Assembly (NCBI RefSeq): GCF_020360975.1
Contig: NW_025408679.1
Location: forward strand, 2,356,001-2,420,000
Reading direction: 5' to 3'
DNA: 64,000 nt
Source: Hirsutella rhossiliensis
Taxonomy: Eukaryota > Ascomycota > Sordariomycetes > Hypocreales > Ophiocordycipitaceae
This document shows, in pieces, positions 1-64,000 of the stretch. Each line of letters starts with the position of its first letter. Within the stretch, counting starts at the first letter, position 1. The position numbers were made by a program, and so were the translations under genes. The notes below the pieces were generated by a model. The model ran no database searches. It saw nothing but the letters and a program-made list of their open reading frames with translations, and was not told the DNA's origin.

Positions 1-248
1 CCTCGTCGGCGTTGTTCAGGTAGGAGCACAGGGGCAGGGGCATCATCTTGATCGGGGTTAGGGGGTGCATTGGGGTCGACTCGTCGGGGATTTGGCTGCG
101 AGTCGTCGTGGGGTTGTGATGAGGGGGCCTGAGGATCACGGTGGTATTTCTTGACCGCTGTGATCCTGAAGTTGCGGGGCCATTGACATGATTGATTGTT
201 ATTTCGTGGCCGTTATTGCCGATAACGATCCACGGGCCGGTCCAGCCG

Positions 249-1469
249 TCAGCCTCTCTCACACGAGGACCTCGCTCTGCAGGGAAGCTCTGCAGCGCGC
301 TCTACATTTGGTCCATTCCTCGTGTTGAGGGCATCTCTAACCTGACGGGCAGCGGCAGCACGGTGCAGAGCTGCCATGGCTTTCCGAATAGCCTCTGCGC
401 GCTTGATCATAGGGGGAGAGGGCGGTGAATCGTGGTTGATTCGTGGGTATGCGCCGAAGACGAGGAGGGTAGGGACAAGGCCATCCGGGCCGGCTGTGTC
501 ATTGACTGCCTTTACAGCCATTTGGAGGAGGGCATCTGGGCTTCTCGACTCACCCAACTCTGCTTGGAGGATATCGTAGGCGCGGCGGAGGGCCGTGTGC
601 CTTTTCTACCTTTCCAATCGAGTTGTGGGCTTCGATAGGCACCTGCCTGCAAGTGATACCCATCAACGATGCCTCTTTTTGGAACTCCTCTGCTGCAAAG
701 TTAGTGCCGGCATCGTGGCGCATAAAGTCCGGGGGGCCTTGGTAGGTGTCTATCCACAGCATCCGTAGCGTTTCCCAGGTGTCTCGGGCGGTCATCGAGG
801 GAGGAACCTGGCGCCTTGGAACGCTGTGGCTTCGTCGATCACGTGTAGCACAGGCTTTCCGCCTATTTGGACTACATCCGCGGTTATCTCGAAATTGAAC
901 TCGCGGTCGTCTCTAAGGGTAAACCTGAAGCGTTGGGGGGAGGTGCCGTTGATTTGACAGTGGTGGCACATCCTCGTGATCTCACGGATTGACTGCTCAT
1001 CAATATCATCATGCCCGGCACATCTAAGCAGTCGGTGGAGTCTAGCTGTGGCCGGGTGACCGAATCGTCGGTGAAGTCGTCGCAATTCGCGTTCGGTCAG
1101 GAATACTCTCGCAGTCTCTTCTTTACCTAGATGGAACCATGCGTGGCCCCATTTACGTACTGCGGGAACGCGAATGTCATCGCGGACGACTTCGTTGGTC
1201 TGATTGTTGAAAAACAAGCCTAGCCGGTCCATATCGGCTAGGGAGAGGAGGAACGGGGTCTTAGTGGGAAGAACGTGGAAATCAACGGGCCCGAATGCCG
1301 TGCGAATCGCGGTCGCACCGACAGACACAATCCGGGGTCCATCTCCAAAGGAGATGCCTGCCTGGCCTGCGCGGGTGGTATCGAGGGTAGCGCAGTGGTC
1401 TTCGCGCTGCCAGGCATGGAATTGGTCTAGGCCAGCGGTTGAAACGTCGGAAGCACCTGTGTCGAGCAT
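249..1469 (-). pseudogene. copia protease and integrase region, frameshifted
   Basis: The frame opening at 1469 begins with an aspartic-protease motif (DTGAS), followed by the GAG-pre-integrase region with H-x-C-type zinc ligands (RRLHRRFGHPA, then MCHHCQ) and the start of the integrase core. The core continues in other frames at 550-795 (DAGTNF, then IEAHNSIGKVE with the catalytic Glu region) and 249-557 (C-terminal core). At least two frameshifts separate these segments. Protease would cleave the polyprotein and integrase would insert the cDNA in the nucleus. Downstream RT/RNase H is outside the window. Confidence 0.82.
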
Positions 1470-1558
1470 GATGCCCTGATAACGCGTTGTGTAACGGTCA
1501 TCGACAAGGAATTGTTGTGCCGGGGCCTTTTGAGGAGCGCTATAGGCATCTTCCTTAG

Positions 1559-3252
1559 TCAGACGGTGTAAAACAGCGTAATCTGCGAGGAATGATTGCG
1601 TGAAGAACAGCGAGCCAATCGCTGGGTCTTCATCGTCAATTTCATCGGCAGTATCATAGTCAGGGACAGGGTCTCGTCAAGTTCATGACCTTCGAATTCG
1701 GCGAGGAACATGGCGAAGTCCGGGGTCGTGTCGGAGGCATTGTGGGCATTAAGGAAATACATCCGTGATTGTTTCCGTTCTTCTATGGTATGCTTGGTAG
1801 ACCAACAGCCAGCTTTGCCGCAGATGAAGCACACCTTCTTTCTCTGCGGCTGTCGTTTGGGGTTCGCGCTGTTATTGTTGCGGAAGGGGTCTATTCTGTT
1901 GATACTTGCGGTCGGTATACCATTGGGTGCTACCGTTGTCCGTGATCGCAAGTTCAATAGAGGCGCGGAGGTCGGCAAAGAGTTGTTCGCAATGGGCGGG
2001 GCTTTGTACAAGGCTTGCTTGAGCTCAGGCGTTCCACGGCAAGCGCGGATGACTGCGTTGCGGAGGTTGCTTTCGCCAGCTATTTCCGGCCCAATCGCTC
2101 GTTGACACAATTGGAGCTTGTCAAGCATTATATCAAGCACAGCGTGGAGGTCCTTGTCACTGTGCTTGCTACGGACACTGTTGAAGGTGATAGTTGACCA
2201 GTCCGTATGGTAATGCTCCAGATTCACGTTGGTATCGAAATGTTGCTTAAGTTGTCGGTAAGCGGCGGCGAACGTGAGGTCTGGGTCAAGATAAAGGTCA
2301 TAGTAGGTCTTTGCTCGACCTGTAAGGGCGCGGGGGAGAAAGGCGTGTAGCTGACTCTCGGGGACTTCAACCGAACGGCAGGTGGTTAGGAAGTTCCTGA
2401 TCTTATCGTCAAGGAGATCGTAAGGTTGACCTGAGTAGGTATCTTCCTTATTCCAAATCTTGACGAAGAGGGAGAGTCTGGGCATTGGTCGGGGTGTTCG
2501 GCACGTCTCGTGGTGGCAATGTGCGGTATGGGGTGTATTGTGGCGGATCTGACTTGGCTCTTGGGAATCGCCACTGAATTGGGGTAGGTAATAGGGAGCT
2601 GGTGTTACCTGGGAGCTATCCTTGTGCGGTGAGGAAGGTGTAGCTCGTCGGAGCGTTTGTAAAAGCGGTTGGGGTGACGGATTGAGTGGCCTGCTGGACA
2701 GGTTGTACAGGCGGTTGAATGGGTGTTGGGAGGGCAAAGGGATCGCTGCGGGCACGGGTTGTGCTCCTTCGTCGATGGAGGTGACCGGGGTATCCTGGGT
2801 TTCCCAATATTCTTCGGTGACGAGGAAGCGAGAAGATAGTCATGTCGGCATCTTCTCAAGGGGCCAGTGATCACTTCCTTCGTACGAAGATAGTTGACGA
2901 ATGCAGCTCGAATCGTTGGCTCAATCCTTCCGAAGAGTGCACTATTCCATCCTTCGAAGTGCTCTTGGAACATAATAAGAGTGTCGATTCTTCCTACATT
3001 GGCTCTCTCATAGTCGGTCCACGCACGGGCGAGTTGTGTGATCAGGTGGCGTGGCGTTGGCTCTTCATCTGGGTTCACAGGGGTATGCCAGAGGGATAGG
3101 TCAATGTCTGACATGTCGATCGGTATGCCAGTATATTTGTCCAGCCATCCTTGCACTCTCTCCTGGCTTGGGGGATCGCGAGCAATATAGATAGTAGGGA
3201 CGGGGGTATTACTACTGCCTCCCGGGGCACTGCTGCTAGGTCCTGCAGACAT
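1559..3252 (-). pseudogene. copia gag, frameshifted
   Basis: The ATG at 3252 opens a 215-codon frame with the N-terminal gag part; the remainder continues in another frame that ends at 1559, so there is at least one frameshift near 2750-2850. The second part holds the gag helical region (around YSGQPYDLLDDKIR) and then a zinc knuckle, CFICGKAGCWSTKH, read as C-x2-C-x4-C-x4-H. Gag would form the cytoplasmic virus-like particle and bind the element RNA. The same arrangement is seen in the copy at 16594-18580. Confidence 0.8.
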
Positions 3253-3356
3253 AGTGTCGGAGGTGAATTGTAGTAATCAATTGTACTGATTAAAGCACAA
3301 TCGCGAGGGAGTCGGAATACGTTGCTGACGCAGCTAAGCTATGTCTTTCCTTTCCT

Positions 3357-3625
3357 TCGAACGGTCGGTGAGTTGCTCGGCGGAACGGCAGTTAGGAATA
3401 GCAATAGGTTAGCCGTAGGTTCTGCTTCTTTCTTCCGAACGGCACAGTGAGTTGAAGGCGGATCGGAATAAGGAGTGTCTCCTGCTCTTAGCACAAACTT
3501 GTCGTCTTCGAACGGTCGGTGAGTTGCTCGGCGGAACGATTCACGGAGTTTGTCTCTTCTACCCGTAGAGGAAAAGTATCACTTTCTCCGAACGGCACGG
3601 TGAATTGCAGGCGGATCAGATCGGC
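3357..3625. repeat. tandem duplication in the copia leader, period about 151 bp
   Basis: Two alternating motifs occur twice: CTTCGAACGGTCGGTGAGTT at about 3355 and 3506, and CCGAACGGCAC at about 3436 and 3589. They lie between the LTR (3684-3957) and the gag start (3252), in the untranslated leader. The function is unknown; the leader of such elements usually carries packaging and priming signals. Confidence 0.75.
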
Positions 3626-3683
3626 GACTCTTCGTCTACCTTGCTGCTCTGTGGCTCCTTCGGGACCTGGAACCACTGATCAG

Positions 3684-3957
3684 TGATGGTAGGCACCTAT
3701 GTGCCTACAGATACGCATGCGCACAAGCTGTAGGCTGAGTCACAGTCACGACAGGTAGGGTAACCGGTGATGACTTCAATTGTAGCTAACTAGGAAGAGG
3801 AAGCTATTCACAAGAAACGGAATGTGCACCCGGTAATGGGGGCATGCAGCCGGGGCTGCGTGCCCTGATCGCGGGGTAGGGTGTCACGTGGGAGTCGTGC
3901 ATGAACCGTGATGGTATCCCGATTGCACGGGTTACTCAGCAGGTTAGTATTCCAACA
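3684..3957 (-). repeat. probable 5' LTR of the minus-strand copia element
   Basis: Read on the minus strand the segment begins TGTTGGAATAC and ends ACCATCA, the TG...CA form of an LTR. It is followed directly by CTGATCAGTGGTT, which is also what follows the 5' LTR of the sister element at 16306. Length is 274 bp against 280-284 bp there. The partner LTR is outside the window, so the outer boundary is inferred from the TG/CA rule. Confidence 0.6.
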
Positions 3958-4018
3958 GTATGTCTAATTGTTGTACGGATAAGTGCGTAAATCGACGTGG
4001 TGGGGCTTCGTGCGTTTA

Positions 4019-4172
4019 TGGGGGGAAATTAGGTACATAATCCTACTAGTTAATTGGCGGGGCCGCTATGTACTCTTTTTTGCGAATCAACGGACTTTTT
4101 GCTACTCAACGCACCCCCCGTGCATGACTTGACATGCGCGGGAATCGGGACGGATTTTAGTCCCCCCAAGTA
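4019..4172. mobile_element. truncated copy of a TA-flanked MITE
   Basis: The sequence is nearly identical to the right three-quarters of the complete 206-bp element at 34282-34487 and lacks that element's left terminal inverted repeat. It ends in CCCCCCAAGTA like the complete copy. No coding capacity is present. Confidence 0.85.
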
Positions 4173-4267
4173 CAAGGGAGAGGAAGTCACGAAGCTAGCT
4201 TTGTGGCCTCAGCCGTACTCAGCCGTACACGTGACTGTGTACGTAAGCTAGCTAGGTGAGTGCAATA

Positions 4268-6211
4268 ACGTAATCTACCCCCTTCCTGGCCACACCCCCT
4301 ACCTGCTCAAAATTTCCCCACCCAAGCGACCCGTACCTCATGGCGCGACCAACCGAACACAACAGACGGCAATTGATTCCAAGAGACAAACAAGCAAGTA
4401 AATTCAGACCTGTCTATCTATTACACGTCCGGGCATTATGTTCAAATGACCTGCATTTACTACACCGTGGTGGTGCACGCCGTCTTGGGACGCACAGCTC
4501 TTCTTCTGTCTGCCGTCGGGCCTGCTCCTCGATAAGTTGTTGCCCTGCCTGCTCATCCTCCCTTGCCCTCAGTCGCCTAGCACGTTCCTCTTCCTTTTCT
4601 CGCCGTCGCTTTATCTTAGCCGTGCCTTCTGCGACAGACAGAGCACCACCATCACCAATATACTCGCGTCGTTGCTCTCTCTTCCTCTTTCGCCGCTGGT
4701 TTTCTGACCGAAGATGTCTGTTTTCGTCGGCGAGCAGCGCGGCACTATGCATGGCCATTTGACATCCTTTGATGAGCTGGTTTATGGCTTGTGAGACCGG
4801 CGTGCCCGCATTTTGTGGCCGGCGCTGAAGAAGTCCTTCCACGTGAGTGGTAAGCTGGCTAACATTGCAAGGTGTCTTGTGGGCTTCCAAGCTTTCTGGG
4901 GCTTGGTGTGCTTGTCGCCGTCATCGTTGGCATTGTTGTTGCCATTCCTGTCAACCTGAACTAGTAACCGTGACAGAACCCGGGTCGGATTGAATGGGAA
5001 AGGCCTGTGGCCATGAATCCACTTCGGATGTTCGACGGGAGAGCGCTTGTCGGCGGGCCTCGATGTACAGAAGCAGGAAGTCCTCTTTATCGATGTGGTT
5101 GACCCTGCGAGCATCTTCTCTTGAACATTCCGCCCATATATCGTTTTCAAAGGCGAAAAGCACCCGACATCCAGAGGCTGTAAGAGATGTGAGGAATGAG
5201 CTGGCATTTGGAGTACCACGATGGCATTGTCTGTACAGTACTTGTCGAACTCCGGCGTAACATGGCTGCCGTGCCCGTCGAGAATGAGAAGTCGGCGTGT
5301 TCCAACGGTACGGCGCCGTGTGTATGGGTCGAAAACTCCCTTCAACCAATGCAATCCAAGGTCGTCGGAAGTCCAACCTTTGTCGCTCACGGCAATCTGC
5401 CAGTCCTTGGGCACATCTGCCTCGTACCAGCTTGCTTGGTGCACCTTGCCCTGGAAGATGACCATCGCCGGCAAAGCCCAACCTTGGCAATTAATAGATT
5501 CAATTACGGTAACCCATTCTCGATTTCCTGGCTGCATGACCATAGGCCGACCTCGCCGGTCAGACCGAGTAAGGACTCTTGCCGACGCAATGACTCCCAT
5601 TTGAAAACCCGTCTCATCGAAGTTGTAGACATCCTCATCAAGAATCCCCCATTTCTGTTTCGCCATTGCCACCCGATCGTACCATTCTTGCATCATCTTC
5701 GGGTCTTCGCATTTGGCACGTTGGTAATCGTATCGACGAGTATTTCGCCTTGATTTCGTCGTGGCGGCCAACGAACTTCCGCACCCAATTTTCGCCGACA
5801 GTTTCTTGGCAGCGCTCCGAAAGCAACAAGTTGGCCATGCGGCGAGTGTAGACCACTGTCGGCGGCATCCCTCGCTCGTCCATCGACAAGACCCATTGTA
5901 CGAGGGCAGTCTCTTCCGTCGCCGTCAACTTCCGGTTGTTCATCTGCGCGTCGCGTCGGGGCCGGGCACCGCGCAGTCGAGCAGAGACTGTCGATTGAGG
6001 GACATCGTATGCCGTCGCGGCCTTGTGGGCGCTGTCGAATTGGCCTTGCTGATAGGCCTTCACGGCGAGCAGGACCCGTTCTTCGCGTGGAATCGATTGG
6101 TCTCGAATTTCCGTCATGGTGGTCGGCCTGTCTCGCCATGAGGTGCGGGTCGCTTGGGTGGGGAATTTTTGAGCAGGTAGGGGGTGTGACCAGGAAGGGG
6201 GTAGATTACGT
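4268..6211 (-). mobile_element. Fot/pogo DNA transposon, copy 1
   Basis: The element is 1944 bp, close to the usual Fot1-type size. Terminal inverted repeats of about 75 bp start with ACGTAATCTACCCCCTTCC at 4268 and at the mirror end 6211. Each end is flanked by TA (4266-4267 and 6212-6213), the target duplication expected for the Tc1/mariner-pogo superfamily. It is the full-length relative of the 1549-bp copy at 48041-49589. The Tc1 remnant at 6233 lies only 21 bp away. Confidence 0.93.
4414..6117 (-). pseudogene. Fot/pogo transposase (CENP-B HTH + DDE), frameshifted
   Basis: The ATG at 6117 starts an N-terminal psq/CENP-B-type helix-turn-helix region (AATAYDVPQSTVSARLRG). The DDE domain follows in a second frame with the acidic motifs YNFDETGF, LILDGHGSH and LQPLDVGCF. 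A C-terminal coiled, Arg/Glu-rich tail in a third frame ends in CSKCRSFEHNARTC. Frameshifts lie near 5750 (just before RYDYQRAKCEDP) and near 4800-4890. The first is shared with the copy at 48127-49443. The intact enzyme would cut and paste the element at TA sites. Inactive as it stands. Confidence 0.88.
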
Positions 6212-6275
6212 TAGACTAATACCATTCCCACACCTGTCAATAAAAAGGAAGAACGTACCAAATTTCTATGGTATC

Positions 6276-6556
6276 TGTCTAGATGCGGAGGACTTCATTA
6301 TGTGGGGACATGGGCTCTACTGGCCCTACGCGAGAAGGAGGCTTTATAGGAGGGTCTCGGAAGACATTCGGACCGGGGTTACACGCCTCCCTTCATTCCT
6401 TCCTTCCTTCTTCTCCTCCTTCCCCTCATTCTTCTTCATCTTTTTCTCTTCTCTTCATAGATTACCAATACAACAGTCACAGGCATAGCTCTTTAGCACC
6501 TTTGATTCGTATTCTCTATCACCCCTGTGCACAGCACGAATACCCACGACCCAACA
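6276..6556 (+). repeat. solo copia LTR with perfect 5-bp target duplication
   Basis: The 281-bp segment starts TGTCTAGATGCGG and ends CACGACCCAACA and is nearly identical to the LTRs at 16027-16306 and 21743-22026. GTATC flanks it on both sides (6271-6275, 6557-6561). No internal retrotransposon sequence is present, so it is a product of LTR-LTR recombination. Confidence 0.95.
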
Positions 6557-6574
6557 GTATCGCTACCAAACTAA

Positions 6575-6972
6575 GATCTTAATTCCAAAGCTCTTTCCTT
6601 TCGCAAAGGAATGCGAGAAGGATCTTCCAGGGATACTTATACAAGAAGATAAAGCTCCAGCTCACAACCACTATATCCAGCAGCAGGTGTACGACTTATA
6701 TAAAGTCCGGCGCCTTCTTTGGTGTGGCAATTCGCCTGATCTTAATGCTATTGAGCCTTGCTGGCCTTGGCTAAAAGAACTACTACGAAAAAGGCGCCCT
6801 GAAAAGCCGGGCTGAAGCTATTTCTGCTTGGGAGGCAGCTTGGAAAGAGCTGCCGCAAGAGAAGATAAAAGCTTGGATTGAGCGAATTCCTCGGCATGTG
6901 CAGAAAATCATTAAATTGGAAGGCGGCAATGAGTATCAAGAGGGAAGGAGGGATAGTATTAGCAGGGAATAA
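6575..6972 (+). pseudogene. Tc1/mariner transposase C-terminal remnant
   Basis: Translation gives a DDE_3-type end of a Tc1-like transposase: EDKAPAHNHY, then CGNSPDLNAIEPCWPWLK with the SPDLNPIE-like signature, then, after a frameshift near 6790-6800, a helical tail that stops with TAA at 6970-6972. The N-terminal DNA-binding half and the first catalytic Asp are absent. It lies between the inverted repeats of its own element. Confidence 0.82.
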
Positions 6973-7098
6973 AGCCATAGAAATTTGGTACGTTCTTCTT
7001 TTTTATTGACAGGGGTTATTTTAGCGTCAGCAATGACTATTGAAAGCTTCCTCCGTACATCTGTCCATAATGGAAAATATGGAAAGAACTTTGCCATA

Positions 7099-7348
7099 CG
7101 TAGAAATTCAACAAATTCGTTTCACTTTTTAGCGCTTGGGCCGGGGGGCTCCCCACAGGTTTCAGCCCCACCAAATTTGTATACGAAAGGTACCTGGCCG
7201 TGCCGGCGTTGTGCGCTGCGTTGTCAGACTGGCAGAGGCGGGCCCGGCTAGATGTACATTCTGTATACAAATTTGGTGGCGCTGAGACCTGTGGGGAACC
7301 CCCCGGTCCAGGCGCTAAAAGTCGAACGAATTTGCTGAATTTCTACGG
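7099..7348. mobile_element. 250-bp MITE with long inverted repeats
   Basis: The left arm (from CGTAGAAATTCAACAAATTCG at 7099) and right arm (mirror ending 7348) are inverted repeats of roughly 85 bp, both containing a GGGGCTCCCCACAGGTYTCAG-like block and ATTTGTATAC. TA precedes and follows (7097-7098, 7349-7350). Only about 80 bp of unique sequence lies between the arms, and there is no coding capacity. Confidence 0.85.
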
Positions 7349-8233
7349 TAATGCGGGTGTGCGTTGTCCATGTCTCAGCTAGATGCCCTGTCCATGTCTC
7401 AGCTAGACTCCGAGACAAACCAGATGGCAAACCATCATTGGCCAATGGATACCCACACTGCGGTTAGGGCAAGCGGTGAGGAAATATCCGATTTAAGTGG
7501 ACACCCTACCGGTAGTCCTTCCTCAATATGTGGGGTAGGACAACACGGCCCTATGTGGTAACACGTCATCCGACACGCCATCGTGTCCCTTCCCAGCCAG
7601 CCCTGTTCCTTTTATCTTCAAGCCTCGGAGATATGGGCAAGCCTACCTCATTTTATCTAAACACTGGAAGCTATTTCTTCGGTACAAATATTTTCAGATT
7701 CATGGAGCAAATCCTCATCATGGTTCAATACGCGATATCTTTGACCGGATGAGAACTTTTTCTGCTCATTGCGGTCATAATTCTGGTGCAGGCTCGTTGC
7801 GCACTTACATCCCCTGAGCATCACACACTTGCGATGCTCTACCCCAATCAGGAATTCGTTTCATTGAAACGCCCACATTGCCTCAGCCGCTCGAACCCTC
7901 CCTCAGGCGAAGAGGGGGGAGGAAGCTGACCTGTACACGCTGCGGGGTTGCTAATAATACAACGTGGACGAATGGTAGCTGTCGTAAGCCGAAAGCCGAT
8001 ATAGCGCCACCGACAGGGAGCACCTTAGTCAACAGCTCCATACCTCAACGGTCGGAGCAAGTCGCTCAATGACGGCATTTCCTGATCCAAGATCCAGGGT
8101 ACGTGTCCAGTGATGTGCCGGAGCCGAGCGTCCGTCGGCAAATACATGGTCAGAGACTGATCATGCTTCATCGAGGCCGTCGAACTATACTCTGCTTTTG
8201 TTACGCTTGTCAACACTTCATTCAAACGTTTGA
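7349..8233. other. no gene recognised (P450 upstream region)
   Basis: Only short unconvincing frames are seen. A short direct repeat (CATGTCTCAGCTAGA) occurs twice near 7370-7405. The last part should hold the promoter of the P450 gene that starts at 8234; no clear TATA element was identified. Confidence 0.4.
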
Positions 8234-10010
8234 ATGACCAGTATGAACAATAATACTACAACCATGACTTGGCCTTTATTATTCACTTTTGAGTTGGATC
8301 ACATCCAACAAAACGGAATTAATGTGCAGACTGCTATTGTTTTGGGAATGGTGTCATTGTTCTTGGCCTCCATGTCTTTGACACTGCTTAAAGCTGAAGT
8401 CAAAGTTCCGTTCGCCGGATATCGAAGCTATTGGGAGCCTACTTGGCTGGTCCGTCTCCGATTTGTGCGAGACGGGCCTTCCATTATTCGTCAGGGTTAT
8501 CATCAGGTCAGTGATTCATGAGGGAGGCGACAGAATAACCAATTGCGTTGGAAGCTTAAGTGTTGATGGTCTAACGTTTATGCTTCAATCAAGTTCAAGG
8601 ATTCCCTGTTTCAAGTTCGGCGCATTGGGGCTGACATCGTCATCCTCACACCCAAATATGTTGATGAGATTCGTGCCCTTTCACAGGATAAAGTACGCTC
8701 TGTTGAGCCTTTCATCCATGACTTTGTCGGTGACTATACTCGCGGCACGGTTTTTCTGGAGAGCGATCTACAAAACCGAGTGATCCAGCAAAGACTGACC
8801 CCAAACCTGGGCCTTCTCACTTCCATCATGAAGACTGAACTAGACCTTGCTCTGAAGAAAGAAATTCCCGAATGTAAAGGTAAGACCCATCGGCCATAAC
8901 TCTTCAGGGTCATTGTCTTAGTTTGTATTCCCACAGACCAATGGTTTCAGGTTGATATAAACCACCTCCTGGCGCGGACTGTTGCCCACATTTCTTCCAG
9001 GGTGTTTCTTGGCCCGGAAGAGTGTAGGAACGAAGAATGGCATACAGCAACGGCCGAGTACAGCAAGAATCTTTTCATCACTGGCATGGCTCTACGGATG
9101 CTCCCGCGCTGGCTCCGACCAGTTGTCGCTCTCCTAATGCCTTCCTACAGGGCGCTGCTCACAAACGTTGCAACTTCTCGAAAAATTATCGGCGGCATTT
9201 TGAATTCACGCCAGGCTTCTAAGAAGGAGCTGGGGCCGAACTATGCGAAGCCTACGGATATCTTGCAGTGGATGATGGACGAAGCGACTGGTCGAGAGCG
9301 ATCTCTCGACAACTTGGCCCAGCGGATGCTCATCCTGAGTTTGACTTCAATACATACAACGGCCTTGACGATGACGCAGGCGCTGTATGATCTATGTGCA
9401 CACCCAGAATATTTCGAGCCGCTTAGAACAGAAGCCGCCAACGCATTGTTCGACGTCGGCCGATGGGACAAAACTCTCCTCAGTCGACTCTGTAAGTTGG
9501 ACAGCCTTTTAAAGGAGTCGCAGCGATTCAGTCCCGTGTTTCTCTGTAAGTAAGGTGTTTGCATTAAGAATACGGCCAAGAGATAGTTGACATGTTCACA
9601 GTGACTTTTAACCGCATCTTTCATAATCCAATGACACTCTCTGACGGCACCTTTCTTCCGCCTGGGACTCGCGTCGCAGTGCCTTCGAATGCCATTCTGC
9701 AGGATCCTGCTCGTGCCCGCCCGCTGCGCCCTCCAAATTTGACCCTTTCAGATACTCTAAACTGCGCGAGGATCCGGCTCAAGCGGAGAAAGCACAGCGA
9801 TTCATGTTCACCATGACCAACTCTAGTAACATGGCCTTCGGATACGGGAGATACGCGTGTCCCGGCCGGTTCTATGCTGCCAACGAAATGAAGTTGATTC
9901 TATCTCACCTGCTTCTACGGTACGAATTTAAATTTCCCCCTGGTGCAAAGAGGCCCGCCAATTTTACGATTGACAGCGATATGTTTCCGATCCTGCAGCT
10001 CGTCTCTTGA
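8234..10010 (+). CDS. cytochrome P450 monooxygenase, four exons, one frameshift
   Basis: Exons are 8234-8506, 8594-8879, 8937-9545 and 9602-10010, with introns of 87, 57 and 56 nt bounded by GT...AG. The product would be about 525 residues, normal for a fungal P450. There is an N-terminal membrane anchor (about residues 35-55), an I-helix-like SIHTTALT, the ExxR helix (LKESQR), and the heme-thiolate loop FGYGRYACPG with its Cys ligand. The overall pattern (RDGPSIIRQGYHQFKDS at the N-terminus, AANEMKLILSHLLLRYEF after the heme loop) resembles ent-kaurene-oxidase-like fungal P450s; this subfamily call is from memory of motifs. In exon 4 the frame changes by one base between about 9700 and 9740, just before KFDPFRYSKL, so the gene is either recently inactivated or has an assembly error. 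The substrate is unknown and no biosynthetic neighbours are seen. Confidence 0.82.
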
Positions 10011-10540
10011 TTAGGGAGCGGAAGTCTCTGGATCCCTTCCTATGGAAGCTTACAGGATGAAGCTGAGCCTGGAGCAACGCACAACTCGGCCATTCTTTTA
10101 GGCAGTTGCTATGCGGGCCGAACTGGTGTTTCCAATTTGGCAGTCGATGCATTCCATGGGTATGATTCCAGCGGGTGGCACGGGTAGAGGATTGAGTGGA
10201 GTGGCTTTCAACCTGGCTGGGTCGGAGCCGAACAGATGTCGAAATCTTTCCCTTTCGGCCCTTCCTCCGTCTCTCAACTGGCTCCGGAGTCCGAGCGAGC
10301 CGGGGCCGGCCTGCCGCTTACCTGCCGCAGAAGGAGCGCTTACGACTGCTCTCTATTAACAATTCGCGTTTCTCGCACTTGCAATTGTCTTTCTCCCATG
10401 TAATCTCATGTGACGCGCGACCTTCATTGTCGTATATGAAGCGATGTAATATAGATCCATTCTGGTCGTTCCATGTAACGGTCTCAACCAAGTGTGTTGA
10501 CAACTAGCTGAGCGACTGCAACGAGTACCCATGCACCACC
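10011..10540. other. no gene recognised downstream of the P450
   Basis: No supportable coding region, RNA gene or repeat was found. The stretch presumably includes the P450 3' untranslated region. Confidence 0.4.
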
Positions 10541-10549
10541 ACCTCCCAC

Positions 10550-11442
10550 CTTTTCGCCAGGCAAAAAAACCACCAAAACTTAACTATTTCACTTTCACAC
10601 AACTTGACCAAAATAAAAGTTATTTGCAAATGGTTGCCTGGTGTAAATTTACAATTGATGTATCTATTGGATTTTAGGGCTTTTGACCGGCCTCCTGATC
10701 GTGTGGTGCGCTGAGGTAGTATGGTTTCTTCTCTGACTTCAATAACTGAAGCAGCCTCCGATTCTGGCCCTGACTCCCGAAGAGCTATGGTTCACCACAA
10801 CATGCTTCTTTTCGCTTCCTTTTTCTGGATTGGCTTCTCCAGAGGCTAGAGCCTCGCTCAGAGTCATGAAACGTTTATTGGGATTCGGAATAGCCTTCCT
10901 CTTCTTCTCTTCAGGCGTGCCAGTTCCTCCTCCATGCCAGCAATTCTCGTGACATGCGCCATTAACGTCTGTTGTTGAGTCTCAAAGCCTTTGGCTATCA
11001 CGTTATACCGTCTCCGTGTCTTTGGTGTTTTGTTTAGCCCAAGATCGCGAATCTGGCGGCTGGTTTTGGTGTATCATCCGAGCCAAAATACGGCGCCGGC
11101 TCCGAGTCCTTTTGGGCTGTCATTCCGCCTATCCTCTTGGATTTCTGGGTGCCGTAGAGCTTTGGCTCGCGAAATTGGCCAATGCCAGTAACTCTCCAGC
11201 CGGAGAGTATATTCTTCTTCGTCATTCCCACTTCACGAGCCTTGGCGTAGGCTCTGATGAAATTGACCTTATCCATCGGAGCAGAATCAGTCAGGAAGCG
11301 AACTTTCCAACTCTCGTCGATATGCAGCTTTGGAGGCGTTGAATACTCCATTGTCCAATGGCTGGAGGCCGTGAGAGCAGTGTGCTGGAAGGTAGCAACA
11401 GTAAACGTTGTTCAAAAGCATGTAGCCATCCATTCGTCCTTC
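10550..11442 (-). mobile_element. pogo-family transposon fragment (C-terminal transposase)
   Basis: Minus-strand translation from about 11440 gives the end of a DDE domain (YLPAHCSHGLQPLDNGVF, carrying the third acidic residue), then the conserved tail FIRAYAKAREVGMTKKNI and GWRVTGIGQF, and a coiled C-terminus (MEEELARLKRRRKAIPNPNKR) down to about 10720. It is a different pogo lineage from the copies at 4268 and 48041. The 5' half is missing: the sequence is cut at 11443 by the 215-bp repeat and then the copia element. The outer inverted repeat could not be fixed. Confidence 0.75.
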
Positions 11443-11651
11443 TGATGCGTTTTTGCGTGTCCCTACGCACACTGGGGCGTTGGGCACGGCACCAAGCATC
11501 AAGGACACCGGCTGCCGAACGCACAGCCATGTGAACAGGCAGCCGTGTGAGACAGGCAGCCGTGTGAAACAGGCAGCCGTGTGAACAGGCATCGGTATGT
11601 GGCTGCCTGGTAAACCGGCCGGATCACCTAGATAGTCCGACCTGGCTGCCT
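11443..11651 (-). repeat. 215-bp dispersed repeat with 16-bp internal units, copy 1
   Basis: The reverse complement of this stretch matches 25002-25224 from AGGCAGCCAGGTCGG to ACGCAAAAACGCATCA. Inside are three to five copies of a 16-bp unit (GGCTGCCTGTTCACAC and variants). One end cuts into the pogo fragment and the other abuts the copia LTR at 11652. No inverted terminal repeats or coding potential were seen. Confidence 0.85.
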
Positions 11652-11817
11652 TGTTGACTTGGTATGAGACTGACTTGGTATGAGACATGGACCAAGACAT
11701 GTTTAGGCAGCACTTACAAGTGGTGAGTCACTGGATAGTGGCACGGACGTGCCACTATGTATATATATGTTGAGAGCTGTCAGACAGAATTGAATAGAAG
11801 CAAGTTCAATCGCAACA
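11652..11817 (+). repeat. 5' LTR of copia element (166 bp)
   Basis: Starts TGTTGACTTGG and ends CAATCGCAACA. It contains the promoter-like TATGTATATATATG and a 16-bp tandem duplication that is absent from the 3' LTR. Confidence 0.92.
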
Positions 11818-11987
11818 GGTTATGCACCCGGTTGCTTTTATTTTGCTTCCACTGCACGATTGAACTCGGCATATGAGAACACTTTTTCGTCAAGAATCGA
11901 CGGTTGACAGCAAAGACCCGGCACTATGGGCAAGAAAGACTACAAAGGAACCATCCTTGATGGAAGAGACTCCTTGACAGCTGGAAG

Positions 11988-12374
11988 ATGGATCTTGAAG
12001 ATAACTTGTTGAGTGACGATCTTATGAGCTGCGTCACCGGTATGGCAACAGCGGAATCGTCAGATTTATCAATGCCAGGAGAGAATGCTGCGGACATTAA
12101 AAATGTCTCTCTTGCGAGAATGAAAATACGACAGAGTATTGACCAGATCCACAAGAACTCAGTCAACCATCTCACCGATCCACGAGCAATTTATCAGTCC
12201 CTCGTTAAGCGATACGCGATATCGAACAAAGCAGGGAAGACCTGGCTAGCCTCTGAAAAAGCGAAGGCGAGAGAGGCCATGGATAGCAAAGAAAAGGCAA
12301 ACGCGGTCAGGATCCTGAAGACAGTGGTAGTGAATCTGAGAGATCTACCTACTTGCTTCCGAACACAAAAGTAA
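11988..12374 (+). pseudogene. copia gag remnant
   Basis: A 128-codon frame directly after the 5' LTR and leader shows a gag-like helical segment (IDQIHKNSVNHLTDPRAIYQ) but is much shorter than a normal gag and has no zinc knuckle, consistent with an internal deletion. The protease segment follows within a few bases in another frame. Confidence 0.6.
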
Positions 12375-12375
12375 C

Positions 12376-15300
12376 AGCCCTCCACAATGGTATCTCGACA
12401 GCTGTGCTTCCGTCCATATCACCCCAAGGAAGACCAATTTATCTCAAAGTTGTCCCCTACAAAGACAAGTGTTGAGATTGCAGACGGCTCGAGGTTCGTT
12501 CAAGAGGGAAAGGAGATGTGAGGATCTTTACGTCTCACAGAAAGGAAGAGCAAGGTCGACAATAGTACGTGGGGTGCACTACATCCCGGAGGCGACGAGC
12601 AGCCTGCTATCAGTCGGTGAACTGGAAGACAGGGGAGCATGTATTGTCGTGGACTCTCCGGGGAAGACAGTCACGGTGACAAGAAATCAGGAGGAGGTGC
12701 TGTTTGGCCACAGACATAAAAGGTGTGGCGCTTGAGCCAGACAAGAGGGCACCGAGCCCATACAATCCAAGAAAAGGATGGCGATAACGGGGTAGCGCTG
12801 AAGTCAATCCTGAAGATGCCTGAAAGACTACTACATGCTAGGCTGGGACACCCTGGAAAGCATATGGAGGGCAAACTGAACGCCGTAATGGATGATCTCG
12901 GAGACAACTCATTCTGCCCGTCATTCTGCTCAAGCTGCACCGAGGCCAAAATGACAAGAAAGGTCTCAAGGGAGCCAATGTCTGCGGTGACAGAAAAGCT
13001 AGAGAGAGTCCATATAGATCTTTGGGGGCCAGTTGAGCTATCACTTCAAGGAATGAAGTACATGCTGACAATCACCGATCAGGCTACCGGGCGAGTTTGG
13101 GTTTATTTCTCTAGAGACAAAACGAGAATTACCGACAAGATCAAAGCCTGGGTAGTTGTTGCAGAGGCAGAGTGTCGCGAGTACGGAAAAGGCGAAAAGG
13201 TCAAGGCGATGCGCTTTGATCGCGGAAAGGAATTTCTAAACGAGGCAATGAAGGTATTTTGCACGGGAAGAACTATTCGGATCGAACCAACAGTGGGCTA
13301 CCACCCGAGGGGAATAGTATCTCTGAGAGGAGCATGAGAACCATATCAGAGAGGGGTCTGCTATGCGTCACGAAATGGACCTCCCGGCAGCATACTGGGA
13401 GTTTTCGAATGCAACAGCGGCCTATCTGAGAAATAGGGGAGTTGTCAAGGGAATGGCTAAAAGCCCATGGGAGTTATGGCGTGGAGAGAAGCCAAGATCA
13501 GGGCACTTGAGAGTGTTCGGATGTCCTGCCTGGGTATTTATTCCCAAAGAAAAGAGAACAAAGCTTCTGAAAAGAGCATGGCAAGGAGTTTTTGTTGGAT
13601 ACAAAGAGGAGACAGATAAAATCTATCTAGTCTGGAACCCAGCTGATAAGAAGGTCCACGAGGTTCGATTCGTGGAATTCGATGAGAGCAAGTATATGGA
13701 CAATGAAATCAGCCAAGAATCACAATCGCAGTATGACGATGAGAAGGAAGAGAAAAGGAGCAAGGGAGCTCACTGATGATGACTCTGATGCCGAAGATTC
13801 GGTCGGGGATAGGACTACGGACCAGGAAGCTACAGAAGCTGGGAGGATGCCGGAGAAGCAGCGGATGGGAACCCGACCGACCAAGACACTGCAGATTCGG
13901 AGGAAGAGCTCCAAGGAGACACAATCATTGTCAATACAGGGGAGGCGGATATAACCTCTCCTGAAAGGAGTCTGCCGAAAACAAGATCCCAGATTCGACG
14001 AGAGGCCGTGGCACTCAAAAGAGCAGAGAAGCAGCGAGCAGAGCTGGAATGGCGGCAAAGAGAAGAACAGCGCATGGCAGAACGTCTGAAGAAGCGAGGG
14101 GAGAGTGGCAGGAAGGAAAGAGCCATGGTAGCAAGGACGCTTCTCCAGCCTAATACAGACCTGTACGACTTCGACCCGAAAAAGCTTACCTTCCGACAGG
14201 CGATGGAAGGCAGTGAGAAGGATCAATGGGTAGGAGCTATAGATGAGGAAGTTCAGAATCTCATTCGACGACAGACATTCTCGGAGGAAATCAACGAAGT
14301 TGACGTGCACGGAGAAGAAGTAGTTGATGCCAAGCTTGTGTTTGATCACAAGAAAGACAAAGAAGGAAGATACTACGGTATAAAGCACGTCTAGTCGCGA
14401 GAGGGTTCACACAGAAACACGGGATCAATTACGAGGAAACCTTCGCACCCACGATCCGGCTCGATGCGATGAGGATCATTCTAGCTTTAGCGGCGAAGAA
14501 AGGCTGGAAGGTATACCAGATGGATGCTGTGGCTGCGTTCCTTGCAGCAGACCTAAAGGAAAGGATCTTCATGAAAGTGCCAACTGAGCTCCAGCAATAT
14601 TTCGGGAAATACGTTCAGATCCTGAAGAGTTTGTACGGATTGAAGCAAGCAGCAAGGATGTGGTATTTGCTAATATCAGAATATCTCAAGGAGATTGGTT
14701 TCTCACCGATGACAGTGGATCCGACAATATTCAGACATACAGAGTCGGGGGTAATCATCGGCGTGCACGTGGATGACTTTATGATTACAGGGGGGGACGA
14801 GGTTGCCATTGAACGGGTCAAGGAAAAGCTGAAGGGAAGATTTGAGATGAAAGACCTCGGAGAAGCAGAGAACATTCTCGGAATTCGGATTCAAAGGCAC
14901 AATGGAAAGCTGATGATTGATCAATCACAATTTGCGAAGGAAACCGTGGCAGAATTTCTACGACGACTCAATGAAGCACGCAACCCCATGGAACCTGGAG
15001 CTATACGGAAGCTCGTTGAGGAACCGGACGACCTCTGAACCATGACGAATGGTTGAAATACGTGGAATTGCTCGGAAAGCTGATTTGGCTATGCAATACG
15101 AGGTTCGACATTATATTCGCAGTTAACAGAATGGCATCTTTCACGGTAGAGGCATGCTGGAACCACTGGAAGGCTTTGCTACGAATATTGGGTTATGTCA
15201 GCAGGACTATTCACCACGGTATCACATATGGCGGAAATAATGAGCACGCACAAGGAGTCGAAGGCAGCGATATCGACTATTATTCCATTGACCACAACAT

Positions 15301-15604
15301 CGAAGGGCACGTCGGCTCTGCAGGCCTACAAGATGGGGAAGCGTTCTCTGACACCGACTACGCTACTGATCCAAGGGACCGGAAGAGTATCCTGGGGTTC
15401 GTCTTTATGGTCTACGGAGGCGCCGTCATGACGTATAGCAAGAAGATGAAATCAGTGGCAAGATCTACGACAGAAGCAGAGTATGTTGGGATGGGGAGGC
15501 CACAAAGCTGCCCTCTGGGGACGTCGACTACTTGCAGAACTGGAAGGAAAGGGGAGCAAACAGTGCCATTACTGCTTGGAGATAATAAGGAGCTGTACAG
15601 CTGA
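12376..15604 (+). pseudogene. copia pol: protease, integrase, reverse transcriptase, RNase H
   Basis: Segments in order are: protease with YLDSCASVHIT at about 12390; GAG-pre-integrase LLHARLGHP with zinc ligands near 12830-12950; integrase HIDLWGP and FDRGKEF with a break near 13320; integrase C-terminus WELWRGEKPRSGHLRVFGC; reverse transcriptase 14130-15038, with the catalytic HVDDF motif at about 14770 and LYGLKQAARMW at about 14635; and RNase H near 15330-15480 (FSDTDYA, STTEAEYVGM). At least five frame breaks occur (12735, 13330, 13950-14000, 14395, 15040). The enzymes would copy the element RNA and integrate the cDNA; this copy cannot make an intact polyprotein. Confidence 0.88.
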
Positions 15605-15850
15605 CCCGAGGAGTATCGAACACGTCGAAAATCAAGCATGTTGATATAGCATTTCATCACGTCGTTGATGAGGTCAAGGAAGGAGAATCCAAGTGTACTG
15701 GGTTCCAGGGGAGAATATGCTAGCAGATGGGATGACCAAGCCTCTGCCTAGGAGGCTTTCGAGAGGAACAGGAGGAGGATTGGAATTGGACCCGTACGCT
15801 ATGAATAGCGTTGCCATTGTATTAGTTGAAGTCTGACAGCTCTAGGGGAG

Positions 15851-16000
15851 TGTTGACTTGGTATGAGACATGGACCAAGACATGTTTAGGCAGCACTTAC
15901 AAGTGGTGAGTCACTGGATAGTGGCACGGACGTGCCACTATGTATATATATGTTGAGAGCTGTCAGACAGAATTGAATAGAAGCAAGTTCAATCGCAACA
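15851..16000 (+). repeat. 3' LTR of copia element (150 bp)
   Basis: Matches the 5' LTR base for base over nearly its whole length apart from the missing 16-bp duplication. Confidence 0.92.
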
Positions 16001-16026
16001 AAGTTATTTAAGTATAATTGTGTTAC

Positions 16027-16306
16027 TGTCTAGATGCGGAGGACTTCATTATGTGGGGACATGGGCTCTACTGGCCCTACGCGAGAAGGAGGCTTTATAG
16101 GAGGGTCTCGGAAGACATTCGGACCGGGGTTACACGCCTCCCTTCATTCCTCCCTTCCTTCCTTCTTCTCCTCCTTCCCTCATTCTTCATCTTTTCTCTT
16201 CTCTTCATAGATTACCAATACAACAGTCACAGGCATAGCTCTTTAGCACCTTTGATTCGTATTCTCTATCACCCCTGTGCACAGCACGAATACCCACGAC
16301 CCAACA
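16027..16306 (+). repeat. 5' LTR (280 bp)
   Basis: TG...CA termini; followed immediately by CTGATCAGTGGTT, a likely primer-binding region that also follows the LTR at 3684-3957 on the minus strand. Confidence 0.93.
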
Positions 16307-16373
16307 CTGATCAGTGGTTGAACGTCTGTTTAACCACAGAAAGTTAGGTATCGAAAAGCATCCCCGTTTCCTC

Positions 16374-16522
16374 GAAGAATTCCCTGCGAGACCTATTTCT
16401 ATAGGTTGCACCACAGTCCCGAGAGAGGAAGTTTGCAAGTGGAAGAGAAAGACCCGATTCCTTGAAGAATTCCCTGCGAGACCTATTTCTATAGGTTGCA
16501 CCACAGTCCCGAGAGAGGAAGT
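16374..16522 (+). repeat. tandem duplication in the copia leader, period 90 bp
   Basis: A 59-bp block starting GAAGAATTCCCTGCGAGACC occurs at 16374-16432 and again at 16464-16522 with almost no change. It lies between the LTR and the gag start at 16594, the same place as the unrelated duplication in the copy at 3357-3625. Confidence 0.9.
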
Positions 16523-16593
16523 CTATGCTACACACACGACAAGAACCGACTAGACCAAGCCGGTAGGAAAGCCTTGACATCACAACAATCAAC

Positions 16594-18580
16594 ATGTCAC
16601 AAGGACAAACAGAAGGCATAAGGGTTATACAACCTCAAGAAGATGTACGCCTACGCCAACCTATTTCTGCTCAGGAATTTATGCGCGGAACCGACTTCGC
16701 GGCCGATTTTTCCGCTATAGACCCTCAGCTTCGATTCAAAGATATCTCAGTCGATAATATAACGGAGATACATGCAACCACGTACGCAGCTAAGGCCCTT
16801 AAAGCCTATACTCTTGAGAAGATGTGGGATGATGAAGTCTTCCATGCTTTCCAACAAGACTTTGAAGGATGGACGCTAGACATGTTCCTTATGGTTGAAA
16901 TTTCATACCGGCGGGAGCTCCGCCGGGTTCTCCGCCGAAAGGGAGTATATACTGGGACGAACCACCAGCGAATCGAACGATCCTTGATTAAGCTACTCGA
17001 AGCCGACAGTTTCCCTACTTGGGACCCCGAGGAATTCACAAAACAGATATTTGACGTACGATCAAATGCTTCCTGGCAACAACAAGCCCTCGCAACGCCT
17101 TCTTCCCGAGAGAATATCCAAAATCCGACCCAAGACCAGTCACCAAGGGACCAGCCTACAACCCAAGCCCAGGCTTTGCAACAGCAGCAACAGGTTGTTT
17201 CAAGGACCCCAGAGGCCTCCCGAGCAAGCCCAACAGATGACCCCCCAAGGAACCTTATTCCAAGCCCCATTTTCCCAGGAAAGCTTTCCCCAAGACATCC
17301 CCACTCAACAGACCCAGACGAAGTCTATTCCCCAAGCCCCCTTACTACAGTCATTTCCTTCAAGGCAGACCCAGCCTGACGGGCATCAGCCGTACAAGGC
17401 CCTGCCCCCTCGTTCCGTTCCGAACGAACGGCTTGACCCCGCCGTTTCTGCCCAGTTTCTAAAGACCTTTGACAAAGACCAAAAGTACACAGGCGAGCCC
17501 TACGACCTCCTTGACGATAAGATGAAGATCTTTTTCAACATCTGCTTCCATGCACAGATCCGGGAGACCCAATTCTATGCGGTATTTCTAGGATTCTTAA
17601 CGGACGAGCAGAAACCTTCTACCTTCATTACGTCGATCAAGACGATACATTTGCAATAGCGTATCACAAGGTTAAGACGCATTTCGACACCGATGTTAAC
17701 CATCATCACTATTACACCGACTGGACAACTGCTACCTTCGATAGGGTCCGTAGGGAACATAGTGATAAGACCCTACATCAGGTTCTTCAGCTGCTACTTG
17801 ATAAGCTACAGCTTTGCCAGAGGGGCCCTAGGCCCTGAGTATCGAGGGGAGGATAATTTACGTACTACAGTTATCCGAGCCTGCCGAGGAGTCATAGAAC
17901 TTGAACACGCATTGTTCAAGCCTGCCCGCGTGTGCGAAGAGCTTTTTGCTGATTTACGGTCTTCAATCGAGACCTCTATCAGTAGACAAGCTATATATAC
18001 AACCTCGACGGACAGCTACTACATGGACCGACGGTACAATCAGTACGGTAGGAACCGCGGATATTCCTCTTTTCGGCCCCGAGGGAACCCACAAGGTAGC
18101 CGAGATCAGAAACGACAGTGGACGAAGAAGTGCTTCGTTTGTGGAAAGCCAGAATGTTGGTCAACGAGGCATTCCGACGAAGAAAGACGTAAGTCACGAA
18201 GCCAGTATATCTCACAATGCCACTTCAGTGGGTCTACGGCCACAGCTACGGACTACGCTGCCTACCTCACGGAATATGAAGGAGCCGATACGGACGAGGA
18301 AGCCGACTTTGACCCTAGTGACCCGTTTGACGACGAAGACGAAGACCAGTTGCAGGACGTAACGCAGTTCCTTACAGACCAGGCTTTCTTGCACCAAGTC
18401 ACCGGAGAAGACATCTACGCCGATAATGCCCCAAAGACCCCATCCAACCAGTTCCTTATTGAGGACCGGTATGCAGGACGCTTCAAGGCATCCTTCCAGA
18501 TACCGGTGCAGCCAACGTCTCGACTGTCGGTATGCAACAGTATCTTGCGCTGCAGCGGGAAGATCCTTCCGTTGCTATAG
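16594..18580 (+). pseudogene. copia gag, frameshifted
   Basis: The ATG at 16594 opens 261 codons of gag N-terminus, with a Pro/Gln-rich stretch; the protein then continues in other frames (17380-17660 with GEPYDLLDDKMK, then 17693-18580). The zinc knuckle CFVCGKPECWSTRH at about 18130 has the C-x2-C-x4-C-x4-H order also seen in the copy at 1559-3252. Acidic repeats follow. At least two frame breaks. Confidence 0.82.
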
Positions 18581-21500
18581 ATAAATCGACAGCCGGAAGA
18601 GCTTCCATCACGTTCGGAAAAGGAGAGTCAACATCGTCTATAGGGAATGTTAACGTACGAACAGCTATTGGACAGATCGACTTCCAGGTCCTCAACGCTC
18701 CGACCCCTTTGCTTTGCCTTGCAGACATGGATAGGCTGCACGTCTATTTCAATAATACCACAGACGAACTTATCCAAGGCGAGACCCGCATCCCTATTAT
18801 ACGCAAATGGGGACATCCTTGGTTTCATCTTAGCAAGCAAGAACAGAGCCTTTTTCTTACAGAAGGGGAACTACGTCGCCTACATCGCCGTTTCGGGCAC
18901 CCCGCTACAGATCGCCTATTCAAGCTGCTAACCCGGGCCGGCCACGAAGTCGAACAGCAACGGCTAGAGGAAATCGGCAAATTCTGTCATCACTGCCAAC
19001 TACACGGACGAGAGCCTCGTAGGTTTAAATTCAGCCTAAAAGATGACCATGAATTCAACTATGAAATTCTTGTCGATGTGATGTACTTAATTAGCCGCCC
19101 TGTCTTACATGTCGTCGATTCTGCTACTGCTTTCCACGGGCTAGGTTCCTGAAGTCCCTATCAACAAAGGACACTTGGGAAGCCCTCCGCTGCTTATGGA
19201 TCGATACGTACCAAGGACCCCCGGACGTTGTTACCCACGATGCAGGTACGAACTTCGCCTCAACGGAATTTCAAACCGAGGCCAAGATGCTAGGGATTAC
19301 CTGTAAGGAAGTCCCTATTGAAGCCCATTGGTCTATCGGCAAGGTTGAACGGTACCACGGCCCTTTGCGACGAGCGTTTGAGATTATGTACGCAGAGCTC
19401 TCAAGCCAGGCAGACGCAGATTCGATCCTCCAGATGGCCGTTAAAGCAGTCAACGATACCGCCGGACCAGACGGACTTGTACCTACCCTTCTTGTCTTCG
19501 GGCTTACCGAATCACCGCCGATTCGCCGCCGAATCCTCGGTAATCCGACGCGGTGAGGTCGTACGCAAAGCTATGAAGGAACTACGCAAGTTTATGGCCA
19601 ACCGGGACGTTAAAGAGGCCCTAGGCACACGCAATGGTCCAACAACTATTGACGTTCTAAACCTCAAGTTGCAAAGCGAGGTATGCGTTTGGCGGGAGAA
19701 GGTTGGCTGGCGAGGCCCTATAAGGTTATAAGTATAAAAGACCATGATATCACGGTTGATATGGTTAACGGACCAACGACCTTCCGATCAACTGTCGTGA
19801 AGCCGTACTATAAGGACGATAACTCCCTGCTGCCCCGGCACGGACGAACAACCTCGGAAGAGAGGACGCCCGCTTAGATCGACGAATGCACCCGCAGCTC
19901 AGACAACGGAGCCCGCAGCCCAGACAGCCGTAAAGCCGCCCACAGGACCACGCAAGCGAGGTCGACCCCGGGATCGAAAATAAGAAGCATAGCTTGTACA
20001 ACGCCCAGACCTTCCTACAGAAACGGAAATGGACGATATTGCCCTTGCCATTAAGCTTCGAGACGACGGCGTCATTACAACGCCAGGTGCCCCGTTTGAA
20101 CAGTCCGATCAAAAGGAAATCAATGACCTCATCGGAAGGGGGTATTTACCTTCGAGTTATTCGACCCGACCAAGCATCGAGGAACACGGATTTTCAAGTC
20201 ACGATTAGTCCGAGAAGTTAAAGGAAAGTATATAAAGCCGTACGAAAAGTCTCGCCTCGTAGTCCAAGGCTATAACGACGACGAGAAGAACACTCTTTGA
20301 CCCAATCGCCTACCATCCAGCGGGCTAGTCAAAGACTAATCATAGCCCTTGCCCCAACGCTCCTTACGTCCGGTATGTCCCTCGAACTAAGGGATATATC
20401 ACAAGCCTATACGCATTCAACGACAGGACTTGCACGCCTAGTCCTAACCTATCTTCCCATCGAACTACAGGATAAGTACCCAAAGGGACTATCATCCGGA
20501 TCGTCCGCCCTCTTTATGGCATTGCAGAAGCAGGCCTACATTGGTTCGCAACATACCACAAGCATCATAGGGAGCAGCTACGGATGTCGACTTCAACGTT
20601 CGACCCATGCCTCCTTATAACGAACACGGACCCCAACCAAGCGTTTGGCATAGTGGGCATGCAGACGGATACACCCTGATCCTCGGAACAGCAGGCTTTT
20701 CTGTACACGAAGAAAACAAGATACAAGAAGCTAAGTTTATCGCCAAGCCAAAGACAAAGCTTTTAATTTCTTCGGCCCTAGACTTCAACGGCTGTACGCT
20801 TGCACTAGACGAAAAGGTCGAATTCACCTTAAGCAGAAGGGACAAGCTAAGAAAATCGCCCTTATTAACGTGGAAGCTTCTGATCGTATGCAAAAGTACA
20901 TGGAACAACGCGCCCGAGGAGCCTATATCGCCTCAATCTGCCAGCCAGAAGCTACGTGTGATATGTCAACCGCGGCACAGGTCCAACAGCCCACAGACAC
21001 GGACTGCATCACCTCAACAAAAGACTCAAATGGCAACAGGACAACCTACAAAGAGGATCCAATACGTGCCCCTAGACCTACAGACAGCTAAACTAATGGT
21101 CTTTACGGATGGATCATTTGCCAACAACAAGGACCTCTCATCACAAATCGGCTTTCTTGTTATGCTTGTTAACGAAAACAAGAAAGCTCCGAGGATGTTC
21201 CTTCTTTTAACATTAACGGCAATTTGATCCATTGGAGCTCTACGAAGTGCAAGAGGGTAACCTGAAGTGTGCTTGCCTCCGAGATCTACGGCATGACCGA
21301 CGGATTTGACATCAGCCTTGCTATTGCAACGACCCTAAGAATGATCACCGACCGACTGAATCTCCTCCAATCCCCTTATCGTCTGCGTAGACTCTTATTC
21401 CCTTTACGAATGCATTGTCAAGCTCGGCACAACAAAGGAAAAGCGTCTTATGATTGACATTATGGCTCTACGGCAGTCATATGAGAGACGGGAGATATTA

Positions 21501-21638
21501 GAAGTCCGATGGATCAACGGCAACGACAACCCAGCTGATGCAATGACGAAGGCGTCACCAAACAAGGCCCTTGAGCGCTTCATCTCGACTAACCAGCTGA
21601 CTATCCGGGTAGAAGGGTCAGTCCATAGGCCAGTGTGA
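18490..21638 (+). pseudogene. copia pol: protease to RNase H, heavily frameshifted
   Basis: The protease motif DTGAANVS is at about 18500 and leads into a 206-codon frame with the GAG-pre-integrase zinc region (LRRLHRRFGHPAT, FCHHCQ). The integrase core continues at 19140-19560 (DAGTNF, IEAHWSIGKVER). Reverse transcriptase is degraded at 20200-20620 (RDISQAYTHS, TYLPIEL). RNase H pieces are at 21080-21150 (VFTDGSFANNKDLSSQIGF) and 21470-21600 (VRWINGNDNPADAMTK). Many frame breaks; inactive. Confidence 0.85.
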
Positions 21639-21742
21639 AACAGAGCGTCTCCTTGCCTTTTGACTTCTTTCCTTCCTGGCCACTAGATTATCAACCAGCT
21701 ATATTGTTACCTTTGTCTTTCCTTGAAAGAAAAAGTTGCTAG

Positions 21743-22026
21743 TGTCTAGATGCGGAGGACTTCATTATGTGGGGACATGGGCTCTACTGGCCCTACGCGA
21801 GAAGGAGGCTTTATAGGAGGGTCTCGGAAGACATTCGGACCGGGGTTACACGCCTCCTTCATTCCTCCCTTCCTTCCTTCTTCTCCTCCTTCCCCTCATT
21901 CTTCTTCATCTTTTTCTCTTCTCTTCATAGATTACCAATACAACAGTCACAGGCATAGCTCTTTAGCACCTTTGATTCGTATTCTCTATCACCCCTGTGC
22001 ACAGCACGAATACCCACGACCCAACA
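21743..22026 (+). repeat. 3' LTR (284 bp)
   Basis: Nearly identical to the 5' LTR at 16027-16306 and the solo LTR at 6276-6556. Confidence 0.93.
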
Positions 22027-22339
22027 GAAGGGGCTATTTATACAGGAGGCCTTAGGGAGTTCTGGACACCTCCTGGGTACGGGGCTCTACCCATGCATAC
22101 TTGGCTGTGCCCACGCATAAAGGGGTTGCCTTCCTTACTCAGGAAGTCCTCATGCGTTCCTGCTACATGGGCCAGGAATCCCCTCTCCGGGTCCCTCCCT
22201 AACAGGGCTGCCCTGGTCCACCGACAGAAGGATATCAAAAGGCTTTAGTGAATCGGTAAGGGCATGGCCAACAGTGCCAATTTTCAATATATATTTAAAA
22301 CAACCAATGGAATCGGCGATACGCCCCTGCAGGCCCTCG
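22027..22339. other. no gene recognised between copia LTR and bZIP gene
   Basis: No supportable ORF or repeat. It would include the 3' untranslated region of the bZIP gene on the minus strand. Confidence 0.4.
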
Positions 22340-23188
22340 TCAACGCGTGTCAGCAGGTGCTCCTAGGGAATCATAATGCGGTACCACTGCGTTTGGATAA
22401 GTCGGCACAGAATAATGCAAGTGCATTACCGTACGGCCGCCAGTAGACGTAGGCTGTGTTGTTACCATGGCTTGGCCGGGACTGTCGTGCATCGAAGGGG
22501 ACGGTTGCCCGCCATAGACGCAGCCTTGTCGCGTGGTGCTCGCGCGACTCAATGGGGTTGTCGGTGGATACGGAGAATGAACAGCCGATGCCATGACTGC
22601 GGTAGCCACGCCCATGTGATGTTGATAGCCGTACGAGGACGTCACGAGCTGCGACGGCTCCCAGACGGACGAACTTGTCGTCGACCCTCGGTGGTGGAGG
22701 GTTCCGAATCGACTGTCCCGACAAATATAGGGAGAAGTCTTCATCTAGACTGGCCAGTTGTCGCGGCATCAGGAGCCGTTGCAGCGACTGGACAGCGGCA
22801 GTAGGGTCGTCGGCGTGAAAGGTTTGGCCTTGGTTGGAATCAAGTGGCAAGGTGCCCGACTGCAAGAAACGGGCTATTTGGTCGTCGCTAATGCCATGCC
22901 TGTTGAGGAGCTCCTGGAGCTGCTTGTTCTCCTCGGCTACTCTTCTCGCGGCCATCTGGACCTCGGTAGAGGCCTCGATGCCCTGAGTCTCGTATTCTCT
23001 GAGTCGCCGTTTGAGGTCCTGGACATACTCTCTCCGTCGAGCGCGCGATCTCCTCTGGTTGTCTCGAATTCGGGCTAATTTGTTCTCGCGCTAGAGCAGA
23101 GAAAGAGAAAGGGACTCTGCTGTTAGTTAAGGCCCTTCCAGTCTACGGTATCACCTGGGTTGATGTCACTTACCGCGAGGGTTGACAT
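22340..23188 (-). pseudogene. bZIP transcription factor gene with late frameshift
   Basis: A five-codon first exon (23174-23188, ATG at 23188) is followed by an 83-nt intron (23091-23173, GTAAGT...CTCTAG) and an exon starting at 23090. The first residues of that exon form a basic region, ARIRDNQRRSRARRREYVQD, followed by a heptad-type helix ending near ARFLQSG. This is the short fungal bZIP layout, with DNA binding at the very N-terminus. From about 22745 to 22690 the plausible protein moves to a second frame (VWEPSQLVTSSYGYQHHMG, then PYPPTTPLS), which ends at 22340; the original frame ends at 22371. So a frameshift probably truncates or alters the C-terminus. It would be a nuclear regulator, targets unknown. 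Confidence 0.72.
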
Positions 23189-23844
23189 TTGGCTTGCAAG
23201 CTTGTTTGGGGCCACCCTCCTTGACTAATGAACGGGGAAAGGATTGTAAAAAATAAGCGTCTCCAAGTAGAATATCTGTGAGCGTGTAAGAGAGTTGGGG
23301 GGGGAAGAGATGGAAGAATTGCTCCAGCGGCTCCAATCCTTCTATACCTACTCGAGACGCATGCAAACCATGGCGCAGCCCTTGCAGCCTTCACGGATAT
23401 TTGGACAGGTGACGGTTGGATATGCATTTCGGCGTCTCAAATAACTACACGTCCTCATGCGCCTCGCTGACTGTCCACCCCAGCCGATCGAGGGGCAGCG
23501 ACTTACGAAGTACAATGGAGAGTGTGACATTGTCTGGCGCGGAATGCTTAGTGGTTCAGGATTCCTCGCGAATTCCGCAAAAAGAGGTCATAGACAGGCG
23601 ACCTCCAACTTTAATGTCAATGATCTATTTTGTAGTGTTCTCTACTGCGACGGCGTACGGCAATGTAGCTACGGCGCAAGGTAGCAGTAGCCAGTGTTAG
23701 AAGACGAGTTTATATTATTACATGCTCGTTCTCGCCGTGGCATCTTCGTCTATATCTCTCAAGCTTTCACTCGCATATCTCTTCAGTTTTACAAGGTTCA
23801 TTTCCTTCGCTATATTCTCAACAGCTTGAAAAAGCTGTCGCTAC

Positions 23845-24495
23845 TTAGGTTAGTTCCCAATCAAGGTTGCTTCTGGGAGAACTTACAAATGCGTTCTCCG
23901 TCCCCTCGCGATCAAAACAGCCGCCCTCGTAGAGGACATACCGACGAGAAATCTCCATGTTCTCGGCCACAGGGTATGGAGGGTCTCTCCGAGTGTGTCT
24001 GAGGATCCAAGCTGTCCTTGAATTGTGCAATCGCCTGGAGATCTCGAGGTGATAGTGTTGATGAGCACGCTTGCGCAAATACGCGTGCTCTCTGAATTCT
24101 CTTCAATCTCTTTGAAAAGTTGCCGCATGATACCAAAGATAATTGTTTGGAAGGCGACGGTAGGGACCTCAGTATGTGTGCCGGTAAACGACTGGATGTC
24201 TGACGGAGGCCCTTGGATTGAGATTTCATGGCCTCTTCGATCTGTGCCGTCTTGGGCTTGCGCTCAGTCCCATTGTTCGACTCGCCCGCAGCGTTACCCG
24301 AGTCTCCTGTATCATTCACATCAGCCAAAGGTTCGCTGGCGCCATGAAATATCACGAAGCCGTTCTTACTATCGTCCTGGCGCTCGGGCTTTGGAGCAGC
24401 TGTCGTGGCTTCGGCGTATAGGTTGGGTTGTTGTTGGGCCGAGAGCCTTTCGCACTTGCGTAGGAGTCGAAAAGATGACGCTGAGGTTGTGACAT
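23845..24495 (-). pseudogene. unrecognised fungal gene with several frameshifts
   Basis: An ATG at 24495 opens a short frame (MSQPQRHLFDSYASAKG). Related coding sequence then appears to move between all three frames, ending in one with WPRTWRFLVGMSSTRAAVLI near 23900. The helical, Leu-rich segment VAFQTIIFGIMRQLFKEIEEN lies between. I do not recognise the family. The multiple shifts suggest a decayed gene, although unrecognised introns could explain some. It lies about 650 bp upstream of the bZIP gene on the same strand. Confidence 0.4.
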
Positions 24496-24499
24496 TGTC

Positions 24500-25001
24500 T
24501 CGATTAGATTCGCTACCACAAGCTCTCGCATGTGCCTATAGGTAGCGTGTAAGACGTAAGTACCGCAAGATACTCACGACCTAGAAGTCGAGTGTTGAGT
24601 CAAGGTATGAATGGAAGACGGAGTTGGTAGCAGAGCTGGGAAACACGACGTGAAAGCCGGACAGGTAATCATACAAACCAGCAGTCTATGGTGGCGTCTA
24701 ACAAGCTGAGTGTATAAACATCGCGATGTCTCGTTTTCCCACCCTAAGGGTGTCCCTGACGGCTCTCTAGAGCCGCTCCTTTGGACTTCCGGCTAATTTT
24801 CATATATTGCGAAGTATTGCTACCTCGTTAGATAGAAATGTAGGTCTCGCGAAGGTCGCCGTCTTCTTCCCGAAGTTGATGCCGACGTGGGCAGCCCTCC
24901 CTCCCCTTGTCGCGAGGCTCTGATGCATTTTGCATATGGATGAGATGAAGTGGGATTCTTATCTCTCCAACTAAGCTATGACTGCCTCATCCTTATGTAG
25001 G
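24500..25001. other. no gene recognised
   Basis: No coding frame, RNA or repeat that I can support. Confidence 0.4.
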
Positions 25002-25224
25002 AGGCAGCCAGGTCGGACTATCTAGGTGATCCGGCCGGTTTACAAGGCAGCCACATACGGATGCCTGTCTCACACGGCTGCCTGTCCACACGGCTGCCTG
25101 TTCACACGGCTGCCTGTTCACATGGCTGCCTGTTCACATGGCTGTGCGTGCGGCAGCCGGTGTCCTGATGCTTGGTGCCGTGCCCAACGCCCCAGTGTGC
25201 GTAGGGACACGCAAAAACGCATCA
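25002..25224 (+). repeat. 215-bp dispersed repeat, copy 2
   Basis: Inverted relative to 11443-11651 and about 90% identical, with the same 16-bp internal units (GGCTGCCTGTTCACAC type). The flanks differ from copy 1, so the shared segment has defined ends (AGGCAGCC... and ...AACGCATCA). Confidence 0.88.
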
Positions 25225-25791
25225 GGCTCCCTCCGCTGCAAGCTTCGCCACCCCCGACACTTCCCAGGCATGCACATGTACATTGTCATACATTGGGTCA
25301 ACGACGAGGGAAGAGAAATTAACGGACAAGTCCTGCCTCCCGTTCCCTCCCTGAGCCCCGGCGCAGGGGAGGCTGCGGAATAGTCTGCACGATTCGGTTC
25401 GCCCCCCTGCGCCTACAGAGAAGTTGGCTCCTCGTAATTTTGCAGCATTAGCGGATGTGATCGGCGCATAGATGCAGAAGCTGAACCTGGTCAAAGACGC
25501 ATAAACCATCTCAGGGGTGGCCGGCAGGCGTCAGCGAAGCAACAACGGACCACAGCCCGGAAGTGGAGGAAGGCGCATGATCCCACCCGACGATATGTGC
25601 GGTGAGATGGCCAAAGCTGCGCCTTGGGGATTCTCTGGATGATTCGCTGGAGCTCTCATCCCGACCAAGGCAGCCCGTCTCATACTCGTGTAGAAAGTGA
25701 AGGAGGTAGGCACCACCCCCCTTTGTCCCGGTTTCCATACCTCCCATTTTCTTGCACCTCTCTGAAAGCCAACAAGGCCCTCCTTCCCGCC
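25225..25791. other. no gene recognised (upstream of the orphan gene)
   Basis: Frames here are short and unconvincing. A pyrimidine-rich stretch (CCTTGCACCTCTCTG type) directly precedes the ATG at 25792, as is common for fungal promoters. Confidence 0.35.
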
Positions 25792-26427
25792 ATGTCGACT
25801 GACTCTACCTCGACAATGCAGGGGAATATAAGTTCCACTGAATCGATTGCCTGTGGACAAACTGGTCATCTTCGTGCTCTCGATATGCTTCTTTGTCCTG
25901 CCTTGCCCACATCAGAATTCTCGGATACCGAAAGTCAGTTCAACGGCACAAGCTGTCGAGACAAATATCTGCAAGACGAGATTGCAGTGTCACCTACACC
26001 AAAGACACAGCCTTTGTTTGCACCTAGCGATCTCGAAGAGAGTGATTACTCTTCCTCTTACGGCGATGACAAGGAGAATCGTCCTCCTACTGGGCTTGTT
26101 TTTCGAGTCACTGTATCCGATACTTGCCATCGAGTAGAGGCCAGCGGTACCGTCGAGAACGGACAAGACAAACAGGTTGAGATGGAACTTGACCTCCCTC
26201 TCTGCAAGCCTGTTAGAATTACTATCAGCCTTTCTCAGTCTTCTCCTTCGGGCTCGTCACGACACACCAGGCAATACGAGCGAAGCGACCATGACGAGAT
26301 AATCGGAAGTGTGGATACAGAATGTCGATCGCCTGGGCGAAGATGGCAAAGTCATGGAAAAAAGCACAAGCGACAGCGGATTCACAAATTTCGGAGGAGC
26401 AAGCGACTGGTCGTAGAGGAGTGTTGA
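25792..26427 (+). CDS. hypothetical Ser-rich basic-tailed protein, 211 aa
   Basis: A single uninterrupted frame. The ATG at 25792 in context CCGCCATGT is preferred over upstream in-frame codons because a pyrimidine-rich leader precedes it. The protein is Ser/Thr-rich in the first half, contains an acidic stretch with a KEN-box-like DDKENRP (about residue 95), a beta-type central part (TGLVFRVTVSD) and a strongly basic tail (GKKHKRQRIHKFRRSKR) that looks like a nuclear signal. No domain is recognised. Its intact frame contrasts with the decayed neighbours. It could also be one exon of a longer gene. Confidence 0.55.
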   Translation: MSTDSTSTMQGNISSTESIACGQTGHLRALDMLLCPALPTSEFSDTESQFNGTSCRDKYLQDEIAVSPTPKTQPLFAPSDLEESDYSSSYGDDKENRPPTGLVFRVTVSDTCHRVEASGTVENGQDKQVEMELDLPLCKPVRITISLSQSSPSGSSRHTRQYERSDHDEIIGSVDTECRSPGRRWQSHGKKHKRQRIHKFRRSKRLVVEEC

Positions 26428-26647
26428 ATTCTCCTATCTTCACCAGCCCTTAGAATGGTAGTAGTCTCTAGATACATCCTCCAGGAAACGTTGGTTCCAC
26501 AAGCTGGCATTTGCATCCTCGCTCGCCTTCATGCGAGACTTGTCGGGGAGTTGCCCTCGGGCCACCGAATCATGCGATGCGTGTCGATGATCCAAGACGG
26601 CGTCGGTTGTGAGTCCCCCCTGTTGCCTTTCCAACACGAGTCCAATT

Positions 26648-27202
26648 CTAAGTGAGTTGGTCAACTCGGCCGTGAGCATACTGCGGCGAGTCGTTCGTGG
26701 CGATAGAACTGCCCGGGTTTTCCGCGGTCGCATATGACTTGAGCATGTAGAAAATTGAATCGAGGCTCCTCGCTAAATCCCCTGTCTGAGATTGACTGTT
26801 GCTTTCTTGCACTCTCCACCATAAGCGTGATGAGTGATTGTCGCTGCCTTCCCTAGGTTGGGGTGTCGTACGCTGGAACAACCGCCACTTCATGCTCGGC
26901 TCGCCGCTTTCACTGCCATCAGAACTGTAGTCGTTCGCGGCGAGCTCGTGGCCCCCCAGAGTTTGGAATCCGATTGATACTTCATTTGCGGAGGTAAATT
27001 GAGCATGTCTGGACGTCTGGACACTGTCTACAGCGTAGATATTAGGAGAGACGAGCCGGTTGTCCTTAGCGAACCCTTCTGCGAGTCCGAGGAAGCCTTT
27101 CTTTGGGACATGTCTTTCAGACGACTGGTGGAAATTTCCGTGAACTAACGTATGTAGGTGTTCGGTCGAGGAGAGTGTAACTGAACCGAAGATCCTACGC
27201 AC
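26648..27202 (-). other. weak hypothetical coding region
   Basis: A 184-codon frame without a convincing ATG start (it opens with GTG). The composition is protein-like in the middle (GGHELAANDYSSDGSESGEPSMKWRLFQ). A following minus-strand frame at 26440-26733 could be its next exon. No family recognised. Confidence 0.25.
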
Positions 27203-27534
27203 GAGATAATTTACGCGAAAGCATGGCCTCCTTTAATGCTTTGAAGGCACCTTTGCGTCGCGCTTCCAACTTTAAAGGATTATTGTGAGCATTTGCACGA
27301 CCTCAATGCGGCATCTGCGTGTGGCCCAAACTTGGGACGCTTAAATTGAAGATAGTAGCCGTAGGCAGAGGGCGGACAGTGATAATCATGTAATTACCGT
27401 CTGTCTGATTCAGTGCCCTCAGGATAATACCAGGTGCTCCGTCGACCGTTCAGTACCGGGGTCTGTCACCACAGATAGTTGCATCTCTCTGTCTACCCGT
27501 TTCCTCTGGTGCTCTCTCATCATACTGTCCAGAG
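27203..27534. other. no gene recognised before the hAT element
   Basis: No supportable coding frame or repeat. The hAT terminal repeat starts at 27535. Confidence 0.35.
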
Positions 27535-27540
27535 CAGGGA

Positions 27541-27840
27541 CGGACATCTTACGAATCTATCGAATCGAACGCCAAGACTTGGCGTTCGAATCGAATAGGG
27601 CCTCTGCAGATTCGCATCGAATCGAACATGGCTCCAGCAGATTCGCATCGAATCGAATGCGTGAAAATTGTTGCCCCTTCGATTCGACCTCGAATCGAAT
27701 GTGTCCCCAGATTCGCATCGAATCGAACGCGTGAAATTTCTTGCCCGTTTGATTCGACTCGAATCGAACGCGTGTCCCGTAGATTCGATACCTATCGAAT
27801 GCCAAGGTTCGATCGAATTCGATACGAATTCGATCGAACG
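27541..27840. repeat. left subterminal ATTCGATTCG-rich array of the hAT
   Basis: About 300 bp with many copies of GATTCGCATCGAATCGAA-like, self-complementary units. A matching array lies inside the opposite end (32710-32985). In hAT elements such subterminal repeats are transposase-binding sites; that role is inferred here. Confidence 0.8.
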
Positions 27841-28021
27841 TAGGACTTCAGCAGAGATTGGGGTACCAAACGTGCGTTTCACCGACATCATACATGTCTT
27901 TGTCACCATCACGAGGACTCCTACATCCCTCGATTTAAGAAGTGCCAAGGGGTGTAAAGACATCATGGCTGCAGCAGATGAGACGTCGAAAGCACGGTCA
28001 ATTGCTGTCTTGTCAAGCTGA

Positions 28022-30723
28022 TTAAATGTCACTCCGCCCCTTCAGCGACGCAAGAGCATCAATCCATTGATCCTCGTTGAGGCTAAACAGCGGCAGTGAA
28101 GGCCTGTAGATCCCAGCTTTACTCCACGATCGAATGCATTGAGCCATCGCTACGATCTCCTCCGCAGCCGGCTTCTCAATGGTGCCGTCATACGTCCTGC
28201 GCTGCTAAACGTCCTCTCGCTTTCCGCGGACGTCGATGGAATCGTAAGCATGTCTACTGCCATCAGAGACAGTCGCGGATATCGGCTCCGGTTGATCTTC
28301 CACCAGTCAATCGGTCTGCTTCTGTAGTGGCGGCTGTTGACGACGTCCTCGGCACAATATCGAGCATATTTGTCATCACCAGTCGCTCCCGCCGTAGACG
28401 GTTTCGTCTTTCGGTTGCTTTTGCGGGCACCTGATGCTCCGAACGAGCCCTGGTTGAATGGCGGCGCAGCTACAGTCCTAGCAAGTCTCCGCTCAATGTA
28501 ATCCATGGAGGCCTCATCAGACGTAGCGAGGATCTCGTTGTCAACGTCGCGCTCCCTATACTTCTCCCAGATCTCCAAGAGCTTTGCTTCGTATTCCAAC
28601 CGCCAACTCTTCGTCTTCCGAGAGGGTACTCGAGACCACAGTTGATCGAGAAGGCGCCACTTTTTCGCAGGATTGAAGACAACAGCCCCGACATATGCAG
28701 CGCTAGTCAGACGGCTGTAATATTTATGCAGCTTCTTCCATCCGAGCTTGATATAGACCTTGAGCAACCTGCGGGTCCTGCTATCGAGCCCGTCATAAAT
28801 GGCTACTTCGACGTCCTTCTTCTCCCTAGTCACTGGATCCTCAACCTCTTCGAAGATTGTGCCTTCGATAGCACTTTCGAGGTGGTCAAGCAAAATCTCA
28901 AAGACGGGGAAGTATTCATCGAAACTGCCACATGTGGACCTACCGCCGGGAACACCACTGCCCTGAAGTTGCTTGGTGGAAATCTCGAACGGCTTCAGAA
29001 GCTTGACAAGTACCTCGATAACTTTCCAGTCGTACGCACTTAAGCGGTACTGCAGAACTGCCTGCTTCGTTCTGTCACAGAGGCCTCCGTTTCCCACCGG
29101 TTCTGAACGTCATTGAGGAAGGTATTGAGCGCCGGGCGGAGTCGAAGAGCCCGTTCCATCATACGCATGTCCAAGGTTCTACCGGGTGGCATTGTTGAAG
29201 GCCCAGTGAAGTGTTGTTCCGTGGCCGGATTCCTTACGTTGAGACTGAAGAAAATGTTCGTACAGCTGTGTGTTTCGCAGCTGAAGACCGATGTTATGAA
29301 GCATTCCGGGGCGCCGTTCTGACTGTACTCCTGAAGCTGGCAGCATTGATCTCGTCCGGAGCCGGGTGAGACGATGTGAGGTCCTCTTCTGGGATGTCAA
29401 CGGCAGTGTTTGCTCCTGGGTCTTCGTCCGTACCGTCCTTCATCTCTCCATTTAGGGCCTCGTCGATAGCTTGATCAACTTGCTCCTCGTCGTCATCTAG
29501 ATCGTCCCCATCGGCAGCAACAATTGCAGCAAAATTCTCTTGCTTCGAACCGTACAGCATTGCCCGCACACAGAGGTTGAGGATATGTGCAGCGCAGCGG
29601 ATCCGTCGCTCTTCGGGTGAGAAGCCGTGCTCAAAGGCAAGGTCTTCCATGCAGGTGTCATTGTTGGCAGCATTGTCCAGCGTGAAGTAGCCGACCGTGT
29701 CTGGGTTGTTGACTTGCCAGAATGCCAGTGTATCGGCGACCTCATCGGCAAGCGACGCACCGTTGTGTTTGCCGAGAGAGGTCGCAGCCCAAGGAGGATG
29801 CGGTGTTGGGCAAAGTCGTGATCAATGAATTGAGCATTGATGCCCAGAAATGCGGTGTAGGACTTGGATGACCAGCCGTCGAAGGAGAAGTGAACCTGTG
29901 ATCGAGCGGTGCGAAGTACTTCCGTTACGGGCCCGACGGCACCTCTGTATTCAGATTCGAGCATGCGAAGTAGCGTCTTCCCAGAGGGTATATGGGTCGC
30001 ATCAAGGAGCAGATTGCCGTAGAGAAGGAGCCGTTGGAACCTCTCGGTGTTGACGATATCGAATGGCAGATTATGGTACGTGATCCAGTCGAGTAGGAGC
30101 ACCCGGAGCCTTGCTGTTGAATCTTCCACGCAGCTTGCTGACAAGGAACTGGTCGTGCGGATTATTGAAGTCGGCACCAATGAAGTGGGTGATGGGCCGG
30201 CCATCTAGAGATGAGGCTCGCACGCCTCCGGCAACGTCGTGTGGGGCCTGCCAAGTGAACACTCATGTTGCTGGTATATCTCCGAACGGCACACACTTAC
30301 CAGAATTCCGTGGGCGTTACGAAGGTGCTTCTTGGTAGCGGCTCCTGTTGAGCAGACGAAGCAGAAGTCTGACTTCTTCTTGAAGCCTCGGGCGAAGCAA
30401 TCCGCGCAGATCCACTTCAGCCTGTTGCCCTGGCGCGAGGTGGACCGGTCCTCAACACGATACCCGTATTGCTGCCACCACGCCCTCGTATCCTGGCCGC
30501 CAGTATAGCGCTCGAATCCAGGCCATTTCGCCCACTCTTGGCGGCCCCAGAGCGTCCAATCTACTTGTATAAAGTCGACAGCAGTACCGCGAGGACGAGG
30601 TGATGGAGTCGTCGGCAACGAGGTTCCTTGGGATGATGCGGGTGGTAAAGACGAGTACTCCACACGCCCAATCAGATCTGACCGGTTCGACGGGGAAGGG
30701 CTTGACAGTGGTTCGGATGACAT
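28022..30723 (-). pseudogene. hAT transposase with BED finger, frameshifted
   Basis: The ATG at 30723 begins an N-terminal region with a BED-type zinc finger (WICADCFARG, then CSTGAATKKHLRNAH). Just after it lies an intron with GTAAGTGTG donor and TTGGCAG acceptor (about 30250-30302). The middle region continues through RVLLLDWITYHNLPF, FSFDGWSSKSYTAFLGI and YFTLDNAANND, then RIRCAAHILNLCVRA. The hAT dimerisation motif DWWKINRSRYPRLSLMAVDML with IPSTSAESERTFSSAG is near 28240-28330. Frames change near 30100, 29780, 29300 and 28160, with the last part ending at 28022. The intact enzyme would excise the element in the nucleus; this copy is dead. Confidence 0.87.
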
Positions 30724-31666
30724 CGTAACGTTGGTTCGATCGTGCGAATTGAGCGAGCGGGCCGACAAATGAAGGTAGAAGCCATCGAGGCTTCGCCGGC
30801 GCTCAACTCATGCCACATCGTGGCAGCGAAGCTCGGCGAAGCAGGCATAACGCGTCCCACGCGCGTGTAGACGCGGGAAGGGGAAAAAAGAAAGGAAAAG
30901 AAGAAAAACCGTCGGGGCGCAATCTCCGTTGCATTGGCTAAAGTGGTCTGGACGAGTGAAAAGAGCTTCCGTCACCAATGCACAACGACGATGGACCGTG
31001 GGGTGCTGCGAAGATCCCTGGCCTCCGGCATTGATGCTTGCTTGACTGGCTTCCGAAGCGTCAGGCACGGCATCTCCGCCCGTGCTTGCAGCCAGTTAAA
31101 TCGAAGGCGCCATAAGACCCCGGCTACCTTGTCTGATAGATCCCTGTTCATCAGCGTTTCCAGTGCCCCATTGGCTTGCGTCCTAGTGCACAGATCATCG
31201 TGGCGTGTGACGAGTCGTTTCCTTTGGCTCTGGTCCCCTTCTCGTGCCATTCTCGTCTCGTATCTGAATCGGCCTTGAGCTCGTTTGAGGTAGTCAGAGC
31301 TTTGAGTGCAGCTGGGGGAGTGTTCTGAAGTCGCTTGTACATCGGCCTAGAGGCTGGTTGGGTTTGGGCAGAAGTTACTGTGACAAAAGGCGATGAATAT
31401 TTTGAGAACATTTGGGAGGGCCTGTAGGAGACGGTCAAAGTTGTAGCACAAATGAGATTCCAACGTCGAAATGTTATTATAGCTGTGGTAATTGAGGTGC
31501 TGATATACAAGTTCTGCGGGAGAGATACTCTAAATGTGTCGGTTTCTTGTTTGCAGCCGTCGAAATACAGAGAGGATGGGCACGTATAGTAAACTCAACG
31601 TCGGAACCGGGTGCCCGGGTAAACCTACCCTATACCCTGGTCAGACAATCGAAATCTTATCTTATC

Positions 31667-32338
31667 CACAACTCTCCCCTGTAAAAATTCTGTCCCCTGG
31701 AGGGCTGTTAGCGGCTTGCTAGCTGGGGCCAGATTTGCAGGCGACCCGACCGCGCTTCAGCTGCGGGGTCCATCGTGACCCTAACAACACAGAGGAAGAC
31801 CTTAGAGAGTTCATATTCCTCTGCGAAGCCGGTCTCGACAACACGTCCACTCGGACCTCATGGCTCTCTTCGGAACCAAGGAGCTGTGGGTATTGGAAGG
31901 TCCGCCCTTCTAAACAACGGTGGCCGGTCGCGGAGGTTTTTCTCCTGAAGGCAAGCTGCGCGACAGCCTCTGATTCCTTCTGAGGTTTTTCCTGCCGCCG
32001 CTCCTCGCTATTTCCATCGCTTGGTTACTGGAGCATGGACTGCGACAGCAGCCTTAGCAAAGGGCGAGAGAATTCTGACCGGAAAACCAAGGGTTGACCA
32101 TTGTGGCGATTGCCACGCGCCTGGAAGTCCCGCTGACGGGAGACAGGCTTCGACAAGGAGCGCCAAAGAGCCTATGAAATGCTGGATGGACATCTGGGAG
32201 GACTGGCCGCGGGGGCCCTGGTGGGTGGCCTTTCGGTGGCAGGAATTCTAGATAGTCTAGCTCAGCACGTCCTGTGCCCCGTCTCGGGGACCTGAGCGGC
32301 CTAAAGGCCGCTGGACGAAAAATACAACACACACACAC
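31667..32338 (+). mobile_element. 5'-truncated LINE-type insertion with CA tail and 13-bp duplication
   Basis: ATCTTATCTTATC is present at 31654-31666 and again at 32339-32351. The inserted 672 bp ends in AATACAACACACACACAC, a simple-repeat tail, as expected for a non-LTR retrotransposon inserted by target-primed reverse transcription. The remaining ORF (to 32251) has a short Cys/His cluster (DHCGDCHAPG) but no recognisable RT. It lies inside the hAT, so it is younger. Confidence 0.75.
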
Positions 32339-32709
32339 ATCTTATCTTATCTCTGGCGCCTATGGCATCAATCCCACCTGATGACCGAGATTTCGTTCCA
32401 ACATACCGCACGTATGCAACGTCGCCATAGAGCTTATGATAGCCGTACACTGTAGAGCTTCGTCGTGATCTTATAGAGCAGCCATCAATGGGTTTCCGCA
32501 GAGCATGTTTGCTGGAGTTTCAAGATACTAATTATGTCACGTATTTATGGGGGGTTTGGCTGTACATACCAACATGTCTTAACGCCTTGACCTGGTTTGG
32601 GTCGATAGACGCTAAATCACGCTTGGTTGCGTCAGCCACCAACAGGGGCTGACTGACGCGTCTGAGAAGACGCGCAAAGGTTCCCGCGGTGATTTCCGCG
32701 AACCGCGTC

Positions 32710-32985
32710 ACTCATTCGATCGAATCGATCGAATCCGGTCGAACGCCTGGGAGCCGTTCGATTCGATGGCGACCAAAATGTGACCCTGTTCGATTCGTCT
32801 GTCGAATGAAAAACGCCACGTTCGATTCGATGCTGTCGAATGTCGAATGAGGTACACCGCGTTCGATTCGATGCGAATCGAATGGGACCATGACAGATTC
32901 GACATCGAATCGAACGCCAAGAAATTCGATTCGATATTCGTAAGACTTGGCATCGAATGAATCTATCGATTCGATTCCCGTTCGT
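32710..32985. repeat. right subterminal ATTCGATTCG-rich array of the hAT
   Basis: Mirror counterpart of 27541-27840, with the same self-complementary TTCGATTCGATG-like units. Confidence 0.8.
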
Positions 32986-33002
32986 AAGATGTCCATCCCT
33001 GT

Positions 33003-33418
33003 CCACGGGCCGGATCCTTAGTGCTTGGGAGCAAGAGGAGCAGAGAGCTAAATCCGATCTCGAGTCACGGCCACCAGGGACACAAAGGAAGAGGAAGGGC
33101 ACGGGCGCTACTGTCGTAAACAAGAGGTCGAATACGCTTGCTTCCGTGAGCAGCCGGGTTGACGATCTTGCTCAGCAGATCGGTGATTTCATCAAGTCGC
33201 AAGCAGCAGCAACGCCAGTACCGTTATCACAGGTACCCTCACTTCCACAGGCGCCGCCGGCATCACAGGGATACTCTGTGATGCCACCGCCATCACTTGT
33301 GCCTGTATACGTACAGGCACCGGCGCCGTCACGGTGGCAAGAACCGCCTCCTCGACACAGGCACATCACGACGGCTTCATGTGGGCACAGCCGCCGGCAC
33401 AGTCTCACGGGACGGTAA
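33003..33418 (+). other. Pro/Gln-rich ORF fragment next to the hAT
   Basis: A frame open directly from the hAT boundary encodes a charged helical segment (WEQEEQRAKSDLESRP, then SVSSRVDDLAQQIGDFIKSQ) followed by a Pro-rich disordered part ending at 33418. It lacks its own convincing start. It could be the 3' part of a gene cut by the hAT insertion, but I see no matching 5' part to the left of 27535. Confidence 0.3.
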
Positions 33419-33747
33419 GGAGCATTTCCAGCAGCCAGGGATCAGACGGACACGGCACCATGCAATTCCAGCGAGCGGGCCGTCCCCAAATTCGTTCCCT
33501 ATGTGCCTCGCCCTCCGCCGCGTCGGACGGATCCTTCCTCACAGTCACAGTCACAGTCACAGAGGTAGGCAAGGCGGCAAAAATGCACCTTCCACTGCTG
33601 TGTGCATATTGCATACACATCGGAATCGGTCGGGCCGGGCTTAGTGATAGCTTCAATTGAACGACTCCAAGGGACGCATCTTCTGGCGTTGGTGATCTTT
33701 GCAATATTGAATGCATCCTCCGTACCGGTACATAGTCGAGTAATAGG

Positions 33748-33870
33748 GCGGGCGCGACGAGGCGGCCACGGCGTTGGGAACGCGCGCGCCAAATTGTGGT
33801 GCGCGCCTACTCTTCCAAATGGGGTTAAGTCTCCGTGCATGTTTCGAAATCGTCCGTGCATGTTTCGTTA
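33748..33870 (+). repeat. MULE-type terminal sequence, isolated copy
   Basis: Contains the core GAACGCGCGCGCCAAATTGTGGTG, then TCTTCCAAATGGGGTT and GTGCATGTTTCGTTACTCC. The same core is seen at 35000-35066, inverted at 35806-35885, and at 36195-36280. No inverted partner is evident on its left side, so it is a lone end. Confidence 0.6.
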
Positions 33871-34121
33871 CTCCTGCTGCTACTGCTGCGATTGCTGCGA
33901 TAAAAGAAGATTTGCCAGTGTGGGAATGTAGCATATAGCTATAGTAGGATTGTAAGGGAGGTGCGCACACACGTACACGTGACCCTTAGCGTCACGTGTA
34001 TGGACCTCGGGGATCCGTGTATAAAGGGCACGTAGTGTGCCCCCTCATTCCCTTTCCTCCCTTCCTAGCTAGACATCTTGAATACAACCCATTGCGTTAC
34101 TGCAGTACAGACCTCCCGACA

Positions 34122-34256
34122 GTATGCATCAATTTTTAACTTTTTTTGCCGTTTTATTATTAAATTAAGTTGGCGTTGAAGCCGTAAAGTGACACAGCCA
34201 GGTGGTTGACACAGACAGGTGGTGAGGACCCACTTTACGTGGGTCTGTGGGACGAG
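34122..34256 (+). repeat. 135-bp 3'-end fragment of the pogo element found at 57981-59930
   Basis: Matches 59796-59930 almost exactly, from GTATGCATCAATTTTTAAC through the terminal inverted repeat to GGGACGAG. Only the terminal piece is present. Confidence 0.92.
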
Positions 34257-34281
34257 TAGAAGGAAGTTCCAGGTCAGGGCC

Positions 34282-34487
34282 TACTTGGGGGGACTAAAAT
34301 CCGTCCCGATTCCCGCGCATGTCAAGTCATGCATGGGGGGAAATTAGGTACATAATCCTACTAGTTAATTGGCGGGGCCGCTATGTACTCTTTTTGGCGA
34401 ATCAACGGACTTTTTGCTACTCAACGCACCCCCCGTGCATGACTTGACATGCGCGGGAATCGGGACGGATTTTAGTCCCCCCAAGTA
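34282..34487. mobile_element. complete 206-bp MITE
   Basis: Inverted repeats of about 58 bp: TACTTGGGGGGACTAAAATC at 34282 and its mirror ending CCCCCCAAGTA at 34487, with TA at each tip. The unique centre of about 90 bp is identical to that in the partial copy at 4019-4172 apart from single bases. No coding capacity. Confidence 0.92.
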
Positions 34488-34753
34488 GAGAGTGTCCTGG
34501 CGATGGAGGGGGTGTGAGACATCCGCAAGTCGTCATTGGATCCACGTGTCGTGTTCCATGGCCACATGCATGGACCAGGTACACACATCAGCTGACAAAT
34601 AGTACCATTTTTTTTTTTGAGATGTGGGCCTACAAGTCCCCACTGTTGCTTGGGTGCGACGGTGGCGGCGGGGGGATTGGACAAAAAGATGGGGGGTAGT
34701 TAAATCCGAGTGACTAAAGAAATAGTGGGCCGTTTCCCGCGCTTCAACTGAAT

Positions 34754-35066
34754 CATGCACGGCAACTTCACATTTTTGGAAGAAGCCCCCCGACTAAAAT
34801 TGGCGCGCGCGAACGTTCCCGAGTCCCAACGATGGGGGTGGGAGCGCCGCGCCTGCCGCCGCCGCCGCTTGTGTGTACTAGGGGGGATTCATTTGTCTTT
34901 TTCATGGAACGCCATGCACCTTTGTCTGTCTGTAATTGGAACTCGCAAGCTCCCACCTCCTACAGTAATCGGGCGGGCGGACGCGGCGGCCGCGTTGGGG
35001 AACGCGCGCGCCAAATTGTGGTGGCGGGTCCTCCTTCCTAATGGGGTTTAAGTCTCTGTGCATGAG
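34754..35066. mobile_element. MULE-type non-autonomous element (provisional)
   Basis: An inverted terminal sequence at 34754-34825 (GCACGGCAAC...TGGCGCGCGCGAACG) faces the end at 34990-35066 (GGAACGCGCGCGCCAAATTG...GTGCATG). The two arms share the GCGCGCGCCAA core but are diverged, and no 9-bp duplication could be fixed. Confidence 0.45.
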
Positions 35067-35075
35067 CAATGATTC

Positions 35076-35793
35076 GGCCACCTAACCGCACGGCCTCTCG
35101 GCGATTGTCGCACGGCCTTGTGACCGGATTAGGCAAGTCAAATCCTGTCTGTGGCCCTCCAATTTGCCTGTAATTTGCCTACGAAAAGAAGTATCGTGCG
35201 ACAAGCCGACCGGCGCGTCAATTGATACAAGTGTAGACATTTGCACTATCTTGACCTTAAACGGGCAGCCGGCTTTCCTCGTGCCTGCCTCGCGGAGCCT
35301 TGCTGCAATAGACACATGATGGGTAGGTCCACGGGCGCAAGCGAGGTCCCAACGGTGAGGAATACCCATACGCTTATTGGAGGATCTGACTTTGACTATA
35401 GCGTAGCCTTCGTCTCTCGCGAGGGCCTGAATAGCTTCAATCGCGGTCTCCGAGCTCTCAAACGGCCCTAAGTCGAAGGGTGCAGCCATCTCGGTAGACA
35501 GTATCGTTGAGTCCATTGCAAAGGCTTCAAATTAGGCGTTAAATACGGCTTTGGGGATATCGGCACGGATGGCGTTGACGGCGTTGACAGACGGCGTTGA
35601 CGGACAGCGTTTTCGCGCGCGCGTTACTACATCACGAGTCTTACGCGTTTAATGGTGCGGCAAACGTCGGTACAATAGGTACATCGATTTGCTAATAAAA
35701 TTGCCTAGACCCGAAGTCTCTCGTGTCGCAACTGCCTAATCCGGTCACAAGGCCGTGCGACAATCGCCGAGAGGCCGTGCGGTTAGGGTGGCC
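35076..35793 (-). mobile_element. MULE element A with perfect 9-bp duplication
   Basis: Inverted repeats of about 57 bp (GGCCACCTAACCGCACGGCC at 35076 and its mirror ending 35793). CAATGATTC flanks it at 35067-35075 and 35794-35802; a 9-bp duplication is the hallmark of Mutator-like elements. The 718-bp element carries only an N-terminal transposase domain (35082-35516). Confidence 0.92.
35082..35516 (-). pseudogene. FAR1-like N-terminal domain of a MULE transposase
   Basis: The frame encodes FESSETAIEAIQALARDEGY and VKVRSSNKRM, then a Cys/His-containing stretch (DLACARGPTHH, KAGCPFKVKI), the layout of the FAR1/WRKY-GCM1-like DNA-binding domain that begins fungal MULE transposases. The catalytic domain is absent, and the end of the frame runs into the element's own inverted repeat. 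It may encode nothing useful, or a DNA-binding-only product. Confidence 0.68.
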
Positions 35794-35805
35794 CAATGAT
35801 TCACT

Positions 35806-36280
35806 GGAATAACGAAACATACACTCCCGAACTAAACCCCATTCGGAAGAGCACCGCGCCACCAAATTTTGGCGCGCGCGAAAATAGACATCCAAAACTT
35901 TTTGGTTGACGATTTGTACTTGCCTGTACCGCCGTGTTGGCACCAAATAATGCAACGTTTACGCCTAATCTTGCCAAAAGTCTTGCTGTTTGCAACACTC
36001 ACGACATAACCCCAACTTTGTTGGTCATCCTTCAGGGCTTCAAGGGCCTCGGCATACGTGCAAAATAGTGTATTCTCGATGGATGCGACATCAGAGTCAT
36101 CGAGCTCGATCGTATCCATCGTAGTGGCGGCGTTGGTGTTGTGTTGAAGAAAAGTGGTGATAGCCTCAAAACTAGGTGGAAAAAAGAGGTAAGCGGCGGG
36201 AACGCGCGCGCGCGCCAAAATTTCGTGGCGCGGTGCTCTTCCGAATGGGGTTTAGTTTGGCAGTGTACGTTTCGTTATTC
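35806..36280 (-). mobile_element. MULE element B with perfect 9-bp duplication
   Basis: Inverted repeats (GGAATAACGAAACATACAC at 35806; mirror ending GTTTCGTTATTC at 36280) continue inward to the GCGCGCGC core. TGATTCACT flanks it at 35797-35805 and 36281-36289. The left duplication overlaps the right duplication of MULE A by six bases. The 475-bp element carries a MULE N-terminal-like frame on the minus strand (35832-36218). Confidence 0.92.
35832..36218 (-). pseudogene. second MULE transposase N-terminal fragment
   Basis: The central part reads TYAEALEALKDDQQSWGYVV, SVANSKTFGKIRRKRCIIWC and QHGGTGKYKS, again the start of a FAR1-type DNA-binding domain. Both frame ends run into inverted repeats. 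It differs in sequence from the domain at 35082-35516, so a different MULE lineage. Confidence 0.6.
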
Positions 36281-36446
36281 TGATTCACTACCGTACTCTG
36301 GTGGATCTGGCAGCAGAAGTTTTGGCCAATCAAAAGACGCCGCCCGAGTAGGGAGTGCCCGTAGTAAAATTAGCCCGCATATCAATTGTGGCCTTTTTGG
36401 GATTCGCTTTTACCCTTACTTTAAGATACGATACGATACGAATTTA

Positions 36447-36870
36447 AGAGTAATGCTACTTGCACAGTAAAAAGATCTCTATTTGAACAGTAATACCTTT
36501 TTACGTGCATTTTCCAGAAAACTGAACGTACCATACGGTAACTTCTAGGTTCCGTTAATTGCGCACAGCGCCCATCGATTGCAGCGTCAATTACAGCGCC
36601 GTTAATTGCAGCGTTAATTGCAGCGTTAATTACAGCGTTAAATTACAGCGTCAATTGCAGCAGCGTCAATTGCAGCAGCTTCAATTGTAGCGTTAATTGC
36701 AGCGCCATAAAGATTAAGTGACTTAGGTATACTTTAAGGTACAAGAGTACTTCTCGGCCCTTTTCCGCGCTAGCAGGGGTTTGGCGAAGTGGCTTTTAGC
36801 GAATCAGAAGCCTTTAAAAGGGGGTTTACTGTTCAAATAGAGATTTTTTACTATGCAAGTAGCATTACTC
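36447..36870. mobile_element. 424-bp MITE with internal 12-bp tandem repeats
   Basis: Inverted arms AGAGTAATGCTACTTGCACAG at 36447 and mirror ending GCATTACTC at 36870, about 48 bp each, with TA at the outer sides (36445-36446, 36871-36872). It lies about 220 bp upstream of the micro-exon gene start. Confidence 0.85.
36553..36715 (+). repeat. tandem GTTAATTGCAGC repeats
   Basis: About a dozen imperfect copies of a 12-bp unit (GTTAATTGCAGC, with GTCAATTGCAGC and GTTAATTACAGC variants) inside the MITE. Confidence 0.9.
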
Positions 36871-37007
36871 TACTTTAAAAGAGGGCACGCGTGACCCTTC
36901 GAAAGCGGGGCGTATAAAAAGAAAAGAAAAAGCGTGGCGTATACGGAGTATAAGATGGCTGAATCCGCATCCGTCGTAACATCATAACATTGTAGCTCAA
37001 AACTTCC

Positions 37008-37015
37008 TATATATA
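37008..37015 (+). promoter_or_regulatory. TATA-like element of the micro-exon gene
   Basis: TATATATA lies 77 bp upstream of the ATG at 37092, followed by a pyrimidine- and A/C-rich leader (GAACAAACCCACCTTTCAGC) typical of fungal transcription starts. Confidence 0.5.
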
Positions 37016-37091
37016 CGGAGTACTCTATGACTACAACTCGGCTTTAGCTTGATACTTGAACAAACCCACCTTTCAGCACCTTTTGGCCAGA

Positions 37092-40000
37092 ATGCAGGTT
37101 ACGATCGTTCTTTTCACGGCCCTTGCCGCAAGGGGACTAGCGAGTCCAGTTTTGGACGCAAAATCGGACGCAAATCTAGAGAAACGAGTATCTATCCCAT
37201 GATTTGACGACGAGTCTTGACTGCTCGCAGTATGCTGATATAGATGGCAACTCTAGCAAGTAAGTATCTAGTTATCCCGTGTTCTGACGTCGAGTCTTGC
37301 CTGCTCGCTACTCGCGGTATGCTGATATAGATGGCAACTCTAGGTCGTAAGTATCCATCCATCCCGTGATCTGACGTCGAGTCTGGGCTGCTCGCTGCTC
37401 GCGGTATGCTGATATAGATGGCAACTCTAGGGCGTAAGTATCCATCCATCCCGTGATCTGACGTCGAGTCTGGGCTGCTCGCTGCTCGCGGTATGCTGAT
37501 ATAGATGGCAACTCTAGTCCGTAAGTATCCATCCATCCCGTGATCTGACGTCGAGTCTGGGCTGCTCGCTGCTCGCAGTATGCTGATATAGATGGCAACT
37601 CTAGTGTGTAAGTATCTGGTTATCCCGTGATCTGACGACGAGTCTGGGCTGCTCGCAGCTCGCAGTATGCTGATATAGATGGCAACTCTAGGCCGTAAGT
37701 ATCCATCCCGTGATGCTGCTCGCAGCTCGCAGTATGCTGATATAGATGGCAACTCTAGCAAGTAAGTATCCATCCCGTGATTTGACGAGGAGTCTTCGAC
37801 TGCTCGCGGTATGCTGATATAGATGGCAACTCTAGTGGGTAAGTATCTAGTTATCCCGTGATCTGACGACGAGTCTGGGCTGCTCGCTGCTCGCAGTATG
37901 CTGATATAGATGGCAACTCTAGTGTGTAAGTATCTAGTTATCCCGTGATCTGACGTCGAGTCTGGGCTGCTCGCAGCTCGCAGTATGCTGATATAGATGG
38001 CAACTCTAGGCCGTAAGTATCCATCCCGTGATGCTGCTCGCAGCTCGCAGTATGCTGATATAGATGGCAACTCTAGGGCGTAAGTATCCATCCATCCCGT
38101 GATCTGACGTCGAGTCTGGGCTGCTCGCTGCTCGCGGTATGCTGATATAGATGGCAACTCTAGGGCGTAAGTATCTATCCATCCCGTGATTTGACGTCGA
38201 GTCCTGGCTGCTCGCTGCTCGCTGCTCGCAGTATGCTGATATATATGGCAACTCTAGGGCGTAAGTATCTGGTTATCCCGTGATCTGACGTCGAGCTCGC
38301 AGTATGCTGATATAGATGGCAACTCTAGGACGTAAGTATCTATCCATCCCGTGATCTGACGTCGAGTCTTGGCTGCTCGCTGCTCGCAGTATGCTGATAT
38401 ATATGGCAACTCTAGAGCGTAAGTATCTAGTTATCCCGTGATCTGACGTCGAGCTCGCAGTATGCTGATATAGATGGCAACTCTAGCTCGTAAGTATCTA
38501 TCCATCCCGTGATCTGACGTCGAGTCTGGGCTGCTCGCTGCTCGCTGTATGCTGATATAGATGGCAACTCTAGTGCGTAAGTATCTATCCATCCCGTAAT
38601 TTTACGAGTCTTGACTGCTCGCAGTATGCTGATATCGATGGCAACTCTAGGTCGTAAGTATCTATCCATCCCGTGATCTGACGTCCAGCTCGCAGTATGC
38701 TGATATAGATGGCAACTCTAGGGCGTAAGTATCCATCCATCCCGTGATTTGACGTCGAGTCTGGGCCTGCTCGCTGCTCGCAGTATGCTGATATAGATGG
38801 CAACTCTAGCTCGTAAGTATCCATCCATCCCGTGATTTGACGTCGAGTCTTGGCCTGCTCGCTGCTCGCTGCTCGCTGCTCGCAGTATGCTGATATAGAT
38901 GGCAACTCTAGGGCGTAAGTATCTATCCATCCCGTGATCTGACGTCGAGTCTTGGCTGCTCGCTGCTCGCTGCTCGCAGTATGCTGATATAGATGGCAAC
39001 TCTAGGTCGTAAGTATCTAGTTATCCCGTGATCTGACATCGAGTCTTGGCTGCTCCCTGCTCGCTGCTCGCAGTATGCTGATATAGATGGCAACTCTAGT
39101 GTGTAAGTATCTAGTTATCCCGTGATTTTACGAGTCTTGACTGCTCGCAGTATGCTGATATAGATGGCAACTCTAGTGCGTAAGTATCTATCCATCCCGT
39201 GATTTGACGTCGAGTCTTGGCCTGCTCGCTGCTCGCAGCTCGCAGTATGCTGATATAGATGGCAACTCTAGCTCGTAAGTATCTATCCATCCCGTAATTT
39301 TACGAGTCTTGACTGCTCGCAGTATGCTGATATCGATGGCAACTCTAGCTCGTAAGTATCTATCCATCCCGTGATCTGACGTCGAGTCTTGGCCTGCTCG
39401 CTGCTCGCAGTATGCTGATATAGATGGCAACTCTAGAACGTAAGTATCTATCCATCCCTTGATTTGACGTCGAGTCTTGGCCTGCTCGCTGCTGCTCGCA
39501 GTATGCTGATATAGATGGCAACTCTAGGACGTAAGTATCTATCCATCCCGTGATTTGACGTCGAGTCTTGGCCTGCTCGCTGCTCGCTGCTCGCAGTATG
39601 CTGATATAGATGGCAACTCTAGCACGTAAGTATCTATCCATCCCGTGATTTGACGTCGAGTCTGGGCCTGCTCGCTGCTCGCAGTATGCTGATATAGATG
39701 GCAACTCTAGCTCGTAAGTATCCATCCATCCCGTGATTTGACGTCGAGTCTTGGACTCTTGGCTGCTCGCTGCTCGCAGTATGCTGATATAGATGGCAAC
39801 TCTAGCCCGTAAGTATCCATCCCGTGATTTGACGTCGAGTCTTGGCTGCTCGCAGTATGCTGATATAGATGGCAACTCTAGGGCGTAAGTATCTATCCAT
39901 CCCGTGATTTGACGTCGAGTCCTGGCTGCTCGCTGCTCGCTGCTCGCAGTATGCTGATATATATGGCAACTCTAGGGCGTAAGTATCTGGTTATCCCGTG

Positions 40001-40949
40001 ATCTGACGTCGAGCTCGCAGTATGCTGATATAGATGGCAACTCTAGCCCGTAAGTATCCATCCATCCCGTGATCTGACGTCGAGTCTTGGCTGCTCGCTG
40101 CTCGCTGTATGCTGATATAGATGGCAACTCTAGCAAGTAAGTATCCATCCATCCCGTGATTTGACGTCGAGTCTTGGCCTGCTCGCTGCTCGCTGTTCGC
40201 AGTATGCTGATATAGATGGCAACTCTAGTGTGTAAGTATCCATCCATCCCGTGATCTGACGTCGAGTCTTGGCTGCTCGCTGCTCGCTGCTCGCAGTATG
40301 CTGATATAGATGGCAACTCTAGTGTGTAAGTATCCATCCCGTGATTTGACGTCGAGTCTTGGCCTGCTCGCTGCTCGCTGCTCGCTGCTCGCAGTATGCT
40401 GATATAGATGGCAACTCTAGCAAGTAAGTATCTATCCATCCCGTGATCTGACGTCGAGTCTTGGCTGCTCGCTGCTCGCTGCTCGCTGTATGCTGATATA
40501 GATGGCAACTCTAGGGCGTAAGTATCCATCCATCCCGTGATTTGACGTCGAGTCTTGGACTCTTGGCTGCTCGCTGCTCGCAGTATGCTGATATAGATGG
40601 CAACTCTAGCTCGTAAGTATCTATCCATCCCGTGATCTGACGTCGAGTCTTGGCTGCTCGCTGCTCGCTGCTCGCAGTATGCTGATATAGATGGCAACTC
40701 TAGCCCGTAAGTATCCATCCCGTGATTTGACGTCGAGTCTTGGCTGCTCGCAGTATGCTGATATAGATGGCAACTCTAGCCCGTAAGTATCCATCCATCC
40801 CGTGATCTGACGTCGAGTCTTGGCTGCTCGCTGCTCGCTGTATGCTGATATAGATGGCAACTCTAGTGTGTAAGTATCCATCCCGTGATTTGACGCGGAG
40901 AATGTTTGATGGGCTGGCAGCATGTTGACACGACTGGCGACTGTAGTAA
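37092..40949 (+). CDS. micro-exon gene: secreted 8-Cys peptide from 43 single-codon exons
   Basis: Exon 1 (37092-37187) encodes 32 residues: a signal peptide (MQVTIVLFTALAARGLA) and a short propeptide ending LEKR, a Kex2-type site. Then come 43 exons of exactly 3 nt, all phase 0, and a final exon starting with TAA (40947-40949). The product is 75 aa; the mature part would be the 43 residues encoded only by micro-exons, Gly- and Leu-rich, with Cys at mature positions 5, 9, 17, 23, 24, 36, 37 and 43. Micro-exon starts: 37257, 37344, 37431, 37518, 37605, 37692, 37759, 37836, 37923, 38010, 38077, 38164, 38258, 38329, 38416, 38487, 38574, 38651, 38722, 38810, 38912, 39006, 39100, 39177, 39272, 39349, 39437, 39528, 39623, 39711, 39806, 39882, 39976, 40047, 40134, 40229, 40323, 40421, 40515, 40610, 40704, 40780, 40867. 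The first donor is the weaker GTATCT; all others are GTAAGT. Predicted role: small secreted cysteine-rich peptide, activity unknown (effector, antimicrobial and signalling roles are all possible). Splicing is inferred, not observed. Confidence 0.78.
37188..40946 (+). repeat. tandem array of 44 near-identical introns
   Basis: Each unit reads GTAAGTATC, a CCATCCCGTGATYTGACG-type block, a variable number of GCTGCTC units, TATGCTGATATAGATGGC and AACTCTAG. These supply a donor, a CTRAY branch point about 18 nt before the acceptor, and an acceptor. Lengths run from 64 to 99 nt, mostly set by the GCTGCTC count, and are often not multiples of three. The spacer between CTCTAG and GTAAGT is always exactly 3 nt and varies (14 different codons, no stop). 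The first unit is degenerate at its donor; the last (40870-40946) has a diverged 3' half ending CGACTGTAG. Confidence 0.93.
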
Positions 40950-41080
40950 CTCCAATTTCCTGTGGCGGGTTCATTGGGTGAGTTTGAAACGTTCTTAAAG
41001 GTTAGGGTGGGGAAGCTTCGGTCGTTGTATGGAGTTCTCCTCAGGAGTTTAAGCTCGGCCGACCGTTAGCGGGTTACTGT
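40950..41080. other. convergent intergenic strip
   Basis: About 130 bp between the stop of the micro-exon gene and the stop of the MYND pseudogene on the opposite strand; it would hold both 3' ends. No clear terminator was identified. Confidence 0.4.
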
Positions 41081-41232
41081 CTAGTCTGTCTTTGACGTGT
41101 CACAAAATAATGGATCAAACGGTTGATCAAGCTCGCGCCGCTCTATGAAGCTGTTTGAGCAGTTGCTACTATTGTCCTCTGAATCGTCGACCGTTGAGGA
41201 CTGATATGTGAGAGTGCTGGAGCAGTTGCCAT
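41081..41232 (-). pseudogene. MYND-finger gene, 3' end separated by a hAT insertion
   Basis: Joined across the hAT by its 8-bp duplication, the frame from the right side (TTVEDSEDDHGN) continues here without a shift (CSSTLTYQ, SSTVDDSEDNSSNCSNS) and ends with TAG at 41081-41083. A similar acidic Ser-rich segment occurs on both sides (TTVEDSEDD and STVDDSEDN), so the C-terminus already had an internal duplication before the insertion. Confidence 0.7.
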
Positions 41233-41589
41233 CAGTGCTCCTAATAGTGTGGCCAGTGCGTTTGGACCCCTCAAACTGCTCATTCAGTGCGTGTGACTTG
41301 GCCGCACTACACTACCAGTGTGCCTGAGATGTTCAAACTGAACTATTAGTCTGTTCGTCGCGGCCAAACTGAACTACAGTGCAAACTGTGGTCTACACTA
41401 TTAGTGTGAACATATAGTCTGACATTTGGCATTGCACCCGTCGCACCTGCAAGGTTGCCTTCAAGTTTTCCAGCGCCCTCACCGAATTGCCTGCCTTACG
41501 TGCAGCTTTCCTCGCCCCTTTCCTGAATCAGAGACTCAGACCCGGTACCGGTGGCTTCCGGATCGATATAGCGACACTGGAATCCATAA

Positions 41590-43710
41590 TTAGACACTCT
41601 TCATCTGACGAAACAGAAATCTTACCTCGGATGGGAGTATCAGAGCGCTCCGGTCCCAGGATCGTGGGCATTCCAAGAGATTTAAAGTTTCAATGTTCAT
41701 AGATCCTCGCTGGTCGGTTACCGAAAGTTTGGCTTTGGAGAAGAGCCGCTCTGTCTCAGTAGACATAGGCGCAATCGATAGAAGGTCAATGGCCATCAAA
41801 GATAAGTTAGGAACCGTCGCCGCTGCGCTGACTCTAACCACCATTTCAACGGATCCGATACCATCACCACAGGCTCGCGGCAATACACTTCGTACTCGTC
41901 GTCATCCATGTTGAAAATCGTAGCCTTTGCTCTTTCATCCACATTTTGTACCCATTTGGTCGTCTTGCACTTGGCTCTTGTGCGGAAGCTGGTCGAAGAA
42001 CAGGGCAGGAGTGGTAGATTTGTATGCCTCCTCCAGAGCTCCCCTACCCGAGCTTTAGCTCTCTCAATCCATTCATTCTTGTCGTCCCAAGTCTTCTCCA
42101 TATAGGCCCACTTGAGGAAGGATTTAATACCGTCGCTGCTGAATAGACTGGCGAATCTTCCGTCAATTCGTAGTAGTCGGCTAATTTGGCCCATGTCGTC
42201 TCCATCATTGTAGCCAAGTGGGGGATGGTAGTGGCCTCCTTGGCCGCTTCAATGTGATGCAAGAGATAGTCCATGGTTGGCAGAACGTCAGAGATGGAAT
42301 TGCCGGTGCCTTCGTTGGCCATTGTAGCGTCGTGAAAAGGTTCGAGAAATTTGTGAATTTCAGCCAAAGTAACCCAGTCAGAGGAAGTCAGAGCATCGTC
42401 TTGCAGGGCAGGCTCTTGAGCACAAAATATGGTGATGCCTTGACGGACTTTTGTTCTAAGGGCCCACTCAACCATGCTATGCCACGAATTCCAACGAGTG
42501 TCATTGTCGCGCCGTAGCCGTAGACCGTCAGTGAGACCAGTGAATGTCTGAAGTCGCTGGGGAGTCCAGGTGATGTAGACCACGATATTATGCAATTTGC
42601 CTATCGCCCCTCGCTTTCTCCATTGCTTAACTTCGTCGTCGGACGGTCCGTGGTAGGAATCTGCTGTGGGTGGTCGCTTTCCATGAGGAACTCCATCACG
42701 GCCAGGTTAATGATGTGGCCGAAACAGCGAAGTCGGTGAGGAAGAGGATCGTAGAAAACTTCGAACTCGTGCTCCAAGTCGTCGGAGACTTTGTCGATCA
42801 TGGTATTCATGTTGGTGGCATTATCCATCATAAAGTATCCAACTTTTGTCGCTATTCCATATTCTCGTATGAACTCCATGATGGCTTCTGCCATGTTCTC
42901 GCCGCTGTGCTGTCCTTCCAATTCTTTTATCCTCACCACCAGGGACTGCAGACCATGATCTTCGGTAACGAATTGAACTGTAAACCCTATTACGCCCAAA
43001 CAATTCGGCGATGTCCAATTGTCTGGAACAATGTGGATTGACGAGAGAGCATTCTGCAGAGCTCGCTTTACAAACTCCTTCTTGTTGTCGTAGCCCCATT
43101 GTAAGTCATTTTTAACCGTGTCGCCGGACCTCGGGAGGAGATCATCGGCGGCCGGACGGATATACCGGATAAAGTCGCGAAAGGCCGGCTGCTCAACATG
43201 AGCAAATGAGAGGCTGCAAGCTACTGTATAACGGCAGTACAGTTCGCGGAGAGTCGCTTGATCTAGGGCATCTTCCTCTGCGGTCGCCTTGCGTTTCTTG
43301 GTGGAGAACAAAGTTCCATTGGCCAGGAATGCGGTGATGTCTCCGAGGCGACTTTGCGTCACTTCCCGCCTGATCTCCTGCCGCCCAGAAATAATGATAT
43401 TGTGCTCCTTTCGCAAATGATTGACGATGGCGGACGACCCACCACAGTAATTGTATTTCTTCGCTCTTTTCTTGTCGAAGCAGGGCTGGCAATGCCACCA
43501 TTTCGTTCCATTGGAATCAACCCAAGCTGCCGGAATACTCCTACCTTCTTCTCTTCGACAATACTGCCAAATAGGAGACGTCTTTCGGCGGTAGACGCTA
43601 AGGACAGGCGAAGAGGATGGTGCCGGTGACGGGGAAGCCGCTGTCCCACTAATAAGGTCAGAATCATCTATATAGGTGCCAGCCTCGGAGTGATCCACGA
43701 TGGAGGACAT
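41590..43710 (-). pseudogene. hAT transposase with BED finger, frameshifted
   Basis: The ATG at 43710 opens a 369-codon frame with a BED finger (WWHCQPCFDKK, then GGSSAIVNHLRKEHNI), the start of the catalytic region (SIHIVPDNWTSPNCLGVIGF, GYFMMDNATNMN) and HRLRCFGHIINLAVMEFL. After a shift near 42620-42650 the domain continues (LRRDNDTRWNSWHSM, FLEPFHDATMANEG), shifts again near 42150, and ends with the dimerisation region (LSLMAIDLLSIAPMSTETER near 41770). Three frames are needed, so it is inactive, but less decayed than the other hAT. Confidence 0.88.
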
Positions 43711-44885
43711 GATCCTCTAGGGACTGCACTAGACAATAAGAGTGGCGATCATGGGAATCTGGCGGAGAGCAGGATTGGTGGGATAAACCGGATTGTTTGT
43801 GGCAGCTCCGGTCAGATCATTCTGTGGTGGACAACTTCCTCTTTTTGACCACCCTAGGAAGTCCTAGTGATTTGGTTTGGACCACAGAATCCAATTAATT
43901 TGAGTTTGCCGGCCAATGATCGGTCATATCCCTTTAGCGTCGGCGCACAACGAAACTTAACATCGTCGCGAATTGTTCCGTACGTGCTCGCTTCGCGCTC
44001 GTCTCGCGCTCATCTCGTGCCAGCCAAGCGACACGCCCCAGTGTTCCTAACGTCGGCATCCAATTTGCGTACGCAACGGCGGTGGAGATCCTCAGTTGAG
44101 CCTCGACGAGAAGAGCATCAGAAGCTTGCGGTGCATCGACCTATGAAGCTAATGATTGGTGTAGCTGGGGCCGTAGAAGTGTGGCCGAGGCTCAATCTGC
44201 GCTTTGGACTGTAACCCGACTGACAAACTTGAACAAATTGGCAGGGCAACATCCGGTATAATGGGTTTTCTCGACCAGAAACGATAACTTAGCAACATGT
44301 TTTGATAGCATAATAAAGTCAATAACAGGCGGAAGCTCTTAGCAAAGCTTGTGTTTAGACGCTTACCAGTATGCTTAATTACAACGGAAAGAAGCGAATG
44401 TATTGGCATCTCAACTGCTTCGCATAAATATTGACGAGCCAGCCTGCCTCCTACCCTAGAGATGACAGATAGGTTAGAGGCTACCTGGCACCCCGCCTTT
44501 ATACGGTGACATAACGGGTATATCATAACTCCCCGACCGGGGTTCCGCCACTTGGATCATTCAGCCCGAAGGGCGTTTATTCAGTCAGAAAGAGAGGCAT
44601 AAAACCTCTTCTCATTGGCTAATTGGCCTCCCCTGTACTCAACTCGTGCGGGGAGTGGTCGGTTGGCAACGCCACCAAATGAAGGCCATGCCGCAAACCC
44701 TGAGCGTTGACTAGGTAACGAGCTAGCCGTTTCCGAGAGCTTTTCTTCAATGCAAGTTTCAAGCACACGCTTCCACTTCCATCGTGGGTCGAATCTATCG
44801 AACCCATCGGTTACTAACGGATTCTAGGTCAAATTTAGCTCCGCGGCCGACCTAGCTACAACATTCCCTGGCACCACCTGCGGGT
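43711..44885. other. hAT interior without recognised gene
   Basis: Between the transposase start and the helicase fragment only short frames are seen. A short hairpin (CCCCGACCGGGG near 44530) and CCCGAAGGGCG near 44560 are present; whether they belong to a Helitron end could not be decided. Confidence 0.35.
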
Positions 44886-45443
44886 GTGTATTGCTGCAGC
44901 CCCCAGGGTACTGTATACGATATCGCCTGGAACCCAGGCGCCGAACCATTGGAAGATCCCCCGGCCGTTATTATGGTGGACTTTGATAGCTACGATGGAC
45001 CGCCATATCTAATAACTAACGAGGGCAGGAAAATCTCACCCATCCTCCCAGTCAGGCGTGATTTCCTTATGGGCAACGAGACCTGCGCTCGCACGCAGTT
45101 TCCTGATGGTGGCGTTTGCTATCACTGTTCACAAATGCCAGAGCCTAACGAAGGAGCAAATAGTTACTGATCTCGCTACACGCGACTTCCAGGCCGGTAT
45201 TAGCTATGTTGCTGTGTCACGGGTTACGTCGCTGCAAGGCTTACTCCTTGAGGCGCCTTTCGATCGTCAGAGCCTCTATAACCACACGCCGACAGAAGGT
45301 TTATAAGCCTGTCTCCCTACGTGCTGCGTTTACGGCTAACTACAAAGGCTAAAGCAGGGATGAAGATGCGCCTCGCTGACCAACAACGGCGTCAGGGTCA
45401 ACAGCTGAGCGATGCACCGTATCCACCACTCTACCTTGACTAA
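44886..45443 (+). pseudogene. Helitron/PIF1-type helicase C-terminal fragment
   Basis: Translation gives GTVYDIAWNPGAEPLEDPPA, then GPPYLITNEGRKISPILPVR, then in a second frame AFAITVHKCQSLTKEQIV and GISYVAVSRVTSLQGLLLE, and a third piece ending LSDAPYPPLYLD at 45443. These are the last motifs of the PIF1-like helicase domain of fungal Helitrons (FAITVHKSQG and YVAVSRV-like). The Rep domain and most of the helicase are absent. Two frameshifts. It lies inside the hAT. Confidence 0.8.
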
Positions 45444-45964
45444 ACGACGTCTTCCTATAAGCTACAGGGAAGGGGGAGGTTCGATATAGGGTATATAGTT
45501 AGATTGGGCCAGTCAAGGAGCGGTTTAAACAGCTGGATGGCCGCCGCAGGCGAAAGGGGGGTTCTAGGGGGTCCCCCCCTAGGAAAGTTGAATTGCAGGA
45601 ATACGATGTTCACCCTTCGGGCTGGATATTCAGCCGTTAAGCCCCTTGCCTTGGCAACTTAACGGGTGTTCGAAGTATTTTACGCACTTCGTCTTACAGG
45701 TTATACATGTTTTTCGTTGGAAATCAATCCGAAACCCTATTTCAAGGTAGTAAAATCCGGGTTGCTGGTAATCATGGGGCGCACTAATAGTGCAACTATT
45801 AGTCTGGACCCTTGCACTGAACTACCCGTTCAGTTTGGGCAAGCTACACTGAACCACCAGTGTGGTGTGAGAAACGCACACTACACTAATAGTGCGGCAC
45901 TAATAGTGTAAACCACAGTGTGCACTAATAGTCCTCTTAATGGTCCACACTATTAGGAGCGCTG

Positions 45965-46611
45965 GTTGCCATGGTCGTCCTCGGAATCTTCGACGGTTGT
46001 GGAGGCTGGTAGGACAAAACTCGTTGGACTGGTTTGCCAGGGGTTGGTAGGTCGAACGAGACTCGCCAGGCTGGCTCGACCCTTCCATTGGCGAGAAAGA
46101 TGGACTTTCTCCCAACTCAGTATACGGGATCGTCAGAATACATCGGAATCAGATCTCGGCTATACAGAGCCATTGCCAACACTATCTTGTCCGGCTCCTT
46201 CGCTTACTTCGGACTCCGCATCGGAGGACACGTAGATCGGCTCGTCCAAGGCTTGTACTCGTGGAGCCGGTAAGTCGAGTCGCGCCTCGTCGGTTGGTCC
46301 CATTGACAGATGTTGAGCGGACTCAGGAAGGAACTGTCGAGACTGTCTATGGACCTTCCAGTCACTCTTTGGTGATCGGTACTACAGTATCCCACAGCCA
46401 GGCATCTCGCGCATTTCTTGACCCCCGCCGTCTTCCCACATACCTTACATACAAGAACCTCTCTGCACTGGGACCGAGTCCCCTCGTTCGCTTCTGGCTT
46501 GATATTGCCCATGATATTCCCCAGTTCCTGTCGTAGCTCCACCCCTCTCACACACCGCACAAAGCTTGCCGATAAGCGGGTGCAAGCCGTCATGGGCTGC
46601 TCCAGTCGCAA
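45965..46611 (-). pseudogene. MYND zinc-finger gene, 5' part, interrupted by hAT
   Basis: From about 46611 on the minus strand, a frame contains a MYND finger: CKVCGKTAGVKKCARC and YCSTDHQ. Near 46366 the reading shifts by one base, after which DWKVHRQ completes the finger (the final His), followed by an acidic linker (SSDAESEVSEGAGQDS). Two in-frame stops follow (TAG, TGA). The frame then runs open to the hAT junction at 45965 and continues at 41232. MYND domains mediate protein-protein contacts. Here the gene is broken by a frameshift, stops and the transposon. The true start is uncertain. Confidence 0.68.
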
Positions 46612-46801
46612 GACAGCCAGATATGGTCGTTTACGCCGCCATCACTGACGACTCTGCGCCATGTCCTCCCCTGGAATCTGACAAGGCATCAGCGCATCAA
46701 ACGAACTTCGTGCTGTTCACTCGTACTACGTAGAAGTAAAGTCTCCGAAACATGTGCCGAGATCTTTCCTTGTTGCTAAGAGCATGCACGGGTCGGAAAG
46801 G

Positions 46802-47517
46802 GGTAGTTAAATAACCACCTCCTCCCACTAATCTGCCACCCCAAAGTGGGTCAATGTGGCGCATCGCCGCACACAACGTCCGGCCGGCCCCAGTGCACAC
46901 GAGACCCAAGGCACAATGCCCAAGGCACACAACGCAAGTGAAGCCGGCCGCGATGCATAGAACACATAGAAATGCCACTTTTCTAGGAGTCATTAGACCC
47001 GCATCGTCAATTCAAGAGCACTATAACTACAAGGGCTATAAAGGGCATTCCTTCGCCATCTCCCTTAGCGCAAGGGCGTTAGCCTCATCAAGCCGCTCCA
47101 TCGTATCAAAGTCACAGAACACATAGGTCGGCGCACGAGCCGAAGGCTTCGCATTCCGGCGCCTAAGGCCAAAGCCGATCTGCCAGCCTACGGTCTTGCA
47201 GGCACGAGTAGCCTCGGCCTCGGACTCGTAGGTGGTAGAGAACACAGTGCTCATGGACTCCATAGCGGCAAGTGGTACGGTGACGTGGGTGGCACGGTCG
47301 TGACGGGGCGGCGCGGCGGTGATAACGGCGTTGCAACCGATTAAGGCGTTGTTAAGATATCGCGAAAGCTTCACTTACGGCTGACTGTGTGATGTTGCGC
47401 GGCGTGCCTTGTGTGCCAAGGAGGTTTTGGCGTTACGCCACCTTTACCTCAAAGGTGCGCCACATTGACCCACTTTGGGGTGGCAGATTAGTGAGAGGAG
47501 GTGGTTATTTAACTACC
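46802..47517 (-). mobile_element. 716-bp MULE-like element with 60-bp inverted repeats
   Basis: GGTAGTTAAATAACCACCTCC at 46802 and its mirror ending at 47517 are inverted repeats of about 60 bp. The flanks (TCGGAAAGG and CCGAAAAGG, one base out of register) resemble a diverged 9-bp duplication. The interior carries a minus-strand frame (47036-47374). Confidence 0.75.
47036..47374 (-). other. possible MULE transposase N-terminal fragment
   Basis: The frame includes VFSTTYESEAEATRACKTVG and WQIGFGLRRRNAKPSARAPT, then YVFCDFDTMERL. The opening resembles the first helix and strand of FAR1-type domains, and the Cys suggests the zinc site, but the frame then ends. The similarity is by eye only. 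Confidence 0.45.
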
Positions 47518-47527
47518 CCCGAAAAGG

Positions 47528-47932
47528 GCAATGGCGATTTTGACGCGCTCCGGCTCATCACATATCGGGGTTTTCCACAGGACGAAAGGATGGAGGCACC
47601 AAAAAGCTGGATAGAGAGATATAGGGTGCTTTTATGCACAGCCCAGTGAGATTAAGGACAGATCTAATGTGCTTTGATGTGATTTGTTGAAGGATATGAG
47701 AAAATGCGATTTTGCCAGCATCGCGAAAACACATATAAATGTCGCGAAGCAGATTTAATGTTCAATTGAACATGTCACCTGAACAACAGGTGGCTTGATT
47801 TTCGTGACAATAAATTATCGAATAGTCAGTGTGCGCATGTGACAGGGTCCTCAGGCCTTTTACTGGAGGAGTAGTCCAAGTAACGTGACTTTGACCTAAA
47901 ACGGTTAGACTCCGCTTGAAATGGCCTGAGCA
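47528..47932. other. no gene recognised
   Basis: AT-richer stretch with no supportable ORF, RNA or repeat. Confidence 0.35.
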
Positions 47933-48028
47933 CTGCTGAGGTAACGCAGAGCCTCACCAGTGTCACGTGCACAAGCAGCATGACGTGCCCACGTGCGACC
48001 TCGTGCTTACCTCAGCAGTGCTCAGGCC
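47933..48028. repeat. 96-bp hairpin repeat with perfect 22-bp arms
   Basis: GGCCTGAGCACTGCTGAGGT at 47933 and its exact complement ending at 48028 bracket 52 bp. It lies 10 bp from the pogo element at 48041. It could be a tiny MITE remnant. Confidence 0.8.
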
Positions 48029-48040
48029 AGGGAGCAAATA

Positions 48041-49589
48041 ACGTAATCCACCCCCTTCCCGGTCACACCCCCTACCCGCTCAAAATTCCCCACCAACGCG
48101 ACCCGCACTCCATGGCGCCGAGCACGATGACGGAAATTAGAGACCAATCGATTCCACGCGTCCTGCTCGCCGTCAAGGCCTATCAGCAAGGCCAATTCGA
48201 CAGTACCCACAAGGCCACGACGGCATATGATGTCCCTCAGTCGACAGTATCTGGTCGACTGCGTGGTGCCCGCTCCCGACGCGACGCGCAGATGAACAAC
48301 CGGAAGTTGACGACGACGGAAGAGACTGCCCTCGTACAATGGGTCCTGCCGATGGACGAGCGAGGGATGCCGCTGACAGTGGTCTACACTCGCCGCATGG
48401 CCGGCCAACTTGTTGCTCTCTGAGCGCGGCCAAGAAACTGTCGGCGAGAATTGGGTGCGGAAGTTCGTTGGCCACCACGACGAAATCAAGGCGAAATACT
48501 CGTCGATATGATTACCAACGTGCCAGATGCGAAGATCCGAAGACGATCCAAGAATGGTACGATCGAGTGGCAATGGCGAAGCAGAAATGGGGGATTCTTG
48601 ACGAGGATGTCTACAACTTCGATGAGACGGGGTTTCAAATGGGAGTCATTGCGACGGCAAGAGTCCTTACTCGGTCTGACCGGCGAGGTCGGCCTATGGT
48701 CATGCAGCCAGGAAATCGAGAATGGGTTACGGTGATTGAGTCTATCAATTGCCAAGGTTGGGCTTTGCCGGCGATGGTCATCTTCCAGGGCAAGGTGCAC
48801 AAAGCAAGCTGGTACAAAGCAGGTGTGCCCAAGGACTGGCAGATTGCCGTGAGCAACAAAGGTTGGACTTCCGACGACCTTGGATTGCATTGGTTAAAGG
48901 CAGTTTTCGACCCATACACACGGCGCCGTACGGTTGGAACACGTCGACTTCTCATTCTCGACGGGCACGGCAGCCATGTTACGCCGGAATTTGACAAGTA
49001 CTGTACGGATAATGCCATTGTGGTACTCCAAATGCCAGCTCATTCCTCACATCTCTTACAGCCTCTGGATGTCGGGCGCTTTCGCCCTTAAAACGATATA
49101 TGGGCGGAAGGTTCAAGAGAAGATGCTCGCAGGGTCAACCACATCGAGAAAGAGGACTTCCTGCCTCTATACGTCGAGGCCCGCCGACAAGCACTCTCCC
49201 GTCGAACATCCGAAGTGGATTCATGGCCACAGGCCTTTCCCATTCAATCTGACCCGGGTTCTGTCACGGTTACGCGTTCAGGTTGACAGGAATGGCAACC
49301 ATGATGCACGGCAACAACTTGTCGAGGAGGAGCAGGCCCGACGGCAGAGAGAAGAAGAGCTATGCGTCCTAAGACAGCGTGCACCACCACGGTATAGTAA
49401 ATGCAGGTATTTTGAACACAATGCCCGGACGTGTAATAGATAGACAGTTCTGAATTGACTTGCTTGTTTGTCTCTTGGAATCAATTGCCGTCTGTTGTGT
49501 TCGGTTGGTCGTGACGTGAGGTGCGGGTCGCGTCGGTGGGAAATTTTTGAGCGGGTAGGGGGTGTGACCGGGAAGGGGCTGGATTACGT
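48041..49589 (+). mobile_element. Fot/pogo DNA transposon, copy 2, internally deleted
   Basis: Same family as 4268-6211, opposite orientation, with inverted repeats starting ACGTAATCCACCCCCTTCCC and TA at both sides (48039-48040, 49590-49591). It is 1549 bp, about 395 bp shorter, because of a deletion near 49305 that removes the region between DRNGN and the QQLVEEEQARRQ tail. Confidence 0.93.
48127..49443 (+). pseudogene. Fot/pogo transposase, frameshifted and deleted
   Basis: The psq/HTH start (ATG 48127) lacks three residues present in copy 1. Frames break near 48410 and near 48500, the latter at the same base context as in copy 1 (KYS before RYDYQRARCEDP; here the next codon has become a stop). 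The DDE motifs YNFDETGF, LILDGHGSH and LQPLDVGRF are present. Another shift follows near 49085, and the tail ends at 49443. Confidence 0.88.
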
Positions 49590-49753
49590 TAAGTTAACTA
49601 AGTTAACTAACTACACGGGTCCGTACAAGCCACGGGTCCCTGCTGAGTCAGTACCGTCCACGGTAAATTTTCCTGCCTCTCGCTACAGGCTAATCGTGCC
49701 CGCCCCCACTTTATTGGGATTCGCTTTGTGCTACCCTTTTAATGGGCAACATT

Positions 49754-49942
49754 GCCTCCATGGCGTAGTGGTGACACGTCTGGAGTCTCTGCTCTGCAGA
49801 GAGGTCGGTTCGAAACCGGCTGGAGGCACCCCTGGGTGAACAGGGTACACCCGGGTTCCCGCTCGTCATCAGGGCCAACGTCATGAGAGAACACCAGTTC
49901 ACAACGTCAAGTTCAAAGGAAGAACCGAAAACAAAAAAAAAA
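49754..49942 (+). mobile_element. tRNA-derived SINE-like sequence with A-rich tail
   Basis: The first 75 nt (49754-49828) have a perfect 7-bp acceptor stem (GCCTCCA/TGGAGGC), an A-box-like TGGCGTAGTGG and a B-box GGTTCGAAACC, so an internal Pol III promoter. The anticodon arm cannot be folded properly (TCTCT/AGAGA closes a loop lacking U33), which argues against a working tRNA. About 110 nt of unrelated body and an ACAAAAAAAAAAG tail follow. No target duplication found. Confidence 0.6.
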
Positions 49943-49989
49943 GTTAATTGCAACAGAAGAATACGTCAAGTACAATCGGCGTACCAACC

Positions 49990-50236
49990 ACCATCAATTA
50001 CTAACACAACCAGCTTCAACTTCGACAAATCACGCTTCAGTTGCTGAGAATAGGATGCTGAACACTTGGAGAAATTGACCTTCAAGCAGGTCTGTCATGA
50101 AGCGAACAGTGGAACGGTTGGCGCAGCGTAAGATGATCTGTGGGGCTTGAGGTGTCATGCATCAGTGTATCGAACCGTCAATAGCCAGAGCGTCTAGGCC
50201 CTATAGGAAGTATCCTCCGGGCGAAATAAATCCATA
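49990..50236 (+). mobile_element. LINE 3'-untranslated fragment, copy 1
   Basis: Parallels 53585-53835 and 60905-61125 (shared GATGCTGAACACTTGGAGAAA, CTTCAAGCAGG, CCTCCGGGCG), the 3' end of a Tad-like LINE. It is a heavily 5'-truncated copy that ends where the next LINE begins. Confidence 0.8.
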
Positions 50237-53200
50237 CCAATGGGCAACATTGTGGTTTTGGCGGGGGACTTCAACCGCCACGACCTCCTCTGGGGCGGAG
50301 ATGAAGTGTCAGCGAGCAGACAAGGGGAGGGCCAGCCCATCATTGACCTGATGGACGACTTTGGTCTTAGCAGCCTTCTCCCGAGAGGAACGAAAACGTG
50401 GCAAAGGTCGGACGAGGAGAGCACCATCGACTTGGTGCTGGCATCGGCGGAACTGGCGGACGAGTTGACATCCTGCGTGATTCATCCAACAGAGCACGGA
50501 TCAGACCATAGAGCGATCCAGACGACCTTCGACATTCGAGTGCCGGAGCGTACCTTTCCGCAGCGCCTGATGCTCAAGAACGCGCCGTGGATCGCCATCG
50601 CAACCAGGGTCGAGGACGAGCTTCGGCCTCTTCCGTGGACTGTGGGGGGTGCAGACGCAGGCGGATCAGCTCATGCGGGTGGTCACCAAGGCGCTTCGAG
50701 ATCTGACTCCTCGAGCCCAGCCGCCGTCATACGCGAAGCGATGGTGGACAAAGGACCTGACGCGACTCCGTCGGACGTACACGTATTGGCGCAATCAAGC
50801 AAGGGCGCAGCGAAGAGCCGGTCAATCGCGTCCGGATCTGGAGCAGCGCGCCAAGGAGGCTGCGAAGGAGTACCACGACAATTTGCGGAGACAAAAGAAG
50901 GCCCATTGGGATGACTTCGTCATCGAAGGGAGCAACATCTGGAGGGCTGCCAAGTATCTGAAGCCTGGTACGGAGATGACGGATGACAAGGTGCCCCGCT
51001 GAAGAGAGCCGACGGTTCGATCACCGAAAGCAAGGGCGAGCAAGCCGAGGAACTCCTGAGCACCTTCTTTCCGCCTCTGCCAACGAGGATCGAGCCGGAG
51101 GGTGAACGTCCGCAGAGAGAAGAAATAGCCATGCCAGACCTCACCTTGCAAGAGATTGAGGAGAAGGTGATGGCGGCGAAGCCCTGGAAAGCGCCTGGTG
51201 AGGATGGCCTTCCTGCGATCGTGTGGAAGAAGCTCTGGCACGTGGTCAAGCACCGGGTGTGGACGCTCTTCAGCTCATCGCTCCGAGAGGGCGTCGTGCC
51301 TCATCAATGGCGAACGGCCAAGATCATCCCTCTGAGGAAACCAGATAAAGGAGACTACACCCTGGCCAAGGCGTGGCGACCGATTTCTCTCCTGTCGACG
51401 CTTGGCAAGATTCTGGAGGCAGTCGTCGCGGAACGTATCAGCTATGCAGTCGAGGCTCAAGGGCTTTTGCCCGCGAACCACTTTGGTGCACGGAAGCGCA
51501 GGTCCGCAGATCAAGCACTCGTGCTTCTGCAGGAGCGAATCTACAAGGCCTGGAGAACGGGCAGAGTGCTCAGCCTCATCAGCTTTGACGTCAAAGGCGC
51601 ATACAACGGAGTGCAAAGAGCGAATGCTCGAAAGGATGAAAGCCCGAGGCATCCCGAGTCGACTGGTCAATTGGATAGACGCATTCTGCTCGGGACGGAC
51701 CGCGTCGGTGGTTGTCAACGGGCACACATCCGAGCAACAAACCCTGCCGCAGGCCGGCCTACCCAGGATCTCCTCTGTCGCCAGTGGCTTTTCTTTTCTT
51801 CAACGCAGACCTGGTGCAAAGACGGATCAGTAATAACGGTGGCTCCATCGCCTTCGTGGACGATTACTCTGCCTGGGTCACGGGGCCAACGGCAGAGTCA
51901 AACAGAGATGGTATCCAGTCGATTATCGATGATGCGCTTGATTGGGAGAAGCGCAGCGGCGCCACATTTGAAGCAGAGAGACATCCTTCATCCACTTCAC
52001 ACGCATCGCGGAGCGTGACAGCGACCTGCCTCTCATCATCAAAGGAAACGATGTCAAGCCGAAGAGCAACGTGAAGCTGTTGGGAGTCATCATGGACAAA
52101 GCGCTTCGCTTCAAGGAACACATCGCCAGAGCGGCCGCCAAGGGGCTGGCCGCGGCCATGTGTTTGAAACGACTGAAGATGGCTTCGCCACGGATGGCGA
52201 GGCAACTGTTCGTCGCGACCGTGGCGCCAGCCATGGACTATGCCTCAAACGTGGTCGCACGCGTGCGGGGTGAAAGAAGCGGTGTGGATTGGCAGGGCCC
52301 AGCGAATCGGAGCCCAGGCTGTCACGGGAGGCTTCCGCACGGTGGCAACGGCAGTGGCCGAGGCCGAGGCCGGCGTGCAATCGTTCCGAGAACGGCATGC
52401 TCAAGCGGCAGCGAAATTCTGGATAAGGATGCGGACGCTCCCGAAGACGCATCCTCTGACATCGTTGAGGCTCAAACTGAACAGGAGGTATGCGTCGCCA
52501 ATGCAGAAGCTCGCCTCGGCGATGGGAAGAATAGATACCAAGCGCCTGGAAGTCATCCACGAGTTCGCACTGGCGCCGTGGGACGAACGAGTGCAGGCAA
52601 CGGATGAGACAGACCGAGTGGAGGTGCTGAAGTCGGATGACCCGGAGGACATCACTATTGCGACGTCCAGCTCGCAAAGGAAAGGCAAGGTCGGGTTGGG
52701 AGGCGTCGTTCGGGATGCTTCCGCGACAGCGTAGACGAAGTGCTGGCCAGCTACTCCGTCACTCGGCTCCAGTGATGAGAGAATGCCTACACAGCAGGAC
52801 TCGAGGCAATCGCCACGGCTCTGAGGTGTGTACCTCTCGGTCTTCATGACCGAGATCTCACGGTTGTGACGAGCAACCGCTCTGTCCTGCAAGTCATCGG
52901 GCGGCCACGGCAACAGTCTGGTCAGTGCACGATACGGGCGATATACGGATCTGTTGAGTATCTGGCGAAAAGAGGCTGCAGAGTCAGACTTCGTTGGGTG
53001 CCTGCAAAGAATGAGGAGTTCACCCTGGGCCACTGGCCAAAATGCAAGCGAAAAGAGCGACGCGAGACGAGTGCATCGCCGAACCAGCAACGTTTCAAGC
53101 AAGATCAACGACGTTACGACTGCTGCTCAACGAAAACGCTCGCGTTCGTCAGATCCCGGAAGGGGTTGGAAAGCACTCAAAGCGCATCGATAAGGCATTG

Positions 53201-53838
53201 CCGGGCAAGCACACCCGCAAGTTGTACGACGAGCTAACAAGAAAGGAATCCGAAGTGTTGATACAACTTCGAACTGGCAAATCGCGGCTGAATAGCTACC
53301 TCTGCAAAATCGGGGCGGTGGAATCGGATGAGTGCACTTGTGGGCAGTCTGCAGAAACAGTGGAGCATTTCCTCTTTCGATGCAGAAGATGGACGGTACA
53401 ACGAGAGACCATGCTGCGATATGCGCGCGGAAAGGTGGGAGACTTGTCTTTCTTCCTAGGAGGCAAGGCAGAGTCAGACGACGACAAGTGGCAACCTGAT
53501 ATTGGGGCTGTGCGTGCGACGATACAGTTCGCATTGGCGACAAAACGCTTCAGTATGGACCGTTAACGGGCCATGTACTGATCAAGAACAACCATACTAA
53601 CACAACAGCCTTCAACTTGGCAGACCGCGCTTCAGTCGCTGAAGGTAGGACGCTGAACACTTGGAGAAACTGACCTTCAAGCAGGCCTGTCATGTCACAG
53701 CGAACGAGGCTGAAACAGATGGAAAGAAGCGTTGGGCTTTAGGTGAGGAGAAACCATGTATAGTAGGTACGTAGCTTAGCGTAGTGGCTCTATGGGGGAA
53801 CCCTCCGGGCGCAATACAAAATAATAATAATAATAATA
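50237..53838 (+). mobile_element. Tad-like LINE, 5'-truncated
   Basis: Starts inside the endonuclease domain of ORF2 and runs through RT, RNase H-type region and a C-terminal zinc cluster, a 3' untranslated region and a (AAT)n tail (about 53820-53838). The simple-repeat tail and 5' truncation are the normal outcome of target-primed reverse transcription. Confidence 0.88.
50240..53566 (+). pseudogene. LINE ORF2: endonuclease, reverse transcriptase, C-terminal zinc cluster
   Basis: Endonuclease motifs: VLAGDFNRHDLLWGG and EHGSDHRAIQ. RT: WKAPGEDGLPAIVWKKLW, KIIPLRKPDKGDY, WRPISLLSTLGKILE, FGARKRRSADQAL, the catalytic AFVDDYSAW near 51855, and KLLGVIMDKALRFKEH. The C-terminal CTCGQSAETVEHFLFRC cluster is at 53337-53390. 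At least six frame changes (about 50640, 51000, 51600, 51800, 52060, 53040) make it dead. The intact protein would nick the target and reverse-transcribe the LINE RNA. Confidence 0.88.
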
Positions 53839-54485
53839 ATGGGCAACATTTGCACCTCTCCTATGACCTTCTGTGTGGCACTTGTTGCATGTCGGTAGTC
53901 TTGCTCTAAGGGGCTCGTCCTGCTGCTTGGCTAGCTGCTCTTCTGGCTGTTCCTCTGGCTGTTCCTCTGGCTGTTCCTCTGGCTGTTCCTCTGGCTGTTC
54001 CTCTGGCTGTTCGTCTTTCCGCTCGTCTTGCTCTTGCTCTTTGGCTCGTGATTATGCTGACAGATGAATTAGTAAAATACGAAGCGGTAATCTGTCGGCT
54101 GTCGTGCGTTCCAGACGCGCTCACCTACAAGATGATGCCCGCCTGCACTTCACGGTCTCTCCTTCCCGCCGCAATCAGGGCATATGATTCCTTGACCACG
54201 CCATGACCGGCGCATGTGGAACATTTGGACATTTTCGTTTTCGGCACAGGCAGTTGTAAGCAGATGCGAGTCAAGGCGAGTCAAATAGTTCTTAGCAAGG
54301 ATATCAAAAGGTGAATGCTTCCCGACATGAGAGGTGGAGAAACCTAAAGGCGGGAAATTTGTCAGCTCGCTACCTCAGCAAATTGCTTATTGGCCACAAG
54401 GGCAACATGTGATACCCGTATCCTCCACTTAATTTTCTGCCCAGCTGACTGTCTTGCCATTTCGTCCTCCAAAATTGACGAGAAC
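53839..54485. other. no gene recognised, with a minisatellite
   Basis: Apart from the 12-bp tandem repeat at 53943-54012 nothing supportable is seen. Confidence 0.35.
53943..54012. repeat. 12-bp minisatellite (CTGGCTGTTCCT)
   Basis: Nearly six exact copies of CTGGCTGTTCCT. The Gly-Thr-Ala-Arg or Ser-Gly-Cys-Ser repeats in translated frames are by-products of this repeat. Confidence 0.93.
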
Positions 54486-55720
54486 ATGTCGGATGAGATC
54501 TATCAGCAGCGACAATGTCAGATTTGCTTGGGCTGCTTTCCAACAAACAGGAGCTACGCACCCATATTGAAGGATATCGAGTAAGTTATCTCTAGCCGTT
54601 TCACTGGCCGTGCTGATCTTTCTCCAGTCTAAGGAAAGCTTTCTATCAGCCGAGATCGCCAAATGTCGAGCCCACTCAAGTCAGCTCATCGATAGCTACG
54701 ATACGCCATGTGATGGAAATGATGGCAACGATAATGGGAATGGCGATAACTGCGACGGAGAGGACGATGACGGTGAAGTAGCATATGCAGCGACGAACAT
54801 CGCATGGTCGCGATCACACTACTGCCCCTACAAAGACTGCAGGCGAAACGAGCCCTTCGACAAAAAGAAAAGACTTCGGCGGCACTTTGCAACACGTAAC
54901 ACTCGTTCCATTTTCTGGATAGGCGGATTGCTAATACTCCAAGCGCAGACGTTCGGTGCGAAGAAGTATGCGTGTATTGCTTCCGAGTTTTCACCAGGGC
55001 GAGTCAGTACATTGGGCATGCAAGCAGCCATAGAGATGGGCATGAGGCTAAGATTCGTATACAGCCCAGATCTGCGATGGGCTCCGTAAACGGGTCGATG
55101 ATGAGCTGCGTCCTTTACTTGCAGGATCTCGGCATCCATCAAAAAGAGGGGAAAATAGGACCAAGAAACGATCTTTGGATGTCGCAAACATGGAATTGAG
55201 CCCGACGACTTCGAGGGCTCAAAGGACCAGGACAAGAGCAGAAACTAACAGCGTCGATGAGAAAATTAGGAACTCATTGCCACCAGCTCCTTTCCATGAC
55301 CTCATAGGTATGGAACTCTTTCCGGAATTTTCTCGCCAGCGTTCTAACGTCCAACAAGGCACGGGCCGTGGCCACGTCCTCAACTCCATGCAATCAGTCA
55401 CCACTCTTAGGCCATCGGCTAGCTGTGATGAGGCCATGGCTATCGGTGGCGACTTTGCAAATATTCCAGTGCCGACCTTGTACCGGACTTCGCAACTTCT
55501 GGACCAACCGTATGAAGACTATAGCGCTCCCGTCTTCTGGAACATGACCTTTCCGCCAAACCATACGGCGCAGCAATACCAGGGGGGGTTGGATCAAGTT
55601 CATACAGACATCATGACTTCACCTTTGCTTCCAACAGTTGATCGGTCTCGAAGTATGCAAAACAATGGTGTTGAATTCCAGGAATCACAGGATGAAGCTG
55701 CAGGGTACCAAGAGCAATAA
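54486..55720 (+). pseudogene. C2H2 zinc-finger transcription-factor-like gene, frameshifted
   Basis: The ATG at 54486 begins with a degenerate finger (RQCQICLGCFPTN). Introns 54581-54627 and 54896-54948 (branch GCTAATAC) have normal signals. The second joins HYCPYKDCRRNEPFDKKKRL and RRHFATH to CVYCFRVFTRASQYIGHASSH, giving two consecutive C2H2-like fingers. A third GT...AG pair (55086-55124) leads to a basic region (HPSKRGENRTKKRS) and a Pro/Gln-rich C-terminus ending at 55720, but the frame is off by one there. Another shift is needed between exon 2's start and the first good finger, in a Gly/Asn/Asp-rich stretch. Probably a decayed nuclear factor. Confidence 0.6.
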
Positions 55721-55758
55721 TCTTTTTTCTGTTAAGCCATGTCTTCAGAGTTCACTCC

Positions 55759-56518
55759 TCATTCCTCAAATGCAAAATTTACGCCGATAGTTGTGCTCTC
55801 CATTTCGGCGACCTTTTGCGCCAAGCCCGGTGACTTCGGCAGGATCATTTTAGCCCATGTCGCCAGTTCGTCCCTGGTTGTAAATGCAAACATGGTTGCG
55901 GAGCCTTGCTTGATCTCGAAAGACAGTCGAGCGTCGAGAATAACTCTAAACGAACGTCAGAACGTAAATGCCGGGGCGGCGGCGGCGGATAAACTCACAA
56001 GCCGCCATTCGAAAATTCAGTCTCTTTGCCTTCACAGCCCACTCTCCTCAAGGCAGCAGATGGTATTTCGAACAAGTCGTTTGCTGCTCGAACGGTAGGT
56101 AACGAATGCAAATGTGAACCGCTGTAGAATGCCGCTCGAGATCCCTTGCTCCACACCTGAACAAGCAGGACGCGCAAACCAGCCTTTGCGCCACCCCTCC
56201 TAAAGGAGAATATGTGACCTGGATCTCTTCTGTATCGTAGATAGAGTCCTAGGCCGGACCATTCAAAGAAAGCCTCAAGGATTGATCGAATGCGCTTATC
56301 CGAGTTAGGTAAATATCACCAGGATGTCTCGCCATTACTGACCAAGTCGTCAAGGACTTTGAGCTTGCAAAGTCCAGGCCGTACTCCGACGACAGGGCAA
56401 AGTCTTCCTGCGCCATGGCCATTTTATGTTCCTGCTGTTCCGGGTCCAACAAGTGGTAGAAGCCATCTTCAAGAAGGAATCTCCTTGCGTCCTCAATAGA
56501 GAATGTCGTTGACGCCAT
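55759..56518 (-). CDS. intact three-exon hypothetical protein, 220 aa
   Basis: Exons 56339-56518, 55999-56294 and 55759-55945 join without a frame break. The introns are 44 nt (GTAATG, branch CCTAAC, acceptor AAG) and 53 nt (GTGAGT, branch TTCTGAC, acceptor TTTAG). The ATG at 56518 (MASTTFSIEDARRFLLEDGF) is the first in-frame ATG; the stop is TGA at 55759-55761. No signal peptide or membrane segment. A beta-rich C-terminal part contains GGLVILDARLSFEIKQGSAT, then FAFTTRDELATWAKMILP. I do not recognise the family; the 56178-56300 stretch is Arg/Gly-rich. It is one of few unbroken host genes in the window and lies convergent with the decayed C2H2 gene. Confidence 0.7.
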
Positions 56519-56640
56519 AAGCAGAACTGTGCAGCAGAGGTTGATGGACAGAAAGGTCCATCGGTGCCTGAAGGTGACGGTTGTGCAACAATCGGGCTGG
56601 CGCCTAAGGCCGGGAAAATATTTTCCGGCTATCAACTCTG

Positions 56641-57320
56641 GTGAATATTGAAGGGCGGGCGGAGGCCGTCATCATGGTGGGGCAGGGCGCCCTTCACCCG
56701 ACGCCCACGAAAGGTCGAGTCAAGCTTAGGAGCAAGGTCCGAAACACCGCACGACAGCTTGAAGACCCGGCGAATAGGAAAGTGAAAAGCGCCAGAAGCA
56801 CGACGCGAGCGACACTGGACGAGGCTGCGGCTAACAGCACGACCGAGCCGCGAAAGGTCAGCAGCAGCGGCACTGGACAGCTGCAAATCATCCAAGAACT
56901 AAACCGACAAGTGAAGGAGACAGGCGATGAACTGAAGCACATGCGCGACAAGCTTAATGTGATCGCGAGTAGCCGATCCTCGCGAGCCACCAGACCGGTC
57001 CACGAATGTCATACGCAGATGTGGCCACACATCACCCCCGAGCCAGGCGACAAACGTCCGCACCTTTCGTTGATTCGCACAGCACCAAGCGCCTCCACTG
57101 AGACCTTGTACTGTACTTTGATACGTCCAGAGTCGAATATAAGGACAGAAGCAAGGCGGAAGTCGGAGAGATCCGACAGGCCATCGAAAAGAATATGCGC
57201 TTAAGGAGGGACAGTATAGCTGGCGATGTGCAGCCCTTTCTAGGCAATCGTACACCCACGACGACACCCTGTGCGGTCCCAACTATCATCCCTGCCGAGT
57301 TGACCTCGATCTCGGCATAG
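56641..57320 (+). pseudogene. LINE ORF1 remnant (Tad-like gag)
   Basis: The frame to 57204 has a basic N-terminal part and a coiled segment (LQIIQELNRQVKETGDELKH), typical of Tad-type ORF1. The following conserved part moves into another frame (TLYCTLIRPES..., with YFDTSRVEYKDRSKAEVGEI and RQAIEKNM) and is broken after about 57300. It would be an RNA-binding protein of the LINE particle. No ORF2 follows here. Confidence 0.6.
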
Positions 57321-57980
57321 CGAGGATTGATCTTCCTCAGCCAAACAAGCGCACCTCAACAACTCGCCGCCTCACGGACAGGAGACCCGATAAATCACTT
57401 GAAGTTGACTTTCCACCCCTGCCACGACACGTGCAAGAGCGGTGCAGCAGCACTTTCGTCACCAGCTGCTGCACATTGTTTGGGGACACCATGACGTGAC
57501 CTTGACGTGGTTTGGCTACCACGGCCTGCCGCTACTCGCCCGGGATTATACGCCGTGTGGCAAATCCGTAGCACGAGTTTACCGCGATCAACTTCTACCA
57601 GCGCAACGCCCTTGAGCTCGTCCGGGAACAAGTGCTCATAGCCAAGGTGGCTATGAAGTTGAGGCCGCCGACAACAAGCCACCTCGGTTCAAGCATCACG
57701 TGCACTCTGCACGGACCGTTACTCACCTGTCCTTAGGGAAGCAATTCTAGCACCCTTAGGATTACAAATTGACAGCCACTGAGCCAATGCTATCTCCTCC
57801 ACTCTACTCTTGTCCGCTTGCGGTAGCACAGCATGCTAGTCTGTATTGGCCGTGTTCGCATCGCGGAATCCCTGACAAAAGCCACGTACCGTCGACGCCT
57901 TCCTTTGTGCGGCACTATTGTGCACCTTGTCTACCCCAGCTGAACAGGCTCTTCCTCAAGGAAACGCAAGAAGCTAGCTA
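57321..57980. other. no gene recognised (possible further LINE ORF1 decay)
   Basis: Only short frames. The first part may be a continuation of the LINE remnant. The pogo element starts at 57981. Confidence 0.3.
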
Positions 57981-59930
57981 CTGTCCCACAGACCCACGTA
58001 AAGTGGGTCCTCACCACCTGTCTGTGTCAACCACCTGGCTGTGTCACTTCACCGCTTCAAGCCTCTATCTTGACCTCAACAACGGCACATTATGAAGAAT
58101 AAAGAGCTTACGCTTGAAAGGCGCGTAGCCGAGGCTATTAAAGCCATTGAGGCAAATCCCAATATGTCCCTTCGCGCTGCGGCTAAGGAATTTGGGGTTC
58201 CACGCGAACGACTCCGCTTGCGATTTCACGGCATCCAACCTCGCAGCGGCCATAAAGCAACGCATACGAGGCTATCGCCAGCTCAAGAGGACTCAATCGA
58301 TCTGTATATCGATCGTCTTGAGCGTATAGGACTTGCGGTGCGGAAGGACTTATTACGCGATGCAGCAAATCGGGTTCTAAGCTCCACGGTCGGCCCTGAT
58401 GGTACCCGCAACGAACCCTTCGACTCCCAATGCTTTGTTGGCAAAACTGGATATCCCGTTTTATTAAACGCAAGGGATATCATATTATGAAGCAAAAGGT
58501 ACTCGATAACCAACGCAAGCTTGCCGAATCAGTCCCGCACGTTACCGAGTACCGGTACTTCAAGAAGCTCCACGAGACGATTGCCTCGTACGGGATTAAC
58601 CCGGCTGATATCTGGAATATGGACGAGACGGGCTTCCGTATTGGTATTGGCAGGGACCGTTGTCGTCACGAAATCAAGGCGATCGCAATACTTTGGTATT
58701 GAGGAAAACAGGAGTCGGCAACAGCCGTTGAAGCGATTTCTGCCGATGGTCGATACATCCCTGCGTTTTTGATCCTATCCGGCAAGGTCCACTCGAACAG
58801 TGGTACGCCATCAAGGAGCTAGATGGCGATACCCTTATTGGTGTTACGGAAACGGGATTTACGAACGATCAGCTCAATCTAGCGTGGATTCAACATTTCG
58901 ATAAGCATGCAAAGAGCAAAGGTGCTTGGAGGCTATTGCTCCTTGACGGCCACGGCTCCACCATATCCTTGACCTTATCGAGTACGCTGAAGCCCATAAT
59001 ATTGTGCTCTTTGCATTGCCTCCGCATCTTACGCATCTCCTTCAACCGCTTGACGTCGTGGTATTTCAGCCGTATAAACATTACCACAGTCGGGCAGTCG
59101 ATTTTGCTATTCGCAGTGGTGCGAGTAAAATCACCAAGCTGGAGTTCCTCGCTATGATCCAATCAATCCGCGTCAAAGCCTTCAAGGAGTCTACAATCCT
59201 CTCGGCATTCAAAAACAGGAATCCACCCATTCAATCCAAAGCCAATCCTCGAGAGACTCAAAGAGAGGGTACGGGACCAGACGCCGCCGACAGAGCTACC
59301 TGCAGAGCCGTATTCATCCCCTTTGGTACCCCATACCGTACGGAAGTTTGAATCAGTTGGCCAACGTCTCCTTGAGTTTGACCCAATTGATGATATTGAG
59401 AAGGAGGTCTTCGTACATAACCTTCAACGCTACGTTAAAGGTGCAATCTCCCAAGGCCACGAGTTAAAGCAAACGATGGTCGATCTGTACAATACCAAGC
59501 TTGCCGAGCAGCAACGCCAAGGCCGGAAGAAATACAAGAACCGCCACCTTCAAAGCGGTGGAGTACTGACTGTAGACGAAGGGAGGGCTATTGCGAAGTC
59601 AAAGGAAGATATTCGCATTGCAAAAGCAGAAAAGTTGGTACTGGCGAAGCAAAAGAGGGAGAAAAGGGCGATTGAGCTCGAGGAGCGACGGGCAGCCCGG
59701 GCGGCTAAGAAAGCCGAAAAAGAAGCCCAACGATCAGCTTTATAAGCTACAAAAGTCAAAAATAGGTAGACTATTGCGGCCAGTATTCAATTATCGTATG
59801 CATCAATTTTTAACTTTTTTTGCCGTTTTATTATTAAATTAAGTTGGCGTTGAAGCCGTCAAGTGACACAGCCAGGTGGTTGACACAGACAGGTGGTGAG
59901 GACCCACTTTACGTGGGTCTGTGGGACGAG
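57981..59930 (+). mobile_element. pogo-superfamily DNA transposon, 1950 bp
   Basis: Inverted repeats of about 80 bp (CTGTCCCACAGACCCACG at 57981; mirror ending GTGGGACGAG at 59930), each flanked by TA (57979-57980, 59931-59932). A third family besides those at 4268 and 10550. Its last 135 bp recur at 34122-34256. Confidence 0.92.
58092..59745 (+). pseudogene. pogo-type transposase, frameshifted
   Basis: The ATG at 58092 begins an HTH_psq region (MSLRAAAKEFGVPRERLRLR). The DDE motifs are spread over frames: IWNMDETGFRIG at about 58615, LLLDGHGST at about 58935, and LLQPLDVVVFQPYKHYH at about 59040. The C-terminal coiled, Lys/Glu-rich tail ends at 59745. Frame changes near 58450, 58660, 58830, 58970 and 59340 make it inactive. 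Confidence 0.88.
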
Positions 59931-60601
59931 TAGTCCTTCAACTTGCAGCCCCGTCGTCCTCTGCCTCCGAGTCCTGGCTCGGATACGTTTCCTCGGAGTC
60001 TGCTCTCGGCCGAAGCGGCGTGCCCTCTTCCTCCGTCCCGCAAGATTTCACCCCTGGTGACAACTTTCTCCAGAAGCAACTTGACGTGATGGCCTTGGCG
60101 TCAACCATTCAACTACATGCACTTCTCCCAGTCCATCATCTCCTCTTTGGCTGAATGGGTCGTAGGATAGTCCACCAACATCTTGGAGTGCTACCTTCAA
60201 CGTTGCTTCCGACGACACTCATTTTCCATGCGACTCGCATGCCCGATGGATTCATTTGGCCTCATCCCGGCACTGCCGCTTCGCCTTGCGGACGGCCGAT
60301 CCGTACACCCTCGACAACCCTGACAGACAGCTGGCCTCCGTCCGAGGCGGGCGTACGCGCGGCTGTGTTCTTCATCACCTTCGGTTGGAGAAGACGCAAG
60401 GGATGCTGACTCGAGTCTTGCAGCCGGAATTATATCCGGGTTATCGGCCTTCCCGCCTGGCGCGTCTGGCCCGCACCGACTGTCTGCTTGACGAATGCAT
60501 CTCGGCTTGTCTGTGTGCCAATAGAAATGGGCCCCGAATGGCGATGCAACTGTGGCCGCTGTGTCTTGGTTAATTATCATGATCCCCATCTCGCCTCTTT
60601 G
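59931..60601. other. no gene recognised
   Basis: Short frames only. Near 60520 a Cys-containing stretch (PEWRCNCGRC) may be the eroded start of the LINE C-terminal zinc cluster that continues at 60602. Confidence 0.3.
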
Positions 60602-61125
60602 TGGGCAACATGGGCCGGGCTCACGGAGTCCGCTTTGTACGACCGCGGTCAAGGGAGCATCTTCTTTTCCGATGCAAGAAATGGATGGCGGAACGCGAGA
60701 TCATGCTGCAATGCGCGAGAACAAAAATCGGAAACCTGTCGTACTTTTGTGAAGGACAAGCAGTGCACGACCCGGGGAATTGGGCGCTAGACGAGAGCAG
60801 TGAGAGCAGCGATCAAATTCCCAATCGCGACGGGAAGGCTCGACAGAGAGCAGGGGCAGCAGTCGAGGTGACTATGCAGACTGAGCAACACTAGCATCAA
60901 AAAGTTTCACACAGCGACAGACCACGCTTCAGCTGCTGAGGATAGGATGCCGAACACTTGGAGAAAGTGGCGGGCCTATCACTGACATTACGAGGTTAAG
61001 GGATGCAGAGCGTAGGAAGCGAGGAAGGGCTTGCGGGCGGTCGAGACAAAAGAGGAAGCGCAATCAGCTAGACGTCTAGGCCCTATTGGGCATAACCTTA
61101 GAGCCTCCCGGCGAATTAAAACCAT
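60602..61125 (+). mobile_element. Tad-like LINE 3' end, truncated copy
   Basis: The frame 60602-60894 contains REHLLFRCKKWMAEREIMLQ and CARTKIGNLSYFCEGQA, matching the C-terminus of the LINE at 53367-53460. The 3' untranslated region follows (GATGCCGAACACTTGGAGAAA, then CTCCCGGCGAATTAAAACC). Confidence 0.8.
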
Positions 61126-61675
61126 CCATTTCACAGGCTGGGCTCCATCCGAACCGTTCCTCGTAATCACAGGGGCCAAGCATCCGTGGTCCAGCTCGCA
61201 GGGGTTAGAAGGGCATGTCCCCCTACCAACAAGTGTCAGGGAACATGAATGCGTGGCCCTGGCCCGGTCTAAACGCCTTCCTGAGACTTCAAATCCTGCG
61301 GCAGCTTCTAGTTGAAGCGTCGGGCGAGAAAGTGGCAGCTACGGAGCAGGGTTTATAAATGGCGCATATATGGACACAGCCATACAGTAACAACGCCAGG
61401 CCTGATCGATCCTGTACCGGGCTTGCTTGCACCCTGCACACGCTGCAGGTGACATGGCCAACGACATAGCACAGTAGTGAGACTTTAAGACCTGCGACAG
61501 ATTTCAGGTGAAGTATTATTGGCTTTTCTTCGCATTGTAGGCGCAGAGAGTGTGCAGGCACCTGCGGAGCTGGATTTCTGGTATATATGGCATCGAATGG
61601 CGATAAAGTCTTCACCATTTCAAGTCTTCTAAGTCTTCTGCGACTCAACAAAGTCAAGCTACCTGCAATAAGACG
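61126..61675. other. no gene recognised
   Basis: No supportable ORF. Two segments near 61300 and 61500 share CTGCGRCAG and GTTGAAG-like wording, too weak to call. Confidence 0.3.
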
Positions 61676-61918
61676 ATGGCATCACATCTTGTCACCCCAT
61701 GCTCGATTAGGTGCGGTCACCTCAACGACACTGATCAGAAGAAGTGCAGCCATGAGGAGCCATGCCGACTTGGAGTCCACCCCTTTCAGATCATCACCGA
61801 AAATTGCAAGAGGTGTATGCAGGACCCTCACAAAAGACTCCACCACAATTTCCACGACCTCAGAGATAAATCATCTCTTCTCCGTTACTGGTATTGTCGA
61901 AAGCTCAGTGAGGAATGA
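61676..61918 (+). other. weak Cys-rich hypothetical ORF, 80 aa
   Basis: The frame has six Cys and several His in spaced pairs (TPCSIRCGH, KKCSHEEPCRLG, ENCKRCMQ), suggesting a metal-binding or small fungal hypothetical protein. Related-looking sequence continues in other frames to about 62143, so it may be part of a broken or spliced gene. No family recognised. Confidence 0.3.
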
Positions 61919-62143
61919 GGATAGATATTTTTGGGGCCGTCCAGGACTCCAGGTTGGGTGTGGGAGGGCATTCCGGTTTTCAGGAGCATCAGCGCCGAAA
62001 TGGAAATAAGTATGCACGAAGCATGGCAGGAAGAGTCCAGAAGATTTGTCAAATTGGCGAGTTGCGGTGCGAGCGCGGTTTTTATGGATGGTCAAGAACC
62101 GTGTTCTGTTGATGAGTTGGACAGCGATAAGGCCCAAGGGTAG

Positions 62144-62823
62144 AGCACTTTTAGAAAGGGCGATGGAGATGATTCTTGAAGAGATGGAAAAGCCGAAGGA
62201 ATTGCCCAGTAACTAATTATCTTTTCCCATCTCAGAGATCTATTCTCTGTTCCTTCCCTTCCAGCCTGACAATCCTGCCTTTCTTGACGCTCACGACCAA
62301 TGGCCCCGATAAGGCCGACCAGGAGAGAGCCAAGTTCTTGGCTCTGCGTGCCAGTTCGAAACCCACCTTGCGGAATTGTCACAGCTGAGAGTCACGCTTC
62401 CGGCAGCCGCGCTGTTGCCCACGAATCCCAATGTGGAACGGACCAACGACACCTTTTGCTCGTGTCTTTGACCATCCTTGTTTGGTCCATCTCCACCAGA
62501 GAGCTCATGGTGTCGTCACGGCCCCTGGACAAGTTGCCCTCTGTACCGGTCCATGGCGTTCCAACCCCTTGTCACACATAGGATATCAGCCTCCAACAGT
62601 CTGACCCCCTATTCGCACAGTCCGTTTCCACATTTCCCCACAGAAACTTCTAGGAGGCATCATCAACGCATCAGTGGCTTCCAGATGATCCGATCAGATG
62701 CTTCCATTCACTACCATTCCCTTCCATTCTCATATTCAGGCAGTCTATAAAGATCTCGCCTCTTTCCCACCTTAGATAGCAGAATCAAGAGTCTTCCAGT
62801 CCCTGATCTTTATGCCCACTTGC
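62144..62823. other. no gene recognised
   Basis: No coding frame or repeat that I can support. Confidence 0.35.
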
Positions 62824-63309
62824 TCATCCTCCGTGCGATAGGTGAAATTCCCGAGATTCAACTATTCGGTATGGGAGGTTTAGTATGACGACTAACCAAG
62901 CTAGCGCTTTATTGATCTTTTCTTCGTCAAGGTAGCCTTTGAAGACCTGGGACTCAATCTCTGTCGCACGGCCCAGATCCCGCGCTTGCCCATAGAGTTG
63001 ATCAAACCCTTCGATGATGGACGATTGAAGAGGAGATAAATTCTCTACGACATTGATGTCGTGCTTGCCCTCAAGGTGTTTTCGAAAATTGGTGGTAACC
63101 GAAGTGCTGTAGGATCCTCCTGGGGACAATGAAGACAATACATGAGGCGGTTCCTGCCTTTGAACTCCGCTTCCCTTTTCACTGCCGGACGAGCATGTTT
63201 CCATGTTCCAAAGGCGGTTTTCCTCTTGTATTGCGAGATGTAGACGTGGAAGAATCTGAAATAATGGATTCAGAATCGAAGAAGGATAACACAGACTCAG
63301 AATCCATCG
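62824..63309 (-). pseudogene. hAT transposase N-terminal fragment
   Basis: The minus-strand frame contains the end of a BED finger (STSVTTNFRKHLEGKHDI) followed by the linker and start of the transposase (EIESQVFKGYLDEEKINKAL, AWLVVILNLPYRIVESREFH), then stops at 62824. The catalytic domain is absent. A third hAT lineage in the window. Confidence 0.72.
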
Positions 63310-63856
63310 TCGCGAGGTGATAATATGGTGTGGGTTGGTGGGAAGATGATTTCGTGGATGTGGGGATTTTTGCGGGTTCAAGCCCCTGGAATAAGGTACA
63401 GCAAACATGGGCTTACAACGATTACGGTGAACAAGGACTCTTGTAAATAACCCCTGTGGGAACCCTGTTAGTGGCGTGGTTTAGCCAATAATATGGAAAT
63501 ACATGGATCCATATCCATACCTTTCCATGCCATTCATGGAAGGCCCCTTTCCGCTCCTGTGCCCGATTTTTAGTCTCCTGTGCACCTTACCGTATTAGGT
63601 AGAAGCATCGCGAATCGGCCAAGACTTGCATTTGTGTGCAACACACCAATTAGAAGGTAGTCACGGATTGTAGTCTTTGCGTTGAACATTGTGAATTTGA
63701 AGCTATTCGCACATTTCCTCCATATCTTCTAGCCGCATTACAAGCTCATACGGCTGCCGCATTGCGTGGCCTCTTTTCCACCGTGGCGAGCGTCCCCCCT
63801 TTCCTCTAACTGTAGCGTTACTTAGCTGCGAAGCCGGGACTCCCGGCTTATAGATA

Positions 63857-63947
63857 AATCATAATCAAATCAAATCAAATTAAATCAAATTAATCCAAAT
63901 CAAATCAAATCAAATTGCCCCTGCGCTGAATCAAATCAAATCAAATC
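63857..63947. repeat. AATCA microsatellite
   Basis: Interrupted (CAAAT)n / (AATCA)n repeats, about 15 units in two blocks. An AT-rich palindromic stretch (AAATTTATTTGGATATC) follows close to the window end. Confidence 0.92.
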
Positions 63948-64000
63948 GCAACACCCAAATTTATTTGGATATCTGATTATTTGGATACGCCCCACAATGG

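Follow-up and report, generated by a model that had tools for sequence, protein, structure and literature searches.

Closest described systems

The micro-exon genes (MEGs) of Schistosoma are genes for secreted proteins with many tiny in-frame exons, and these micro-exons are longer than one codon. Fungi, for their part, have introner-like elements and stwintrons, which are families of similar introns within one genome. Published work deals with very small exons, with micro-exon genes and with both of these intron classes, and the Schistosoma MEGs are treated in PMC5825161. Exons of 1 nt and 3 nt, at the lower end of the size range, are reported for plants and fungi, in Arabidopsis APC11, Fusarium CYP621A and Dactylellina haptotyla lipS (PMC4674806, PMC12940212, PMC5639578). 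Finally, in recursive splicing at ratchet points an intron is removed stepwise with regeneration of a donor.

The gene described here lies on the + strand of the window, by which is meant the whole analysed stretch of 64,000 nucleotides from Hirsutella rhossiliensis. With the Schistosoma MEGs it shares the layout of a gene for a (predicted) secreted protein with many tiny in-frame exons, but its exons are exactly one codon long throughout the mature region and its host is a fungus. Whereas APC11, CYP621A and lipS have one or two tiny exons in ordinary genes, the window gene has dozens in a row, which would form the product. Ratchet points juxtapose acceptor and donor; in the window array, by contrast, a codon separates the two, and every step would leave one behind. 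Unlike introner-like elements and stwintrons, the window introns follow one another at every codon within a single family of putative secreted peptides, and no nested intron interrupts a splice element as in a stwintron, since each array unit has its own intact donor and acceptor. A literature search lacking most subscription papers and preprints yielded no recognised description of a gene built of single-codon exons.

We propose that splicing very probably turns the array into the message for a cysteine-rich secreted precursor of 75 residues, in which each residue after the pro-segment would have an exon of its own. If so, a mature product made of one codon per exon would mark how small the exons of an entire gene can be. 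It would then become testable how splicing copes faithfully enough with 44 introns that flank 3-nt exons, whether peptides can be rewritten by means of introns, and what number of secreted peptides escape annotation.

Anatomy of the window gene

The anatomy can be read directly from the DNA. Exon 1 (37092..37187) comprises 96 nt, with the ATG at 37092 and 32 codons ending in ...LEKR, and is translated as MQVTIVLFTALAARGLASPVLDAKSDANLEKR. Read by eye rather than with a predictor program, it encodes a predicted signal peptide and a pro-segment that ends in a putative dibasic (Kex2-type) site, in agreement with an earlier note on this DNA that had claimed an ATG frame with signal peptide and KR end. 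A homologous exon 1 is present in the relatives, that is, in an array on contig C6 and in paralogues on C10, C13 and C19. Intron 1 (37188..37256) has the donor GTATCT and the acceptor CTCTAG. At the corresponding position the C6 array has a GTATCC donor.

The array proper (37257..40869) consists of 43 single-codon exons with 42 introns of 64-99 nt between them. Codons 1 to 11 start at 37257, 37344, 37431, 37518, 37605, 37692, 37759, 37836, 37923, 38010 and 38077; codons 12 to 22 at 38164, 38258, 38329, 38416, 38487, 38574, 38651, 38722, 38810, 38912 and 39006; codons 23 to 33 at 39100, 39177, 39272, 39349, 39437, 39528, 39623, 39711, 39806, 39882 and 39976; and codons 34 to 43 at 40047, 40134, 40229, 40323, 40421, 40515, 40610, 40704, 40780 and 40867. 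The last (44th) intron (40870..40946) has the donor GTAAGT and the acceptor TGTAG, and its 3' half is unlike the array units. The C6 array ends with a similar last intron. Directly after this acceptor stands the stop codon TAA (40947..40949), in the context TAACTCC....

Units of the form TAG NNN GTAAGT number exactly 43, from 37257 to 40867, and the window's + strand has no others, which bears out the claim of 43 spacers of exactly 3 nt. Joined, the 43 codons give the predicted peptide QVGSCAQWCAGGGDSLCVGLGVCCLLNDHLPGGPQCCQGLPPC, with eight cysteines and no stop. Recomputation returned the claimed phase 0 at all junctions and a spliced length of 228 nt (96 + 129 + 3) out of 3858 nt, about 94% of the gene (3630/3858 nt) being intron. 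The terminal acceptor followed by TAA was likewise where the earlier note had placed it. Its uniform set of splice signals has to be amended at both ends: of 44 claimed GTAAGT donors 43 stand, the first being the weaker GTATCT, and of 44 claimed CTCTAG acceptors also 43, the exception being the last.

A CTRAY motif is found near the 3' end of all 42 introns between the units. Sequence entropy per column is 0 over the 13 positions that precede the exons and the 9 that follow them (ranging from 0 to about 1.0 bit over the 20 bases examined on each side), and it reaches 1.76, 1.87 and 1.16 bits in the three codon columns. On the DNA, the locus falls into the descriptive class of micro-exon genes, since an exon for a predicted signal peptide precedes 43 units of 3 nt, all in phase 0.

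A family of arrays in one genome

Comparative searches covered this one genome (81.8 Mb in 40 contigs, the window's contig being C13). A DNA search returned related arrays, in which single-codon exons were then read. A near-identical copy of the window array on C10 has 41 such exons; further arrays have 74 (C6), 33 (C5), 34 (C8:677-679k), 17 (C3:2697k) and 11-12 (C1:10737k, proline-rich), while 32 were counted on C18, with more towards the end. A few single-codon exons are found at C6:1214k (proline-rich) and at C1:1579k (diverged), and at C8:1040-1052k two inserts divide an array gene. Loci with degenerate arrays or mere fragments are C13:2434k, C3:2986k, C3:1522k, C4:6424k, C13:1673k, C15:396k and C6:4010k; several members of the family are thus fragmentary or interrupted. 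A script also found two short chains, on C16 (six units including one stop) and C20 (six units).

The C6 array counts 72 units with a strict donor and 74 with a looser one, the latter number being used in the codon-order test below. The automatic chain finder under-counts, giving 19 units for C5 and 6 for C1:10737k, for which other unit counts were used instead, and it includes one wrong unit each in C5 and C8:678k. Together, eight arrays comprise 285 single-codon exons without a single stop, the loci C8:1040-1052k, C1:1579k and C6:1214k, the fragments and the C16 and C20 chains lying outside this count. The uniform expectation for this outcome is 1.1e-6, which is a guide only, as units are copied and the C13 and C10 arrays are twins. 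Codons ending in G are rare across the arrays (12/285); the exon base before the donor is usually G in fungi, with 79.9% in A. fumigatus (PMC12940212). In the interrupted array at C8:1040-1052k, outside the 285, G-ending codons are commoner.

Intron-free paralogues and the order of codons

Exon 1 is also found in four paralogues that lack introns over all or most of their length. One lies at C10:2048k (117 aa) and two at C13:2253-2255k (98 aa each), whereas the fourth, at C19:663k, is a hybrid whose 5' part is intron-free and which retains three introns towards its 3' end (69, 72 and 75 nt). Either an intron-free or an array-type homologue had been named in the earlier note as worth looking for, and both kinds are thus found in the same genome. 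At C10:2048k, TAACTCC stands directly after the last codon, while in the C6 and C13 arrays it stands after the last acceptor; both C13:2253-2255k copies likewise have TAA as their stop, though the bases that follow are not the same.

Taken in order, the 74 codons of the C6 array align with the open reading frame of C10:2048k with a score of 215. The controls for this pair are a mean of 42.1 (sd 7.8, maximum 75) for 2000 shuffles of codon order, 39 for the reversed order and at most 34 for 12 wrong offsets. Similarly, the C6 codons score 155 against C13:2253k (shuffle maximum 82, offsets <=35) and 196 against the intron-free 5' part of C19:663k (shuffle maximum 78, offsets <=36). The 62 codons aligned between C6 and C10:2048k divide into 35 identical, 9 synonymous and 18 nonsynonymous ones. 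Because the ordered codons align with contiguous intron-free genes and the controls are far lower, the single codons of C6 behave, on this comparison of sequences, as exons. In protein searches the C6 product matches an annotated protein of H. rhossiliensis, HRG_012392 (P0001), with an E value of 2e-22 and 79% of residues identical across 65% of the query. This sole annotated relative that was returned corresponds to an intron-free copy: compared by eye, its first 90 residues are those of the C13:2253k copy.

The window peptide and the support for the window copy

For the window's own 43-residue peptide, no contiguous homologue was found among the database proteins or the compared paralogues. 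A database search with the 75-aa product, which also served to look for kinship with the Schistosoma MEGs and has low sensitivity with such a short query, gave no homologue and no candidate sharing three 5-residue words. Against the C6, C10:2048k and C5 products the window peptide has shuffle P values of 0.15, 0.036 and 0.079, a likeness that is not convincing. The best Pfam match of the window product, DUF7155, reaches 16 bits against a cut-off of 27, and no known RNA family is found at E <=1 in 36500-41600. The product of the C5 array has a cysteine spacing, C-x6-C-x6-CC-x4-C-x7-C, that fits a knottin; its matches to solved knottins in the PDB are weak (best E 0.006), and it scores 18.9 bits with Pfam Toxin_12, below the cut-off of 21. 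The C5 product shares this spacing with the inhibitor-cystine-knot (knottin) peptides, whereas the window peptide has a different pattern of eight cysteines.

Since its own peptide has no contiguous homologue, the window copy is supported through the family: by the shared exon 1 and terminal exon, by the twin on C10, and by intact splice signals and codons. It also has the unit type and the 3' element of the family.

A rather unlikely reading accepts the family as real but takes the window copy, together with its twin on C10, to be in decay or not expressed, so that only some of the arrays make a product. Such a state would agree with the weak first donor of the window gene, with a peptide that has no contiguous homologue and with the fragmentary condition of other loci (L017, L034 and L043), but it sits poorly with 43 GTAAGT donors and 43 CTCTAG acceptors that are all intact and with reading frames that have no stop codon in either the window copy or the C10 copy.

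Evolution of the arrays

The two copies in the assembly differ by blocks of units. The flanks of the window array (C13) and the C10 array align over 1845 and 939 bp without a substitution, with five gap openings in the 1845-bp flank and none in the other. Despite these substitution-free flanks the arrays differ in length (43 units on C13, 41 on C10). Within C10, units 10, 11 and 12 recur unchanged as units 24, 25 and 26, and unit 10 has further copies in units 27 and 29. The encoded peptides differ in the middle only, CC-LLNDHLPGGPQ-CC on C13 against CC-GGGGLGGPQ-CC on C10. Furthermore, introns of the C13 array that are identical over 74-92 nt follow different codons. The difference between the two arrays, which are not independent of each other, may be due to mis-assembly of repeats. 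Unless one copy is mis-assembled, residues are likely to have been gained, lost and copied as blocks of an intron plus a codon. As the two copies differ by whole-codon units copied or lost, the peptide seems to evolve codon by codon; copying and loss of such blocks would result in insertion, deletion and shuffling of codon-sized pieces of the peptide.

With regard to the intron-free copies, codons ending in a purine are few in their mature parts (8/85 and 1/66), as in the arrays, and many in their exon 1 (22/32 and 21/32). Since the array-like shortage is confined to the mature parts, the intron-free copies most likely stem from spliced mRNA. They keep, as judged by eye, array-like sequence upstream and at the 3' side, so that recombination with cDNA fits better than retroposition. 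The contiguous relatives would therefore probably have arisen by recombination with a reverse-transcribed spliced mRNA, and we infer that the direction was from array to intron-free gene.

The reverse course, in which the intron-free copies are ancestral and an introner was inserted between every codon of such a gene, appears improbable. It could draw on the occurrence of introners in fungi and of related introns in a further multi-copy gene, which has an exon of 6 nt, but it requires some 74 insertions exactly at codon boundaries, and it conflicts with mature parts that are short of purine-ending codons in the manner of the arrays next to an exon 1 that is not. The 3' motif of the introns, moreover, is mostly confined to arrays or their remnants (23 of 34 places), ten other places belonging to an apparent single group of multi-copy genes, two copies of which were read, and one lying elsewhere. 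A general introner, with near-identical introns scattered through many unrelated genes, is not supported by this distribution and seems less probable.

It could be imagined that the unit of intron plus codon is an amino-acid cassette. Splicing would then read the cassettes out singly, recombination between units would rewrite the peptide residue by residue without danger to the frame, and skipped exons might surround the main product with many variants that are still in frame. Whether the arrays make up such a eukaryotic, intron-built system for diversifying peptides appears to us an evenly balanced question.

Proposed splicing of the array

We infer that the window copy is spliced, and in the proposed scheme its 44 short introns would be taken out by ordinary intron-defined splicing, probably in a stepwise ratchet. 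Each splice would add one codon and leave a fresh GTAAGT donor directly after it, over 44 steps. Stepwise removal is likely because two spliceosomes hardly fit around a 3-nt exon. In a potato gene, by report, the second of the introns beside a 9-nt exon is removed first. Since the exons are single codons in phase 0, skipping one of them would cost the peptide a residue but leave the frame intact.

The array could alternatively be one giant regulatory intron, the product being the short peptide of exon 1 alone. Exon 1 and the TAA exon are indeed compatible in phase, yet this is very improbable, as no mature peptide would be left, whereas the intron-free relatives have one.

Spacing of the units and divergence of the introns

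Across the genome, the pattern donor-branch-AG-N(k)-GTAAGT has 228 matches at k=3, against 8 for a reversed control, which rules out chance for intron-AG-NNN-GTAAGT. With k=4 and with k=6 there are 5 matches each, the reversed controls giving 0 and 1. About 21 places among the k=3 matches listed are other repeats (C1:6040k, AT-rich C2 copies and C3:434k). In the fetched loci, mostly picked for their 3-nt units, the spacing is 3 nt in 197 cases and any other length from 0 to 15 in 12 cases together. The introns of the C5 array have a mean pairwise identity of 0.60 (0.56 when shuffled) and those of C1:10737k one of 0.54 (0.53 when shuffled), with exons still of 3 nt and an open frame in both. 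At the level of the family, the arrays are therefore not described by repeat homogeneity alone, free of coding constraint.

That the window array is a minisatellite resembling introns, its three variable bases merely drifting between conserved blocks, is hardly credible: Tandem Repeats Finder does score it as a tandem repeat and units are alike within arrays (inner identity 0.81 in C13 and 0.82 in C6), but the match of the C6 codon order to contiguous genes refutes such a nature for that array, C5 and C1:10737k keep 3-nt exons despite unrelated introns, the 285 codons hold no stop, and splice signals, flanking exon 1 and stop exon are retained. The central suggestion of the earlier note, that the array is the coding region, thus gains support from the intron-free paralogues that match C6 and from the 3-nt exons amid unrelated introns.

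A conserved 3' hairpin

A conserved hairpin (41019..41065, + strand), common to the array genes and their intron-free relatives, lies about 70-116 nt past the stop of the window gene. Its pattern, with <=3 mismatches, is found at 25 places in the genome, and the reversed pattern at none. Over 21 aligned copies, 97% of the pair cells are standard and 16 are double-change cells, a number that averages 5.7 in shuffles and was reached in none of 500; when the partner is displaced by 1-3 columns, pairing falls to <=53%. The energies of single hairpins are ordinary (z -1.47, -0.10 and 0.62), so it is the alignment, and not the energy, that supports the structure.

As a marker of arrays the hairpin had to be discarded, given that only one (L034) of 11 new places had an array remnant. 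Five of them (L033, L035, L036, L038 and L042) have no convincing upstream gene, and at the other five (L032, L037, L039, L040 and L041) the hairpin follows predicted secreted proteins of <=195 aa. Following array genes as well as intron-free genes for predicted secreted peptides, the hairpin marks a wider group of genes and not the arrays as such.

Genomic features of the array genes

The array genes, in which runs of single-codon exons are predicted to be spliced into secreted peptides, and the intron-free genes for predicted secreted peptides have a covarying 3' hairpin in common. This hairpin, found at 41019-41065 in the window and at 24 further places in the genome, is possibly an RNA element of this group of genes.

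Codons ending in G are scarce in the arrays (12 of 285, summed over eight arrays). This contrasts with fungal exons in general, where the base before the donor is usually G (PMC12940212). The array on contig C8 (1040-1052k, loci L011-L012), which stands outside that sum, is less strict in avoiding such codons. This single-codon-exon gene is split by two insertions, both located inside introns and, by eye, ending in inverted repeats; it is described here in its interrupted form.

Related loci and surrounding repeats

Two single-codon-exon runs, L021 (C1:10737k) and L022 (C6:1214k), are proline-rich. Their introns are unrelated, neither run has an evident signal exon, and they may be portions of larger genes. 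Array-type introns also occur in what looks like a long multi-copy gene, in one case as a pair separated by a 6-nt exon; copies were read at L046 and L048, and the places on C7, C11 and C22 are search matches. Likewise known from search matches is a tandem repeat at C1:6039658-6041274 with a unit of about 87 bp, which imitates the intron pattern and looks like an ordinary coding repeat.

Around the array gene of the window, open frames at 792-5771, 16594-19152, 28150-30204, 42601-43710 and 48339-52018 look, by eye, like transposon and retroelement proteins. A tandem repeat with a 12-bp unit of the ATTGCAGCGTTA type (36578-36704) lies about 390 bp upstream of the start codon of the array gene.
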